A stretch of DNA of 64,000 nucleotides from positions 2,358,001 through 2,422,000 of the forward strand of contig NC_045144.1 in assembly GCF_008831285.2 (NCBI RefSeq), written 5' to 3'. The position numbers and the translations under genes are program-made. The notes under the pieces were generated by a model. The model made no database searches. It was not told where the DNA came from and saw nothing but the letters and a program-made list of their open reading frames with translations. How positions within the stretch are numbered: position 1 is the stretch's first letter; each line of letters opens with the position of its first letter. The stretch is from Nymphaea colorata (lineage: Eukaryota; Streptophyta; Magnoliopsida; Nymphaeales; Nymphaeaceae). Below, one piece after another: positions 1 through 64,000 of the stretch.

Positions 1-840
1 TGTGAAGCAAAACTATTTTTACTGTCTTAGAATTTGATAATTCCGTCATAGATACTGGAATTGTTTGACAATGTGTGCAAGTTTTTCTGATGGGCTTGGT
101 TATTTATGAATTTTGGGACCGTGGAGAAGGCATAAAAGGAAGCCAGCAAAATTCAGCACAAGGCTTAGGTTTTTTTATTTTGTATGTTTATATTCAAAAT
201 TGTATCAAATATTTATTAAGTTATTAAAAGAAAGATTATATATATAGAACATAATGGTTACACTCGCCATGACTTTTTTTCCTTGGGTTACGTGTAAGGA
301 GTTGTGGCTGACGTGACAGCCACAACTAAAACAAGGGCTGATAGGTAGGTTAAATCATGGTTAGTGGTTGGAACAGCCAGAGTCTTAAGTATAAATCATG
401 GCCGAAAGCCAATGGCCTCAATGGCTATTTACTTGCTACACTTACGACCATGGGTGAAAGTACTTTTGGGCCTTTGGCCACAATTTTTGGGTCTATCAGC
501 CATGGTTAAGGCTATGGTTAATGGCCTATTTTGTTGTACTTTTTTTATTTGGAATGCGAAGTACTTCACATGAGTAACATGGGGTTCATCTCATCTACTC
601 TTTACATGAAGCTGGCTATATATACCATGCCATGTTGAATTTTTCATGCGCTATTTTGATCGCAACAAAAAATGTCCATGATGAATACAAAAAAGAAAAC
701 TTTACAGACAAAAAAGGAAACTAAAAAAAAAAAATTGGAATTCGATAAAAGTAAAATATTTCAGTCCGTATATGTATATTGTTATGATCAATATGCTCTT
801 ATGAGCGACAAAAAAATCTTGCTCATAGCGTTATTTCAAT
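1..840. other. AT-rich intergenic, no gene seen
   Basis: I see no credible coding exon, RNA gene or complete transposon here. The DNA is AT-rich with homopolymer runs. The short open frames lack domain signatures and look random. It leads directly into a foldback repeat region. Confidence 0.5.
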
Positions 841-844
841 TGTT

Positions 845-1290
845 ATCATCTCATACTTTTGTTGTTATCTCATACATCTAATGTTATCTCATACATCTGA
901 TATTATCTTATTTCATACATCTGTCATTATCTCAATCACCTTATTTCATACATCTGTCATTATCTCATATCATTAGTGGTATTATTTCATATTCCTATCG
1001 TTATATTATACTCATCATTATTTCATACCATTCCTTATCATTTTCTCAAGTGATATGGTTATGAAATAAAGACATACACTATAGGTATGAGACAACAACA
1101 TGAGTATGATAGTGACAAAGATATGAGATATTATGGGTTGATGATAATGACTGAGGGCATGAAACAGTGGGTATGAGATAACGACATAATGACAGAGGTA
1201 TGAGATAATGTCAAGGATATCAGATAACGACATGAATGTGAAGTAATGACAGAGGTACGAGATGTTGATAAAGGTATAAGAATACAGGTA
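845..1290. repeat. degenerate minisatellite with inverted halves
   Basis: The left half repeats a unit of about 20 bases built on CATTATCTCATA plus CATCTGT. The right half carries the reverse complement of the same unit, for example ACAGAGGTATGAGATAATG. The switch falls near 1040-1080. The whole would fold as an imperfect hairpin of roughly 200 bases per arm. No flanking target duplication was established, so it could be a MITE-like foldback or an inverted minisatellite. Confidence 0.6.
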
Positions 1291-2258
1291 TTGGTAATAT
1301 GGTCCACATTCGACGTACATTTGTTATGTACGCGAAGCAGCGCACAGAACTTAATCCTCATCTTACAATGTCAACTAAGAATAATGACTGACCAAACGTC
1401 ATAGGTATATTTCTCCTACCAGGATTTGGACATATTCTTTTTGGCAGCAACATTCGGGAGAGCCCAAGATGCACACTTATAATTATTGGATCTGCGTTGA
1501 TTGACTAGGTGACAGCTGGAGTGCCTTGGAAGCAATATTTCAGCCGGCTATTGTTCATGGATGTTGATATGACTCCAAACAAGATAGTTATATATGTTAA
1601 AACAAATTCACTTTTCATGTCCTAGCTAGTAAATGAAAGTTGGAAAGAGAATTATAATAACAACGGTTCACCAGCTGATCTGAAGCGCTAAATTTACTGT
1701 CTAGCCAAGCCCCCTTCACGGTGTCCTCTTAGCCTGAGGTTTCCTCCTTTTGAAGAACTGACTCCCCTGTATTAGGTCTGTTTGTTTGTTTGAGCCAGTA
1801 GAACCTGAATTTAATCAGAATAGTCGGTTAGGGTAGTTCCAGTACTCTCTATAAACAACGCACAGCTTAGGATCTCTGACTCCTTGACCGTATCACTCTA
1901 ATCCAGCTCTTAGAAGTAATGTTATTAGAATTGGCTGGAATTGACAATTTGAATCGAAGAGGTGTCGATTAATGAAATCAACTCCGTGGATGGTTCCAGT
2001 CTCACGTTCAGAAGTACCGTAAGCAGCATGAATAGCATACAAACGTCATACATTCCCTCTTTTAATGTCTACACCGAAACCTTGTAACAAATTACAACGC
2101 ATACACATGTCCAAGCAGAACTTATTAACACACACACACTACCCTCTCTTTCTCTCTCTCTGTCTCTCTCTCTCTCACATGCACACACAGACACAAACAC
2201 AAACATATATATTGATACATACAGCTTAAGAAAGAAACTGGAAATTTAGTGATGAGGA
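1291..2258. other. intergenic, 3' side of the desaturase gene
   Basis: This stretch has no recognisable gene. It holds a CT/CA-rich microsatellite at about 2130-2200, immediately downstream of the minus-strand desaturase stop codon. It probably contains that gene's 3' UTR, but no convincing polyadenylation signal could be fixed. Confidence 0.4.
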
Positions 2259-2563
2259 TTACATGTTCTTTTCGTTCTTGGCAGCAAAAGGCTCCGAACT
2301 GCCCAAGGTGCCAAAGAGCCAATCCATAAAGATGGTGTAGTTGCCATAATTATAGTTAGGTCTCAAGTGGTGAACCAAGTGATAGCTAGGGCCCATTAGA
2401 GGCCACATTCCAGCAACATCGATGCCACTGTGGATGTTGATAGACCAGACGCCTTGACAGAAGAAAACCAGAAGATGCGTCATGAAATGGGTTGGCACCA
2501 GCAAGGTTACCGAGAGGAATGGCAACGCGTGAATGATTCCATCAACAGGATCTATAGCTATAG
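2259..2563 (-). CDS. STE1: desaturase exon 3 (C-terminal, third His box)
   Basis: The exon starts after the acceptor TGGCAG at 2564-2569 and ends at TAA (2259-2261). It encodes the stretch from AIAIDPVDG through THFMTHLL to the HLVHH box and the FGTL tail. Splicing to the exon 2 donor at 4308 keeps the frame (codon split G|CT). Confidence 0.85.
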
Positions 2564-4661
2564 CTGCCACGAAAAGTATGCACCATGAGAGGGAAAATAG
2601 TTGTAAGTGATCATGAAGGAACGCATCAGGTCTCTCTCTCACACACAGACAAGAACTCACATATATATGTACATCTAAATTTGTCTACGTTGCATAAAGC
2701 ACTAAGGAAAATGGACTTCTTCTCCCACTATTGCATGGCTGCCACTACCGCCAGATTAACAATAGAGCGCGTTGTGTGCATGCACCAACCCCCATGCATG
2801 TAACAAGTATGCATCGAAAGGGAAATTCAGAACGTGAAAAAAAAAATGGATCTGTTGAAAATTTTACTTTTTACATTTCAGCTTTTTTGCCCTTATAGGG
2901 ATAGGGGAACAGCCTTACCTTTGGCATGCGAGCGGCACTCTGATAATTTCGCACTCCTGTGTACAGAAATTTGTACTGTACAAGAATGACACCTATAACC
3001 ATCTAAACATTGCAAAGCTGAACGTGTTCGACCCCGTTGCATGATACGTGCCTCCTACGAAAAGGAGGAGCTCGGCGAACCTGATTATACGTAGACATTA
3101 TACATAGACATGTGTACAAATGCATACCTTGCCACAGGTCAGTGGTCGAGTACGAGTGGCTAGGGTATACTTGGCCGTTTTTTGAAGACTGTGCACGGTG
3201 CATGATGTGCACTTAATCAGCTCATATCTAAGCCCCTTATGAAAACACGTGGACCCTTGGCCCACCACACAAAGTGGGATTTCTTCCAGCGGCGCTGTTT
3301 GGTAGGAGGAAAAGGAAGGGAGGGAAAGGAAAGGATACACTACACAATCCCTCCCTTTCCTTTCCCTTTCCTTTCCTCCTTGCCAAACAGGTTTTGCCAC
3401 TTTCCCTTCCTTTTCCTCCTTTCTAATTAGCTAACCAAACAAGAGAGGGATGATTCAATCCCTCCATTTTCCTCCCTTTCCCTCCTACGCGTTAATCAGG
3501 CTCGCTACAGTGATAAGCTGACAAATTTGAAAACGCAAAAGTAGTTTTTTAATGTTTATGGTTTATTAAATCTTCCGCTTTTATCTGTCACACATACACA
3601 CCTAGGGTGACTGGATCGCACCCTCCTACCCCCACAATGAGGATGACGCAAACAATTAGTTTTTGCATCTTATATAGCATTCAACGAGGGAATGAGTTGT
3701 CCATACCAAAGTAATTAATGTGTTCCAATGAGCATCTATCTGATCATTATGTTAGATCATGTTCGAAAAGTAGGCTTTCATAATGACGCTATAAAGAATC
3801 AAACTTATTAAAATTTCAACATATGTAGGAAAGATTTGAAAACTTTGATGCAATCAAATTAATATCAATTTTGTTTGATAGAGTTAGGAACAGGGAGGCC
3901 TTTGTGATTTCTATTCATATAGTTAACCTTTTGGGTAGTCTATTCACATAGACTCAAGAATGCTCACCATGTTGGCTCCAAATAAAGCGGCATCCTGCCG
4001 GAAAAATGGGAAGGGGATCCTGCTTGTTTTATCCACTCATAGAAGCAGAGAAGACCTAATTATTTGTGACAGTTTCCATCGACCGATTTTTACAACACTT
4101 TCTTAAAAAATATCAGGAAGTTATTGTCTATATATCTGTGAATTAAGGGCCACGCGCATTGACATTATGAGATAATTAAAACTTGGTTAGTACTAGGAGT
4201 GTAAGAAAGAAGTAATCCGAAGACCTTGCATTTCACTGTTTGAGCCACTCTTCAGAAGAAGAAACACATACGAGATATTAATTAACTAAACCATTTTGGG
4301 TAATTACCTGCAAATGGAGAAAGCTTGTGTTTGCTATTGTATACGTGATGCTCTGCATGGCAGAGTCTGTACAACAGCTTTACTTCATGAGTTGCTCTGT
4401 GCAACCAGTACATTCCGCAGTCCAACATCGCCAGGTGGACGATTAAGTAGACAACATACATAAGCCAACCGACTTCTTCGATATTTAAATAGCACCTTGT
4501 CCAGCCCTTCACCACCATAGATTCCCATAGGCCTACCAGCATTAGAGGCGCTGGCAAAGCCTTCATTCTCTGCCATATCTGCTTCACAATGAACTTCTTC
4601 CGAGTTTTTGAAACTGCCACAACAAAATTACAGAACACTTGTCAGAGAGAAAGAGAGAGAT

Positions 4662-4747
<86 letters not shown>

Positions 4748-6338
4748 TTTAAGAGGACCGGCCTCAAATGAATTCTGCTTCAAAGTCAAATCTACTTGTA
4801 AACTCTCTTTCCTGGTTCTACTAATGAAGCTCTGCTGCAGATTACTGTTGTCATTTATGTATGGAGCAGTGGAGAATATTTTGAAGAGGCCAAAACCTCT
4901 TCTCCCTTCTTCTGCCCTTGGAATACAAAGGCTGTTTTGGTACTTGGGTGAACTTACAAAGCTGTTTTGGTACTTGGGTGAACTTACAATGACTCTTTCC
5001 TAACCCAGGATTGCATCCCTAGTTGTGCCAAGCTGATTATTTATTATGGTTTGTGGAACAAAGTTACAAAAATTACCCAATCATTTTGGTAATTAAAGAC
5101 ACACATAAAGAAATCGCCCTCCCATTTGGGGATTTGGTAACATGAACATTCTATTCTTTGAATATGTCTTAGCCTTTGGACAAATTCACTGAACACTGAA
5201 TTATAAAGAGTCTTTTGCTATTAGGGACACTCGGTGATGTCCCATGAATCTGCCCTAAAGATTCGGCTAATCTATGGAATACTAGGTTGAATCTTTAGAG
5301 TAGATTCATGGGACAGTCAATGAGTGTCGCTCTGCCATTACTAAAACACTTTGTTAGTATTCCACATATGTATCCAAAAAATTGTGGCAGACTCATGGAA
5401 CTCTTGTGAAAGTGTTTAATGAATTTATTATAATGTTGGAGGCAGATACATGGCATACTAACAAAGTGTTCCTCTTGCCAAAGAGACAAAAATGGCAAAA
5501 TAACTAAAATATGTGCACTCATTTCATCCTTGTCAGGGGCAACGTGTTGTACTTGAGGGTAGCGAACATAGTGTCGTGTTTGACCTCAAACAAGCACAAG
5601 ATTCCCTGGTTTAAGTACATTCATATGAGAAGCAATTTCTTCACAATCAAAGTCAATGACTGAGGATCTCTCAGGAAAGCAGAAGTTAACAAAACTGCCT
5701 AAATTAACATGTTTGCCATTACACCAATAATATCACATGCGCAACAAGGCATAACAAAAATAAAAAAGGCATCAAAATACCGATGTTCAAAGATATCTAA
5801 TCCTTCTTCTATAGACATTGGAGATCATTAGCTAGCATTGCCCAATTAATATAACGTTGTTTCACAAGGTTCTTTTCATAGCAGGAAATGCATCATGTTT
5901 TTAGAGTAAAGAAAAATATCTTTTTCATTCAAAAATAAAAACAAATAGCTAGATTATAACTTATATGTTTTCAACCATACTAAATAATTCTACACGATTA
6001 AATCAAGTCAAAGTAACTTGAATTATGACATATATGAACGGGCTTGCAGATGTGTGTGTGCAGGGTTGCGTATATGACCAAAAACACACACACACACAGA
6101 GGAAAAAGGTGAGGCGGGAAAAACCTTCTGGTGAAAACACGTGGATTAAGGCAATAGCTGTAAAGGCTCCAAAGGGTCGAACCAACAAAATACATGATGT
6201 TGAAGCCAATGATATTTCGAAGGAATGACTGGCAGAAGCGCGGAAAGACCTCCACGAATCACGAAGAAGAAGGTTCCCAAGTACAAGCTCGTTGTACCCA
6301 TCTATCTTGCTAGCAAAGCCAAATGACTTATCGTCCAT
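2259..6338 (-). CDS. STE1: sterol C5(6)-desaturase-like gene, 3 exons, frameshifted exon 1
   Basis: This matches plant delta7-sterol C5(6)-desaturase (STE1/DWF7), an ER membrane di-iron enzyme that puts the C5 double bond into sterols upstream of brassinosteroids. Exon 1 runs 6338 to about 6125, exon 2 4613-4308 and exon 3 2563-2259. The exon 2 donor (G|GTAATT) and the exon 3 acceptor (TGGCAG|) join in frame. Visible metal-binding boxes are HRATH and HAEHH in exon 2 and HLVHH in exon 3, followed by the family tail NYGNYTIFMDWLFGTL. The expected length of about 275 residues fits the family (about 280). Oddities: near 6249-6254 exon 1 lacks one base. The family-like sequence (EVFPRFCQSFLRN, then LYSYCLNPRVF) continues in a different frame from the start ATG. 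The family motif FHPLDG reads AIDPVDG, and the second His of the IHDCIH motif is absent. The exon 1 donor is uncertain (6124, or a GT about 17 bases earlier). The paralogue may be decaying, or the base may be a sequencing error. Confidence 0.82.
3295..3390. repeat. hairpin-forming MITE-like foldback
   Basis: The left arm (3295-3335) begins CTGTTTGGTAGGAGG and is purine-rich. The right arm (3349-3390) is its near reverse complement and ends CTCCTTGCCAAACAG. The arms are about 41 bases with a loop of about 13. Ends of this CTGTTTGG type are common in small plant foldback elements. A second, weaker pyrimidine-rich block follows to about 3490. It lies in intron 2 of the desaturase gene. Confidence 0.7.
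4308..4613 (-). CDS. STE1: desaturase exon 2 (first and second His boxes)
   Basis: The exon follows the acceptor TTGTGGCAG and ends with SPFAG at the donor G|GTAATT. It encodes KALPAPLM..., a hydrophobic stretch (YVVYLIVHLAML), then YWLHRATHEVK and CHAEHHVYN. These are the HX3H and HX2HH boxes of the fatty acid hydroxylase/sterol desaturase superfamily. Confidence 0.85.
4663..4744. repeat. (TA)n microsatellite
   Basis: An uninterrupted TA run of about 80 bases lies in intron 1 of the desaturase gene, just upstream of the exon 2 acceptor on the minus strand. Confidence 0.95.
4930..4995. repeat. short tandem duplication
   Basis: Two adjacent, essentially identical copies of a 31-base unit (GCTGTTTTGGTACTTGGGTG plus AACTTACAA) lie in intron 1 of the desaturase gene. 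Confidence 0.85.
5225..5328. repeat. 39-bp-stem hairpin
   Basis: The left arm 5225-5264 (GACACTC...GTCCCATGAATCT...TAAAGATTC) pairs with 5289-5328 over nearly its full length with few mismatches. The loop is about 24 bases. It sits in intron 1 of the desaturase gene. It could be a MITE end-pair or a miRNA-like precursor. Confidence 0.75.
5331..5483. repeat. second foldback, adjacent to the first
   Basis: AACACTTTGTTAGTA at 5345-5359 has its exact reverse complement at 5456-5470. The flanks continue the imperfect pairing (ATTCCACATATGTATCC against its partner around 5440-5455). Together with the neighbouring hairpin this suggests a compound foldback element. Confidence 0.65.
6125..6338 (-). 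CDS. STE1: desaturase exon 1 (start; contains frameshift)
   Basis: ATG at 6336-6338 opens with MDDKSFGFASKIDGYNELVL, like the plant C5-desaturase N-terminus. After NLLLRDSW the similarity jumps to the +1 frame (VFPRFCQSFLRN, then a hydrophobic segment FNIMYFVGSTLWSLYSY). This implies loss of one base around 6249-6254. The exon probably ends at 6125 (AG|GTTTTT); a shorter donor at CAC|GTG would restore frame with exon 2. Confidence 0.7.
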
Positions 6339-6431
6339 GATCAGCTATCGTAGCTCCCTCAGACTGCTCTGAACTAATTAAAAGCCAAGCAGGCCCAAGC
6401 AAACTTTGAAGCTAGGGAGAGCTGATCATCC

Positions 6432-6434
<3 letters not shown>

Positions 6435-6475
<41 letters not shown>
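6435..6475. repeat. (AT)n microsatellite upstream of the desaturase start
   Basis: About 40 bases of alternating AT lie about 100 bases upstream of the minus-strand ATG, so within the likely promoter or 5' UTR. Confidence 0.9.
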
Positions 6476-6478
<3 letters not shown>

Positions 6479-7155
6479 ACCTTCTCCATCTCACTGCTCA
6501 CCTAACATCCAACTTTGTCAGGTTGTGATTTATTTCGACGGTCAGCTGAAGTTACTGCTACATTATTAGTAAGTGCTGTCGCGTAGGAATCCTGTTGCGT
6601 TGTAGTCTGCCTGATTAGTCAACTTGGACCTTATCCGTCTTTTATGGGAGCTGTCACAACAGATAACATCTTCTGAGAACGACCCTATGCTGCATCGGTA
6701 TGGCCATGAATTCAGATTAGTTGGATACATATAAATGTTTGATTTTGATTTTCATAGTTTTTTCTTCTTTTTTTTTTCTTTTTTCTGGGTGAGCGGGATG
6801 AACGGAAAGATTAATCCCATCACTAAACGAGAATCGAAACTCTGCTTCATAATGGTGGACACACACCTCCTCTACAGTATAGAGCATAGCACACCGTGTG
6901 TCAAAGCATGCCAAGTTCGCCCGTTTGCGCGACGCCTCTCGGCGCAATGCCTTTCCTTTATAAACTCTAATATGACCATAAAATTGGTGGATCTGTTTAT
7001 GCAAGAAGCGAGGAAACTACTTACCTAAGATTAGAATTTAGTTTGATTCTGAATTTCATCCTGTAATTGATACAGACTTTGTTAGCATTTATAGAGTCAG
7101 AGGACGTTAGAGTTTTTTTTATTTTTAGCGGAAAGGTCGACATCAGTACTAAACG
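6476..7155. other. intergenic between the desaturase gene and the hAT block
   Basis: No gene was recognised. The minus-strand stretch about 6770-7000 has the feel of an old repeat tail (a T-rich run and GC-rich patches), but no tRNA-like boxes or transposon ends could be fixed. It should hold the desaturase promoter. Confidence 0.35.
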
Positions 7156-7163
7156 TGGTGATA
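7156..7163. repeat. left 8-bp target site duplication of hAT-like element
   Basis: TGGTGATA here is repeated exactly at 15435-15442, on the other side of the nested block. Eight bases is the hAT superfamily duplication length. Confidence 0.65.
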
Positions 7164-8020
7164 AGTAAGGGCGGAGCCAGGAATTTTTTCAGGGACGGGC
7201 CAAACAATCGAACGAACAATAATATATAATATATATAATACTATATATATATATATAATATTATATATATTATATATAGACTCACACACTTTAGATAAGT
7301 ATATAGTTACCACCATGTAAGTAGCCCTCGGGGTTCCTTCTCTTAATTAAAGTTTTAGAAGTACACCAAAACAAGGTTGAAGTGACAATTAGGTTTTGAT
7401 TGCTCATCACTCTATGATGATCTTTTAGTCGAGCAAGAAGGTTTCACTGTATTGACAAACATTCCAATTAATCTATGCATAAAGCTTGCTCCGACAGAAA
7501 AGCATAGATACAAGAAAATTTCATCACTTTAATGCACAACAAATTTTTTTTGCCTAATTAGACTCTTCATCACACAATAACAACGAACATGGCAAAATAA
7601 GATGCTCCCAGAATTGGCTCACTGTGTTGTTAGGTAACATATAAAAATTAAAGGCCATCCGAAAGCGACAACCATGTGTCTAGGCTACCACAGTCCCATT
7701 TAACACAGGATTGTCTACACACCCAACCATTGAATTCAAGATAAGGAGTAGTTCTCATGTGCTGCTTTCGTTTAATGGATCTAGCTAAGCTAGCAACCAA
7801 ATGCTGAATCTCAGTATATACACATATTTAGCAAGATTTACATCATGTTGGTTCATAGTATCTCCAACATACAAACAATTCAGCTTGATCAATACATTTG
7901 CAAATCACCAATCAACCAGTACATAAAGCCGGAGAAAAAAGTTTTTTGCATCTTTGGTAAACCCTGAGACTATTTTCAAGCATGAACCATTTATTATTTT
8001 CTTGCATGTAAAAAAAAGCA

Positions 8021-8025
8021 TCAAA
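8021..8025. repeat. left 5-bp target duplication of the Copia element
   Basis: TCAAA immediately precedes the 5' LTR and also immediately follows the 3' LTR at 14542-14546. Confidence 0.8.
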
Positions 8026-8495
8026 TGTAAGATTATTTGGTGGGCCGACATATGTCTATGAGGAATTTTAGATATTATGGCTGTCTTAAGGTAAATATCC
8101 ACGTAAGTGATTGCGTTTTGAGATATTACGTCATTTTAGATGGTATGGGGTAATTTTGAAATGTATAGATACCAGTACGTAATTACGGACTCTTTGATGG
8201 GTGGTATCTGTAAGTGCCTTTAATATAAAATGGTAGTGATCCCTGTGGTCGTGCAATGGTTGCCTGAAACGTTGGTTTCTAGGGTTTTTCTCTTCCCCAT
8301 CTGAGAGAGACCTCAAGCGCGCCGCAAAGACCCTAGAAGATCCTACCGCGATCTACCGTCCAATTCCTCAGATGGATTCAGGAACGCTTCCACTACAGTT
8401 TAAGCTTATTTTGTTTAATTCAATGATTTAGCATGAGCATGATCATGTTTTAGGGCATATCGTTTGTGTATGTATGAAGAGGAAAAATCCCAATA
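8026..8495 (+). repeat. Copia 5' LTR
   Basis: The repeat begins TGTAAGATTATTTGG and ends AATCCCAATA. It is homologous over its whole length to 14073-14541. The terminal CA has mutated to TA in this copy. Confidence 0.92.
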
Positions 8496-8497
8496 AT

Positions 8498-8509
8498 TGG
8501 TATCAGAGC
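8498..8509 (+). promoter_or_regulatory. primer binding site (tRNA-iMet type)
   Basis: TGGTATCAGAGC lies two bases after the 5' LTR. This is the classic plant Copia primer binding site, complementary to the 3' end of initiator methionine tRNA. Confidence 0.92.
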
Positions 8510-8619
8510 CCTAGTTCATTGTTAAATCGTAGAACTTTTTTGGTGATTTCGTGCGTTCTTCCCGTTCGGATGTTTCCCTTTTGCTTCTGCTGCAAGTTTT
8601 TCAAAAAAAAAAAAGGTGA

Positions 8620-9235
8620 GCAACGGAAGCCGTCGGGCTCCCATTGCAGCCACCTAAGGAAAACGGAAGGGGAACAGAGAAGAGCGACGGAGGTCCTTGT
8701 GGGCGACAGTTTCTAGCTGTCAGGCAGGCATTGGCCGGCGACCCACCGCCGGCCACCCACACAGTTGGGTGGCCTGCCGGTAACCCCATTTTCGTTCGTT
8801 GTAGCCATTGAAGAGGAAGAAGAAGGGATAGGGTCGGCAGAGAGGGGCAATGACAGGGAGGGGCGACGACCATCGAAAGGCGACCACCGGCGACATAGCT
8901 GTCGCCGGACGGACCCGCGCGACCCACCGACGCCCACCCAAGGTCGCCGGTGGCTTCCTTGCCGCTGCAACAGCCGCCCAAAACCAGAAAGGGGCAGATA
9001 TGAAAACGGGACGAAAGCCAGCCTAATTGGCCGGTTGACAGCGGGCGTCGGCCCGCCATCGAGGCGAGCGATGGCCTGTGGCTCTGGCGGCACCCGTCGG
9101 CGGCCATCCACGCTGTTGGGTGGCCTGCCGCTTGAGCTTCACTGCCTGCGACCGCTCGCGCGGTCGAGTGGAAGGGTTGGACTGGGTCGGGTCTTGACAG
9201 ACCCGATCTGGATCCATCAGGCTTTTTTTAAAAAA
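8620..9235 (+). other. GC-rich leader of the Copia element
   Basis: About 0.6 kb between primer binding site and gag is far richer in GC than its neighbours and open in several frames on both strands. A near-repeat of GTTGGGTGGCCTGCCG occurs at about 8764 and 9116. No domain was recognised in any frame. It may be a structured leader or captured sequence occupying the place where the gag N-terminus would be expected. Confidence 0.5.
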
Positions 9236-9257
9236 AATTGCCACCTCGCGCCCGAGC

Positions 9258-9580
9258 CCCTGCGTTTAATTTTTCGGACCGGGTCGGGTCCTGTCACACC
9301 CAACCCGTATCCATGCGGTTTAATTTTAAAACAAAACCGGTTCATTCAGTTTTTCAAACCGGTTCATTAAGTATAGAACCAATGCAGTTCGATTCAGAAT
9401 CGATTCGGACCTTTTGGGACCGGTTCAGACTTTTTGGGGACTGATTCGTATCTTTTAGAACCGATTCGGACCCTTTTCAGACCGATTCAGGGCTTTTCAG
9501 ACCGGTTCATTCAGTTTTTGAACCGATACGGTCTAATTTTGACCGGTTCGTCCAATTTTTAAACCGGTTCAGCCCTATTT
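9258..9580 (+). repeat. degenerate GAACCGGTT-type short repeat array
   Basis: Around a dozen units of roughly 22-30 bases share a core like ACCGGTTC or ACCGATTC followed by a T-rich run. Several cores are partly palindromic. The array is in the internal leader of the Copia element, not in its LTR. Confidence 0.75.
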
Positions 9581-10193
9581 AGGGCATTATGGGTGCTTTT
9601 GTTGTGGTTTAGGATTTATGAGGCCATTTTAAAGCCAACTCAGTGATTCTTGATTCACTTAAGCACGATTAGGGTACCAGTTTATAAAATTTTGGACTCT
9701 TTTGGGCCCATATCATTGAATCATTTGGTTTTGGATTCAATGTAGGGATAATGTTGTATGCAATTTTAATTTATGTATCATGTTTTGCATGTTATTAAAA
9801 TTGTGGGTGTCATTTAGATGAATGTTTGGATTATGAATTTGATCTTTGGCCATGTCTATTGTTCGAAATGAGTAGGTTTGTACTTTATGTCGCCAAAGTG
9901 ACCTCTATTGTACGAATTTGCCTGATGATAGTATACTTGATCCATGCGGGCAATGATCAACTCAAAGGAGGATTGTTGTTTGGTCAGGTTTAAGTATACA
10001 GGACAATGAATATGTGATAATTTTCAGGTTTCCATGTGAATAACAAGTCAATCCAAAGATAGGCTCGTTGTTTGAGAGGGTTAATTATCCATATTCATTG
10101 TTAACCAAGGATACCACTTGCAGTTAGTATTTCAATCTAAAGATTGGATATTAACGTTGCACCGGTATCTTGTGATGGGTTTTTTGGGCCATT

Positions 10194-10988
10194 GTGTTTA
10201 AATTCGTTTATATTTGTTGTTTCATCTTTGTACATGTATTGATTGTGAGCATGCTTTGGTTTGTTCTTTGTACAGTGAGTTCTGCTTCCATGATATTTGC
10301 AAATTTGAGTATTATTCTTGAGTTCAATGATTCGATTTTTATATGTAAGAAAAGAAAGACTATTAAGGAAGTTGTAGTTGACCTGTCATCCATTAAGAAA
10401 CAGAAAAAGTATAAAGAAAGCCAATCAGACTGCTTCTTTTGTAAGGGTGAAGGTCATATAAAGAGGTATTGTACTAAGTTTCACGTATGGCATGAAAAGA
10501 AGGGTATACTTCTCACTTTGGTTTGTTCTGAGGTTAATTTAACTTCAGTACCCAGAGACACTTGGTGGGTAGATTCAAGTGCTATTACTCATATAAGTGT
10601 CTCTATCCTAAATTATCGAATGCCAAATGATGCTGAAAGATTTATCTATGTGAGCGATGACAAGAAGGCGAAAGTTGAAGCCATAGCAGATTTTCAGTTA
10701 TTGCTAAAGACTGGTTGTTATTTGAATTTGACAGAAACTTATGTGGTACCATCTTTTAGACGAAATTTAGTTTTTATTTCCTCGTTGGACAAATTTGGTT
10801 ATTATTGTTCATTTGGAGGAAGTAAATTTAAGTTATTTCTGCACTCAAATTTGATAGTCACTAGTTCTTTATCTGGTAGCAATAACCTCTATTTGCTTGA
10901 TACGGTTTCTTCATATCATGAAACCTTGCATGTTACGTCTAGTGGTACTAAAAGAAAATTAGCCAATGAGAATTTTGCTATGTTATGA
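10194..10988 (+). pseudogene. Copia gag C-terminus and protease remnant
   Basis: The 264-residue open frame has a CCHC zinc knuckle (CFFCKGEGHIKRYC) near residues 80-93. A degraded aspartic protease site follows (WWVDSSAITHIS, where DSG is expected). The frame ends where a conserved Trp codon of the gag-pre-integrase motif has become TGA (next residues HRHLGHIS). The N-terminal 70 residues do not look like gag. Confidence 0.8.
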
Positions 10989-11797
10989 CATAGACACTTA
11001 GGACATATCTCTGAAAAGAAAATAAAAAGGCTTATGTCAAATGGAATTCTTGAGTCCCTTGATTTTGCAGACTTTAATGTTTACATTGAATGTATAAAGG
11101 GAAAATGAACAAACATTAAGAAAACAGGTGCAAGTAGAGCTTCAGATGTCTTAGAACTGATTCATACAGATGTTTGTGGTCCATTCCCTACAGCTTGTTG
11201 GAATAGACAACAATATTTTATCACTTTCATAAACGATGATTCTCGTTATGGCTACCTATATTTGATTTATGAGAAGTCTCAATCCTTAGACGTTTTCAAG
11301 TCATTTAAAGCCGAAATTGAGAATCAATTAAACAAATGATTAAAGTCGTTAGATCTGACCGTGGTGGTGAATACTAAGGTAGATTTGATGGATCAGGTGA
11401 ACAATGTCCAGGGCCTTTCGCTACGTACCTAGATGAATGCAGTATAGTCCCTCAATACACCATGCCAGGTTCTCCAAGAATGAATGGTGTAGCTGAGAGA
11501 CGAAACATGACTCTTATGGATATGGTAAGGAGTATGATTAATCATTCTACCTTACCAGCGTCCCTTTGGGGAGAGACATTAAAGACTGCAACTTATATTC
11601 TAAATAGAGTACCATCAAAAGCAGTACCGAAAACCCCATATGAATTATGGACATGCAAAATGCTTAGTATGAGGCATTATCATATTTGGGGATGTCTAGC
11701 TGAAGCGAGGCCATATAGGCCAAACGAAAGGAAACTGGACTCTAAGACGGTTAGCTGTTACTTTGTTGGGTATTCTGATAGGTCAAGGGGTGATTAG
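10989..11797 (+). pseudogene. Copia integrase remnant
   Basis: After the stop, HRHLGHISEKKIKRL continues the pre-integrase motif. The integrase core follows (LELIHTDVCGPFPT, then FITFINDDSRYGYLYL). The frame is broken around 11335-11460 and resumes as [20 protein letters not shown], the conserved GVAER region, up to 11797. Internal stops rule out function. Confidence 0.85.
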
Positions 11798-11861
11798 TTT
11801 GGGGGGGGGGGGTGATTAGGTTAGAAGCATTGCCTTTGAAGAGGGACCTGAGTCCACTCAT

Positions 11862-13673
11862 ATGGATGTTGTAAGCAATAGTCATGTATTCATTCCTGCC
11901 ATTGTTCCATTAACATATTCAGAAGAAGGCAATGATGTCGATCTCCTTATTGAAGAACAAACTCAACAACCTCAAGAAAATCAAGTAGAGGTGCCACTGA
12001 GGAGATCCACTAGAAAGAGGAGAAATACAATTTCAAATGATTTTGTCTATCTCCAAGAACATGATGTTGATATGGGCTTAATGGAAGATGATCCTATCAA
12101 CTTCCAGCAAGCAGTAAAGAGTTCTAAATCTCATAAGTGGATAAATACCATGAATGAGGAGATAAAGTCCATGATGGACAATGAAGTATGAGATATTGTT
12201 CCCTTGCCTGAAGGTGTGAAACTCATTTGTTGTAAATGTATATTTAAAACCAAGAGGGATTCATTAGGAAACATCGAAATGTATAAGGCATATCTTGTTG
12301 CAAAGGGCTTTATTCAAAAGGAAGACATTGATTATATAGAGACTTTCTCTCCAGTTTCGTCGAAAGACTCTTTCAGGACCATAATGACACTCGTGGCCCA
12401 TTTTGATTTAGAGTTGTGTCAGATGGATGTAAAGACAACGTTTCTAAATGGAGACATTGATGAAACGATATATATGGTGCAACCAGAAAACTTTGTTTCA
12501 AGAGATGCAAAGAAAATGGTCTGCAAACTTAAGAAATCCATCTATCTGCTAAAGCAAGCTTCCCGTCAGTGGTATTACAAACTTCATCAAGTTAAAGTTT
12601 CATTTGGCTTTGAAACTAATATGGTTGATGAATGTGTGTACCAAAAGTTCAGTGGGGGTAAATTTATCTTTCTGGATTTATATGTCGATGATATATTGCT
12701 GGCAAGTAATGATGTGGGCATATTGCATAAAACTAAGAAATTTTTATCAACAAAGTTTGACATGAAGGATCTTGGTGATGCATTTTTTGTATTAGGGATC
12801 CAAATATTTCGAGATCGTTCTCGGGGTATTATTAGATTATCACAAAAAACCTACATTGATAAGGTGCTTCAGCGATATGGCATGAAGGATTGTAAACCAG
12901 GAGATACTCCAGTTGCTAAAGGAAACAAGTTTAGTCTCAAACAGTGCCCTAAAAATGAAATCGAATCTAAGGAAATGGAAATGATTCTCTATTCGTCTGT
13001 TGTGGGAAACCTTATGTATGCTCAGGTTTATACTCGTCCGGATATTGCATTTATCGTTGGAATGTTAGGTAGATACTTAAGTAATCCAGGTATGAATCAT
13101 TGGAAAGCAGCCAAAAGGGTATTGAGGTACCTACAGAGAACAAAAAATTTTATGCTCACATACAAGAAGTCAGACCAGTTGAAGATCATTGGGTATTCAG
13201 ATTCTAACTTCGCTGGGTGCCAAGACAGTCGCAAGTCTACTTCAGGCTATGTATTTCTATTGGCTGGAGAAGCTATATCCTGGAAAAGTGTCAAACAGAC
13301 ACTTGTAGCTACTTCAACCATGGCAGCAGAATTCATAGCATGTTACGAGGCATCCAATCATGCCTTGTGGTTGCAGAATTTTGTCACGGGGCTGCGCATT
13401 GTGAATGGTATAGAAAGACCACTAAGGTTATTGTGTGACAGTAATTCAACAGTCATGTACTCTAATAACAGCCACAGTTTGTCAAAGTCGAAACACATCG
13501 ACATTAAGTTTTTTGCTGTTAAAGAAAGGATACAGAATGGTCAGGTGTCTTTAGAGCATATTGGGACAGACTCTATGATTGGAGATCCGCTTACCAAAGG
13601 TTTAACACCTAAGGTCTTTCACGAACATGTTGTTCGTATGAGGGTGTTGCCTTTAGATGATGTGCTGGTTTAG
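11862..13673 (+). pseudogene. Copia reverse transcriptase and RNase H
   Basis: Frame 11862-12191 continues into 12204-13673 across one TGA (NEV-stop-DIVPLPEGVK, where Copia has Trp). Reverse transcriptase motifs are KAYLVAKGF, QMDVKTTFLNGD and the catalytic YVDDILLAS. RNase H follows (DSNFAGCQDSRKSTSGYVF, then STMAAEFIA and the C-terminal KHIDIKFF region). A G-homopolymer at about 11800 separates this from the integrase frame. The last 489 residues are open. Confidence 0.92.
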
Positions 13674-14060
13674 TGAGAGTTTGTATTTTGTTTGCTCTTA
13701 TGTATGGACACATATTCAGTTTTCTGCATAATAAAGTTTAAAGTTCTTTGGTTCCATTCTGTATTTATGTGTTTTTTGATTTTCATAAGGTTTTAAAGTT
13801 GGACCAGTTGAGAATAGACATGTTGTAATCACATTACATGTAATTCTCATGCTATACATCCATATCAGATCTATGTCATTGGTTGTGTTAACATTTGTGA
13901 TCATTGAAGGTTTAACTAATTTTAATGTCGCGAAAGCCGCTTTGGTTCTGTGCTGATATGATCATAGACGAGATTGGTGAAAATGATGTTTAATAAGATA
14001 GCAGTTATGAACTCGTAAGGTTTTATGTAATGTCTGAATGTATAAAGACATATTTGGCCA

Positions 14061-14070
14061 AAGTGGGAGA
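14061..14070 (+). promoter_or_regulatory. polypurine tract
   Basis: AAAGTGGGAG sits directly before the 3' LTR, at the position and with the sequence usual for plus-strand priming in Copia elements. Confidence 0.88.
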
Positions 14071-14072
14071 TT

Positions 14073-14541
14073 GTAAGATCATTCGGTGAGCCGGCATATG
14101 TCTATGAGGAATTTCAGACATTATGGCTGTCTTAAGGTAAATATCCGCTTAAGTAATTGCGTTTTGGGATATTACGTCATTTTAGATGGTATGAGGTAAT
14201 TTTGAAACGTATAGATACCAGTATGCAATTACAGACTCTTTGATAGGTGGAATCCGTAATTGCCCTTAATATAAAATGGTAGTGGTCCATGGGGTCGTGC
14301 AATGGTTGTCTGAAACATTGGTTTCTAGGGTTTTCCTCTTCCCCATCTGAGAGAGGCCTCAGGCGCACAACAAAGACCCTGGAAGATCCTATCGTGATAT
14401 ACCGTCCAGTTCCTCAGATGGATTCAGGTATGCTTCCGCTACAGTTTAAGCTTATTTTGTTTAATTCAATGATTTAACGTAAGCATGATCCTGTTTTAGG
14501 GCATATCGTTTGTGTATGCATGAAGGGGAGAAATCCCAACA
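14073..14541 (+). repeat. Copia 3' LTR
   Basis: The repeat begins TGTAAGATCATTCGG and ends AATCCCAACA, followed by TCAAA. It is homologous to 8026-8495, with about 10 percent differences by hand count. Confidence 0.92.
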
Positions 14542-14828
14542 TCAAAATCTATTTCTCTTAATCTTAACAGTTACCCTAAAAGCTTGATCAATATAACAGA
14601 AGAGGTTTGGAAACAAAACTAGAAGGCAGAGCTGCAGAGAGAACCCAACATGAATATCTTAATTGTATATACCAAAACAAAACTAAAAATGAACGGAGAA
14701 ATAGATCAAAACAAGCAAAACAATTTTGTCCGCAACAATGACAAAAAGAGAGTAGGCAACAATGAAAAAACAAGGCAATACCCTGTTTAGTGGTGGCTGG
14801 TGGGGCTCACGATCGCCTGCGCTGTGGG

Positions 14829-15343
14829 CCAGGGCAGGAAGGAAGCTAGCGAGAGAGAGCGCACGAGAAAGAGGGTGGGGCCGCCGGCCGGCAATGGCCT
14901 GCGTGTGGACCAGAGAGGGCACGACAGAGAGGGCGAGGCCGGCTCTTGCTGTGGGCCAAAGAGGGAGGGAGCGGGCGAGAGAGTCAGGGAGGGCGAGAGA
15001 GAGAGAGAGGGCAGCTGGACGGGGCCACAAAGAGAGGGAGCAAGGGAGAGAGAGGGCGGGGCCGGCGAGGGTAGGTAGGGTCAAAGAGAGAGGGCGCGAG
15101 AGAGAGGATAGGGCAAGACGAGAGAGAGGGCGCGAGAGAGGGGTAGGGCAAGACGAGAGGGGAGGGAGAGGGTAGGGCGAGACGAGAGGCGAGAGGGAGA
15201 GGCAGGGCGAGATGAGAGGGAGAGGGAAGGGCAAGACGAGAGGGAGAGGGCCAGAGAGAAGGAGCGTGGGAGAGAAGGTAGGGCCAGAGAAAAGGAGCGC
15301 GAGAGAGAGGGTAGGGCCAGAGAGAAGGGGCGCTCGGGCCAAA
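14829..15343. repeat. GA-rich, strand-asymmetric low-complexity tract
   Basis: About 500 bases are made of GAGAGAGGG-type units with imperfect longer repeats such as GGTAGGGCCAGAGA. Nearly all bases on the plus strand are purines. The long open frames across it are by-products of the composition. It lies in the right half of the hAT-like element. Confidence 0.9.
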
Positions 15344-15434
15344 CTAATAGTTTTTGAATTTTTACATGAATTTTTTTTTTTCCGTCGGCTGGGGTAGGGC
15401 CATGGCCCAGGCCGCCCCCCCCTCCCTCCGCCCA

Positions 15435-15442
15435 TGGTGATA
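15435..15442. repeat. right 8-bp target site duplication of hAT-like element
   Basis: TGGTGATA matches 7156-7163 exactly. Confidence 0.65.
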
Positions 15443-18400
15443 GGATCTATTTATGTAATTTTGATTGTCATTAAGGGACATTAAAGTGACGTCAACCACT
15501 ATTAGTGGTTAATATCGTCTTGTCACAACAAAAAAGTAAAACAACTACTTGTTGAAAAATAAAATATGTAAAATGTTAATGGGAAATATTAGATAATATG
15601 AATCAAACTTAACATTTAACAACTGAATACAAAATAACTCTACTGGAATAAGGGAAACGACTAATCGATTTGCAAACAAATTCAATTGGAATCATCGATC
15701 GGGGTTTATAACACTGCCCAATATATATCACTTAAGCTGCAATTATTTTTTTGACGCTTGGGACGGTTCTCTGAAATTTATTGCCCGGTTCTCTGAAATT
15801 TATTGCCAAATAGAAGTGGGAGGATGAGATCAATTCGGCTGCCATCACGTGGCTTGCTGCTATAAATTTAATTATTTCCCATGCTTGTGCAGGCGATGTA
15901 CGGATGCCAGCGCTGCATGGCCATTTATTTTCAATCCATCATTGGGGTCAAAGGACCATACTGTGAGAGTGAGAGTGAGTTAAGTTGGGTGTAAAGAAGG
16001 GAAAGATATTTTGGTAATTTGTTAAAAAAATGTTTTTTTACATTCGTTGTACTTTTTTCGATTTAATTTTTTGTCTTTACTAGTTATGAACTATATTGAC
16101 CCGTGAAAATTTGTCCACCAATATGACACATATAACAAGGTTTGGGAAACTTTACCAGCAAAAGGGTCAAGACTATTGAATATTTGAATTGAAGAATTTG
16201 AAGAGGATAACATCTTTGAGATTATTGCCATATCTTGCCAAGTTTGAAATGTTAGGGATGTAATGAGATGACAGCTCATAAAAGACAACATAGGATATCT
16301 TAAAATGAAAAAAAACATTGTCTGCTGGTATTAGATGATACTCACAAGATTATACAGCTTACATAATTAAGCCCCTTTGGCAATATTTATTATGTGCCCA
16401 TCTATTGAATCCAGTAAGTCTGGGAGATGCTGGTGAGCAAAATAAGCTTTCAACCAATGATCTAGAACCATAAAAAATTGCTTATGAAGGCAACTACATA
16501 TTATACACCAATATGAACAAATGTTGTTTGCTAAGATGGCATCACAAGTATGAGCCGACACTTTCCATGATATGTATACCAAAGGGACATACATATACTA
16601 GAAGAGTTGCACTTGAGAACTTTGTCTCCTAGCATGGGCACTTATACAAGAGATGTATGAGGAAGTAGATACCGATCTGCACCAGTGGGTCGTCTTAGTT
16701 ACGTGAAGGGAAAAAAGAAAAACAACAGTCTACAAAGTGAGAATCAACATGAATACCATCAAAATTCTCTATCTAAATTTAAAAAACATTCTCTTCAAAG
16801 GCCTCAAGTTAGTTCAACATGTAGCATGGACAATTATTAGCCAGTGAAACACTATAATGCATGGAGAATTGTTAAGATATCTTGAAAGGAAAATTGTAAC
16901 CAGCTATAACTAAACCTGATCATAATGCAAACAAAACATAATGAAACTTTCATATCATGCTAATTGATTTCATATGTTTCTTTATGACTGATACATTGTC
17001 CACAATACTCCATGATGTTGAGTCGATGGAAAAAGGAAGGGCATGAGTTCAGGTATGTTGTCTTTCTCCATGGCCTTTGGTTGTGCAGAAACTAAAAAGT
17101 TTGAGTGACCAAGGAACATTTGATAAAGAGCACTTGCAAGTGATCCAAAGGTGATGTGATAATCTGGTTCATTTGAGAAGAATTCGTTGATGTCTGGCAA
17201 GATTTTCATGAACACTGTATTTGGAAGAAGAAAACTTATAAAGGATGGGTCTAAAGGAAACATTGACACCACTTTGTTTGTATTAGCCCTAACAAAATGT
17301 ATCTTTTCCTAGTTTTAATATCATTGTTGAGCTTTTTGTATCTTGTAGCTTTCATTCCTTGAACTAGTTGCCATAGAACTCAACCTACCTTCAACTATTG
17401 ATAAAAAAATTGATTACTCCCTATTCAATAAACTTTTTCTTCTTTTTGGATTTGCAAGGAAAGATACCTCATATGCTGGCAGTTAATTTCTTTATATTCT
17501 TATGAAACTTGGCAGTGAATCACAAAGGCATCTAGAGGGCTGTTTATAGGAATATTGGCATCACTCTCTTTTGAATGCAACACTTTAGGTAACTATAATG
17601 TGTTATTAACGTCATATTTTTGAAAGTAATTATGTTGTCTTACATTGATCAAATTACAACATATTTGTGCTTAAGCATTTGCTCTTCTATCATTTGTCGC
17701 AGGTTTCATGCTCTGTTTCTCAAACCCAAGAAGGATCATAGGTATTGTACCTACTGAACTTCTACCACCATTCTATTGGCTATAGAGCCTTCACCTTGAG
17801 CATTTTTAATGCTTTTAAAGGGTTGAACATCATTCAAAAGGAATTGTAATCAAAGCCATCATCTACCACCATATCTACCACCATTCTGTTGGCTACAAGA
17901 AACCATCTTGAGCACTTAAGATTGTAATCAGCTAATTCTATGTTGGGTTATGTTTTACATGCCAGCTATGAAATATGTGATTTACTAAATCTTAGGTGGT
18001 CTCTATGAGTTTTCTTGGTGCAAAATTTTCACGCAGCCTACACTTTTTTTTTTCTTTTTTTTTTTTTATAGAGAATTAGAAAATTTGTTACAAAGTTATC
18101 AATTTGGAAACAAGAAAGTGAGCTATTGGTGATGGGTTCAAAAATGTTGTTTATGAAATTGTTGTGCACTTTACACATTGCTGATTTCTGAGGTAGTATA
18201 GAAATACATTTATGTTTGCTTTTCTTATGCTCTTTTTATGGATATCGGCTTTGATTCTTTCTAGTTTTTACAGCTTCATGACTGTTTTCATTCAAATTGC
18301 ATCTTATAGAATTTGAATTGTGTGGATACTATATGTAGGAACTTCAGTGTAGAGATCAAAGTATCTTGGGCCTATCTCATGAACAGATCAGAAATAGATT

Positions 18401-18499
18401 TCTAACAAAACTTTATGGTCTAATCACTGATTCGTCTGGTGCTAAAATGTTTAATCATTTACTAAAGCTACCAGACCGAAAATTTATGACGTTCCAAAA
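15443..18499. other. AT-rich intergenic with a weak coding-like block
   Basis: No gene was identified. A 23-base unit containing GGTTCTCTGAAATTTATTGC is duplicated in tandem at about 15765-15805. Minus-strand frames at 16982-17272 (contains ILPDINEFFSNEPDYHITFG) and about 16367-16594 read like coding sequence, but I do not recognise a family and no splice pattern could be fixed. They may be exons of a decayed gene. The rest holds T-rich runs only. Confidence 0.35.
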
Positions 18500-18515
18500 A
18501 AAATTAATAGATCTA

Positions 18516-18761
18516 ATGTTACACTCAATAAAGATTTATGATAGATGTATAGGGTGTACCCAATGAGTACGAGCGTGTCCTACAGATGTCCTAGAAATGA
18601 TACCTTGGGACAGATGTAAAGCTAAGTAAATTGCTTTTGCACCAACAACTGAGGACTGTGTAGGTTGTAAGAGATGTGAATCTGTTTGTCCAACGGATTT
18701 CTTAAGTATACGGGTTTATTTATGGCATGAGACAACCCGTAGCATGGGTCTAACTTATTAA
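18516..18761 (+). pseudogene. psaC: psaC pseudogene (photosystem I iron-sulfur subunit)
   Basis: Same length as plastid psaC (81 codons plus stop, no net indel). It keeps the two ferredoxin-type cluster motifs, CIGCTQ...RACPTDVLEM and [15 protein letters not shown]. Codon 17 (Cys) is TGA, so the second cysteine region of cluster 1 is lost. The Gln codon in the AKQIA motif is TAA. Other substitutions include Ser2 to Leu. It is non-functional in the nucleus. Confidence 0.95.
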
Positions 18762-18885
18762 TACATTACAAAAAACTCCCCTTGAATCCATTTGATTCCT
18801 CTTTACCGACAAAAACCCGTACTCGATAAATAAAAAAATCCAAGTGCGGATTTTTTTGGTCAAATCAAAGTGTATTTTGTTTACT

Positions 18886-19259
18886 ATGAGTGATTTCTAT
18901 TGGTTAACAATCATTGTTGTTTTGTCCATATCCACGCGTTCCTTAATTGCTCTTTTCCCTCATAGAGGAAATAAGGTAGTTCGATGATATACTATTTGTG
19001 CAGTTATTTGAACTCCTTCTAACGACCTACGTATTCTGTTATCATTTTAAATTGGACGATCCATTAATCCAATTGGAAGAAGACTTTAACTGGATAAATC
19101 TTTTTGATGTTCACTGGAGACTTGGAATCGACAGACTTTCTATAGGACCCATTTTATTGACAGGATTTATCACTACTTTAGCTACTTCAAATTCGCGATT
19201 GTTCCATTTCCTGATGTCAATGTACAGTGGTCAAATAGAATCATTTTCTTCTCGAGACC

Positions 19260-19262
<3 letters not shown>
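18886..19262 (+). pseudogene. ndhD: ndhD 5' fragment (NADH dehydrogenase-like subunit 4)
   Basis: The fragment begins ATGAGTGATTTC (WLTIIVVL follows). It covers roughly the first 120 codons: [45 protein letters not shown]. It has in-frame stops near the start, a loss of about seven codons after LATL, and ends in SSRDL at the microsatellite. The start is ATG, whereas many plastid ndhD genes have ACG, which is edited in RNA. Confidence 0.93.
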
Positions 19263-19315
<53 letters not shown>

Positions 19316-19322
19316 TATATAG
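19263..19322. repeat. (TA)n microsatellite at the plastid DNA junction
   Basis: About 58 bases of TA directly abut the broken ndhD. The repeat may have been the insertion site or may have grown at the junction. Confidence 0.92.
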
Positions 19323-20021
19323 ACACACACACATTATTTACTTTATGAATATTTATCTATGTTACGAATATTTAATTTTTAGTATTGATCTGAAGTTGTG
19401 TTATTATGTTAAAGCTAATTTTGTTCTTGGCTTTTGTGTTGGTAATTAATGTGGTTCTTCCCTTTAATGTAGTATAATTAATATATTAATGGGAAGAATG
19501 AGATACTACAAAGAAAAGTTTAATACTGACATAACGGTCACCTTATGGACTGAAGATGGACAATAAAATTAAATAACGTAACTTTTAGGGTGCCGATCAG
19601 AAAGTTTTTTTTATGTATCCGGTACCCAGGGGAAGGGCAAAAGACGATGGACATAATTGCCGTACAAAAGAGAATGCAATAACACATACTCGTGCGAGGA
19701 CTGCAAGAGAGAGAGAGAGAGTTGCTCCTCATTCAATCTTCCCCACCAAGAAAAGCGCCGTCACCAATGATTTGCGTATATGGATAGTGGGGAGTCATAA
19801 CGGATACCATGTGTGCAGAGGAGTTTTCTCTCTCTCTCTCTCTCGTTTTTTCCCCTGTGCTCCTCGGTGATCCTTTCAATACAAATCCAAAACGAAAATC
19901 AAAGATGATAAGGTCTTGTTGGCAACAGGGAAGAAATTGTGCTGAATGAGTTGTCCATGGAGAATTTATCTGGGAGTGCAAACAAGCCCTTAACGAAGTT
20001 GTCTAAACACAACTGGGTTAC

Positions 20022-20340
20022 TGAACTGGATTGGATCTTGAACTGAATCCAGTCATGGGGCTTCGTCCAGTTAAAAATGAAATTGGTGGGGAAGACCAGT
20101 TTCGGGCCTTTCGGCTTCGCGGAAGCATTCTCTGTCCGGTGCGTGGAATAGAGGATAAGCAAAGAAGGGAACAAGCGCTGGCATGGTCCGGACGATAGCC
20201 TATTAGCCTTCCCTTGTTCAACTTCTTTTCTCTCCATGCAGATTGTTCGTTATCCCCTGATCTCTCTACCGGGAGTTCCCCGAGATCAGCTGGAGTTTGG
20301 TCGGAGAACGGTCTTCTTGGGGCATCGGACACTGGAAATC
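20022..20340 (+). repeat. dispersed repeat copy A
   Basis: Blocks here match, in reverse orientation, 45545-45780. They share TTTTTAACTGGAC, GGATTCAGTTCAAGATCCAA, ATCAGCTGGAGNTTGGTCGG and CTTCTTTTCTCTCCATG. Copy A has an extra segment of about 100 bases. The family is unknown; the coding-like frames may be part of an old transposon or gene fragment. Confidence 0.65.
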
Positions 20341-21932
20341 ACCGCACCAACTAGGTTAACTTGTCAGCATTGTTTCGTTTCATCAACTATGATGAAGCAT
20401 GTTTCTCTTGTGTTCATATGTGTTTCTTTTACCTGGTTTGGTTCCATTCTCTATTCACATGGATGCTGCTAGGGTTGGAAAGAAGATCTTAATGTAGAGT
20501 GCAGATGGCATAAAGGTGACACTATTGCTCTTTGTGATGAATGTGGATTCATGAGAATAAGTACTATAAAAGCAATGTAAAAAAAGAAAGTATTAGTAAA
20601 AAGAGTATCTGGAATACCAAAATCTGTTTTTCATGATATTTATACGGGATTAAATTAGAATTTTGGTGAATTTTTGTTGCAAGATGATAAAGAATATAAA
20701 ATCAGATGTATCAACTGTTGTTCAAGCTGATGAGTTTGATTACAAGGATTCTGTTGATAGCTCTGTCTCATAGCACCAGGGCACAAAATATCTCTTTGAA
20801 GATGGGTAGCGATTGGTAAACAGTCTGCCGATCTACTTGTCGCACCTGTTGCGTTAAGTTTGCCAAATGCTAGTGAAGCTTTTCTTGCGGAAAATTGGCC
20901 CTGTGAACTAGAACGCCAAGTGCTTCATGCAATTTATTAGTTAAGTTGCTTCTCTGAACATGCAGGTGTTCCGTCTCTTTGGAACTGGTGTAGTTGGTGC
21001 AACCATCTGTCTGTACATAGAGCAATATGGAAACGATTCTTCAAAGACAGGATGAGATTCTCAAGAAACACTGGCTCATCTGGTACAAGAAGTTCACGAA
21101 TATCTTACAAACATATTTTACATGTTTGAAAATCACTGGTATGCCATCTAATGTGATTAAATTTTAGGTGGAAGTCGCGTTGAAGCTTTCCAAGATGCAT
21201 GAGTTCACCAGCCACTCTACTCCTACAGTTATGACTTGAGTGACATATAGCCACTTATGCAGGCATGAATTTTTGAACAAAGGGCTGATGAATCTATGAT
21301 TCAACTTTGCTTGAGAATAACGTCAAGAACCATGAAGCTCCCAATCATGTGGAGTGTTTGCATAGTTTTGCTGCTGGGCAAGCAACTCTACAGCTATGCT
21401 ATGTTAAATATATAAATGAACTTTGCCACTATGTTACTTTCTGCCTCAGTGAGCCTCTTATGAGGCATAGATCTCTCTCTCTCTTTCTCTCTCCATGTGT
21501 GTGTGTGTGTGTGCATGGGGAAGCTTTTTGGCATGGGACGTTCACGTGGACCATTCGCTTCAATGAGCCTTTTATATGGTAGGTGTCTCTCCCTCCCTCT
21601 GAATAGCAGCTGTCAGTTCTGCTGAAGGCATGGGATGGCCACGTAGATTGGTATCAGAATGTTGACATTGAATAATGCCTCCTCCAATTTCTTGTCCTGT
21701 TGGCGAGCTTCATTAGTTTCTTTGACTTTCAAGTGTCTTCAAGGTTTGAGCCTTTGGTTGTTTGATACCAGCTTGTTTCCATTTTCACATCCCTGTAAAG
21801 TCCTACTGGAACCTTTTCAAAAAAGGGAAAGTCTGTTTCCGTCTGTTGCAAACTTTTTCTTGGATTGAAGCTACCTAATTAATATACTAATCTAGTTAAT
21901 TCTCAAACTATTGCAACTGGTGGAGGCATTAT

Positions 21933-21986
21933 GTTGTTTTTGATCCATTGGATGGCTCTTCCAACATTGATAGTGATGTTTCAATT
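21933..21986 (+). pseudogene. FBPase fragment, copy 1
   Basis: Eighteen codons read VVFDPLDGSSNIDSDVSI. FDPLDGSSNID is the metal-binding signature of fructose-1,6-bisphosphatase. The flanks depart from the enzyme sequence, so only a fragment is present. Confidence 0.7.
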
Positions 21987-22675
21987 AGAATTCTTCCAAC
22001 ATTCATTGTGGCTGTTATCAGGTATTTTACGGTCAAAAAACATGTTGGCTTATATAAAAATTCTGAATTTTTGTTGTAAAAACCAACTTATTTTTTAAAT
22101 TACTTTTATGGGAGACAAATTATAACTTCTGGAAAAAGTTAAATGGTAAAAAAATTTTCATAGATGCTACCTCGGATGCCAACCAACTTAGACTAAGAAA
22201 GGGCTCATAGATGAGATACTACCATAGGGAGTGGGCTAAGGACAAGCTCTGGCAATTAAGAGAACTGTTATTCTTTGAGAAGCAGTGGTGGTTCTGTTGT
22301 TGGCAGTTCTGGGCTTGGGTTCACCAGTTCTATGGCTTATACCTTGAATAGCAGCTGTCAGTTCTGCTGAAGGCATGGGGTGGCCACGTAGATTGGCATC
22401 AGAATGTTGACATTGAATATATGCCTCCTTCAATTTCTTGTGCTATTGGCGAGCTTCTATAGTTTGTTTGACTTTCAAGTGTCTTCAAGGTTCGAGGCTT
22501 TGGTTGTTAATACCAGCTTGTGTCCATTTTCACATCCTTGTAATGTCCTCATTGGAACCCTATAAAAAAAGGGAAAGTCTGTTTCCGTCTATTGCAAACT
22601 TTTGCTTGGATTGAAGCTAGCTAACTAGTATACTAATCTAGTTAATTCTCAAACTGTTGCAACTAGTGTAGGCAT

Positions 22676-22732
22676 TGTGTTGTTTTTGATCCATTGGATG
22701 GCTCTTCCAACATTGATAGTGGTGTTTCAATT
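22676..22732 (+). pseudogene. FBPase fragment, copy 2
   Basis: This copy reads CVVFDPLDGSSNIDSGVSI. It is closer to the cytosolic plant enzyme (CVVFDPLDGSSNIDCGVSI) than to the chloroplast form. Similarity ends right after this block. Confidence 0.75.
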
Positions 22733-23413
22733 AGAATCCTTCCAACATTGGTTATGGCAGTTACCAGGTATTGTGTTGTTTACGGTAAAAAAACATGTTG
22801 GCATATATAAAAATTCTGATTTTTTTTCGTAGAAGCCAACTTATTTTTTAAATTACTTTTATGAGACACAAATTATAATTTCTGGAAAATTTAAATAGTA
22901 AAAAATTTTTCATAGATGCTACCTCAGATGCCAACCAACTTAGACCAAGAAAGGGCTCACAAACAATATCAACAAGGTTCTCAAACAGTGATTGTGAACA
23001 GGATAAAGAAACATACGGTTGGTAGTTTCGCTTCCAATGCAAAGACCTATATTGGACTAGCTCTCTTTTCATCAGGTTGAGAAACTGGGCTACCTCAGTT
23101 GAGTATGGTGGGGACATCACAAACTAAAAGATTGAAGGGTTCCACACCGCTACTTGAATAGGAAGTAGTGACTTTGTAGATTGAGGACACGGCAAGGCAA
23201 CCTACATCTCCAAAATGGTATTGGCAATATTGATATCACGACAACAGAGCACTATAGACCAGTAATAACTGGCAGTGGATTTTACAGCTTGGAAGCAAAT
23301 GACAAAGGCAAGCTGTGGCTCCACAGCTTCTACCGTTTGTCCTCATTGTGATTCTGCCTGATGGATTCTACAAAAAATAGAGCAAGAGAAGAAAGGAAAA
23401 AAAGTTTTGGAAA

Positions 23414-24236
23414 GAGCCGGTGAAAAGTATCAGTTCTACCAGCCCTTCCATGTGCCGGCCGTGGTTTTTCCAACACGGGCAAGCCCGTGCCTGGGTAAAA
23501 GCTGGGAATTACCTAAACTTGGAGTCTCCCTTTTTCCTTCTAGGAGGTTTCCACATGATATCAGGAGGTAGATGCAAACAAAGATTCACATTAAATGAGG
23601 GAAGAAATGCCTGAAGATTACTTTTCTACTTGTTTGCTGGCACCTGTGGTGGTACCAGAACAAGCTAGTGCATGAGGAAATCTCCTTGCAAGCTAGCAAG
23701 CTGAAGGAAGACATTTGGAGGAGTTGTATAGACTCCTTTGTGGGTACTAAATGGTCGAAAGAGGCTGAAGGCAAGTTGCGCTTGTGGATTCAAACTGGGC
23801 TGGTTTGTGTAGACAACTGTAGAGGCTCAGCAGACATGCTGATCATCAAAATCATTCTTATAAAGGTGGCAGGCTGTAACAGAGCTGCAGGACAATCTTA
23901 TTTTAGGGATGGTTTTAAAGGTGTGAAAATTCTGCTAACTCCAAGAGGAGGAGTGTTGGAGCGAGAGGTAGAGGTTCTTGAGAAAATCCTTAATTATCAC
24001 AAGGATTATGGTGGTCAGATAATCATCTTTTCTTCTGTGGATGTCTTAATCCGGAGGCTCCATCAGCATCTTGAAGGTAGGAACGTGTGGGGTAATTTCA
24101 GTAGTCTGTTAGAATCACTGAGACCAGAGTTAAGGAAGCAAAAGAGGATGCTACGGTTGATTTTGGTGTGTTCATCACTGCCCATTACAAGCAGAGTGGT
24201 GATTTCTATTGTGCAGATTAACGGTTGTCTATAGTT
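23414..24236 (+). pseudogene. LINE ORF2 C-terminal relic (RNase H region), left copy
   Basis: The translation includes CWHLWWYQNKLVHEE, the usual zinc-ribbon/linker pattern after a plant LINE reverse transcriptase. It then has an RNase H-like block (LTPRGGVLE, EVEVLEKILNYHKDYGGQII, DVLIRRLHQHLEGR). It ends at a TAG near 24236. Only the 3' part of a LINE is present. Confidence 0.6.
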
Positions 24237-25204
24237 TGATTTTCCATTTCTGTTTTCTTCTTGTTCTCTTGGAAGGTCGACTCAGCCCTTTGCTGTCAAT
24301 GACTGTGAAGATTGGCATTTGTATAGTGCCAACAATTCCCAGCATATGTAATTTTGTTTAATAAAGATAGGGGGCTCTAACCCCGATGTTACCTAAAACT
24401 CTATAAGCAAGGCCACCGGACCTCGTCCGACTGATTGATAACCTCTTGTTAACTTATAAAGCATTTGGAAATGAGCAAGACATGTTTTAAGGGAGGTTGT
24501 GACCAGCTATCCATTGGCCAAAGTCTAGATGGATATTGTGCTAACCCATCCAAACCTTTGGTTCCTTGAATTAAAGATCTGCTGTGACACATGACATTTG
24601 CACTTGATCTTGACGTTGCCAAAAGCGCAGTATTTGATTTTTTTTTTCTTTTAAATAGAAGTTCTGAAAATTGTAAGTTGGGGGTGTTTCTAGGAAGGAG
24701 GGGAAGCATGAATGGAGGAACTCAACTTTTTAATATAAAAAGATCGTTGAATTTAAAATGAAAAATTCATTCTCATTAAATTTTGCCATCACTCAAATAC
24801 TTTGTATTCGCTCCATAATCACTTATCTTTCTTTTTCATTGTTTTACTATTTTTTTCATTATTTTCTTCTTTGGGGCAACAGAGTGTGAGTTTGTTCTTG
24901 AAAAAAAAAAAAATTATAAAGCACACTTAAAGTCTTAAACTTTCAAGGTAGCAAAAAACTTCTCAAATTGTTTAAAAAGAAAATCATCTGACCTATGTTC
25001 TTGTTCTCTTGTATTCAATTTGAGGAAGTAAATAAAAAAAATTGCATGTATCTTTAAAAACCATTTCATCTTCTTTCTTATTGAATCAAACCACTCTTGT
25101 AATTGTAAACAAGAGCACGTTTGAGTGGGTATAAAAAATATTTTAAAATGCACTTGGTCACTCCAAGTGAAAGTTTGGGTTGGGGTGGCACTGCTTAGGA
25201 GTGG

Positions 25205-25415
25205 TTTTCGAAAATATTTCAAAATGCATTTAAAGGTTAGCCACGAAATAGTACTGCTCAACTTAGTACCCCACTATGATTCTTATTATTATCTACAAAG
25301 CCAGAAGTCATGTGTTTATCGACTCTTTTGTATACAATGTCATCATCGATGAGTTTAACTGCATACTAAACTTGGTAATCTTTCGATACTCATCGTGAAT
25401 GTCAAGTTATATACC
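25205..25415. other. spacer of the inverted duplication
   Basis: About 211 bases between the arms have no partner in the other arm. They are AT-rich without coding signal. An AATATTT(C/T)AAAATGCA motif of the left arm recurs at its start. Confidence 0.7.
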
Positions 25416-26370
25416 CACTCCGAAGAAGTGACACCCCGACCCAGACTTTCACTTGGAGTAACCATTTGCACTTTAAAATTCTTTGTATACCCATTCAAAC
25501 GTGCTCTTGTTTACAATTACAAGATTGGTTTGATTCAATAAGAAAGAAGATGAAATGGTTGTAAAAAATACTTTCGAACTTTTTTATTTACTTCCTCAAA
25601 TTGAATACAAGAGAACAAGAACATAGGTCGGATGATTTTCTTTTCAAACAATTTGAGAAGTTTTTTGCTAACATGAAAGTTTAAGTATCCTTTATAATTA
25701 TTTTCTTCAATAACAATTCACACTCTATTGCTCCAAAGAAGAAAATAAAGAAACAAATAGTAAAACGATGAAAAAGAAAATACCCAACTTCAATAAACAG
25801 TATTTGAGTGATGGAAAAATTTAATGAGAATGAATTTTTCATTTTAAATCAAAGGAGCTTTTTATAATAAAAAGTTGAATTTCTCCATTAATGCTTCCCC
25901 TCCATCCTAGAAGCATCCAACTTACAATTTTCAAAACTTCTATTTAAAGAAAAAAAAACTAATACTGCGCTTTTGGCAACGTCAAAATCAAGTGGGAATG
26001 TTATGTTTCGCAATCTTTAATTGAATGAACCAACAGTTTGCATGGGTTAGCGCAATATCCATCTGCATTCCAATGGATGGCTGGTCATAGCCTCTCATAA
26101 AGATGTCTTGCTGGTTTCCAAAAGCTTTATACCTTAACATTTATACCTTAACAAGAGGTCATCCATCACTCGGATGAGGTCCGAAGGCCCTCCATTTTCC
26201 TTGCTTCGGGAGTTTTAGGCTACATTGGGGTTTGGGCCCCCCTACCTTTATTAAACAAGATTACCTATACAGGGAAATGTGAGCACTATACAAATGCCAA
26301 TCTTCACGGTGATTAACAGCGAAGGGCTGACTCGGCTCTCCAAGAGAACAAGAAGAAAAGAAATGGAAAA

Positions 26371-27190
26371 TCAAAATATAGACTGCTGTAAATCTACACA
26401 AAAGAAATCATCACTCTGCTTGTAATGGGCAGCGATGAACACACCAAAATCAACCGTAGCGTCCTCTTTTGCCACCTTAACTATGGTCTCAGTGCCTTCT
26501 AACAGACTGCTGCAATTACCCCACACTTTCCTACCTTCAAGATGCTGATGGAGCCTCCGGATTAAGACATCCATATAAGAAAAGATAGTTATCAACCACC
26601 ATAATCCTTGTGATAATTAAGGATTTTCTCAAGAACCTCTACCTCTCCCTCCAACACTCCTCCTCTTGGAGTTAGCAGAATTTTCGCACCTTTAAAACCA
26701 TCCCCAAAACAAGATTGTACCGCAGCTCTGTTACAGCCTGCCACCTTTACCAGAATGATTTCGATGATCAGCATATCTGCTGAACCTCTATAGTCGTCTA
26801 CACAAACCAGCCCAGTTTGAATCCATAAGCGCAACTTGCCTTCAGGCTTGTTCGACCATTTAATACCCACAAATGAGTCTATACAACTCCTCCAAATGTC
26901 TTCCTTCAGCTTGCTAACTTGCAAGGAGATTTCCTCATGCACTAGCTTGTTCTGGTACCACCACAGGTGCCAGCAAACAAGTATAAAAGTAATCTTCAAG
27001 CATTTCCTCCCTCATTTAATGTGAATCTTTGTTTGCATCTACCTCCTGATATCATGTGGAAACCTCTTAGAAGGAAAAAGGGAGACTCCAAATTTAGGTA
27101 ATTCCCAGCCTTTACCCAGAAACGGGCTTGCCCATGTTGGAAAAACCACGGCCGGCACATGGAAGGGTCGGTAGAACTGCTACTTTTCAC
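26371..27190 (-). pseudogene. LINE ORF2 C-terminal relic, right copy
   Basis: This is the partner of 23414-24236. It has long open frames (27190-26996, 26999-26592, 26595-26371) separated by frame changes. It includes CWHLWWYQNKLVHEE and the RNase H-like FSYMDVLIRRLHQHLEGR block. This copy ends with VDLQQSIF and a stop. Confidence 0.6.
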
Positions 27191-28064
27191 CGGCTCTTTC
27201 CAAACTTTTTTAGTTTTCTTCTCTTGCTTTATTTTTTGTAGAATCCATCAGGCAGAATCACAATGAGGACAAACAGTAGAAGCTGTCAAGCCACAGTTTG
27301 CCTTTGTCATATGCTTCCAAGCTGTAATAGCCACTACCAGTTATTACTGTTCTATAGTGCTCTAGGGTCGTGATATCAATATTGTCTGTACCATTTACGT
27401 ATGCAATGTTGGAGATGTAGGTTGCCTTGCCGTGTCCTCAATCTACAAAGTCACCACTTCCCATAGTGCTGTGGAACCCCTCAATCTTTTCGTCCATGTT
27501 TTCCCCACCATACTGAACTGAGGTAGCCCAGTTTCTCAATGCCACGAAAAGAGAGCTAGGCCAATATACGTCCTTGCATTGGAAGCGAAACTACCAATTA
27601 TGTGTTTCTTTATCCTATTCACAATGACGCTTTGAGAACCTTGTTGATATTGTTTTTGACAATGATAGACAAGCTAAGGAAGAATGTAGTTACCTGAGAT
27701 ATATCATGGCCATAGAACTGGTGAACCCAAGCCCAGAACTGCCAACAACAGAACCACCACTGCTTCTCAAAGAATAACATTTCTCTTAATAGCCAGAGCT
27801 TGTCCTTAGCCCACTCCCTATGGTAGTATCTCATCCATGAGCCCTTTCTTGGTCTAAGTTGGTTGGCATCCGAGGTAGCATCTATGAAATTTTTTTTACC
27901 ATTTAACTTTTTCCAGAAGTTATAATTTGTCTCCCATAAAAGTAATTTAAAAAATAAGTTGGTTTCTACAACAAAAATTCAGAATTTTTAAATATGGCAA
28001 CTTGTTTTTTGACCTAAACAACACAATACCTGGTAACAGCCACAATGAATGTTGGAAGAACTCT

Positions 28065-28118
28065 AATTGAAACATCACTATCAATGTTGGAAGAGCCATC
28101 CAATTGATCAAAAACAAC
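28065..28118 (-). pseudogene. FBPase fragment, copy 3
   Basis: On the minus strand it reads VVFDQLDGSSNIDSDVSI, with the conserved Pro changed to Gln. It is the inverted partner of the copies at 21933 and 22676. Confidence 0.65.
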
Positions 28119-29693
28119 AGAATGCCTCCACCAGTTGCAATAGTTTGAGAATGAACTAGATTAGTATATTAATTAGGTAGGTTCAATCCAAGAAAAAGTT
28201 TGCAACAGACGGAAACAGACTTTCCCTTTTTTGAAAGGGTTCCAGTAGGACTTTACAGGGATGTGAAAATGGAAACAAGCTGGTATTAAACAACCAAAAG
28301 GTTCAAACCTTGAAGACACTTGAAAGTCAAATAAACTAAAGAAGCTCGCCAACAGGGCAAGAAATTGGAGGAGGCATTATTCAATATCAACACTCTAATA
28401 CCAATATATGTGGCCATCCCATGCCTTCAGTAGAACTGACAGCTGTTGTTCAGAGGGAGGTAGAGACATCTACCATATAAGAGGCAAATTGAAGCAAATG
28501 GTCCACGTGAATTTCCCATGCCAAACCCATGCACACACACACAAACACATGGAGAGAGAAAAAGAGTGAGAGAGATAGAGCTATGCCTCATAAGAGGCTC
28601 ATTGAAGCAGAAAGTAACATAGTGGCAAATTTCATTTTATATATTTAACATAGCATAGCCGTAGAGTTGCTTGCCCAGCAGCAAAACTGTGCAAACACTC
28701 CACATGATTGGGAATTTCATGGTTCTTGACATTATTCTCAAGCGAAGTTGACTCATATACTCATTAGCTCTTTGTTCAAAAATCCCTGCCTGCATAAGTG
28801 GCTACATGTCACTCAAGTTATAACTATTGGAACTGAGTGACTGGTGAACTCTTGCATCTTGGAAAGCTTCAACGTGACTTTCACCTAAAATTTCATCACA
28901 TTAATTAGCATACCAGCGATTTTCAAACATGTAAGACATGTTTGTAAGATGCTTGTGAACTTCTTGTACCAGATGAGTCAGTGCTTCTTGAGAATCCCCT
29001 CATGTCTTTGAAGGATCTTTTTCCTATTGCTCTATGTACAGATAGATGGTTGCACCAACTAAAGTAGTTCCAGAGAGATGAAACACCTGCATGTTCAGAG
29101 AAGCAACATAACTAATAAATTCCATGAAGTAGTTGGCGTTCTAGTCCATAGGGCCAATTTTCAGCAAGAAAAGCTTCACCTGCATTTGGCAAACTTAACG
29201 CAACAGGTGCAACAAGTAGACTGGCAAGCTGTTGTACCAATCTCTCCTCATCTTCAAAAAGATATCGTATGACCTGGTGCTATGAGACAAAGCTATCAAC
29301 AGAATCCTTGTAATCAAACTCATCATCTTGAACAACAGTTGATACATCTGATTTTATATTCTTTATCATCTTGCAACAAAAAGTCACCAAAATTCTAATT
29401 TAATCCCGTACAAATATTCAGAAAAACGGATTTTGGTATTCATTTCTCGATACTCTTTTTACTGATATATTTTTTTTTACATTGCTTTTATAGCACTTAT
29501 TCTGATGATTTCACATTCATCACAAACAGCAATGGTGTCACCTTTTATACCATCTGCACTTTACATTAAGATTTTCTTTCCAACCCTAGCAGCAAACATT
29601 AAGATTTGATACCATCTGCACTCTACATACAAACACAAGAGAAACATGCTTCATCAGAGTTGATGAAACCAAACAATGCTGGCAAGTTAACCA

Positions 29694-30682
29694 AACAATA
29701 CGTGTCTAATCCAACAAACACATGGTACTACTTATCACTAATCAATAACAGTGCACTCAGAATGCAATACTATGAAATATGATGCAGAACTGCAAATATC
29801 AGCCAGGTTAAACTATTCCATTCCATTCACTGACAGATAAAACTAGTTTAGAAAAGAAAAGTTTGTAAGTAGATCTTTACGAGGAGAAAAATTCCAAGAT
29901 CCTTTTAAGGGTCTAATCTCTTCCTGTAGAAAAAAAAATTTGAAGGAAATTGTTTGCTTAATTGCTTCCCCATTTTGGAAAGGGAGGTACTTAATCCTGA
30001 TTGGTGATTCTAAAAATGGATTTTATTAACTATAATAACAAATAAGCAATAGGGAATGATAGATGCAGGAAATTCGAGTATGGAGGCATCAACATTTGCG
30101 TTTGAAACAAAAAACCAAGAAGAAAATGAAAATGAGATCAAACTTTGTGAATCTCGTAGTAACAATCCAACATTGCAATCAATCCTTCAAATTTGCCTAA
30201 CAAAGGAGACAACCTGAAGGATATCATTCCCCTATCTCTAGCATTTGTACTCTTGATCATCCTTCCTTCTCAAGGGGACTCTGCACAATGAAACACTAAT
30301 GGAAACCTCTGTGTCATCAAATTCAGATGCCGTAATTTATTCTCAATATTTAAATTGAAGAGACTTTGCATGACAACGGTTTTTTACTAATCAATTGATG
30401 CATAAAGGGAGAACGTACCATGGAGCAACAAGTGAACAAGTAGCAAATTGTCAATCATAAATGTTACCATTGATTCATCATCCAGCAAAAAATGTTGAGA
30501 GCATTGTTGCATCACCTGTAGGTAAGGAGATGTGTTCGATCATTGAGGCCAAAAAATGGCAACAATTTGTTATTAGCATAGATAAATGGAGAGAATGAGG
30601 CTAACTTTTGAGCTTTATTGAGCATGTAAAAGGGGTCCGTGGAGGAGCACGGTGATGTATGAAAGTGATGCATAGAGGGAAA

Positions 30683-30723
<41 letters not shown>

Positions 30724-31020
30724 AATCTTTATGAATTTTTGAGTATGAAACGTAAGCATATAGAGGAAAAAAGGCATCAACTTAAATTATGGGAAAGGAA
30801 AAGCCCTACAATATTGGAGGGCCATTTGGTTTAAGAGGTCAGTCTCGACCCATGGCTTTGAAAGTGCCATGACTAAAGTGACTTCAGAACTTCTTTGTGG
30901 TGTTGTGATTGCTAAACTTCCTTGTATATTGCTTCTTAAGTATAATGTTTTTAAAATCTATTGATTTGTATGATACTCTTATGACTACTGATGTTTTTTC
31001 TGAGATTTTTTGATAAAATT
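29694..31020. other. intergenic, no gene seen
   Basis: AT-rich sequence. A GA microsatellite of about 40 bases lies at 30681-30720. No coding or transposon signature was recognised before the hAT relic. Confidence 0.4.
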
Positions 31021-31146
31021 ATGCAAGAAGTTAAGCTGGAGAATGTTATGGAATTTGTTATAGATAACGCAGCAAAGTATAAAGCTGCAGGTGAAATATT
31101 TGCAGCAAGATATAGGATATTCTATTGGAACCCATGTGCTTCACTC
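31021..31146 (+). pseudogene. hAT transposase fragment (DUF659 region)
   Basis: The frame reads VKLENVMEFVIDNAAKYKAAG, then a stretch ending FYWNPCASL. This is the V(V/I)TDNAANYKAAG...YWTPCAAH signature of plant hAT transposases. The frame stops right after CASL and no other transposase block was found, so it is a relic. Confidence 0.75.
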
Positions 31147-31930
31147 TAAGGTTTGATGTACAAGCCATTTAATTAATGGTTCTCTTATTTGAACGTCTAG
31201 AAATTGGATTTGGGTTTCAAAGTCACTTTTGAACTTGAATGAAAATTTGAAATTCAATTTTAACAATCAAAAGCTTGAATTTGTTTGCATCAGAGATTGA
31301 GAATTGATCACAGATTCTTTCAAATTATGGAAATTTTGAAGATTGGTTGGGATTTCGATTGAAAACTTGAATTAGCTTAAAATGATAAAAAATTCTTTTG
31401 AATTCTAGCAGTTTTGAAGATTTGCATTTGGATTATTGTTTTAGTCTCAGAATTGACATTGGAATTGGGAATTTGTTTTTGGATAGTTGAAATTGATAAG
31501 TTGAATTGCTACAATTTTGAAGAAAAATTGATTTGATCCAAAGATAGGAATTGGTAGACATTAAAGGTGGCAGGAATGATCGGATCTTGTACCAATGGGT
31601 AGGAGAAGATAAGGATGATTGTCATCATGCACCAGCATGCCGAATGGATGAATAAATCAATGATGTGTTTGTCAGTAGAAGCTGATATTGAAGTTGTTTA
31701 ATGTTCATTTTCTTGTACTAGCAATATTCAATGATAATTCTGACCAAAGAATAAGCTGGAGGTACCTTCATCCTCGAGGACTCAGTAGTAGCAGACAACT
31801 ACTTATTGGCAGTAACAGAGCTCCATATTTGCTGGTGTGGGTAGTTGCCCACGCTAGCAACAAATTCTTTTATTTATTTTTACATAGATGTCTTACAATT
31901 ATTTACTTATTTATATATTTTGTGTCCCTT
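31147..31930. other. AT-rich stretch between hAT relic and hAT-like end
   Basis: The sequence is dominated by degenerate TTGAAT/AATTTG repeats at about 31190-31520. It may belong to the same decayed hAT element. No coding domain seen. Confidence 0.35.
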
Positions 31931-31975
31931 CAAAAATGAGAATTTCTAAAACAGTGCCCCATAGCCAAAAATGTC
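31931..31975. mobile_element. hAT-like terminal sequence
   Basis: The block ends GTCTGGCTCTACCACTG, whose reverse complement (CAGTGGTAGAGCCAGAC) is a common hAT terminus. It follows GTGCCCCATAGCC. No matching left terminus was found upstream of the transposase relic. Confidence 0.45.
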
Positions 31976-31989
31976 TGGCTCTACCACTG

Positions 31990-33230
31990 CTTATTGGGTC
32001 TATGCTGGTTCAATTACTTAGCCAGGTCCATCTATTGAGACATGGTATGCAATATGTTTGAGGATTTTGGCCATTGACATAGGCATGGAATAAATACATA
32101 TATCATATTAGTGCATGCTTAAATACATACATATGTCATCTTTACAAGCCTAGCTGTTGGAGCATGTATTTTCTTTGTGTTGGAATGCTGATGTATTTCC
32201 AATGATGGCGCGGTTGACACATACTACGTGAGGAGGAATACTATAATCCAGATTGTGCCAAAAAATAATAGAGCAGTTGAGAATCAAATAGATATGTAAT
32301 CAAGTATGTTTGACAAATGGGATGCTATAGTTAGTAAATTTGTAGGACTTATGTACAAGTTACCTGAAGACCATATAAGGAGGGAGACCATGAGGACAAA
32401 ACATAACTTCTTGCTACTCTGAAGATGTCATGTAGAGATATCTAGATCATATGCATGAATGAAGTCCAGATGTAACAAGACATTAGTTGTTCTCCTTTAA
32501 GCTGGAAAAAGTCGGTCAGTTCCAAAGCCATCAGAAGGACATGACATAATAAATAACAAATGTAGTTTCTAGCATATGGAAGAATGACAACTTTTGTTTG
32601 TGAGATAATTAGAGGTCTGGAAGAAGAAGGTGTCAAGGCACATCCATACGCTAGGCAAGGGTTTGCACCAGGGTGTGACAAGCTTTATTGGCAGAGAGTA
32701 AACCCACATCTTGCTGGGAGCTAAAAGCTGGCATACCCCACCGATAGGAGTAAACACTAGTGGCTACATTCAATGGTTAAAGTCGAACCCATGGAGCCCC
32801 TCAAGCACATTGATTTCTCCCAGGTTTCGGCCACAATTGTAGGTCAACCTAGTGGAAGTTTGTCGGACACCCTAGATTTGTCCTCCTCCATTGCTTGTGC
32901 ATGTTCCCTAATAAAGCCGGCCTCATCTCCCATACACAAAACACAAAAAAAATCAATAACTCAAGCAACATCTTATTACATTTGTTGCAAGGAATAAAGA
33001 AATTAAATAATAATGCAAAAGATATGCATTAGAGCAACCTAAGGTTGAGTTGTTGGATTATGAAGCAATTAAAGGAATGAAAATAATTGCAAATTACGTT
33101 CTTACCTTCAATTTTATTATGTAATATTTCATGAACTAGTTACCAAACTATTGTCTTTGCTTTATACTTGTTAAGAAATAGATTGATTTCAACTTGGTTC
33201 GAAACTGATGCATTACAATCGATTTAAAGT
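31990..33230. other. intergenic, repeat-like
   Basis: No gene was recognised. The block 32640-32990 has a repeat-like composition (CCCACATCTTGCTGGGAG and neighbours) suggesting an old transposon fragment that I cannot classify. Confidence 0.3.
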
Positions 33231-33234
33231 ATAG

Positions 33235-33480
33235 TGGTGCCAAATTTAGTACCCACAATGAAGCACACCAAAATCAATGGGTCTCACGTGAACAGTGGTG
33301 TCACACATAGTATCTTTCAACGAGCTGCACAAAATCAAAGTGTTTCATGTTTATAGTGGTGTCATACATAGTATCGCTCAACAATATCACACATAATCAA
33401 AAGTATTGACATGTGTATAAAAAATGATTGGACTGGTATAACAGTTTTAGAACCGATTCATTAAAGATTGGTTCATGACA
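33235..33480. repeat. degenerate tandem repeat, unit about 65 bases
   Basis: Units contain GTGGTGTCACACATAGTATC, then a variable part with ACAAAATCAAAGTGTTTCATG. They occur at about 33236, 33297 and 33357, with weaker echoes at 33735-33850. The tail (AACCGATTCATTAAAGATTG) resembles CACTA subterminal repeats. Confidence 0.5.
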
Positions 33481-34730
33481 TACTTAAGTCAGTTCTTGAG
33501 GTTTTGAACTAATTGTCAATTATGATGACACCATATGGATTTAAAGTTGGCTTATAAATTTTTCTACTACTTTATTATATTTTTTGCAGATTTGGAACAA
33601 TTATGAATGCAACATGATAAGAAATCAGTTCATGAAATATGAAATTTCAAAATTTGCTTCATACTATTCTTTTAATCCAATTTATATAAAGACAACTTGT
33701 TTCTATTGTTTTCTAACTGGTAAGTTGTTTATCGTACAAAGAACAGAACAAAAATCAAAGATTTGGCATGCATATTGGTCTCACACACATGATTTTCACA
33801 AAGAACTGCACAAAAATAAAAGTTTTGGCATCAGCATTGTTGTTATACACGTGTCACACAAACAATCACATTTTATATCAGACATTGTATCATTCATTAT
33901 GCCACATGCTTCGGTTAACTAAAATGATACTATATTGAATATATATGATGTATAGTTGTTATTTTGATCAATAACTTGATCATAGACAACTTCAAATGAC
34001 GTCGAAAACCAAAGCTGAAGAGCGTCTACAGACTACACTTTGTATAATATGATAACATACCAAATATACATAGATATGAAAAGCAATATATACATAATAA
34101 CAAACAAATCCACAAAATCCATACTATGACAAATGGACTAAGCATGTGTTGCATTGCGTATAATTCTCTGATGATTGTTGCATCAACTCATCATGTACAA
34201 CACGTAAAAAGATTAAAGATCAAATATAAGTGAACCAAATAGTGACAGAAGTAGTTGAGGATGAACATTTATGAAGTGTGTACAAAATTATTGATCCATT
34301 TGTTTTGGCTCAACTCATCTACAATTTGTTGTATCTGATAAACAAACTCTAATCAAACTTTTTCCGTTTCAAATTAATGGTAGTTTGCTTTTCCATCGCA
34401 CCAGCAGCAGAACCAACCTCGTCCATCCGTAATAGAGATGAAGTTTGTTAAACATTCTTTATGACAATAATTATAAACTACATAAAATGGAACATCATGA
34501 AATTCAAAACTTCCCACCTTGCCATCACAGTGGTGATTCATGGGAGAACAGGAGTGATTTCATAAAACTACAAGAGGCGATTGGTGAACAAATGATTTGT
34601 GGATGTACTATGTGGATGTACAATGGAGCCCTGTTTCAAGTTAATGGCAGTCCTCTTCGCCATCGCATTAAATGGCCAAGCAATTGGTCATAACATGTGA
34701 TGATGAAATGGAAAGTATGACAAAAAAATA
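33481..34730. other. AT-rich intergenic, no gene seen
   Basis: Several frames of about 100 residues exist, but none shows domains or splice structure. Weak continuation of the preceding degenerate repeat is seen to about 33850. Confidence 0.35.
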
Positions 34731-34734
34731 AGTG

Positions 34735-37270
34735 AGACATGATTGCATATGCCCTCGCACACACCTCATGTTGTCAGTAAAAAATAAAATAAATGTTCCA
34801 TTGAGGCTGATTAAGAGCGATCCATGACACGGTTTTGCAGTGTCATTTCTAATAAGTCATTGCACACAACCTCAACAAAGCACCTACCATATGGTTGTTA
34901 TTTCAAAAAAAAGGCTAAGGACGATTGCAAATCCAATTGAGGCTGATCAAGGGAGATTCTATGGTCGACCATGCATGCACCTCAAGTTGTTAAATGGAAG
35001 GACTGCAATTGTGTATACGAATGTTGGTCAAATGGTGTTGGACTTTATACCTTAAGTTGTTGGTCAAACATATGGTTTGAAAAAGGTGAAAGGTGAGTGG
35101 ATGACAGATAGAAGCCGATAGAGGGGGATCTCCAGTCCGATAATGTTTTCTAGAGCCTTTCCCTTTAGGACACACCAAACTACTTTGTAACCGCAGGCAG
35201 TCTTGCTAAACTATTCATGTTGAACAGTAGCCTGGAACACTGCTGGTCAAGTAGGAACCATCCTCATTGTTAGGATGTGGACCAAACCATTCTCTAGAAG
35301 TTGGACTTATTTGTAATAATGGACTAAGAAGTGTGAAAAATGCACAATCGATTAGTGACTATGCATAGGCTCGCACAACACCTACCTACCTTATGATTAT
35401 CATTTCAAAAAAAGGTAAGGGAACTTCCATGCCTGATTGATGCCGATGAAGGACAATTGTATGCCCGATTGTGCTTTCCAGTGCATGTTGATCAAGTTGT
35501 TAAATGGAAAAACTCCAATTGTGTATAAGAATGTCAGTCGAATGGTCTGAGGGCTTATATCTTAAGCTATTGTTGAACATATTGTTTGGAAAATGAGAAG
35601 GGCAATTGTAGAAATGGTAGAAGCTGATGAAGAGCAATCTCGAGTCTAACACTATTTTCTAGAGCCTTTCTCTCTGGAGATGCACTAGACTACTTGCGTA
35701 AGAGCAAATAATCTTCCTAAACATAGTTCATGTTTAACAGTTGCTTAGAGCATTGCCGATCAAGTGGGGATCATCATCAATGTTAAGTTGTTGACCCAAA
35801 CCAGTCAATAGCTCTTTATGGATACAATGTACAAATCAAATTATGTACATGAAGCTTGAGCATGTGGTCTTTCTTGTGATAATAAACAAGAAAGTGTGAA
35901 AGAAATCAAACGACAAACAATCGCACATAGCTTCACACAACACCTATCTTATAGTTTTCATTTCGAAAAAAGGGTAAGGTGATTGCATGCTCGATTAAGG
36001 CTGACGAAGGAAGATTGTATGTCTAATCATGTTTCCTTATGCACACTTCTCAAGTAGTCATATGGAAGAACTCCAATTGTGTGTAGAAATTTTGGTCAAA
36101 TGGTTATAGGGCCTACACCTTAAGTTGTAGTTGAATGTGTAGTTTGGAAAAGACAAAGAGGTTATATGACCAATTGAAACCAATATAGAGTGATCCCAAG
36201 TGTAGCACCTTTTCTAGCACCTTTCCCTCTAGGGACACATCAAACTATTTATGCAAGAGAAAATGGTCTTCCTAAACTTGGTTCATGTTCAACAACGAGC
36301 TGCATCTTTGTCGATCAAGTGAGGATCATCCTCACTTTACGTTGTCGAACAAATCAGTCAATGGCACATTGTGGATGCAATATCCATCTCAAACTGTGTA
36401 CATGAAGCTCGAGCAGGTGGTGTTGCTTTCCATCATGAACTAAAAAGTATGAAAATTTGCATCTGATATGATACCACACACTACTTTGCACAACACCTAC
36501 TTTATGGTTGTTGTTTTGAAAAAAGGCTAAGGGACCCTCCTCATGTTGTCAAATGAAGGGAGTCTGATTGTGTGTATGATTGTCGGTCAAATGGTCATAA
36601 GACTTGTAACTTAAGCTATTAATCGAACGTGTGGTTTGGAAATGACATAGGCGAATTTATGATTGATAGATGCTGATGAAGTGCAATCCTAAGTCCAACA
36701 CTATTTTATGGAGTGTTTCTCTCTAAAGATGAACCAAACTACATATGTAAGAGCAAACGATCTTTCTAAACCTGGTTCATGTTCAACTGTGACTTGGAAC
36801 ACTGCAAGTCAAGTGGGGATTATCCTCATTGTTAGGCTGTAGACCAAACCAATCAATGGCTCTTCATGGATGCAATATCTAACTAAAGCTATGTATGTAA
36901 AGCTCAATTTGTGTACAAGGTGATCTTACTTGTGATCATGAAGTGAAAAGTGTTAAAAGTTTGCAAACAATAAGAGATTGCACAAATCATCACATAGCAC
37001 GTACCTTACATTTGCCATTTTAGAAAAAGACTAGGGGTGATTACATGCCTGATTGAGGCCAATGAAAGGTGATTGTATGCTTGATCATGTTTTTGAATGC
37101 ACGCTTCTCAAGCTATTAGATGGAGAGACTTCAATTGTGTATATGAATTTTAGGTAAATGATCGTTGGGCTTATATGTTCAACTATCAGCCGAATGTGTC
37201 GTTTGTAAAAGGTGCACGGTGATTGCATGCTCCATTTATATTGATGATAGCTTGAACCTAATTGAGTAAT
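34735..37270. repeat. tandem array, five units of about 500-560 bases
   Basis: A conserved anchor (GCACCTACC, TATGGTTGTTATTTC, AAAAAAGGCTAAGG) recurs at 34891, 35393, 35951, 36504 and 37009, giving spacings of 502, 558, 553 and 505. Within units, blocks such as CAATTGTGTATA, TTTTCTAGAGCCTTTCCCTCT and ATGGATGCAATAT return in the same order. Units are clearly diverged and have internal deletions. A partial unit precedes the first anchor. There are no long shared open frames. Confidence 0.85.
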
Positions 37271-38388
37271 GATGCTCATTAAATGAGAAGACATTTGGCA
37301 GAGCATCTGTGCCTAAACACATGCTCATTTATCATTGTGCCTTGAGAGTATAAGCAAAAAAATCAAACATACTCTCCAATTGTGGCTACTATGTGATGGC
37401 GAATTTTGTAGCATGGTTTTTTTGTTCATCTAAAAAATCATGCTCGCATTGGGATTTAAAACAAAGCAACTCATGTAAGGAATGTTACATTGGTGTGTGT
37501 TCCTCATTTGAAGTGTGGGACTAGAAGAAAGAGAAAGCGGGAGTGCTAGTCATATGTAGGCCTCTACAGATAACCAGCATTGAGAACTTGGGAGAGTGAG
37601 TCATGCACAGGCCTTCGCATATAACCAACATTGAGAAAGAAAAAGAAGACAACTCTGACAACGGATGCCTATGCAGCCAGATCACGAAGAAAGGCCAAAC
37701 ACTTGATTGAAGCAGATGGAGAGAGGAATGAAGAAACAACAAACAACGCAAGAAGGCTGGAGGGAATGTTTCTCAGGTACAAGGAGTAAGATGGCTGACT
37801 GAAGTCACTGATAGAGAGAAGAAGTTACAAGGGAGTATGTCGAATGTGCAAAGGCATTGGATAGTAATTATTCTGTATCTTAATGTTTAGCTGGTTGAAT
37901 CCATCAAAAGGGATCTCCAACCTAGACAAGGGATATCAGTAACAAAGTGATTACTTGCAAATCATCCTTAACGGTGATTATTATATCCAATGTGCTTGAA
38001 ATGGTATTATTTTTGTGCAAATTTTTGATGAGTTTGTGAACTTTTTAGATGGGCCTCAGAGAGATCACACTATGATAATCATGAAGATATATACTATTGC
38101 ATTTCTCCTACTGTTACAATATTTGTTTGAAATGTTAATCACAAGGACGAAAACAGTCTATGATTAGGTCAACATCGTGCAAAAAAACCATTGGTGCAGT
38201 CTATGATACAGTAATTACTTGTTCATATTACGTGAGTATGCTTCAATCAACAATCTATGATTAGGTCAACATCATGCAAAGAAACAGTTTGTTTTTTTTT
38301 TTTAACTTCATAGTGTAACTTTGGTAGCTCAACAGGCTGCAGATACGCTTCAATCAATAATTCAAGTACTATTCGAATCCTTTATTGT
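37271..38388. other. intergenic, small repeats
   Basis: Two diverged 45-base copies with CATA or CACAGGCCT...ATAACCA(G/A)CATTGAGAA lie at about 37548 and 37604. A block with CTATGATTAGGTCAACATC occurs at about 38158 and 38251. No gene was recognised. Confidence 0.45.
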
Positions 38389-38815
38389 TCAAACAGTTGA
38401 GACATTTGAAGTGAAACAAGTGCACAGAAAAAACAACTTTGAAAAACAAAGACAACTGGGGTATAGTTTTGTGTTGGCATCATCCAAAATTCTTGCATGC
38501 AACTCATCACTTTCTCCTTCATCTTCAATATTGTTCATCTCATCACAGTCATCATAATCATCGACGCCCCAACTGTTGCATGCATCGGTAATTAACTCAT
38601 TCATGCCATCGACATACTGTGTCAACATCATCATCATCCATATTTTCAGGAGGTATAACTACATCTCCATGGTGATACCATCTTATATAATTTTCACTAA
38701 AGCCATGCCACATCCAATGATGAAAGACATCATCTATTGTCTCTCAAAATGAATTGGTACACCTTTGACAAGGACATCTGATTTTTCCATCGATCATCAC
38801 ATTATTGCTCTTCAC
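38389..38815 (-). pseudogene. CACTA (En/Spm) transposase N-terminal relic
   Basis: On the minus strand IRCPCQRCTNSF, a stop, then FHHWMWHGFSENYIRWYHHG match the transposase-associated zinc domain of plant CACTA elements. After a frame change, LDDANTKLYPSC plus CFSKLFFL matches the conserved LL-DA---LYPGC--FSKLSFL motif that follows. Stops and the frame shift show decay. No element ends were fixed. Confidence 0.75.
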
Positions 38816-40680
38816 GAAGATTAAAAAAACAGTGATGCCATGAAACTACTCAATCAAGATCTCACTATCAACGCCTTGGCCTACTTGTCTTGAGCAACAC
38901 ATCCAAGTTACATTATCAACAGATCAGTCCATGTTAATCCATAAGCATAATGAATAAATTTGACATCATAATTTACTTATCTTTGTTAATTGAACTTCTA
39001 TCCTCCATGATACTGAAAAGGCTCTTTTGAGGGACAAGTCTAAGGGTTCAAAGGTTACCATGGTTAGCACTTCTCTACTTATTAATGGGCATAAGAAGAC
39101 TATATTTTAAAGCTTTAAAAAAATATATGTGTTAATCAATAGTAAAATGAATAAGCAAATGACAAGGAACAATGGAGCAACTCAATATAAATAAATTAAC
39201 TACATATTTGAAATATATCAGAAGTGCCAAACTAGTGATGCCCCAAATTTCATATGTTCTTGAATTCCAATAAGCATTGTTCTGTGTCTGATTGTTCTCT
39301 TGATATGATAAATAAGTAGCTAGTAGCTTCTCCGAGACTTGTGTATGTTTAGGCTTGCCTAATGTGCGGTACCCATTTTGAAATTTATAATCAGTACTTT
39401 CCCTATAGGAAAAATCCTAACTCACTGCACCAACCTCCTTTGAGGCAATGGACTGTTACTCTGTTTTCCATTTGTGTGCATGTGTTCCAAAGAATTATAT
39501 ATTTGTACTAGAATAAATGACAGAACCTTCAATGAATTTTCTTTTATCAATATATTTTATGCATCGAAGCCAACATATATGTATAAAAATGGAAGAGAAC
39601 ATGAGAGAAGATTTGCCAAATAGAGGACCACATGAAAAAAATGCAAAGTCGTCTCATGCCAAATCTATATTTCATCACTTAGAAAAAAAAACAAGAAGAA
39701 GAAAATCATTGAAGAGAAAGAAATCTCACCGTCCATCTATTCAAAATGGACAATTAGTAATTAGTCATAAATTTGACATTAAGGATACATATGTTTGACC
39801 GAACTTAATTATGACACCTGATTGTGGGTTAATATTGTACAGGTCAATTTACATACTGTTAAATGGCTAAATGGGTAAGCAAGATATGTGACAAGCACTT
39901 GTAGGAATCCACCATATTAAAGTGGTACTTTCATATGCTAAACTTGGACCTCACTGTATACAAAATAAAGAAGTGAGATACAAACAAGGTCCAGTAGACT
40001 CGCTCCAGCAACTACACCATGGATGGGACTTTTGTGGAGCTGACTCAATTCAGCTGCAAACTTCGAGTACTTGAGCATGGTACTATCGTATGTTCTTTAA
40101 TTCCAATGATGAATGAGAAGCAAAGGCTCCCCCTTCTCATTGCCTCTAGGTTTTAGATTTGTGTCTGCTTAAGTACGGAGTTGACACCCATAAGAATCAA
40201 ACCAATGATTGACCTTCCATTGATTGACCTTCCATCAGTCATCGGTCCGACCAGATACCACTATTAATTATGATAATAAAAATATAAAATTTCATCTATG
40301 TTTGTGCAACCACTTTCTCCCTTCTAGCTAAGCCACTTTCAAAGGATAAAACTTGACCCATAAACATGAAAGCCACTAAATCCATGAAGTTGGATAGAAG
40401 GAATCTTGAACATATATAATCTTGTAATGACACGACCTTGTAATGACAAGTTAGTGTTTGTGTACCCATTATTGTGATGCTGATGTGCATGATCTAATGT
40501 CATATATCAAATTTCAGAAATACCAAGTCTGGTTCAGCATGGGTCACACAAATTTTTAAAAAATGTCATACATCTGTAAACACATGCATATACACATAAT
40601 CGCATCATCCACACTTCAGAATATCCATTAGATACAAGAAATAAAGGTGGTGTTGTGTTGGATGTATTCGATGGCAGGCT
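38816..40680. other. intergenic, no gene seen
   Basis: One plus-strand frame (39517-39798) is lysine-rich and without a recognised domain. A repeated GATTGACCTTCCAT occurs near 40206. Some of this may belong to the decayed CACTA element. Confidence 0.35.
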
Positions 40681-40689
40681 AGGGAGAAA

Positions 40690-41035
40690 TTAAAAAAAAA
40701 AAAAAAAACTACTGGCAAAAAGGAAAGTGTCAGTGAAAAAACAAATCAATGACGCTAGCGCTACTAAAGAATTGCTATTGGCTTCAACTATATCACAAGA
40801 AGCTGACTGTGATCTTCAATAGGCTAGCGCCAGTACCGAATATTTTTTGCGTTAAGAGTAGCGTCAGTGCAGATCGTTTTATGGCACTATTTAACGTTCG
40901 AACTTACCACCGTGGAAAGAGGCACTGGCGGTCCGATCGGTGGGTTTTTCTGTGAAGTAAATCTCGAGGCAGAGATACTGTTCTGTAGCACTAAATTCGC
41001 GTCAGAGATGGAACGTTTTCTTCTAGTATTGGCTA
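40690..41035. mobile_element. CACTA-like non-autonomous element
   Basis: The segment has repeated GCGTCAGTG/GCGCCAGTA motifs in both orientations. It ends CGTTTTCTTCTAGTATTGG, close to a CACTA 3' terminus. The left end is less clear (ACTACTGGCAAAAAGG). Length is about 350 bases. Subterminal repeat structure of this type fits small CACTA derivatives. Confidence 0.5.
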
Positions 41036-41217
41036 AGAAATAAAATAAGGCTCGACGGAGAAGAGACTATCGCTACCGCGCATGTCAGCGCACTTTCTCC
41101 CAAACATAGAGATAGTTAAGTATCTTCTTGACTTATTGTGGATTTTGATTTTTAAGCCATGTCTGAGTCAGTAACTTAGGAGTCTTGTATTGGTATTAGC
41201 AGTCGTTGACTGTTAGG

Positions 41218-41219
<2 letters not shown>

Positions 41220-41257
<38 letters not shown>
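41220..41257. repeat. (TA)n microsatellite
   Basis: About 37 bases of uninterrupted TA. Confidence 0.9.
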
Positions 41258-41259
<2 letters not shown>

Positions 41260-41727
41260 GACGACGTTATTTGTCTGTTCATACCCATTGTGCATTATTT
41301 ACAGCACACACAATCTGGACATGCAATATCAACTCATACATTTAGGTGGGCATTATTTCATAAATGTTGCATGGTATTTAGTTCCGCGTCAATCCTGCTG
41401 AAGGAGTCCTCCAAGATTTTTATTAATCCAACAGTGCCAAAAAACAGTATTTGCTAGCCAATATCTGAGGAGCAAACCTGTCGTCTCCTCTACTTTCAAT
41501 TAGAGAGCTAAGCCAAAATCTCCATTTCCTGTTGTTAGCACCAATGGTTATAGTGGGGCAACCATTGAAGTCAAAATAGGGTAGCGTCCAAGCTAACATC
41601 TCTGTCTCAAGGAAGTGTGATATTGATTGGTGGCAGAAAGGATTTTCCGTTGTATGAATCTTGAGCTCCCTTGACCTTAACCGCAACCCAGCATGCACCA
41701 TTTGTTTTCCTATAGGCTATTGGGATA

Positions 41728-41822
41728 CTTCCTTAATTTGGTTCAGTGGTTAACCATTTACCCGGCAGGATGCCAAACGTGGACCAGGATACTTCCTTGA
41801 TTTGGTTCAGTGGTTCAGTTTG
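41728..41822. repeat. short direct repeat pair
   Basis: GGATACTTCCTTAATTTGG plus TTCAGTGGTT occurs at about 41730 and again at 41788, separated by about 30 bases. Confidence 0.8.
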
Positions 41823-42502
41823 CATGGTATTTAGTTAAAATGTACATTTCCATCATATAGTTCTCATTTTGGGAAATCCCACCATTATTTCCGGTCAGTA
41901 GGAGGATTTTCCTCATCACTTGTGGCGGTGGATAGATACAACTCAGATTAGGACATATAATTCTTGTATTTAGCAATATTAGTTTTCCTATTTGTTAGCT
42001 AGCATTTATGATTTTTTCAACATTTTAGTAATTTTTTTTGGCAAAAAAATGGGGGACGAGATCTTCTTGCCAAATGTGATAAAAACCTATCATGTGTGTC
42101 GTTTTATAACGAGTCTGGTTTTACTTAAAAGTTTTCTTAATTATTTTGTTCTTCCCATATAATATAAGTATCCGCTGTGAGGTTTGTCTTATAAAATAAA
42201 GCCCAATTGTAGGTCGGTTCTAGAGCGTTCTGCAAATCACGAGAGCAGTGGTTCCTGTTTCACGAAGTTTAGTCGGTGCTAAATTAACTACTTAAAATTC
42301 TTTTAGAAAATTATTTATAATATATATTTCGACTCGTTTAACATTGAACTCGAGATCGACTCCTTTATAAACCAGTTGAATTCAAGTTGAGTTTTAACAA
42401 TGAAATTCGAAGCCAGCTTGAGTCGGCTAAACTCCATGAACAGTGTCGTGCCCAACTCGTGCTCTGCTACAATCAGGAGTGGCCTGTAGGCTGCTATCTC
42501 AC

Positions 42503-43606
42503 AATGGTAATGGGTACGGGGTACGGGTACTGGTACTACGGCATTTTTGTAAATCTTTGTATGGATACAATGACTATTATAATATTATTAATTTATAATA
42601 CCTAAGATAAAAAAAAAAACAAAAAAAATCTTCTCACATGTCATAATCCATGAATCCATAGAGAATAATTTCATAAGTCATAGAAAAAAACAAAAAACAT
42701 CAAATGTTCCTTCCATAGATCATAGATAATCTCATCAAACATACAATGTTCTTTTCCTGTTGTAAACGTAATTAGAATACGGATATAAACAGAATATTAG
42801 GTGTTTGTTCCTCAACATATGAAAAGTGATCTGGGGTGTCCCTGTTGTAAGTATTCACTTGACAGATTAGTGATTACCGCATTCACTAATATAATGTGCC
42901 AATTGCTTGATTCAGTAATGTAAGTGTGTGCAGATTGGAATGCATGTATCTCAATATCTCATTTGTACTTCAAAGTATGTACAACGAAAATACAGATAAT
43001 TTAAAATGACCGACGGTCTGTTTTTGTGATTTCCTGTGAAGGCTGCATACAATGCATCTGAAAACTGAGGATGCAGCTTGAGTGGCAATGTTCTTTCACG
43101 AAAACAAAAACAATAATGAACCCCTAAAATAATGAAAACCGGCGACCGACGGCGAACCCCTATGAAAGGAGAGTTGATCAGTGGCTTAAAAGCCCCTAAA
43201 ATCCTTCCAATCATGAACAAAACTGCCCAAATTCCATCACAAAGCAACAGTGCAACCAATGAAAAGACAAAATCACAATATTGGGCATCAAGATTCAAGA
43301 GACAGAACCCTAAACCCCTCCCGCCGCCTTCCGTTTTGCCGTTCAGTCGCTGTCCGTTGCCAGCCACCGTTGCCAGCCACCGTTCGCCGTCCGTCGCCGG
43401 TCGCCGTGCTCCGCCGCTGCCCAAGGTGCTGCAAGGAAGGACACCGTTCACTGCAAGGAAGGCCACCGTTGTTCCAAAGTCTGTAAGGAAGACTCGCGAT
43501 TTTCATTTTCGTTTTTAACTGGACTTTGGTATGCTTTGGATCTGGTTCTGACACGAACCCAGATCCAAACGTACCGGGACGTACCGACGAACCGGTATTG
43601 CCATCC
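42503..43606. mobile_element. possible non-autonomous element with GTACGGGTACGG ends
   Basis: The left end reads ATGGTAATGGGTACGGGG. The right end reads ACCGGTATTGCCATCC, whose reverse complement starts GGATGGCAATACCGG. Such ends are common in plant non-autonomous DNA transposons. The interior includes a GC-rich block (43300-43500) that opens several frames on both strands, none recognised. No target duplication was found. Confidence 0.35.
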
Positions 43607-45300
43607 TTTGGTTTCCATGGTACTATTTCTTTGGACCATAAAAAGTGGAGTGATCCGTTGAGTTGAAAGTGATCCATTACTTCTTCAAATTTCAACTTAG
43701 CCCATGGTAAAGAAATGGAAAAACCTTCAAGCCTCTTTTCTAAACGAATCATTTTACAGGAATAGTCAAGAATTTTCGTTAACCTTCAGTTCGCCTGAAA
43801 TAGTCAAGAATCAAATCCAATCGTTGTAGGAAATTTTCCTATTTTCTGGTAAATGATTCCAATTTGATATTACGAGTTGCATTTTAAGATTACTTTTAGT
43901 TAGGACAAATGCGTATTTACTTTTCACTTTTGTCAAGTGTACGTTGCATTTCATGTTCATTTCATTTGATTTAGATAGGAACCATAGTGGCCCCCCACTA
44001 GGTCACATGCATGGCATACTGACATGGCAACCACTGTGACCCGATTATCCCAGCTGCACGTCCTATACAAAATATCCTATGTAGTATCATAATATTTAAT
44101 TACAGCGTGCCAGTTAGTTAGTCCATCGTGCACATCTCCTATTTAGCATGTCATGTATGATGTGCATCTTCATTAGGAGAGTATAGTGCTATCCAATGCA
44201 ATTCAGGCGTGCCGTTACACGTCAATAGTGAAGGACATTCATGTCATGCGTCAGTAGGCTGTGCACTGCATTTTGATCCATGCGTAATTCACATGCAATC
44301 GCGTTCATGCATATATATAATGTACTACGATGCGTTAAGTATTCTTAGGTAATTAGGGTCGGATGAGTCTAAATCTGTGTTGTGACATGTTAGAAATGTG
44401 TTTTATATAGCTCTTCATATTTAGAATTAACATCGTGTCATGATTTTCTGTTGTATTACTTGTTTAGTCCCAGTTGGATTATATTTATATCTCGCATTTA
44501 CAAGTAGACAGGCATATGGTCAATTTTTTCTGTTATAATATAAAATATGATCATAATTAGTAGAATGATTTTGGCCGGGAAGATGAATGAGTTTTGAGCT
44601 GCATTGGCTATAGTGTGGCTGTGGTCGCTGGCCATGTTTTCCAGCAGCTCAAGTTTGGCTCTTAGTTATTTTCATGCAATTTCCTACTGTTGCAGTCCAA
44701 AATTGCATGTGTAAGGTGTGTTTTTTTGGGGGATACTTGTACATTTTAGTTAAGATTTCATTTTTGGTATTTATTTTCCTTTAGTTTCAGTTGTTTTTAG
44801 CATTGATCAATTGAGTGTTAGTGTGCATTAATGTAGATTAGGTAAGTTTTAGTTTCATCTTGTTAACTAACTAGTAAATGGATCGCTAGATTTAGGGATT
44901 TCATTGTTCGCAGCTAGGAGTAAGGTGTTGGCTGCAATCGGCACCATACTGGAGTAGATTTATTGTAGTTACATGCATTTACGGCCTTTGTTTTCTGTGC
45001 GTATGTGCATATTAGTGTAACTTAGGTGACTTTTAGTTGCATGTAATTGAATTTTTAGTGATAGGTTGCAATAGTTTTGAGGTTTTCTTAGAAATCAGCA
45101 AGGTTCACCCAAAACCTATTGACTGGTGGCATGTGTTGGACATGTCCAACACTTGCTAATCGATCTATTGTGGGTAAATCCTGCAGCTCTAGGGTAGATT
45201 ATAGAGCTATCCTGTTGTAGCATGCATATTACGCACTTATTGCATTTTGTTCATGATTAAGTGTTAGGACTGTGTTTTATGAAAGTTCCTTCTCAGATAG
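43607..45300. other. AT-rich intergenic, no gene seen
   Basis: There are no open frames with coding character. The 44000-45290 part is smooth AT-rich sequence without visible repeats. Confidence 0.45.
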
Positions 45301-45544
45301 CGTTCAAACAAAATGGAAGCAGCTAATGCAGAAAGAGAGCGAGAGTGAGGGAAAGAGTGATAGTCTCTTGCCTACCGCAGCGCAAGGATCGTGATGGCCG
45401 ACAGGCCGTTGCCGCCAATACCGACGAAATGCAGCTACTCCTTCTTGTCGCTTGAAGCGGAAGCATCGCCCTGCCGTTCGAGAGTGACATCCTTCTCCTT
45501 CGTGGTCGACGACGCAGAGGCGGTGATTTACGGCGTCCAATGCC

Positions 45545-45780
45545 TCAAGTCTTTAGGGTGGAGTCTCTGCTCCAAGAAGATCATTCTCCGACCAACCTCC
45601 AGCTGATTTCCGCTAGAGAGATCGGAGGATGACAAACAATCTCCATGGAGAGAAAGAAGTTGAACACCGGACAGAGACTGCTTCTGCGAGACCGAAACTG
45701 TCCTCAACACCACTTTCATTTTTAACTGGACTAAGCCCCATGATTGGATTCAGTTCAAGATCCAATCCGGTTCATCTATG
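45545..45780 (-). repeat. dispersed repeat copy B
   Basis: The inverted relative of 20022-20340 (see shared blocks there). A short frame just upstream on the plus strand (from about 45391) starts MMADRPLPPIPTK, but has no recognised domain. Confidence 0.65.
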
Positions 45781-45900
45781 TCAAACGTGCTCGGAGCTGT
45801 GAATCGTCCACACGAACAGCCCGAGTATCTATACATTTCACTCATGTCAAACATGCTCGGAGCTGTGAGCCATCCACACGAACAGGTCCAGTGTGGACAG
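45781..45900. repeat. direct repeat of a 45-base unit
   Basis: TGCTCGGAGCTGTGA plus a CCACACGAACAG block occurs twice, starting at about 45780 and 45846. Confidence 0.8.
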
Positions 45901-45914
45901 TTCATCTTTCTACT

Positions 45915-46140
45915 TAAAAAAAAAATTAAAATGATGATATGAAACTTATACCAGTGATCATAGTAACCGGTACATATCTATACCAGTGCTAAGCGAAACC
46001 GGTATAGATATATACCGGTCATTATATCCGCCGTCAGTTCCAGCTTATTAAAATGTCACCGCTGTAGACCTATAACGGTAGTCTTTGCCACTGCAAAATC
46101 TATAGTGGCTCGCGTCACCGCTATAACCTGCGAGATCTAA
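45915..46140. mobile_element. CACTA-like subterminal repeat cluster
   Basis: The sequence contains ACCGGTATAGATATATACCG, a near-perfect palindrome, with related ACCGGTACATATCTATACC and CACCGCTGTAGACCTATAAC units. This dense set of inverted short motifs fits a subterminal region of a CACTA-type element. Its ends are not resolved. Confidence 0.5.
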
Positions 46141-47075
46141 GCACACAACCAACGAAAACGTTACCAAGGTCACTTGAGGCGCTCGCCTTATGTGCGCCCA
46201 TCCCACTTATCGCTCAGTTCCACCTACCCTTCTCATCGCTGGGCTCTCTCTCTCTCTCTCTCTCTCTCTACCTTTTATCTCATAGTTATATTTTCGTTAT
46301 TGTTGGTAGAATTTAACTAATGTTAAATGAAATCAGTGGATGTTGGATTTATTGATCATTGTTGAACTTATAACTGTTGAATGAAATAGGTGCCCCAATA
46401 AGTATGTTGTTTAAACTAAAGAAAATAATGTTTTTCTACCATTTCCAATACTTAAAAGGGATTAAATGCTTCATAATTTTTGTTATAAAAGTATTAATAA
46501 CAGCTAAGTACATTTTTTGTCTGCACAGCAAATGGCAGAATAGTATCATCGTCCAAGTCATGGCTTTATCAAGAATGTTTACGCCGTTCGAGGCCCATTC
46601 AAATGTCAGGAGATGTATTTCTAAAAGACATTTTGGAGACAACGCATTTGTGAGAAAAACAATAGATTTTCTTTTAGTTCAGTGTAACAAACAGCACAGG
46701 CAAGATTGTCAGCAGGAATCGCACACAATTTGATGACTGCAGAAGGTGCAACCAATCCGTCACACTCACGCAAATTTAATGATGATTGGGCCAACTGCAA
46801 CCTCGCCACTGCTTTCTTCAATCTAGACATGTTGCTACTCCATACCAAATCCAAACCGCTGGCCTTGAAACCGTGCAATTACCAACCAATGTTCCCCTTT
46901 AACAAGTTTTCAAAAACCACCCTAGCCACCAAAATCAACGATCATATCAGAAAAGGGAAACACTTTTAGAAACCCTAAAAAAATGAAACTCTCACATGCT
47001 TGTAATGATTTCATCAAACAAAAATGGGAGCAAGAGATGAAGACACGAAGAACTCAAGAACCAGAGTCCCTATAA
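46141..47075. other. intergenic with a weak minus-strand frame
   Basis: A (CT)n run lies at 46244-46270. A minus-strand frame at 46621-46878 is coding-like in composition but matches no family I know. Nothing else was seen. Confidence 0.35.
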
Positions 47076-47079
47076 ATAG

Positions 47080-47275
47080 GGGGAGACAAAAATTTTTCAT
47101 GAGCTGGTCGAATTAAAGTTTCTAAATTTTAACTAGAGCCAAAATATCATTTTTTAAAATTTTTATATATAATAAGTGAAATTTTTTAAAATTTACATGT
47201 AAATTTTTTCTTTTTTTTTTTTTAAGTGGGGTCAGGGCCCATGCAAGCCCTACCTTGGCTCCGCCCTTGCATGGA
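47080..47275. mobile_element. small hAT-like MITE relic
   Basis: The right end, GGCTCCGCCCTTG, is the reverse of CAAGGGCGGAGCC, the same type of terminus as the element starting at 7164. The left end (AGGGGGAGACAAAAATTTTT) resembles a decayed version of AAGGGCGGAGCCAGGAATTT. The interior is AT-rich. I found no matching 8-base flanks. Confidence 0.5.
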
Positions 47276-48345
47276 TGCACCATGTGAGAGTCTAGGGAAA
47301 AGGGTGCTTGGCCAATAACCTACTAGTTTATCATCTAACTGCAGCCACCAATGTCCATCACCAACATCCTACTAGTATTTTGAAGGGCAAAATTTAGAAG
47401 TTAAAAATAAGGTCATTTTTTTCAAACGAAATATTTATATTTTGGTGACAATAGAACAAAAGAATTCTATGATAAGAATTCTTGCATCCTCCCAACTAGC
47501 TTTCTTCCAATTGTTAAGGATAGGAAGATGAGATTCCTTTTATTCAAACATTTAAATTAGCAGAAAAAAAAAAACCACAAAGACGATCACAAATGATTTT
47601 GCTTTTTAAACAAACAATTGCGTTTAAATTGGAAGAAACATGAAATTTCTGCTATCAAATTTCAATATAAATCCATATAAGTTTGAGCTCCTTTATTTAT
47701 TTGGAAAACAACTTTCAGTACACATGGATTTGAAAAAACAGATGTAGAAATTGAGTGTGTGGATGCACATGAGTCATTTGAACCCAATAAGGTTTTCGGT
47801 CAACAGAAGGAATACTCAAACTGAGTGTACCCAACATTTTTCCTCTAAAAACAAAGTGCAGTGGTAGGCCCCAGAGTACTTGGTGCGACCCACACATAGA
47901 TTACTTATGTTTCTCTTGAAAGTATCTTTCACCGACATCCATTTTTCCACACTTCGGTGAATCCATCCTTTTTTGTAATGATAACTGTCGTGATCTAAAT
48001 TCTGCTTTAGAACACGACCTACAATTGGACCTTATGTGATAAGATAAATGTAATTATGTCAATCCTTCCTCACATGAAATACTTATATTACATAAGATGA
48101 ACAAAAACATAAAGTAAAACAAGACCCATTAGAAAAGGACACACGTGAGAGAGGTTTATGCCATTTGTTGCCAAAAAAAATAAAATGTTGGAAAAATCCT
48201 AAATGCTAGTTAGTAAATAAAAAAATTAAATATTGACAATAATTACTTTTCCTAATATGAGTTGTATCTATCTACCACGACCAGTAATGGAGGAAAATTC
48301 TCCTAGTGACCGGATCTAGTCTCAATTATACCATTTTCCTCAACT
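47276..48345. other. AT-rich intergenic, no gene seen
   Basis: No coding or repeat structure was recognised apart from A-rich runs. Confidence 0.4.
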
Positions 48346-48349
48346 TAAT

Positions 48350-48870
48350 TAAATCTCTCTGAACTATGCGCTCTCCTCTACTTACAACTCTATCATGAGC
48401 TTCAATCTTCTAATATTCCTTCTCTTTCTCCCGATCTCCCTTTTCTTGCACCAATTAGGATTCTACCTAGTTTCTTTGGCAACTCTTCCCCATATGTTAT
48501 AATCAATAGACAATTAGAATCTTATTTATAAGGAAATATGACCATTGTACATGATAAAATAATTGCCAATCACATTAGTATATGTACGACAAAAGCAATC
48601 TCACAAACCTAAATCATGCAACAGATAATCACCTTTACCTCATTCTCTACTCTCAACTCTATCCCCAACTTTAATTTTCCTGGACTTAAGTCTCCTGAAC
48701 TGTATCTGCTCTCTGTCCTGAGTGTCAATCTTCTCATATTCCTGATCTTTCTCCTCAAAACTCCCCTTTTCCTACACCATTTAGGATTCTACCCACTTTT
48801 TTAGTCAACTCACTCCCATAAGTCTAATGAACAGAAGATTAGAATCCTATTTATAAGGAAAAAAAAAACC
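48350..48870. repeat. diverged direct repeat, offset about 324 bases
   Basis: TCAATCTTCTAATATTCC with its CTCCC(C)TTTTC and TTAGGATTCTACC blocks (from about 48399) recurs from about 48723. Both copies end with TTAGAATC(T/C)TATTTATAAGG. Only two units are visible. Confidence 0.75.
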
Positions 48871-49765
48871 ACTTAACATGGCAGTCATTGAGAATTTCCA
48901 AGCACAATAAACCAATTATTGGGTGGTGTGGTGTCTATAACTTACTTCTAAGTTTGGCATCCCTCTTGCATCCGAAACATGTGGTCGGTGGACCATAGAG
49001 CTGTACAAAGAGTCGAGCCCGCTCGAGTTCTATGTGAACTGGCTTGGCAAACAAGCCGAACTCCAGCATAACTGAAAACTGGAGCTTATACACGAATAAA
49101 GTTTGAGGTAGATGAACTCAACTTGATTAAGCTCGAGTACGCTCGTTTAATCTAGGTTTTTCTTTTTTTTTTGTCTTTTTAATTTTAAAACTTAAAACTG
49201 AGGAAAAAGATCAAGTCAAATGGCCGAGAGCTGATAAAGAAGGTTAAATGAGTGGAGCTTGATCCAGGACTCAGTTTATCAAGTCAAGCTTGAGTCGACC
49301 GAGCAATATATGGATCAAGTCGAATCAAGCTGACCGAGCTTAAGTCAACTGAGCTCCTGAATCAATATTAGATGGTAAAAACCATCTCTAGTACCTAGTT
49401 TTCCATCGCTCTTGAGAACTTGCGATAGCCAAAATTGCCGTGCTGAAGATCCCATCGCTGAAACTGGCAACGATGAAGTTGGCCGTCTCCATTTTTTGGT
49501 ACTTGTTCCATGTTAGTTCCAGTCACTTTAGGTTTCGTTTTAGTGATTGAACTAATTAGCCATCTCTTTTAAGTGCATAACCTCTAACAAATTGGGGCTT
49601 GTTACTGACAAAAAACAGCAGCTGGAATGATAATAAAAATTACAAATTAGTGATGACTTACAAATTAGATTAATAATATGCATTTTATTATTATAAATTT
49701 CTTGAATTCCATGGCTGACCGACCACCCTTCGACAAAAATTACAAAACACAACCTAGGTCATTGA
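48871..49765. other. intergenic with degenerate GAGCTCGAGT-type repeats
   Basis: The block 49010-49350 contains many short GCTCGAGT, AAGCTTGAGTCGA and ACCGAGCTTAAGTC motifs in both orientations, a common old-repeat texture in plants. A related patch occurs at about 42330-42440. No gene was seen. Confidence 0.4.
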
Positions 49766-50384
49766 AAATGCCCGGGCCCGGCCCGATCCGACCCGTTAAG
49801 TCCTTCGCTTTTAAACCCTCATCCTCCTCTACCACCTCCTCAAACCCTTTTCCTCTTCATCCTCCTCCTCCTCCTCCTCCTCCCGTCCCCCATCCTCCTC
49901 CTCCTCCACCACCTCAAACCCTCATCCTCCACCTCCTCAAACCCTCCTCCTCCAGTCCCCCGTCCTCTTCATCCTCCTCCTCCACCACCTCAAACCCTCA
50001 TCCTCTTCATCCTCCTCCTCCTCCTCCTCCTCAACACGAATCCTCCCCCACTCCACTATGATGATGTTTAAAACGCTTCAATCCAGTAGAATCCTCCTGA
50101 ACATCAAAATGCTTGCTTAAGACGCCATATCGGGACACTGATCATCAGGTTTGCACCACTCCTATTTGCCGCTGCCGCCTCCACCACCACCGCTCTTCTA
50201 GTACCGTCCGCCCTTGTAGCCGATTGTTGATGTTCATTTTAAAAAGGGGCAGAGTCATCGTCTGATTAGGGCATAGGTCGGGCCCGGGTCCCGCGTCTGA
50301 TTAGGGCATAGGCCGGGTCGGGCCCGGGCCGGGAGCCGGGCTATCGGGTCGGGTTTTACCTGGCCTGGCCGGCCCGGGCATTTT
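49766..50384. mobile_element. GC-rich element with inverted ends and CCT-repeat core
   Basis: The left end (AAAATGCCCGGGCCCGGCCC) is matched in reverse by the right end (GGCCGGCCCGGGCATTTT). The next bases (GATCCGACCCG against CGGGTCGGG) extend the pairing. The core contains long CCT/CTC triplet runs (49815-50050). A 35-base tandem duplication starting GTCTGATTAGGGCATAGG lies at 50259 and 50294. No target duplication was seen. Confidence 0.55.
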
Positions 50385-50742
50385 CTTGTGCCCATCGTTA
50401 GAGCAGCTGCGGCACTTTTAAAATGCCGGCTTCTAGCACATGACAACAAAACCTCGAACAGGCGATATGTGCTTGGTCAATATGAGGGACCAAGTTTTTT
50501 TTTTTTTTCGAATACAATTTTGGACTTCTGTCCAACCACAGAAAAAACCCGGAGGGATCGATGGTGCTGAACACGATCTGACGATATCTCACTCTCGAAT
50601 AATGGCCGCTTGCTGGCCGATGCTAGCTGGAATAATCACCGCTTGGTGGCGTCACCTCCGGCGGCCAGAGTTCTTTAGAATCAGCAGACAGAATCTTTCA
50701 GATCTTTCAGCATACAGTGGAAAGGCCTCCTTTAACAACCTG

Positions 50743-51180
50743 ACTCTAATACCATGTTAAAAACATGGAATAAAAAAGGAACTTAAGCATTTACGTGGTT
50801 CGGCATTTTGGTGCCTACATCCACAAGAAAATGAGCGCTCACTTTATTCATTCTCTGATACAATTTGAGAGAACATGAACACTCACTTTTATAGACTACG
50901 ACCAGGCCAATATTAGTCAAGAGAATCACGCAAGATTCTTGTAATAAACAAGACAACATAATTTTGATGCATAAGGAAACTATGACATAAGGAAACTTTC
51001 TTGATTAAGCAGCTGCATATCTTCCTTAACATAGAAGAGAGATAATGGTGGCAATCTCCTTGTAATCTTGCAAACAAGCTTAAATCGAGTGAAGAACCAT
51101 AGTCTAGAGGAACAGTAATCATGAGGAGATGGCCGTGGATGAGAGGACCATGCAGCATCTAACTGGGGTCCACTAATTAT
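50743..51180 (-). mobile_element. LTR-like relic with primer binding site
   Basis: On the minus strand TGGTATTAGAGT (50754-50743) resembles the methionine tRNA primer site. It directly follows a sequence ending TTTTTAACA, the expected LTR end. Inside the candidate LTR, ACGTGGTTCGGCATTTTGG plus GCCTACATCCAC is a motif I associate with plant LTRs. The far boundary is not fixed and no pol sequence follows, so this is at best an LTR plus short leader. Confidence 0.4.
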
Positions 51181-53327
51181 AGGCACAAAAAGTCTGAGGT
51201 GCGTGTGGAGAAGTAGACCTGGTTATATGTCTTATACAAATTTTCATGCTCCTGGTTCATAACTAAACTAACTTGAAGAAAAAAAAAATGTAAAGACAAA
51301 AATAAAAATGAAAAAAAAAAAGTAAAAAAGACTATAGAAAACATTTTTTTAACAAATTACCAAGATATATTTTCCTTCTTTAGTATGCAACTTTCTTTGG
51401 TGGAGAAGGGGCGAGCAAGAGGTGAGTCGCGAGCGAGAAGGTGAGTCAGCAACCACCCGTGCCCCCTTCACTCGAGGACATCATGGAAAGCACGGTGCCC
51501 CATGCAGCATCTACTCCATGAGAAGGTGTTGGCTATAATCTGAACAGACCTTGGGACAACCGAATCCGCCGGCTGTTTGTATGATCCCTTTAGAATAACG
51601 ACGGGCACAACAGCTCCTAACCACCAGAATTGTAAACAGCGAAACATATTCTCTCCAAGACAGCAACACGTATCTGCAAGTGACGAACCGATGAGGTAGT
51701 TTCTCGCAACTGCATCTGAAGCAATAGGAATTATGTTGGAAGTAGTTAACCATAACATGAGACACACCAGCAATCCCTAGGTCTGCCTTGAGCCATCACA
51801 TCCAGTCTTGGGTTCCTAAGGACCCTAACCTTTGACTTGGGTTCCTTGCTTGGATGCTCCCCCAATCTCAACCTCTCTTGCTCGTTAAAGTCTTTAAAGT
51901 TTTTAGTTTACTTTCCCTTTCTTCTCGGAGATTCACACATCCTTTACTTTCTTTGTGATATGCATGTTCATTCATGGTATTTTTTTATCATAAAGTCATC
52001 ACTAAAACGAGCAGTTTGCCTTGCTACAATCGTGTGCCTAATAACATGAGATTATGCAATCTAGAAAATATTTGCTTCAGTCATTTTATCCTCATGTTTC
52101 TTGGAATTTCTTCTCAAGGTTGTCAGTAATTTGATTGGAAGAGAAATAAATTCATTAATTGAACATTACTTGATCACTTGTTTCGATGTCACTTGAACTT
52201 TTCTATTATTTTTTAAACTTTTATTTCACTTGATTTTTTAAATTAGAATACATATCTTAGTCAATCCGATTCACAAACGATTCCAATTCCGATTCAATTC
52301 ACCAATCCTCTTAATCATTAAACTTTCCTATTCATAGCATGAGTCCATTTATTATTCGTCTGTTATACATGTAACGAGATGTGAAGAGACAATTAGTGCC
52401 TTATATTACACCACCCAAACACGTTTTAGTGATGAGCTTTTTTTGGTGGGAGGTCTCACTTTGTTCGTGTGCTTGCATGCGCATACTAAAGAGAGGAGAG
52501 GGAGAAGCGTTGAGGCATCAAAGTCGGCAAACTGGATTTGTTTAGCTGCCAACCCAATAAGTGGGTGGCTCTAATTTTACGTGCCCACCTTAAACTCAGC
52601 GGGCCTTCTTTTCTTGACATCCTTTCCTTCCCCGTCATCCTTTCTCATCCCATAGCTGTACAAACGCCAGCATCTAAATCAGCCACAACTGTCCACCCAC
52701 CCCACTTCTTAACTTTGACCACTTCTACCCATTCCCAAGCCAACGCCACACAAACAGAGAGAGAGAGAGAGGCGTTGCCTTTGTACACGAAAGTATTTTC
52801 TTTCCTTTCCTTCTTTTTCCGTCTTATTCTGGGGATCGTGGAATGCAGAGGGTCTGATTGAAGGCACTGCAGGGGGTGGGGTTGGTGCTGTTCTTCTTCC
52901 AAATTCGAAGAAAAGAGTAAAACTCCCCTCCTGCGCTTTGTGTCCTCAGCTCCTCATTGTATGTCGTCTGCTTCAAGAGATCAACATTTTTCTCTGTTAC
53001 TTTAGTTCTCATTTGATTCTACCGCTTCGTTGTTGCCTGCGCTCCCTGTGACATATGTGTGCCCATCTAGAGATTCTAGAGATACCACCATCGAAGTCTT
53101 GATAGAAATTTTCTGAGTCCTGTATAAGTTGGTCGTTGATTGATCATCTTTTCCATCTGTTCTATATATCTCTCTTTGTTGATCTCCCCTACTGTAGGAT
53201 CTTCTGAATCGAATGATATGCTTCCTAGAGCTTCTGTAAGAGACCCATATATACCAACCTTTCAATTAATTTTCACCACTTTCTTCTGCACGTGATCATT
53301 ATACCGTGTTGGAGGGGAGAGGACAAA
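51181..53327. promoter_or_regulatory. upstream region and probable 5' UTR of the TTL gene
   Basis: No gene was seen from 51181 to about 52500. From 52500 the sequence becomes CT/GA-rich (GAGAGAGAGAGAG at about 52757). A TATATACC motif lies at about 53250, about 75 bases before the ATG. The start of transcription cannot be fixed from sequence; both a proximal TATA-type promoter and a longer leader starting near 52800 are possible. Confidence 0.4.
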
Positions 53328-54241
53328 ATGAACGTCACGGAGACGAGAACATCGCCGGCCTTCGAGCGGGCGGAGAAGAGCCGGCACGGGTGCAGCATCT
53401 TCAGCAAAGTCTTCGGAAAGCGCCGGTTCTGGAGGAAGCGTGACTCGCTGGCCGGCAGCAGCATCGGGGCAAGAGGCAGAGGAAGCGGAAATGGCGGCAG
53501 CAGACGTAGAAAAATGGGTTCGGATGAAGCCTCCTTCCTTACACAAGGTGGTGGTGCCATGTCTCCCAGCTCTCAATCCAATGCAATAGTCCAGGTGAAG
53601 CGTGCGGCCAATGAACAGGCCTGCCATGGATGCAGCACGTTGGTGAGAGCGTCCAGCAAAGTCATGGTTCTCGGCCACCTTGGCAACATTAGGCAAGCAA
53701 CCACGCCCACCTACAGTGCCCCGGACAAGCACCGTTACGTTGCAACCAGCACCAACAAAGATCAGAGAGCACAGACTCCGCCTAAGGCCAACCCCGTCGC
53801 CTATGCCGCCGCTGCTGCAGCAGCAGAAGCCGTCTCCTCCGATCTACAGAAGAAATATGGTTATGGCAATATCGTAGCGACCAGAAACACGAACAAAAAC
53901 AATAACAGTAGCAACGATCATGAGGATCCCAAGACTACTGCAGATGGTACTGGTAAAGGTGGCGCAATGCTGAGCAAGGCCTTGTCCAAGAGGCTTAACC
54001 CTGAGGAACTGAAGGAAGCAGGGAATGAGGAGTACAAGAATGGCAGGTTTGCTCAAGCGTTGGCCTATTATGATCAGGCCATCTTTCTCGATCCGAATCG
54101 CGCTTCCTACCACAGCAACAAGAGTGCTGCGCTTACTGGGTTGGGCCGATTGCTTGATGCGGTTTCGGAATGCAAGGAAGCCATTAGGCTCGAGCCTACA
54201 TATGCCAGAGCCCACCTTCGCTTAGCCACCCTTTATTTCAG
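53328..54241 (+). CDS. TTL: TTL exon 1
   Basis: Encodes the disordered N-terminus and the first TPR pair, ending LATLYF with a codon split at AG|GTATCG. An Ala run (AYAAAAAAAEA) lies at about residues 157-167. The split codon joins exon 2 as AG|G. Confidence 0.93.
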
Positions 54242-56736
54242 GTATCGTGATTGGAACCGATCGCAGACGAATTTCTTTCGAGCAAATTAAACACAAAAAA
54301 CTAATTTACAATCCCATAATCAGATTTGAGATGCTGTTAGTTCGGGTTTGGTTTTGTCAGCTTGCGCCATATGGTAGACCTAATTGCATGCACCACCCAA
54401 GTGTACGCATATATATGCATACACCAAAGAGAAGTGGGGACATTTTAGAGATTTTATTTTTCATCTTTTGTCTTCGTAAGAGCTCTCTGTCTAGGGTATT
54501 TTGGTCATTTCACATTTCACCATGTTGTGCCATTGCAGTGCAACTGAATTTATCGCATGCAATAACTGAGCCACAATCAACGCTTGGCTCATGGTTTGGT
54601 TGAACACTAAGAAATCCCACTGCTCGAATGAAAGCAAGCTGAAGTCTTTCCCTAACCCCGCTAAGGGTCAGAAATTGGCTAATGGTTGGAGAGTTATATT
54701 TAAATGTCAAGTAAAAGCCTAATTAGGATCTAAATTCTTTATAGCTCTTATTTTAACCAAGGAGGCGTTTTGATAGCCTCAGATATGAGGTCCGATCCAG
54801 GTGATTTGAGATTGTTGGGAATCTCATATCCATATATTTGAAGTAAGATCCTTCTCTAAACCAACTTCAAGCAATAAATTGACGATCTCAAATCCCCTTT
54901 TTCACGTAGTAGTAAAATCTAATGTTTGTTTATACCGTGAGTCCCACAAAGAAAGGATCCTCTTTATCTAAAATTCTAAGCTATCAAACACCCTCTCATC
55001 TCATCGGCATTTGCAGGCTTGGCATAATGGATAAGTCGCTAAGCCACCACGCACAAGCAGGTGCCGAATCAAAAGAAGCAGAGAAACATCAAGCACAAGC
55101 GGTGCAGGCACGCCTAGCAAGGTGCACCGACGCGAGGAAGCTGAGAGACTACCACACCTTGCTGACCGAAGCTGCGTCGGCCATTTCTGCTGGTGCTGAT
55201 GCTGCTCCATACGTGAGTATTTAATTTCTTTGTTCTTCTTCTTCCTCTCCCTTCCATTCTGTCATTGTTTACCCACGACCGTGACATCATTTATGTTATT
55301 CTAAATATATATATTTTTTTAGAAAATACATTTGTGAGGTTTGTCAAAATCAATACGGCGACCTTTCATATTTGCTGACCTACGTTCTTTCAATTCTTTA
55401 TCGGCCCAGTTAAGTACCATTTTGCCCTTCACAGAGTCCAAAAAACGCACCTAACTTTCTGACTAGTTCTAAAAAACATAGTAAAGATTTGCCGATAATT
55501 CTAAAATTAAAGCTGGTTTTCCATTGCTGTTGGAATGATTAGGTTGGTGGTATAGATACAGATTAAGCACATTACCATTTTGTGACAATTGAATCATGCA
55601 AAAAATTAATATTGCTGAAAAACATCGGTAAAGGTGGAGCAAACGTCGGTGAAACTTTTACCAACGTTTTCTCCGGATGTCGGCGAACAAAATGTTGGTG
55701 CAAATTATCGCCGACATTTCGGCTGCACGCATTGCTGGACGAGTCGGTGTAGACATTTTCACCCATGCATGGTAAACGTAGTTAACTAAATGACGTCCGA
55801 AAATAGTATTACTGATTACTACACTTGATTTATTTCAAATCATTGAATCAGCTTTGTTAGTGAAGACCCAAATGCAATTGATAAACGGATGGTTTTCCAT
55901 GAAAGAGGAGGATGTTAGGTTTCTTAATTATTGTTGTTGGTATTACATGTTTATAATTAAGTAATTGTTGTAGTCCGTGTTCTGTTTAGAATTTACAGCG
56001 TTTGTTGTCGTCTTGATTTACATGCAGTTGTTTGCATCAGAAGCAGAGGCACTAATGAGGCTGCAAAGGCATGAGGAGGCAGACAATGTGCTGAGCAGTG
56101 GCCCTCAGTTTGAGGTCGAGGCGACCACGAAGCTATTTGGGGCCGCAAGCAATGCCTACTTCCTTCTGGTCAGGGCACAGGTAGACATGGCCTCCGGCAG
56201 GTAAGACTCGTTACATTAAAATTAAATATTATTTTAATACTGAGTCTTCATATGGAACGTAACTTTTTCTGACTAAGTTAATAACAGATGTCGTTCTTAT
56301 AAAGAATGAATGAAAATACAAAAAATTATGCAATTCAGTTAAAGTTCTAAGCGTTCTTACATGCCATGAGGTAGATCTATATCTTAACTCTCTTCTTGAA
56401 TGCGATGGAATATATGATGATGGAACATATGATTTGAGAATAGTGTGTTTGTTGAAAATCGTCATCTGAAGCTTTTTCTTCAAACATTAACTTCTAACAC
56501 GTCGTAATTAACAGTAAAAGTTTAATGCCACACTTGCATTTATAATATTCTATATCTTACAAACCGAAACACTGTGACCCAAGTATTCCTTCTATCTACT
56601 CTTGACTGGGCATTCCTTTGATTATTATATTATTTCATGAGCATTCACCTTCTAAGCATAATACACACACACACACGCACGGACGCTAACTACAAAGAAT
56701 AAGCATTTCAAGGTAAGTAGTAACAGCAAAAAAAAT

Positions 56737-56771
<35 letters not shown>

Positions 56772-59700
56772 TCACCGTCAAGCTAATTTTCAAAAAATTA
56801 ACATATTTCTTCAATCATTTTTCTAGAAGGTATTTCAAGATTTGGTTATTACAGCTGCATTCATCTCTTCTATGGCACATCATGATCAGTCTCTAACATA
56901 TATGTCCCGTATTAGATTTATCTAGTCATCCAACCCTCACGATCGTTTTTTTTCTAACTTATTTAAATATGGTCCATTAAAAAGAAATTTTAAGAAACCC
57001 TAGATCGTGCACCTGTAGCTGGGCAGCACCTAAATCCGCTTTTATTTGGTATCAATTAATGACTATATATGATATATCAATACTTTTCAACCATTTTTCA
57101 TAAGCAGATAACTTTTCTCTCAAATCCAATGATAAAAGCTTCAAAAGAAAGACGAAAATATGATGCATAAGTAGAACTCTATAGATATTTTTATTACGGA
57201 CCACGTTTCTACCAAAAGTGGCTTCCAATTGTTAAAAAAAAATGCTTAACTCCCTCTCTTTTTTAATTTCAAGAACAATTTTTTCCTTAAAATGAATCAT
57301 TTGGCCAAATTGCATTATTTGTCAATTCCAAAAGGTGCACAGCAATTGAAGTCAACGATAAAAAAAAACATTTCGATCATGCATCAACCATGACGTTTCT
57401 TGGTACACAATCAAGAAGAATCTCAACTGTAACCTAATTAGCAACTGCCAATAAAGATGAAAAGAATAAATCAATGATTAAAATAACTCAAGTTGATTTT
57501 TCATGAACGTCAATCTTTAATTGTAATCCAGCGTACTGTTTCCGCCCCTTAACCTGCTGTACCATCCCTTTGATTGCATCAACCCCCTTAAAATATGTCA
57601 ACCCACAAAAAATATCATTTTTCTTGTAATTGGCCCATTTCACTAAAATCAAGAAATATGTTTAGAATGTAATCAATGAAAAGGGTGGATCTGATCCATT
57701 TTTCATTCGATGGAAGAGCGTTGAATCCAATTTTATTTGCGCATTTAAGTTTCATGAATACTGAATTGGAAAAAAATATAGCAAAGGTAATGAATACGAT
57801 TCTGAATGACAATCAGTGAAATGGACAACGAGTAAAATTTCCCGTGTAGAACACGGAGGATGGATAAGTTGTCGACTTACCTTTGCCAGTATCCTGAACA
57901 TATAATTATTTCTGTTTGAATTTTGTAATTTTTTATCTTAATAATTAGATTTGTTTGATTGTTTATATATATATGTGCCTTTAAAACCATCAAAGTTATT
58001 GAATTAGTGCCCCAAGATGCTTGACTGCACTAGTGCCACTGCATCATCCTTGATACATTTTAGTATGACTAGCACGTCTTCTATATGTCTAACTTGGGGC
58101 GTGTTTGATTATTACACCTTGTCCCTTGTCGCAAGACAGATTTTGGTCTCCTTTTAAGATAAATAGGAGTGGCTCTCTCTCTCTCTCTCTTTAGTGATTG
58201 AACTTTTAAGTTTTAACCAGCAACTTATGCCACATAGCAATATAGAATTCTTATATATATATATAATTGTCATTGCTTAGGGAGCACATTTTCAGTCAAT
58301 TACGGTATCTATAGTTATAAATATATACACAAAGCAAAAACGTAAAAGAATCAGCATTGAAGGTATACATAAACACACACACACGCTCTCTATCTCTCTC
58401 TAATTGAGAATACTTTTCTAGCGGGTAAGCAAAAAGAAACGGTATCAAATATAATTTGTCTTTAAAACGGTAAAAGTAGCACATATATATGGACACATGC
58501 CACACACCCACTTGCTGATGTACAGGTTGAAGTTCATCTGGTCCCTGATATGGCCATTGCAATTTCGGTTAATGTGAATTAGGTTCGAGACTGCGGTTTC
58601 AGTAGCACAGCACGCTGCTAACCTGGACCCAAGCAACAAGGAAGTGGGCTCAGTACTAGAGAGGGCTCGAGCCGTGGCTGCGGCTCGGTCAGATGGGAAC
58701 GAGCTGTTCAAGGCGTCGAAGTTCGGCGAGGCTTGTGCCGCTTACAGCGAAGGGCTGGAGCATGAGCCCATGAACGCCACCCTCTTGTGCAACAGAGCCG
58801 CCTGCAAGTACAAGCTGGGGCAATGGGAAAAGGCCATTGAGGACTGCAATGCCTCTCTCAAACTACGCCCTAACTATTGCAAAGCACGCCTTAGAAGGGC
58901 AGACTGCAGTGCCAAGGTAACTTGCTTTCTTGCCCTTGATTTGCAACAATGGTTAATTTGCCTAAAGCCTTACACCAGCTACATAAATAAACATGTCTTG
59001 TATATTTTTAGTCAGATATGGTGAAGAGATTCCAATCCAATTACTTACCGGGGTCAAATTTAATGCCCAATCACATAGCTGAATTTGAATCTGAGTCTGA
59101 TATCCAACTGAAGTCCAAATAAAAATCTGACATGATTGCATAAATTTTGGATCTTAGGCTAGTGGGATCCGATTTCAGTTTTCAAAAGTAGGTCCCAGTT
59201 ATTTCCCTTGGAGAAATAAAAAAAAAAAAAAAAAGGATATCTCCTAGTTATAAAACGGTCTGGATTCAGTTTGAATGTCGAACCAAATCCAAAAAGGAAT
59301 CGTCACCCATCTTCTTTTAGAATTAGATTTCTGACAAGTGTTTTAGCATCTTCTTTTAGATTGTTGACACTGCTCAGAGTCTTGTAGAATCCATCTCACA
59401 TAGTGTGTGTGCACATACAAATATGCACACAACAAAGAAAGAAGGGAAATAAGGGTATTTTATATTTTATTTTTTAAGGTGAATATATTTTTTTCATTTT
59501 AATATTTTTGTAATTCTCATTTCATCGTTTTAAAAGTCCTTTAATGGAGGCATTTTAGTCGTTATGCACTCACTGGGATGTGCACGTAACCAGCTTTAGC
59601 TTTGCTTAGAAGATTTGGGTTACATAAAAAGCAAGAAGATTTGTTCAATCTAGATGAGATATCATGCTAGAAATGGAATTAATGTTCTCGATGTATGGAA

Positions 59701-61646
59701 ACACAGTTGGGACGTTGGGAGGTTGCAATTCAAGACTACGAAGCCTTGCTGCAGCGGATGCCGGACGACGCCGAGATGCTGCAAAAGTTGGCCAACGCCC
59801 GGCTGCAGCTCAAGAGGCAATTAGAAGGGAAGGACCTTAGAGATGACAGCGCGCAGGACATGGATCTCCCTTCTATTACAAGCATGGACCTATTCAAGCA
59901 GTTTGTGAGATCCCCTGGTATGTATAACCCCGTCGATCTTGGGTCAGATTTAGCTTTAAATAAATGTCCTACATCCGATGTCCATACACTTTAAAAGTTG
60001 GTTCTTAACATAACGTAATGTCATTTAAATTCGGTTTAAAATTCAGATTCAGATGTGAATTTAAAAATCAGATTCAGATACGATACAAAGTTTTCCACAT
60101 AAGATCATCATTATTGCATAAAATTTCAGTACTGGATGCTTTTTTTTTTTGTTATTTTTCTTGAGGTTTTGTCAGCAAAAAGGGCAAGAAAAGATCATTT
60201 GAAAAAAATAATTATAATGAAAATATAGAAAATTTATAACTAACTATTAGTTTTTTCCAAAAACTAGGGAATTGGAGATTATTCTTATTCAAATGTGAGA
60301 GAGAGAAAGAGGGATATCCTGATGCACATTTTTGAAATTTGAGTTACTTTATGATTGTATATGAACTGTTCTAAAATTAAGGCATGAATTGTTGAGTCAT
60401 TGAATAAAACGATCTGGCCTTTGACCATTCCTGCTAATCAACTCATTCCCCAAACTAGAGACGATCAGGTCATCCAGTAGTAATTCATATCCTCATCGTC
60501 TCATGGTTGAAACAAGTACCAATCTCTTCATCAAACTACATTGAATATGGTAGCAAATCTTCTTTGGTCCTTAGAACACTGGCCAATCTCAGGCCTAGAT
60601 CTTATCTTTGACAAATGCAAGTGTAATGAACTAAGAGTTGCACACACACACACATGCATATATATATATATATATATATGGAAATACGAGCAATTTTGCA
60701 GAAAAAGGCCATCAGGTTTCATATTTGAATAAATACTAGAAGGAAAGTGAACCTTTATTTGTGGTTCCTAATAAAAGCTTGGTTGTTTTAGTTAAGCAGC
60801 TTGAATCACCCTGCATTTGATTTGCTGATAAATTTGAATAAATCATTTAAGCCTGGTGTTTTCTGAGGTTCCATGGTTGGTTCCCTTTGGGTTCTTTGAC
60901 ATCATAAAACGTTTTCCTTATGATGAGAACTAAATTTTTCTTTTCTATCATCCTTGTTTTGTAGATATGTGTGTGGTACTCTTTTGCACAAAATCAAGTG
61001 AGCCATGCAACCAGATCATGCCGTTTGCCGTACAGCTCTCTAAGAAATATCCATCAATTCATTTTCTCAAGGTTTGTTGTCGTTGGCACTGTTTCTTTTC
61101 TTCTTGGTTTAGGGACGCCAATGAACCATATTTGAATCGGAGACGTTTGAATCAGAGATGGCTACCAATACTGTATATGATCATTTGGATATTGCAGATT
61201 GCTGAGTTTAGTTTCCAATCATACTTGACTCAAACATAGACAACAAAAGACCAAAATTTGGGCCTTAAATGTAATCAGATTTGGATGTCTATGAAAGTCG
61301 GACATCTAGTATTTGTTAGGAACAAACTGTATATACTATCTTGATTTTGCATTGTTTTACTAAATCCAACTACTTGAATCCAGATTCAAGTAAAATACCA
61401 GATTATAACTGAAACCACTGACATTCTCTAATATAATCCAATGACAAAGTTTAAGTTAGATTGAGGACTAGCTAAACTAGCATTTTTTGTGTGTTTGGGA
61501 AAGGCAATTTTGCTAGAAATTTTTTTTTTTTTAAAAAAAAGCTTCCACATTCATGTTTGTAAATATTTGTCAATCACTTGCAAAAAGAATAAATTCATAA
61601 GGTTGTTATTTTTTATAATCTCATGAACTGATCATCAAGAATCTAA

Positions 61647-61731
<85 letters not shown>

Positions 61732-61952
61732 GTGTGTGTTGTGTGTGTGTGTGTGGGCACGCACACACCTTCTAACCTACCTTCTTGTTGTTATAGGTGG
61801 ACATAGAGGAAAGCCCTTCGCTAGCTATGACTGAATGTGTCGGCTCACTACCAGTGTTCAAGATATATAAGCATGGAAACAAAGTCAAGGACATCATTGG
61901 AAACAACCAAACTCTCCTAGAGAGCACTGTGAAATATTTTAGCACCAGATGA
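53328..61952 (+). CDS. TTL: TPR and thioredoxin-like protein (TTL family), 7 exons, intact
   Basis: This is a tetratricopeptide-repeat thioredoxin-like protein; in Arabidopsis the family acts in osmotic-stress, abscisic acid and brassinosteroid responses as a TPR scaffold. Exons: 53328-54241, 55017-55212, 56028-56200, 58583-58916, 59707-59917, 60965-61071, 61797-61952. All junctions are GT/AG and the phases agree. The CDS totals 2091 bases, 696 residues, the usual family length. Residues 1-220 are a basic, Ser/Ala-rich, probably disordered N-terminus. TPR set one is about 223-300 (GNEEYKNGRFAQALAYYDQA), with further helical repeats to about 430. A second TPR block lies in exon 4 (GNELFKASKFGEACAAYSEG, then AIEDCNASLKLRPNY) and continues into exon 5. 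The thioredoxin-like domain, about 608-696, keeps SLPVF (cis-Pro region), but SSEPCNQ replaces WCGPC. The first catalytic Cys is absent, as is usual in TTLs, so redox catalysis is unlikely. The ATG at 53328 (context AAAATGA) is preferred; the frame extends 12 codons upstream only to a GTG. Confidence 0.95.
54762..54998. mobile_element. MITE-like element in TTL intron 1
   Basis: The left end reads GAGGCGTTTTGATAGCCT. The right end (AGCTATCAAACACCCTC), read in reverse, is GAGGGTGTTTGATAGCT. Similarity continues inward (GGTCCGATCC against its partner GAGGATCC). Length is about 237 bases. The right end lies about 18 bases from the exon 2 splice acceptor. Confidence 0.65.
55017..55212 (+). CDS. 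TTL: TTL exon 2
   Basis: Follows the acceptor TTTGCAG and begins LGIMDKSLSHHAQAG. It contains ARLARCTDARKLRDYHTLL, matching the TTL CTDARR region, and ends in phase 0 at TAC|GTGAGT. Confidence 0.92.
55575..55770. mobile_element. CACTA-like or MITE relic in TTL intron 2
   Basis: Repeated short motifs related to CGTCGGTGAAA, CCAACGTTTTC and GCCGACATTTC occur in both orientations over about 170 bases, the texture of CACTA subterminal repeats. No termini were fixed. Confidence 0.4.
56028..56200 (+). CDS. TTL: TTL exon 3
   Basis: Follows ACATGCAG and begins LFASEAEALMRLQRHEEADN, a TPR-like helix pair. It ends VRAQVDMASG with a split codon at CAG|GTAAGA. Confidence 0.93.
56738..56770. repeat. (AT)n microsatellite in TTL intron 3
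   Basis: About 32 bases of AT. The rest of this 2.4-kb intron is AT-rich; CA runs lie at 56663 and 58373, and nothing coding was seen. Confidence 0.85.
58583..58916 (+). CDS. TTL: TTL exon 4
   Basis: Follows TGAATTAG and begins FETAVSVAQHAANLDPSN. It contains the second TPR block and ends RRADCSAK in phase 0 at AAG|GTAACT. The intron before it is about 2.4 kb, the longest in the gene. Confidence 0.93.
59707..59917 (+). CDS. TTL: TTL exon 5
   Basis: Follows AACACAG and begins LGRWEVAIQDYEALLQRMPD, the last TPR. The linker to the thioredoxin-like domain follows (TSMDLFKQFVRSP). The donor is G|GTATGT. Confidence 0.93.
60965..61071 (+). CDS. TTL: TTL exon 6 (start of thioredoxin-like domain)
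   Basis: Follows TTTTGTAG and encodes MCVVLFCTKSSEPCNQIMPF and KYPSIHFLK. The active-site position reads SSEPC. It ends in phase 0 at AAG|GTTTGT. Confidence 0.92.
61646..61756 (+). repeat. (TC)n(TG)n tract upstream of TTL exon 7
   Basis: About 28 bases of TC are followed by about 80 bases of TG, with two small interruptions. The tract ends about 40 bases before the exon 7 acceptor and so occupies the branch-point/upstream polypyrimidine neighbourhood. Confidence 0.95.
61797..61952 (+). CDS. TTL: TTL exon 7 (end of thioredoxin-like domain)
   Basis: Follows TTGTTATAG and begins VDIEESPSLAMTE. It includes GSLPVFKIYKHGNKVKDIIG and ends YFSTR with TGA at 61950-61952. Confidence 0.93.
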   Translation: MDIEESPSLAMTECVGSLPVFKIYKHGNKVKDIIGNNQTLLESTVKYFSTR

Positions 61953-62680
61953 AGGAAGCACAGGCCTCATCAACAAACATTTGATTTGACATGTGGATTA
62001 CGGGCATAGTAAGAGAAGAAAACAGTTTAAAACAACTTGCCACATAACAAGGACGGAACACATAGTTTTGACTGATAGGCCTGCCAAGCATGAAAATTTC
62101 TTCTTTTTGTCTTATGGGGTCCATGGATGTCACATATGGATCATGTACGATGACACCAAAGCATGCAACTGGGGCCAGTTACAAATAGCATCAGATGTAT
62201 GTATAAAAAGCATTTTGTGTATTGGTTGTGTTTCTGATCAACTTGTAGCCCTTTGAAATTTGAAGTTATATACACATGTACATAGATACAATGACAGTTG
62301 TCCAGTTTGCAATTTTTTTCAGCTTTTTTATGAAACCTTTTCAGAAGTTGTTTGGATATGAATAAAAAACACAAATGCCCTGTTGGATGTTGTCAATGAT
62401 ATTCAAATCAAATCATGAATCAAATTTCACTTCTTTTGATTCAGCAGAAATGGTTTGGTTTGACAACATGATGGATTAATTGACAATCATGAAAGCATAG
62501 TCAATATTCGACCCAAGTATAATGTTCAAGTGTTGACATGGGTAGAGATGTCTTTTCTTATTTTTACAAAACGATTTTTTGAATTTCACTATATTTTGAT
62601 CAACTCCTTAAATGCCTTTACCCCCACGGTCCATCATTTCTCAAATTGCATGAATACTCGATCATGTCAAGGATGAGTTT
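61953..62680 (+). other. TTL 3' flank, probable 3' UTR
   Basis: No second gene was seen. AATAAA at 62361-62366, about 410 bases after the stop, is a candidate polyadenylation signal. Confidence 0.4.
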
Positions 62681-62808
62681 ATACAAGTAAAGGATGGTCC
62701 CTCCTTATACAAAAATTGTTCAATTGGAAGGCTTGCCATTGATTATACAAGTAAAGGATGGTCCCTCCTTATACAAAAATTGTTCAATTGGAAGGCTTGC
62801 CATTGAAA
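62681..62808. repeat. 64-base perfect-looking tandem duplication
   Basis: ATACAAGTAAAGGATGGTCC starts at 62681 and again at 62745. The copies appear identical through GGCTTGCCATTGA, so the duplication is recent. Confidence 0.92.
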
Positions 62809-63629
62809 ATGAAAAAAAAAAAAACCTTCAGTTTAGTTTCTTCTAAATTCATCTTACATTGTTGTCGTTTATGGTGGTAGGTAAAGATTTTCCATATTTA
62901 TGTTGATGTTCCAACAAGACAGCATGATGACATTTTGGTAAAATTTTCCTTAAACGGTACCGAAATCATAGAATATCTCATAAGCATGCTTGATGATAAA
63001 CAAAACAACATTTATGACCTGCTACAAGAAACATTGCTCTGTATTTTGCTATGACCACATTATCCACCAAAGCTGGAAGGTAGACTAGAGATTTATTTAC
63101 AGTATTTAAAAGTGACATAAATTATGGACTTGTTGGCAATGTGGTTCCATGTGGTTGTTGTCAAACCAAACCATTTCTTTACAGTATTTATTTACAGTAT
63201 TTAAAAGTGACATAAATAATAGCTTGTTGGCAATGTGGTTCCATATGAGTCACATTGGCCTAACTAAGAGTCTATGGACTCTTAAAAAGCCTTGGAAGGG
63301 GGGTTTGGAGTTAGAGGAGCTTGGGATGGGGGTGGAGTCATATTGAATCTAGAATTGTTTGGAAAGCTAGCAAGGGGGATAGAGTGAAATTTTGATTCAA
63401 CAAATGGGTGGACAATATTTTAGTTCAGCACCTTAATGATGATTTGTATGAGAGGATGGGTGGACTCTTGCAAAGTTCTATTAAGGAGATTGCTTGCATT
63501 GAAGAAAGGTGGTTCATAGCTATCATCGATGCATGGCATCATAACAGCAAATGAGCAATGTAGGAATGGCCCCAGTAACAATTCGTAGCCTATTCCTACA
63601 TTATCCAATTTATTATTTGACAAACTATT

Positions 63630-63689
<60 letters not shown>

Positions 63690-64000
63690 TTCACAGTTTT
63701 ATCCACTGAGAAACCCCCTACTAATCCCTAATCAGTAGCCAACCCCATACTCTCTCCTCTCCCTCTTTCTTATCTGCCATTTCTTTTTTCGGTAGTGGTC
63801 ACCTCTCGACATAAAGGATGCCAGTACTACCAATCTGCCTCTTCTCAACTCCATTACTCCTATCGAAACTCTATCTCGTGTGCATCATGTTGTGTTCATC
63901 ACTCCTCGTTCCTCTTGCATTGTCACTAGCACCTCCATTTTCACCAGGCTTTTCTTCTTCTAGTTGAAATTCTTAGTAATAACCATGAGGAGAGATGGTG
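62809..64000. other. intergenic, small repeats only
   Basis: A block with TTACAGTATTTAAAAGTGAC and TGTTGGCAATGTGGTTCC occurs twice (from about 63098 and 63188). A (CT)n run of about 55 bases lies at 63631-63686. The CT-rich sequence from 63690 to the end could be the leader of a gene beyond the window, but no start was identified. Confidence 0.4.

Follow-up and report, generated by a model that had tools for sequence, protein, structure and literature searches.

The window, the whole stretch of 64,000 nucleotides of Nymphaea colorata DNA that was analysed, contains a near-palindrome of about 9 kb in all, with a left arm of 4.95 kb and a right arm of 4.28 kb. A giant inverted duplication at 20353..29693, with arms of about 4.9 and 4.3 kb, had been claimed in a sequence-only reading, and self-BLAST of the window together with a global arm alignment confirms it, placing the outer limits within one base of those positions (20354 and 29692). 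The parts and their flanks are as follows.

20354..25301, + strand, left arm, which is copy L of a repeat block and is cut off at 20354
25302..25410, no strand, spacer
25411..29692, - strand, right arm, which is the mirrored portion of copy R of the block
29693..31719, - strand, continuation of copy R beyond the palindrome, shared in whole or in part with copies at 1.72, 1.80 and 1.86 Mb

Self-BLAST paired 20354-22336 with 29692-27709 (90.1%, minus strand) and 22957-25204 with 27659-25415 (87.0%, minus strand), while global alignment gave 90.3% identity over 4213 aligned positions (K2P 0.104). The arm-to-arm alignment, proposed beforehand as a check, thus ran across 4.2 kb, far beyond short repeats, and the difference of about 10% agrees with the earlier view that the arms have diverged and that the structure is old or came from two family members. 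Because of this divergence and the many indels between the arms, a single-molecule hairpin sequencing artefact would not explain the structure. The arms have 784 distinct 21-mers in common, which is far above the chance level, given that at most two were shared in any of 135 arm-sized window pairs outside the repeat (200 drawn, 65 dropped for overlap with it). The BLAST matches stand 210 bp apart, close to the spacer of about 0.2 kb originally suggested, but the spacer itself is 109 bp, since left-arm homology to relatives reaches 25301. To the right, homology runs on past the arms to 31719 in copy B and to at least 31800 in other C7 stretches, and 20354 is therefore the truncation point of the left copy.

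Gene fragments and mobile-element debris in the arms

The block reads as a mosaic of DNA-level fragments of several genes and mobile elements. No intact gene was recognised among the 22 distinct arm frames searched, and no known structured RNA was matched by Rfam in the window at gathering thresholds. The recognisable pieces are these.

20568..21490, + strand, phosphoglucomutase fragment, left arm (85% to C8:18120007-18120910)
28563..29489, - strand, phosphoglucomutase fragment, right arm (84% to C8)
21817..21990, + strand, fructose-bisphosphatase (FBPase) fragment, left arm (87% to the C13 gene)
22562..22736, + strand, another FBPase fragment, within the tandem copy of the left arm (90% to C13:4771758-4771932)
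28062..28234, - strand, FBPase fragment, right arm (85% to C13)
22188..22337, - strand, DUF1685-linked exon piece, left arm (88% to C5:9432504-9432653)
27709..27857, + strand, DUF1685-linked exon piece, right arm (88%)
22957..23400, + strand, neprosin-like pseudogene piece, left arm
27215..27659, - strand, neprosin-like pseudogene piece, right arm (Pfam PF03080 on 27441-27590, E 1.4e-6)
23599..24387, + strand, LINE/RNase-H-like piece, identified by eye
24476..25301, + strand, dispersed mobile-element segment ending the left arm (matches on several other contigs)
25411..26092, - strand, same mobile-element segment, right arm (about 86 bp missing at its inner end)
30985..31146, + strand, DUF659 fragment in the outer part of copy R (PF04937, E 5e-9), which we take to be hAT-type

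The left-arm phosphoglucomutase fragment holds three C-terminal exons, two introns and 3' flank, and the FBPase fragment at 21817..21990 holds the end of an exon, a complete intron and the start of the next exon (exon limits of both were read from splice signals). Both therefore keep introns, as in DNA-level gene capture by Pack-MULEs or Helitrons. FBPase and phosphoglucomutase both belong to sugar-phosphate metabolism. The nearest genomic matches lie on C8 for the phosphoglucomutase piece, on C13 for the FBPase piece and on C5 for the DUF1685-linked exon, which runs antisense to the other gene fragments; its C5 match adjoins a DUF1685 domain, and exon and domain presumably belong to one gene. 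The neprosin genes at 1.497 and 1.802 Mb were rejected as the source of the neprosin piece, having protein similarity alone and no DNA match to it, and closer relatives are found on C6, C7:23.3-23.6, C1 and C11. The sense strands of the phosphoglucomutase, FBPase and neprosin pieces point toward the centre from both sides, and that of the DUF1685-linked exon points outward. The suggestion that two family members lie head to head thus holds for the two members, which are, for these three pieces, tail to tail.

The LINE/RNase-H-like piece had no Pfam match above the cut-off and no PDB match, and its part at 23908-24387 is also a dispersed repeat (about 69% identity). Within the spacer, positions 25302-25390 are similar to the sequence flanking a truncated mobile-element piece next to copy B, the 1.72-Mb copy on C7, and the remaining 20 bases (25391-25410) had no match in that flank.

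The block family and the ancestry of the arms

In genome searches, at least eight close copies of the block, full or partial, fell in the 1.48-2.39 Mb interval of C7; C11 has an older relative that keeps the order neprosin, DUF1685-linked exon, FBPase. Weaker relatives of single pieces were found on other chromosomes, and the pieces are therefore not confined to C7. Within the stretches and matches examined, the block stands unpaired at six other places (copies A to F). The frame at 23599-24231, considered as an intact gene, was dismissed, being open in L and broken in R, A, B and C. The outer ends, in R coordinates, differ among copies (L 29692, D 29965, A and C 30.1-30.7 kb, E 31628, B 31719), and the inner junctions are of two kinds, one shared by D and E and the other by A, B, C, L and R. 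At least eight low-copy blocks clustered on C7 with varied ends are what a local segmental duplication family presents.

The five long copies are 89.4-91.8% identical in pairs, with L and R at 90.1%. The two arms are hence not more similar to one another than either is to other copies, which rules out a single fresh inverted duplication as a simple account and indicates that two already separate members were placed tail to tail. This was the second of two alternatives offered by the sequence-only reading, and both the identities and the maximum likelihood (ML) trees support it. In the trees L groups with B outside two tracts (ultrafast bootstrap 100, 3186 gap-free columns) and with R inside them (bootstrap 100 in 21700-22300, 99 in 20500-20755), and support for L with B drops to 71 when the tracts are included; internal branches are short relative to terminal ones. 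Over most of their length the arms sit on different branches of the family.

The difference in arm length is owed mainly to a left-arm tandem duplication of about 0.6 kb, delimited by self-BLAST (90%) and not present as a duplication in copies A, B and C.

21600..22207, + strand, first tandem copy, right-arm-type sequence
22345..22959, + strand, second tandem copy, not of right-arm type

The first tandem copy has 14 sites shared with R alone and the second has none. Of 28 sites that join L and R, 17 fall in 21450-22340, a number reached in 0 of 20000 label shuffles (the limits had been set with the sites already in view). The FBPase stretch is 97% identical from arm to arm.

Origin of the palindrome

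The best explanation, to which we give a probability of roughly 0.7, is that two members of a locally multiplied block came to lie tail to tail as a side-product of local duplication and without any selected effect. The copies would have spread by local segmental duplication, and the mobile-element segment with which each block ends on its inner side would have brought the pair together. Compared with the arrangement next to copy B, about 1.5 kb may then have been deleted, which would have drawn the arms to within 109 bp of each other. Tract phylogeny suggests that the arms later exchanged sequence at least twice and that one exchange left the tandem duplication.

The two tracts in which L and R are sisters could also be read as remnants of an in-place inverted duplication, in which a break in the mobile-element segment was repaired by copying from the neighbouring inverted segment and then through the block, making the left arm a daughter of the right. 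The abrupt left end at 20354, where copy R continues past 31.7 kb, fits such an event, and since the left arm is a mosaic, later conversion from B-type sequence could have followed it. The grouping of L with B outside the tracts and an overall L-R identity not above that of other pairs make this origin rather unlikely.

The presence of several unrelated gene fragments in one block, two with introns, is typical of gene-capturing elements, and the conserved order in the older C11 relative is likewise what would be expected if a giant-TIR element, Pack-MULE or Helitron had captured the pieces and moved as a unit. The same ends are not found in all copies, however, and the inner junction of D and E differs from that of A, B, C, L and R, while block sequence runs on past the right end. 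Self-comparison of A, B and C revealed no terminal inverted repeats bounding the copies: A, whose outer end is truncated in that locus, and B each contain a single inverted pair of about 300 bp, with the two pieces on the inner side, and C contains none. All three are single blocks, although in A and B an inverted 300-bp piece of the dispersed element lies nearby. With adjacent gene fragments like those of Pack-MULEs and Helitrons, but no shared ends, bounding repeats or transposase in the sequence examined (for transposase, the arm frames searched), movement as a unit is quite improbable.

The inner junction carries 20 unmatched bases, and these count against the two-member origin. They are also where an assembly error would have falsely joined two non-adjacent family members (25391-25410), and such repeats are hard to assemble. 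The inner flank of the left arm is, however, also present beside B, and two exchange tracts unique to L and R among the five copies suggest that the arms are neighbours, which renders a false join very improbable.

Potential for hairpin RNA and siRNA

Long near-complementary arms and a short spacer, as in inverted-repeat siRNA loci, are present here, and the central 891 nt have a folding energy of -412 kcal/mol, compared with -162 (sd 8) in 20 shuffles. Exact matches to genes elsewhere, which are needed solely for action in trans, are found as 21-mers in the C13 FBPase exon (24) and in two C8 phosphoglucomutase exons (5), with 46 more beyond the C8 phosphoglucomutase stop codon. An exactly matching FBPase stretch of 40 nt lies at 21932-21971, and the phosphoglucomutase 3' flank at 21322-21416. 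There were none at the C5 locus, the FBPase relative at C8:11.31 Mb or the 1.497-Mb neprosin gene, or in a 30-kb control from elsewhere on C7. That a transcript feeds Dicer-like enzymes, as the sequence-only reading proposed, is a possibility. If there is a transcript, it would form double-stranded RNA that corresponds in part to two or more metabolic genes located elsewhere, and these matches mean that the hairpin RNA could in principle target FBPase and phosphoglucomutase, as proposed for soybean GmIRCHS.

GmIRCHS is described as a candidate silencing locus, a pseudogene repeat of 1,087 bp arranged tail to tail around a gap of 78 bp (PMC13051633); it is reported to include the promoter portion of a DnaJ gene, with two identical 10.91-kb clusters in the other allele (PMC13051633, PMC6710647). 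At the soybean I locus, silencing of chalcone synthase is presented as established, and deletions involving GmIRCHS undo it (PMC13051633, PMC6710647). The water-lily repeat is likewise close-set and tail to tail, sits among related duplicated copies and could in principle yield double-stranded RNA matching genes elsewhere, but it mixes four gene families where the soybean accounts describe one, has arms 10% different and is known from sequence. It resembles the long inverted repeats IR71 and IR2039 of Arabidopsis, although their precursor RNAs are reported as detected, that of IR71 being probably processed by DCL2, DCL3 and DCL4 (PMC4687873). Two inverted pseudogene pairs described in rice are also neighbouring members of one family on opposite strands, but give hairpin siRNA from stems of 154-185 bp with mapped small RNAs, unlike the 4.2-kb stem here (PMC2708354).

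That the palindrome is a working siRNA locus, in which transcription reading through from one flank would produce a hairpin of about 4 kb, to be cut by DCL2/3/4 into siRNAs that act on the locus family and perhaps also on the mRNAs of FBPase and phosphoglucomutase, is favoured by the shared 21-mers, the strong central stem, the exact gene matches and the soybean parallel. The arms are decayed debris, however, the exact gene matches are short and a mismatch occurs at every tenth base on average, so that such a function is unlikely. Its odds overlap with those of the two-member origin, with whose structural part it is compatible. It is highly improbable that the locus is a multi-target RNAi cassette, with siRNAs from a several-kilobase hairpin of phosphoglucomutase, FBPase, neprosin and DUF1685 pieces tuning at least the FBPase and phosphoglucomutase genes and with arm exchange keeping the FBPase stretch well paired. 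The same block appears unpaired in six other places and the arms are debris, and hence the palindrome need not be the selected unit. Most likely it has no selected effect at present, being no more than silent repeat DNA from which some siRNA may arise, and it is probably a neutral by-product and genomic debris.

Significance

Natural inverted pseudogene repeats are one known route to new silencing loci in plants. The palindrome is still seen alongside its single-copy relatives and the recognisable nearest matches of its gene pieces, and this makes the assembly of the locus, the exchange between arms and any siRNA production against other genes all testable, the last in concrete terms since the arms carry identifiable gene pieces with exact 21-mers. 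If the locus is silent, it would be a clear case of a long palindrome arising as a side-product of local duplication.

Structure of the palindrome

The sequence-only reading placed an inverted duplication at 20353-29693, and self-comparison of the window confirmed it to within one base. BLAST pairs the arms, L and R, in two pieces (90.1 and 87.0%) covering 20354-25204 and 29692-25415, and their global alignment (4213 positions aligned) gives 90.3% identity and a K2P distance of 0.104. They have 784 distinct 21-mers in common, and control pairs in the window share at most 2 (200 pairs drawn, 65 discarded for overlap, 135 used). The extra length of the left arm is mainly a tandem duplication of ~0.6 kb, and the middle of the palindrome folds with z = -32 versus 20 shuffles. 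At a plant rate of ~6.5e-9 substitutions per site and year, the K2P distance would put the split of the two arm sequences, not the palindrome itself, at an age of the order of 8 million years. The features of the palindrome are:

20354-25301 (+), left arm, L
20568-21490, phosphoglucomutase (PGM) piece
21600-22207 and 22345-22959, first and second tandem copies in L
21817-21990, FBPase piece, with a partner in the tandem copy
22188-22337, piece of a DUF1685-linked exon
23599-24231, LINE-like piece
24476-25301, dispersed element
25302-25410, spacer
25411-29692 (-), right arm, R, a copy that extends to at least 31719 outside the palindrome
27441-27590, neprosin-like piece

Gene and mobile-element pieces

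The PGM piece is 85% identical to C8:18120007-18120910, a locus encoding a C-terminal part of phosphoglucomutase (Pfam PF24947, E 2e-14 and 2.8e-12; PDB matches to phosphoglucomutases for one of two frames), and the matching region spans two introns and 3' flank, with exon limits taken from splice signals read by eye. Both the FBPase piece and its partner in the tandem copy match a section of an FBPase gene, C13:4771758-4771932; this 175-bp section runs from the end of one exon through a complete intron into the beginning of the exon bearing the FDPLDGSSNID motif; the arms' own Pfam matches fall under the curated cut-off (E 5.9e-6, 1.1e-4 and 1.7e-6), and a second FBPase-like place, at C8 11.314 Mb, matches at 87%. 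The piece at 22188-22337 is 88% identical to a stretch of C5 that has no Pfam match in its own frame and is adjoined by a DUF1685 domain (E 7.9e-5), and the two would belong to one gene. The neprosin-like piece lies above the Pfam cut-off (E 1.4e-6). By eye, 23599-24231 resembles the RNase H end of a LINE, with no Pfam match above cut-off and no PDB match; 23908-24387 is a dispersed repeat (~69% identity). Outside the palindrome, copy R holds a DUF659 piece, presumably linked to hAT elements.

In an older relative at C11 11.808 Mb (81% over 21743-22338) the order of the neprosin, DUF1685-exon and FBPase pieces is the same; nothing matching the PGM piece was found in the 5 kb fetched from there, so stepwise assembly of the mosaic is probable. 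Single pieces of the block have weaker relatives elsewhere, such as at C11 20.49 Mb (79-82%).

Surroundings

A Ty1/copia-type retroelement occupies 8026-14539, where two 468-bp direct repeats, 90% identical and probable LTRs, surround pieces of Pol_BBD, SH3 and RVT_2, each in its own frame. A fatty acid hydroxylase gene (PF04116) is represented at 2262-4641 (-) by two pieces, one above and the other just under the curated cut-off, and TPR-repeat frames (+) at 53229-54287 and 58578-59021 are perhaps exons of one gene. Direct repeats cluster at 34851-37229 (units of ~0.3-1.2 kb, ~67-72% mutual identity), and a 64-bp unit is perfectly duplicated in tandem at 62679-62806, probably recently. A neprosin-gene fragment at 47270-47922 is 87% identical in DNA to a stretch beside block copy C (1.802 Mb) and 80% to a neprosin gene at 1.497 Mb, with no DNA match to the palindrome's neprosin piece.

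Copies of the repeat block

The genome searched comprises 408 Mb in 783 contigs, the window lying at 2358001-2422000 of C7 (25.5 Mb). Copy counts are lower bounds, as the search scores best candidates only. With 24000-26500 as query, 24000-24476 matches at least five places, namely both arms and C7 1.567 (A), 1.721 (B) and 1.799 Mb (C), and the dispersed element at 24476-25301 also matches on C4, C8, C11, C12, C13, C15 and C780. With 19900-24470 as query, a further copy, F, appears at C7 1.4996-1.5017 Mb, including the 24000-24470 part, together with partial copies D (1.482 Mb) and E (1.857 Mb). The close copies on C7 between 1.48 and 2.39 Mb, full or partial and counting L and R, thus number at least eight. 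Homology to copy R reaches 31719 in B and the query end, 31800, in other C7 stretches; R and B still match outside the outer limit of the palindrome, whose end at 20354 simply reflects truncation of the left copy at that point.

A repeat at 47923-49757 also flanks D and E (83-87%), so this neighbourhood and the 1.48-1.86 Mb region have more debris in common. Around the dispersed element, stretches L012-L016 carry a several-kb repeat with near-identical long copies (98.7% between L013 and L014); in L012 this repeat lacks a 110-aa frame, and in L015 it has a 122-aa frame.

Relationship of the arms

The five long copies (L, R, A, B and C) are 89.4-91.8% identical in pairs. In trees from gap-free columns (HKY+G, ultrafast bootstrap), L groups with B at 100 over 3186 columns outside two tracts, and with R inside them, at 100 in 21700-22300 (553 columns) and 99 in 20500-20755 (252 columns). 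The tract limits were picked after inspecting the site pattern, and the L and B grouping falls to 71 with all columns except the second tandem copy. Of the two tandem copies in L, the first has 14 sites common to R alone and the second none, the latter being nearest to C (93.7%), then B (92.3%). Arm-to-arm identity peaks over the FBPase (97.1%) and DUF1685-exon (96.7%) pieces because of an exchange tract; the four remaining segments compared give 87.5-91.9%.

It is less likely that an in-place copy was later overwritten by B-type sequence. On the plain reading, two distinct members of the family came to lie side by side and then exchanged sequence, one exchange leaving the tandem copy, which supports the earlier guess of two family members as the origin.

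At the inner junction, the mobile-element end of the left copy and spacer 25302-25390 match B 18231-18567 at 78%. There the same element recurs, inverted and truncated, ~1.4 kb away from the block of B itself; a comparable piece is present in A and matches only as far as 25306. Relative to B, ~1.49 kb is missing from the window between 25390 and 25411. Since A and B carry such pieces and the window lacks this sequence, the family probably already contained inverted pairs of the element before the two blocks came close in the window, and a deletion would have drawn these blocks together.

Hairpin potential and nature of the locus

Exact 21-mers in the palindrome number 24 from the C13 FBPase locus, all exonic, and 83 from the C8 PGM locus (1 and 4 in two exons, 46 beyond the stop codon, 32 intronic or crossing exon borders). 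None came from a 30-kb control elsewhere on C7, the C5 locus, the FBPase relative at C8:11.31 Mb or the 1.497-Mb neprosin gene. Unpaired copies hold the same gene pieces, whole or partial, so these matches need not be specific to the palindrome.

The nearest parallel to the palindrome is soybean GmIRCHS, a pseudogene repeat in tail-to-tail arrangement that has a gap of 78 bp and has captured a promoter (PMC13051633). Arabidopsis IR71 shows that precursors of this kind exist, probably cut by DCL2/3/4 (PMC4687873). Function as a hairpin locus is a minor hypothesis for the palindrome, which is of a known kind, an inverted pair in a local segmental duplication family.
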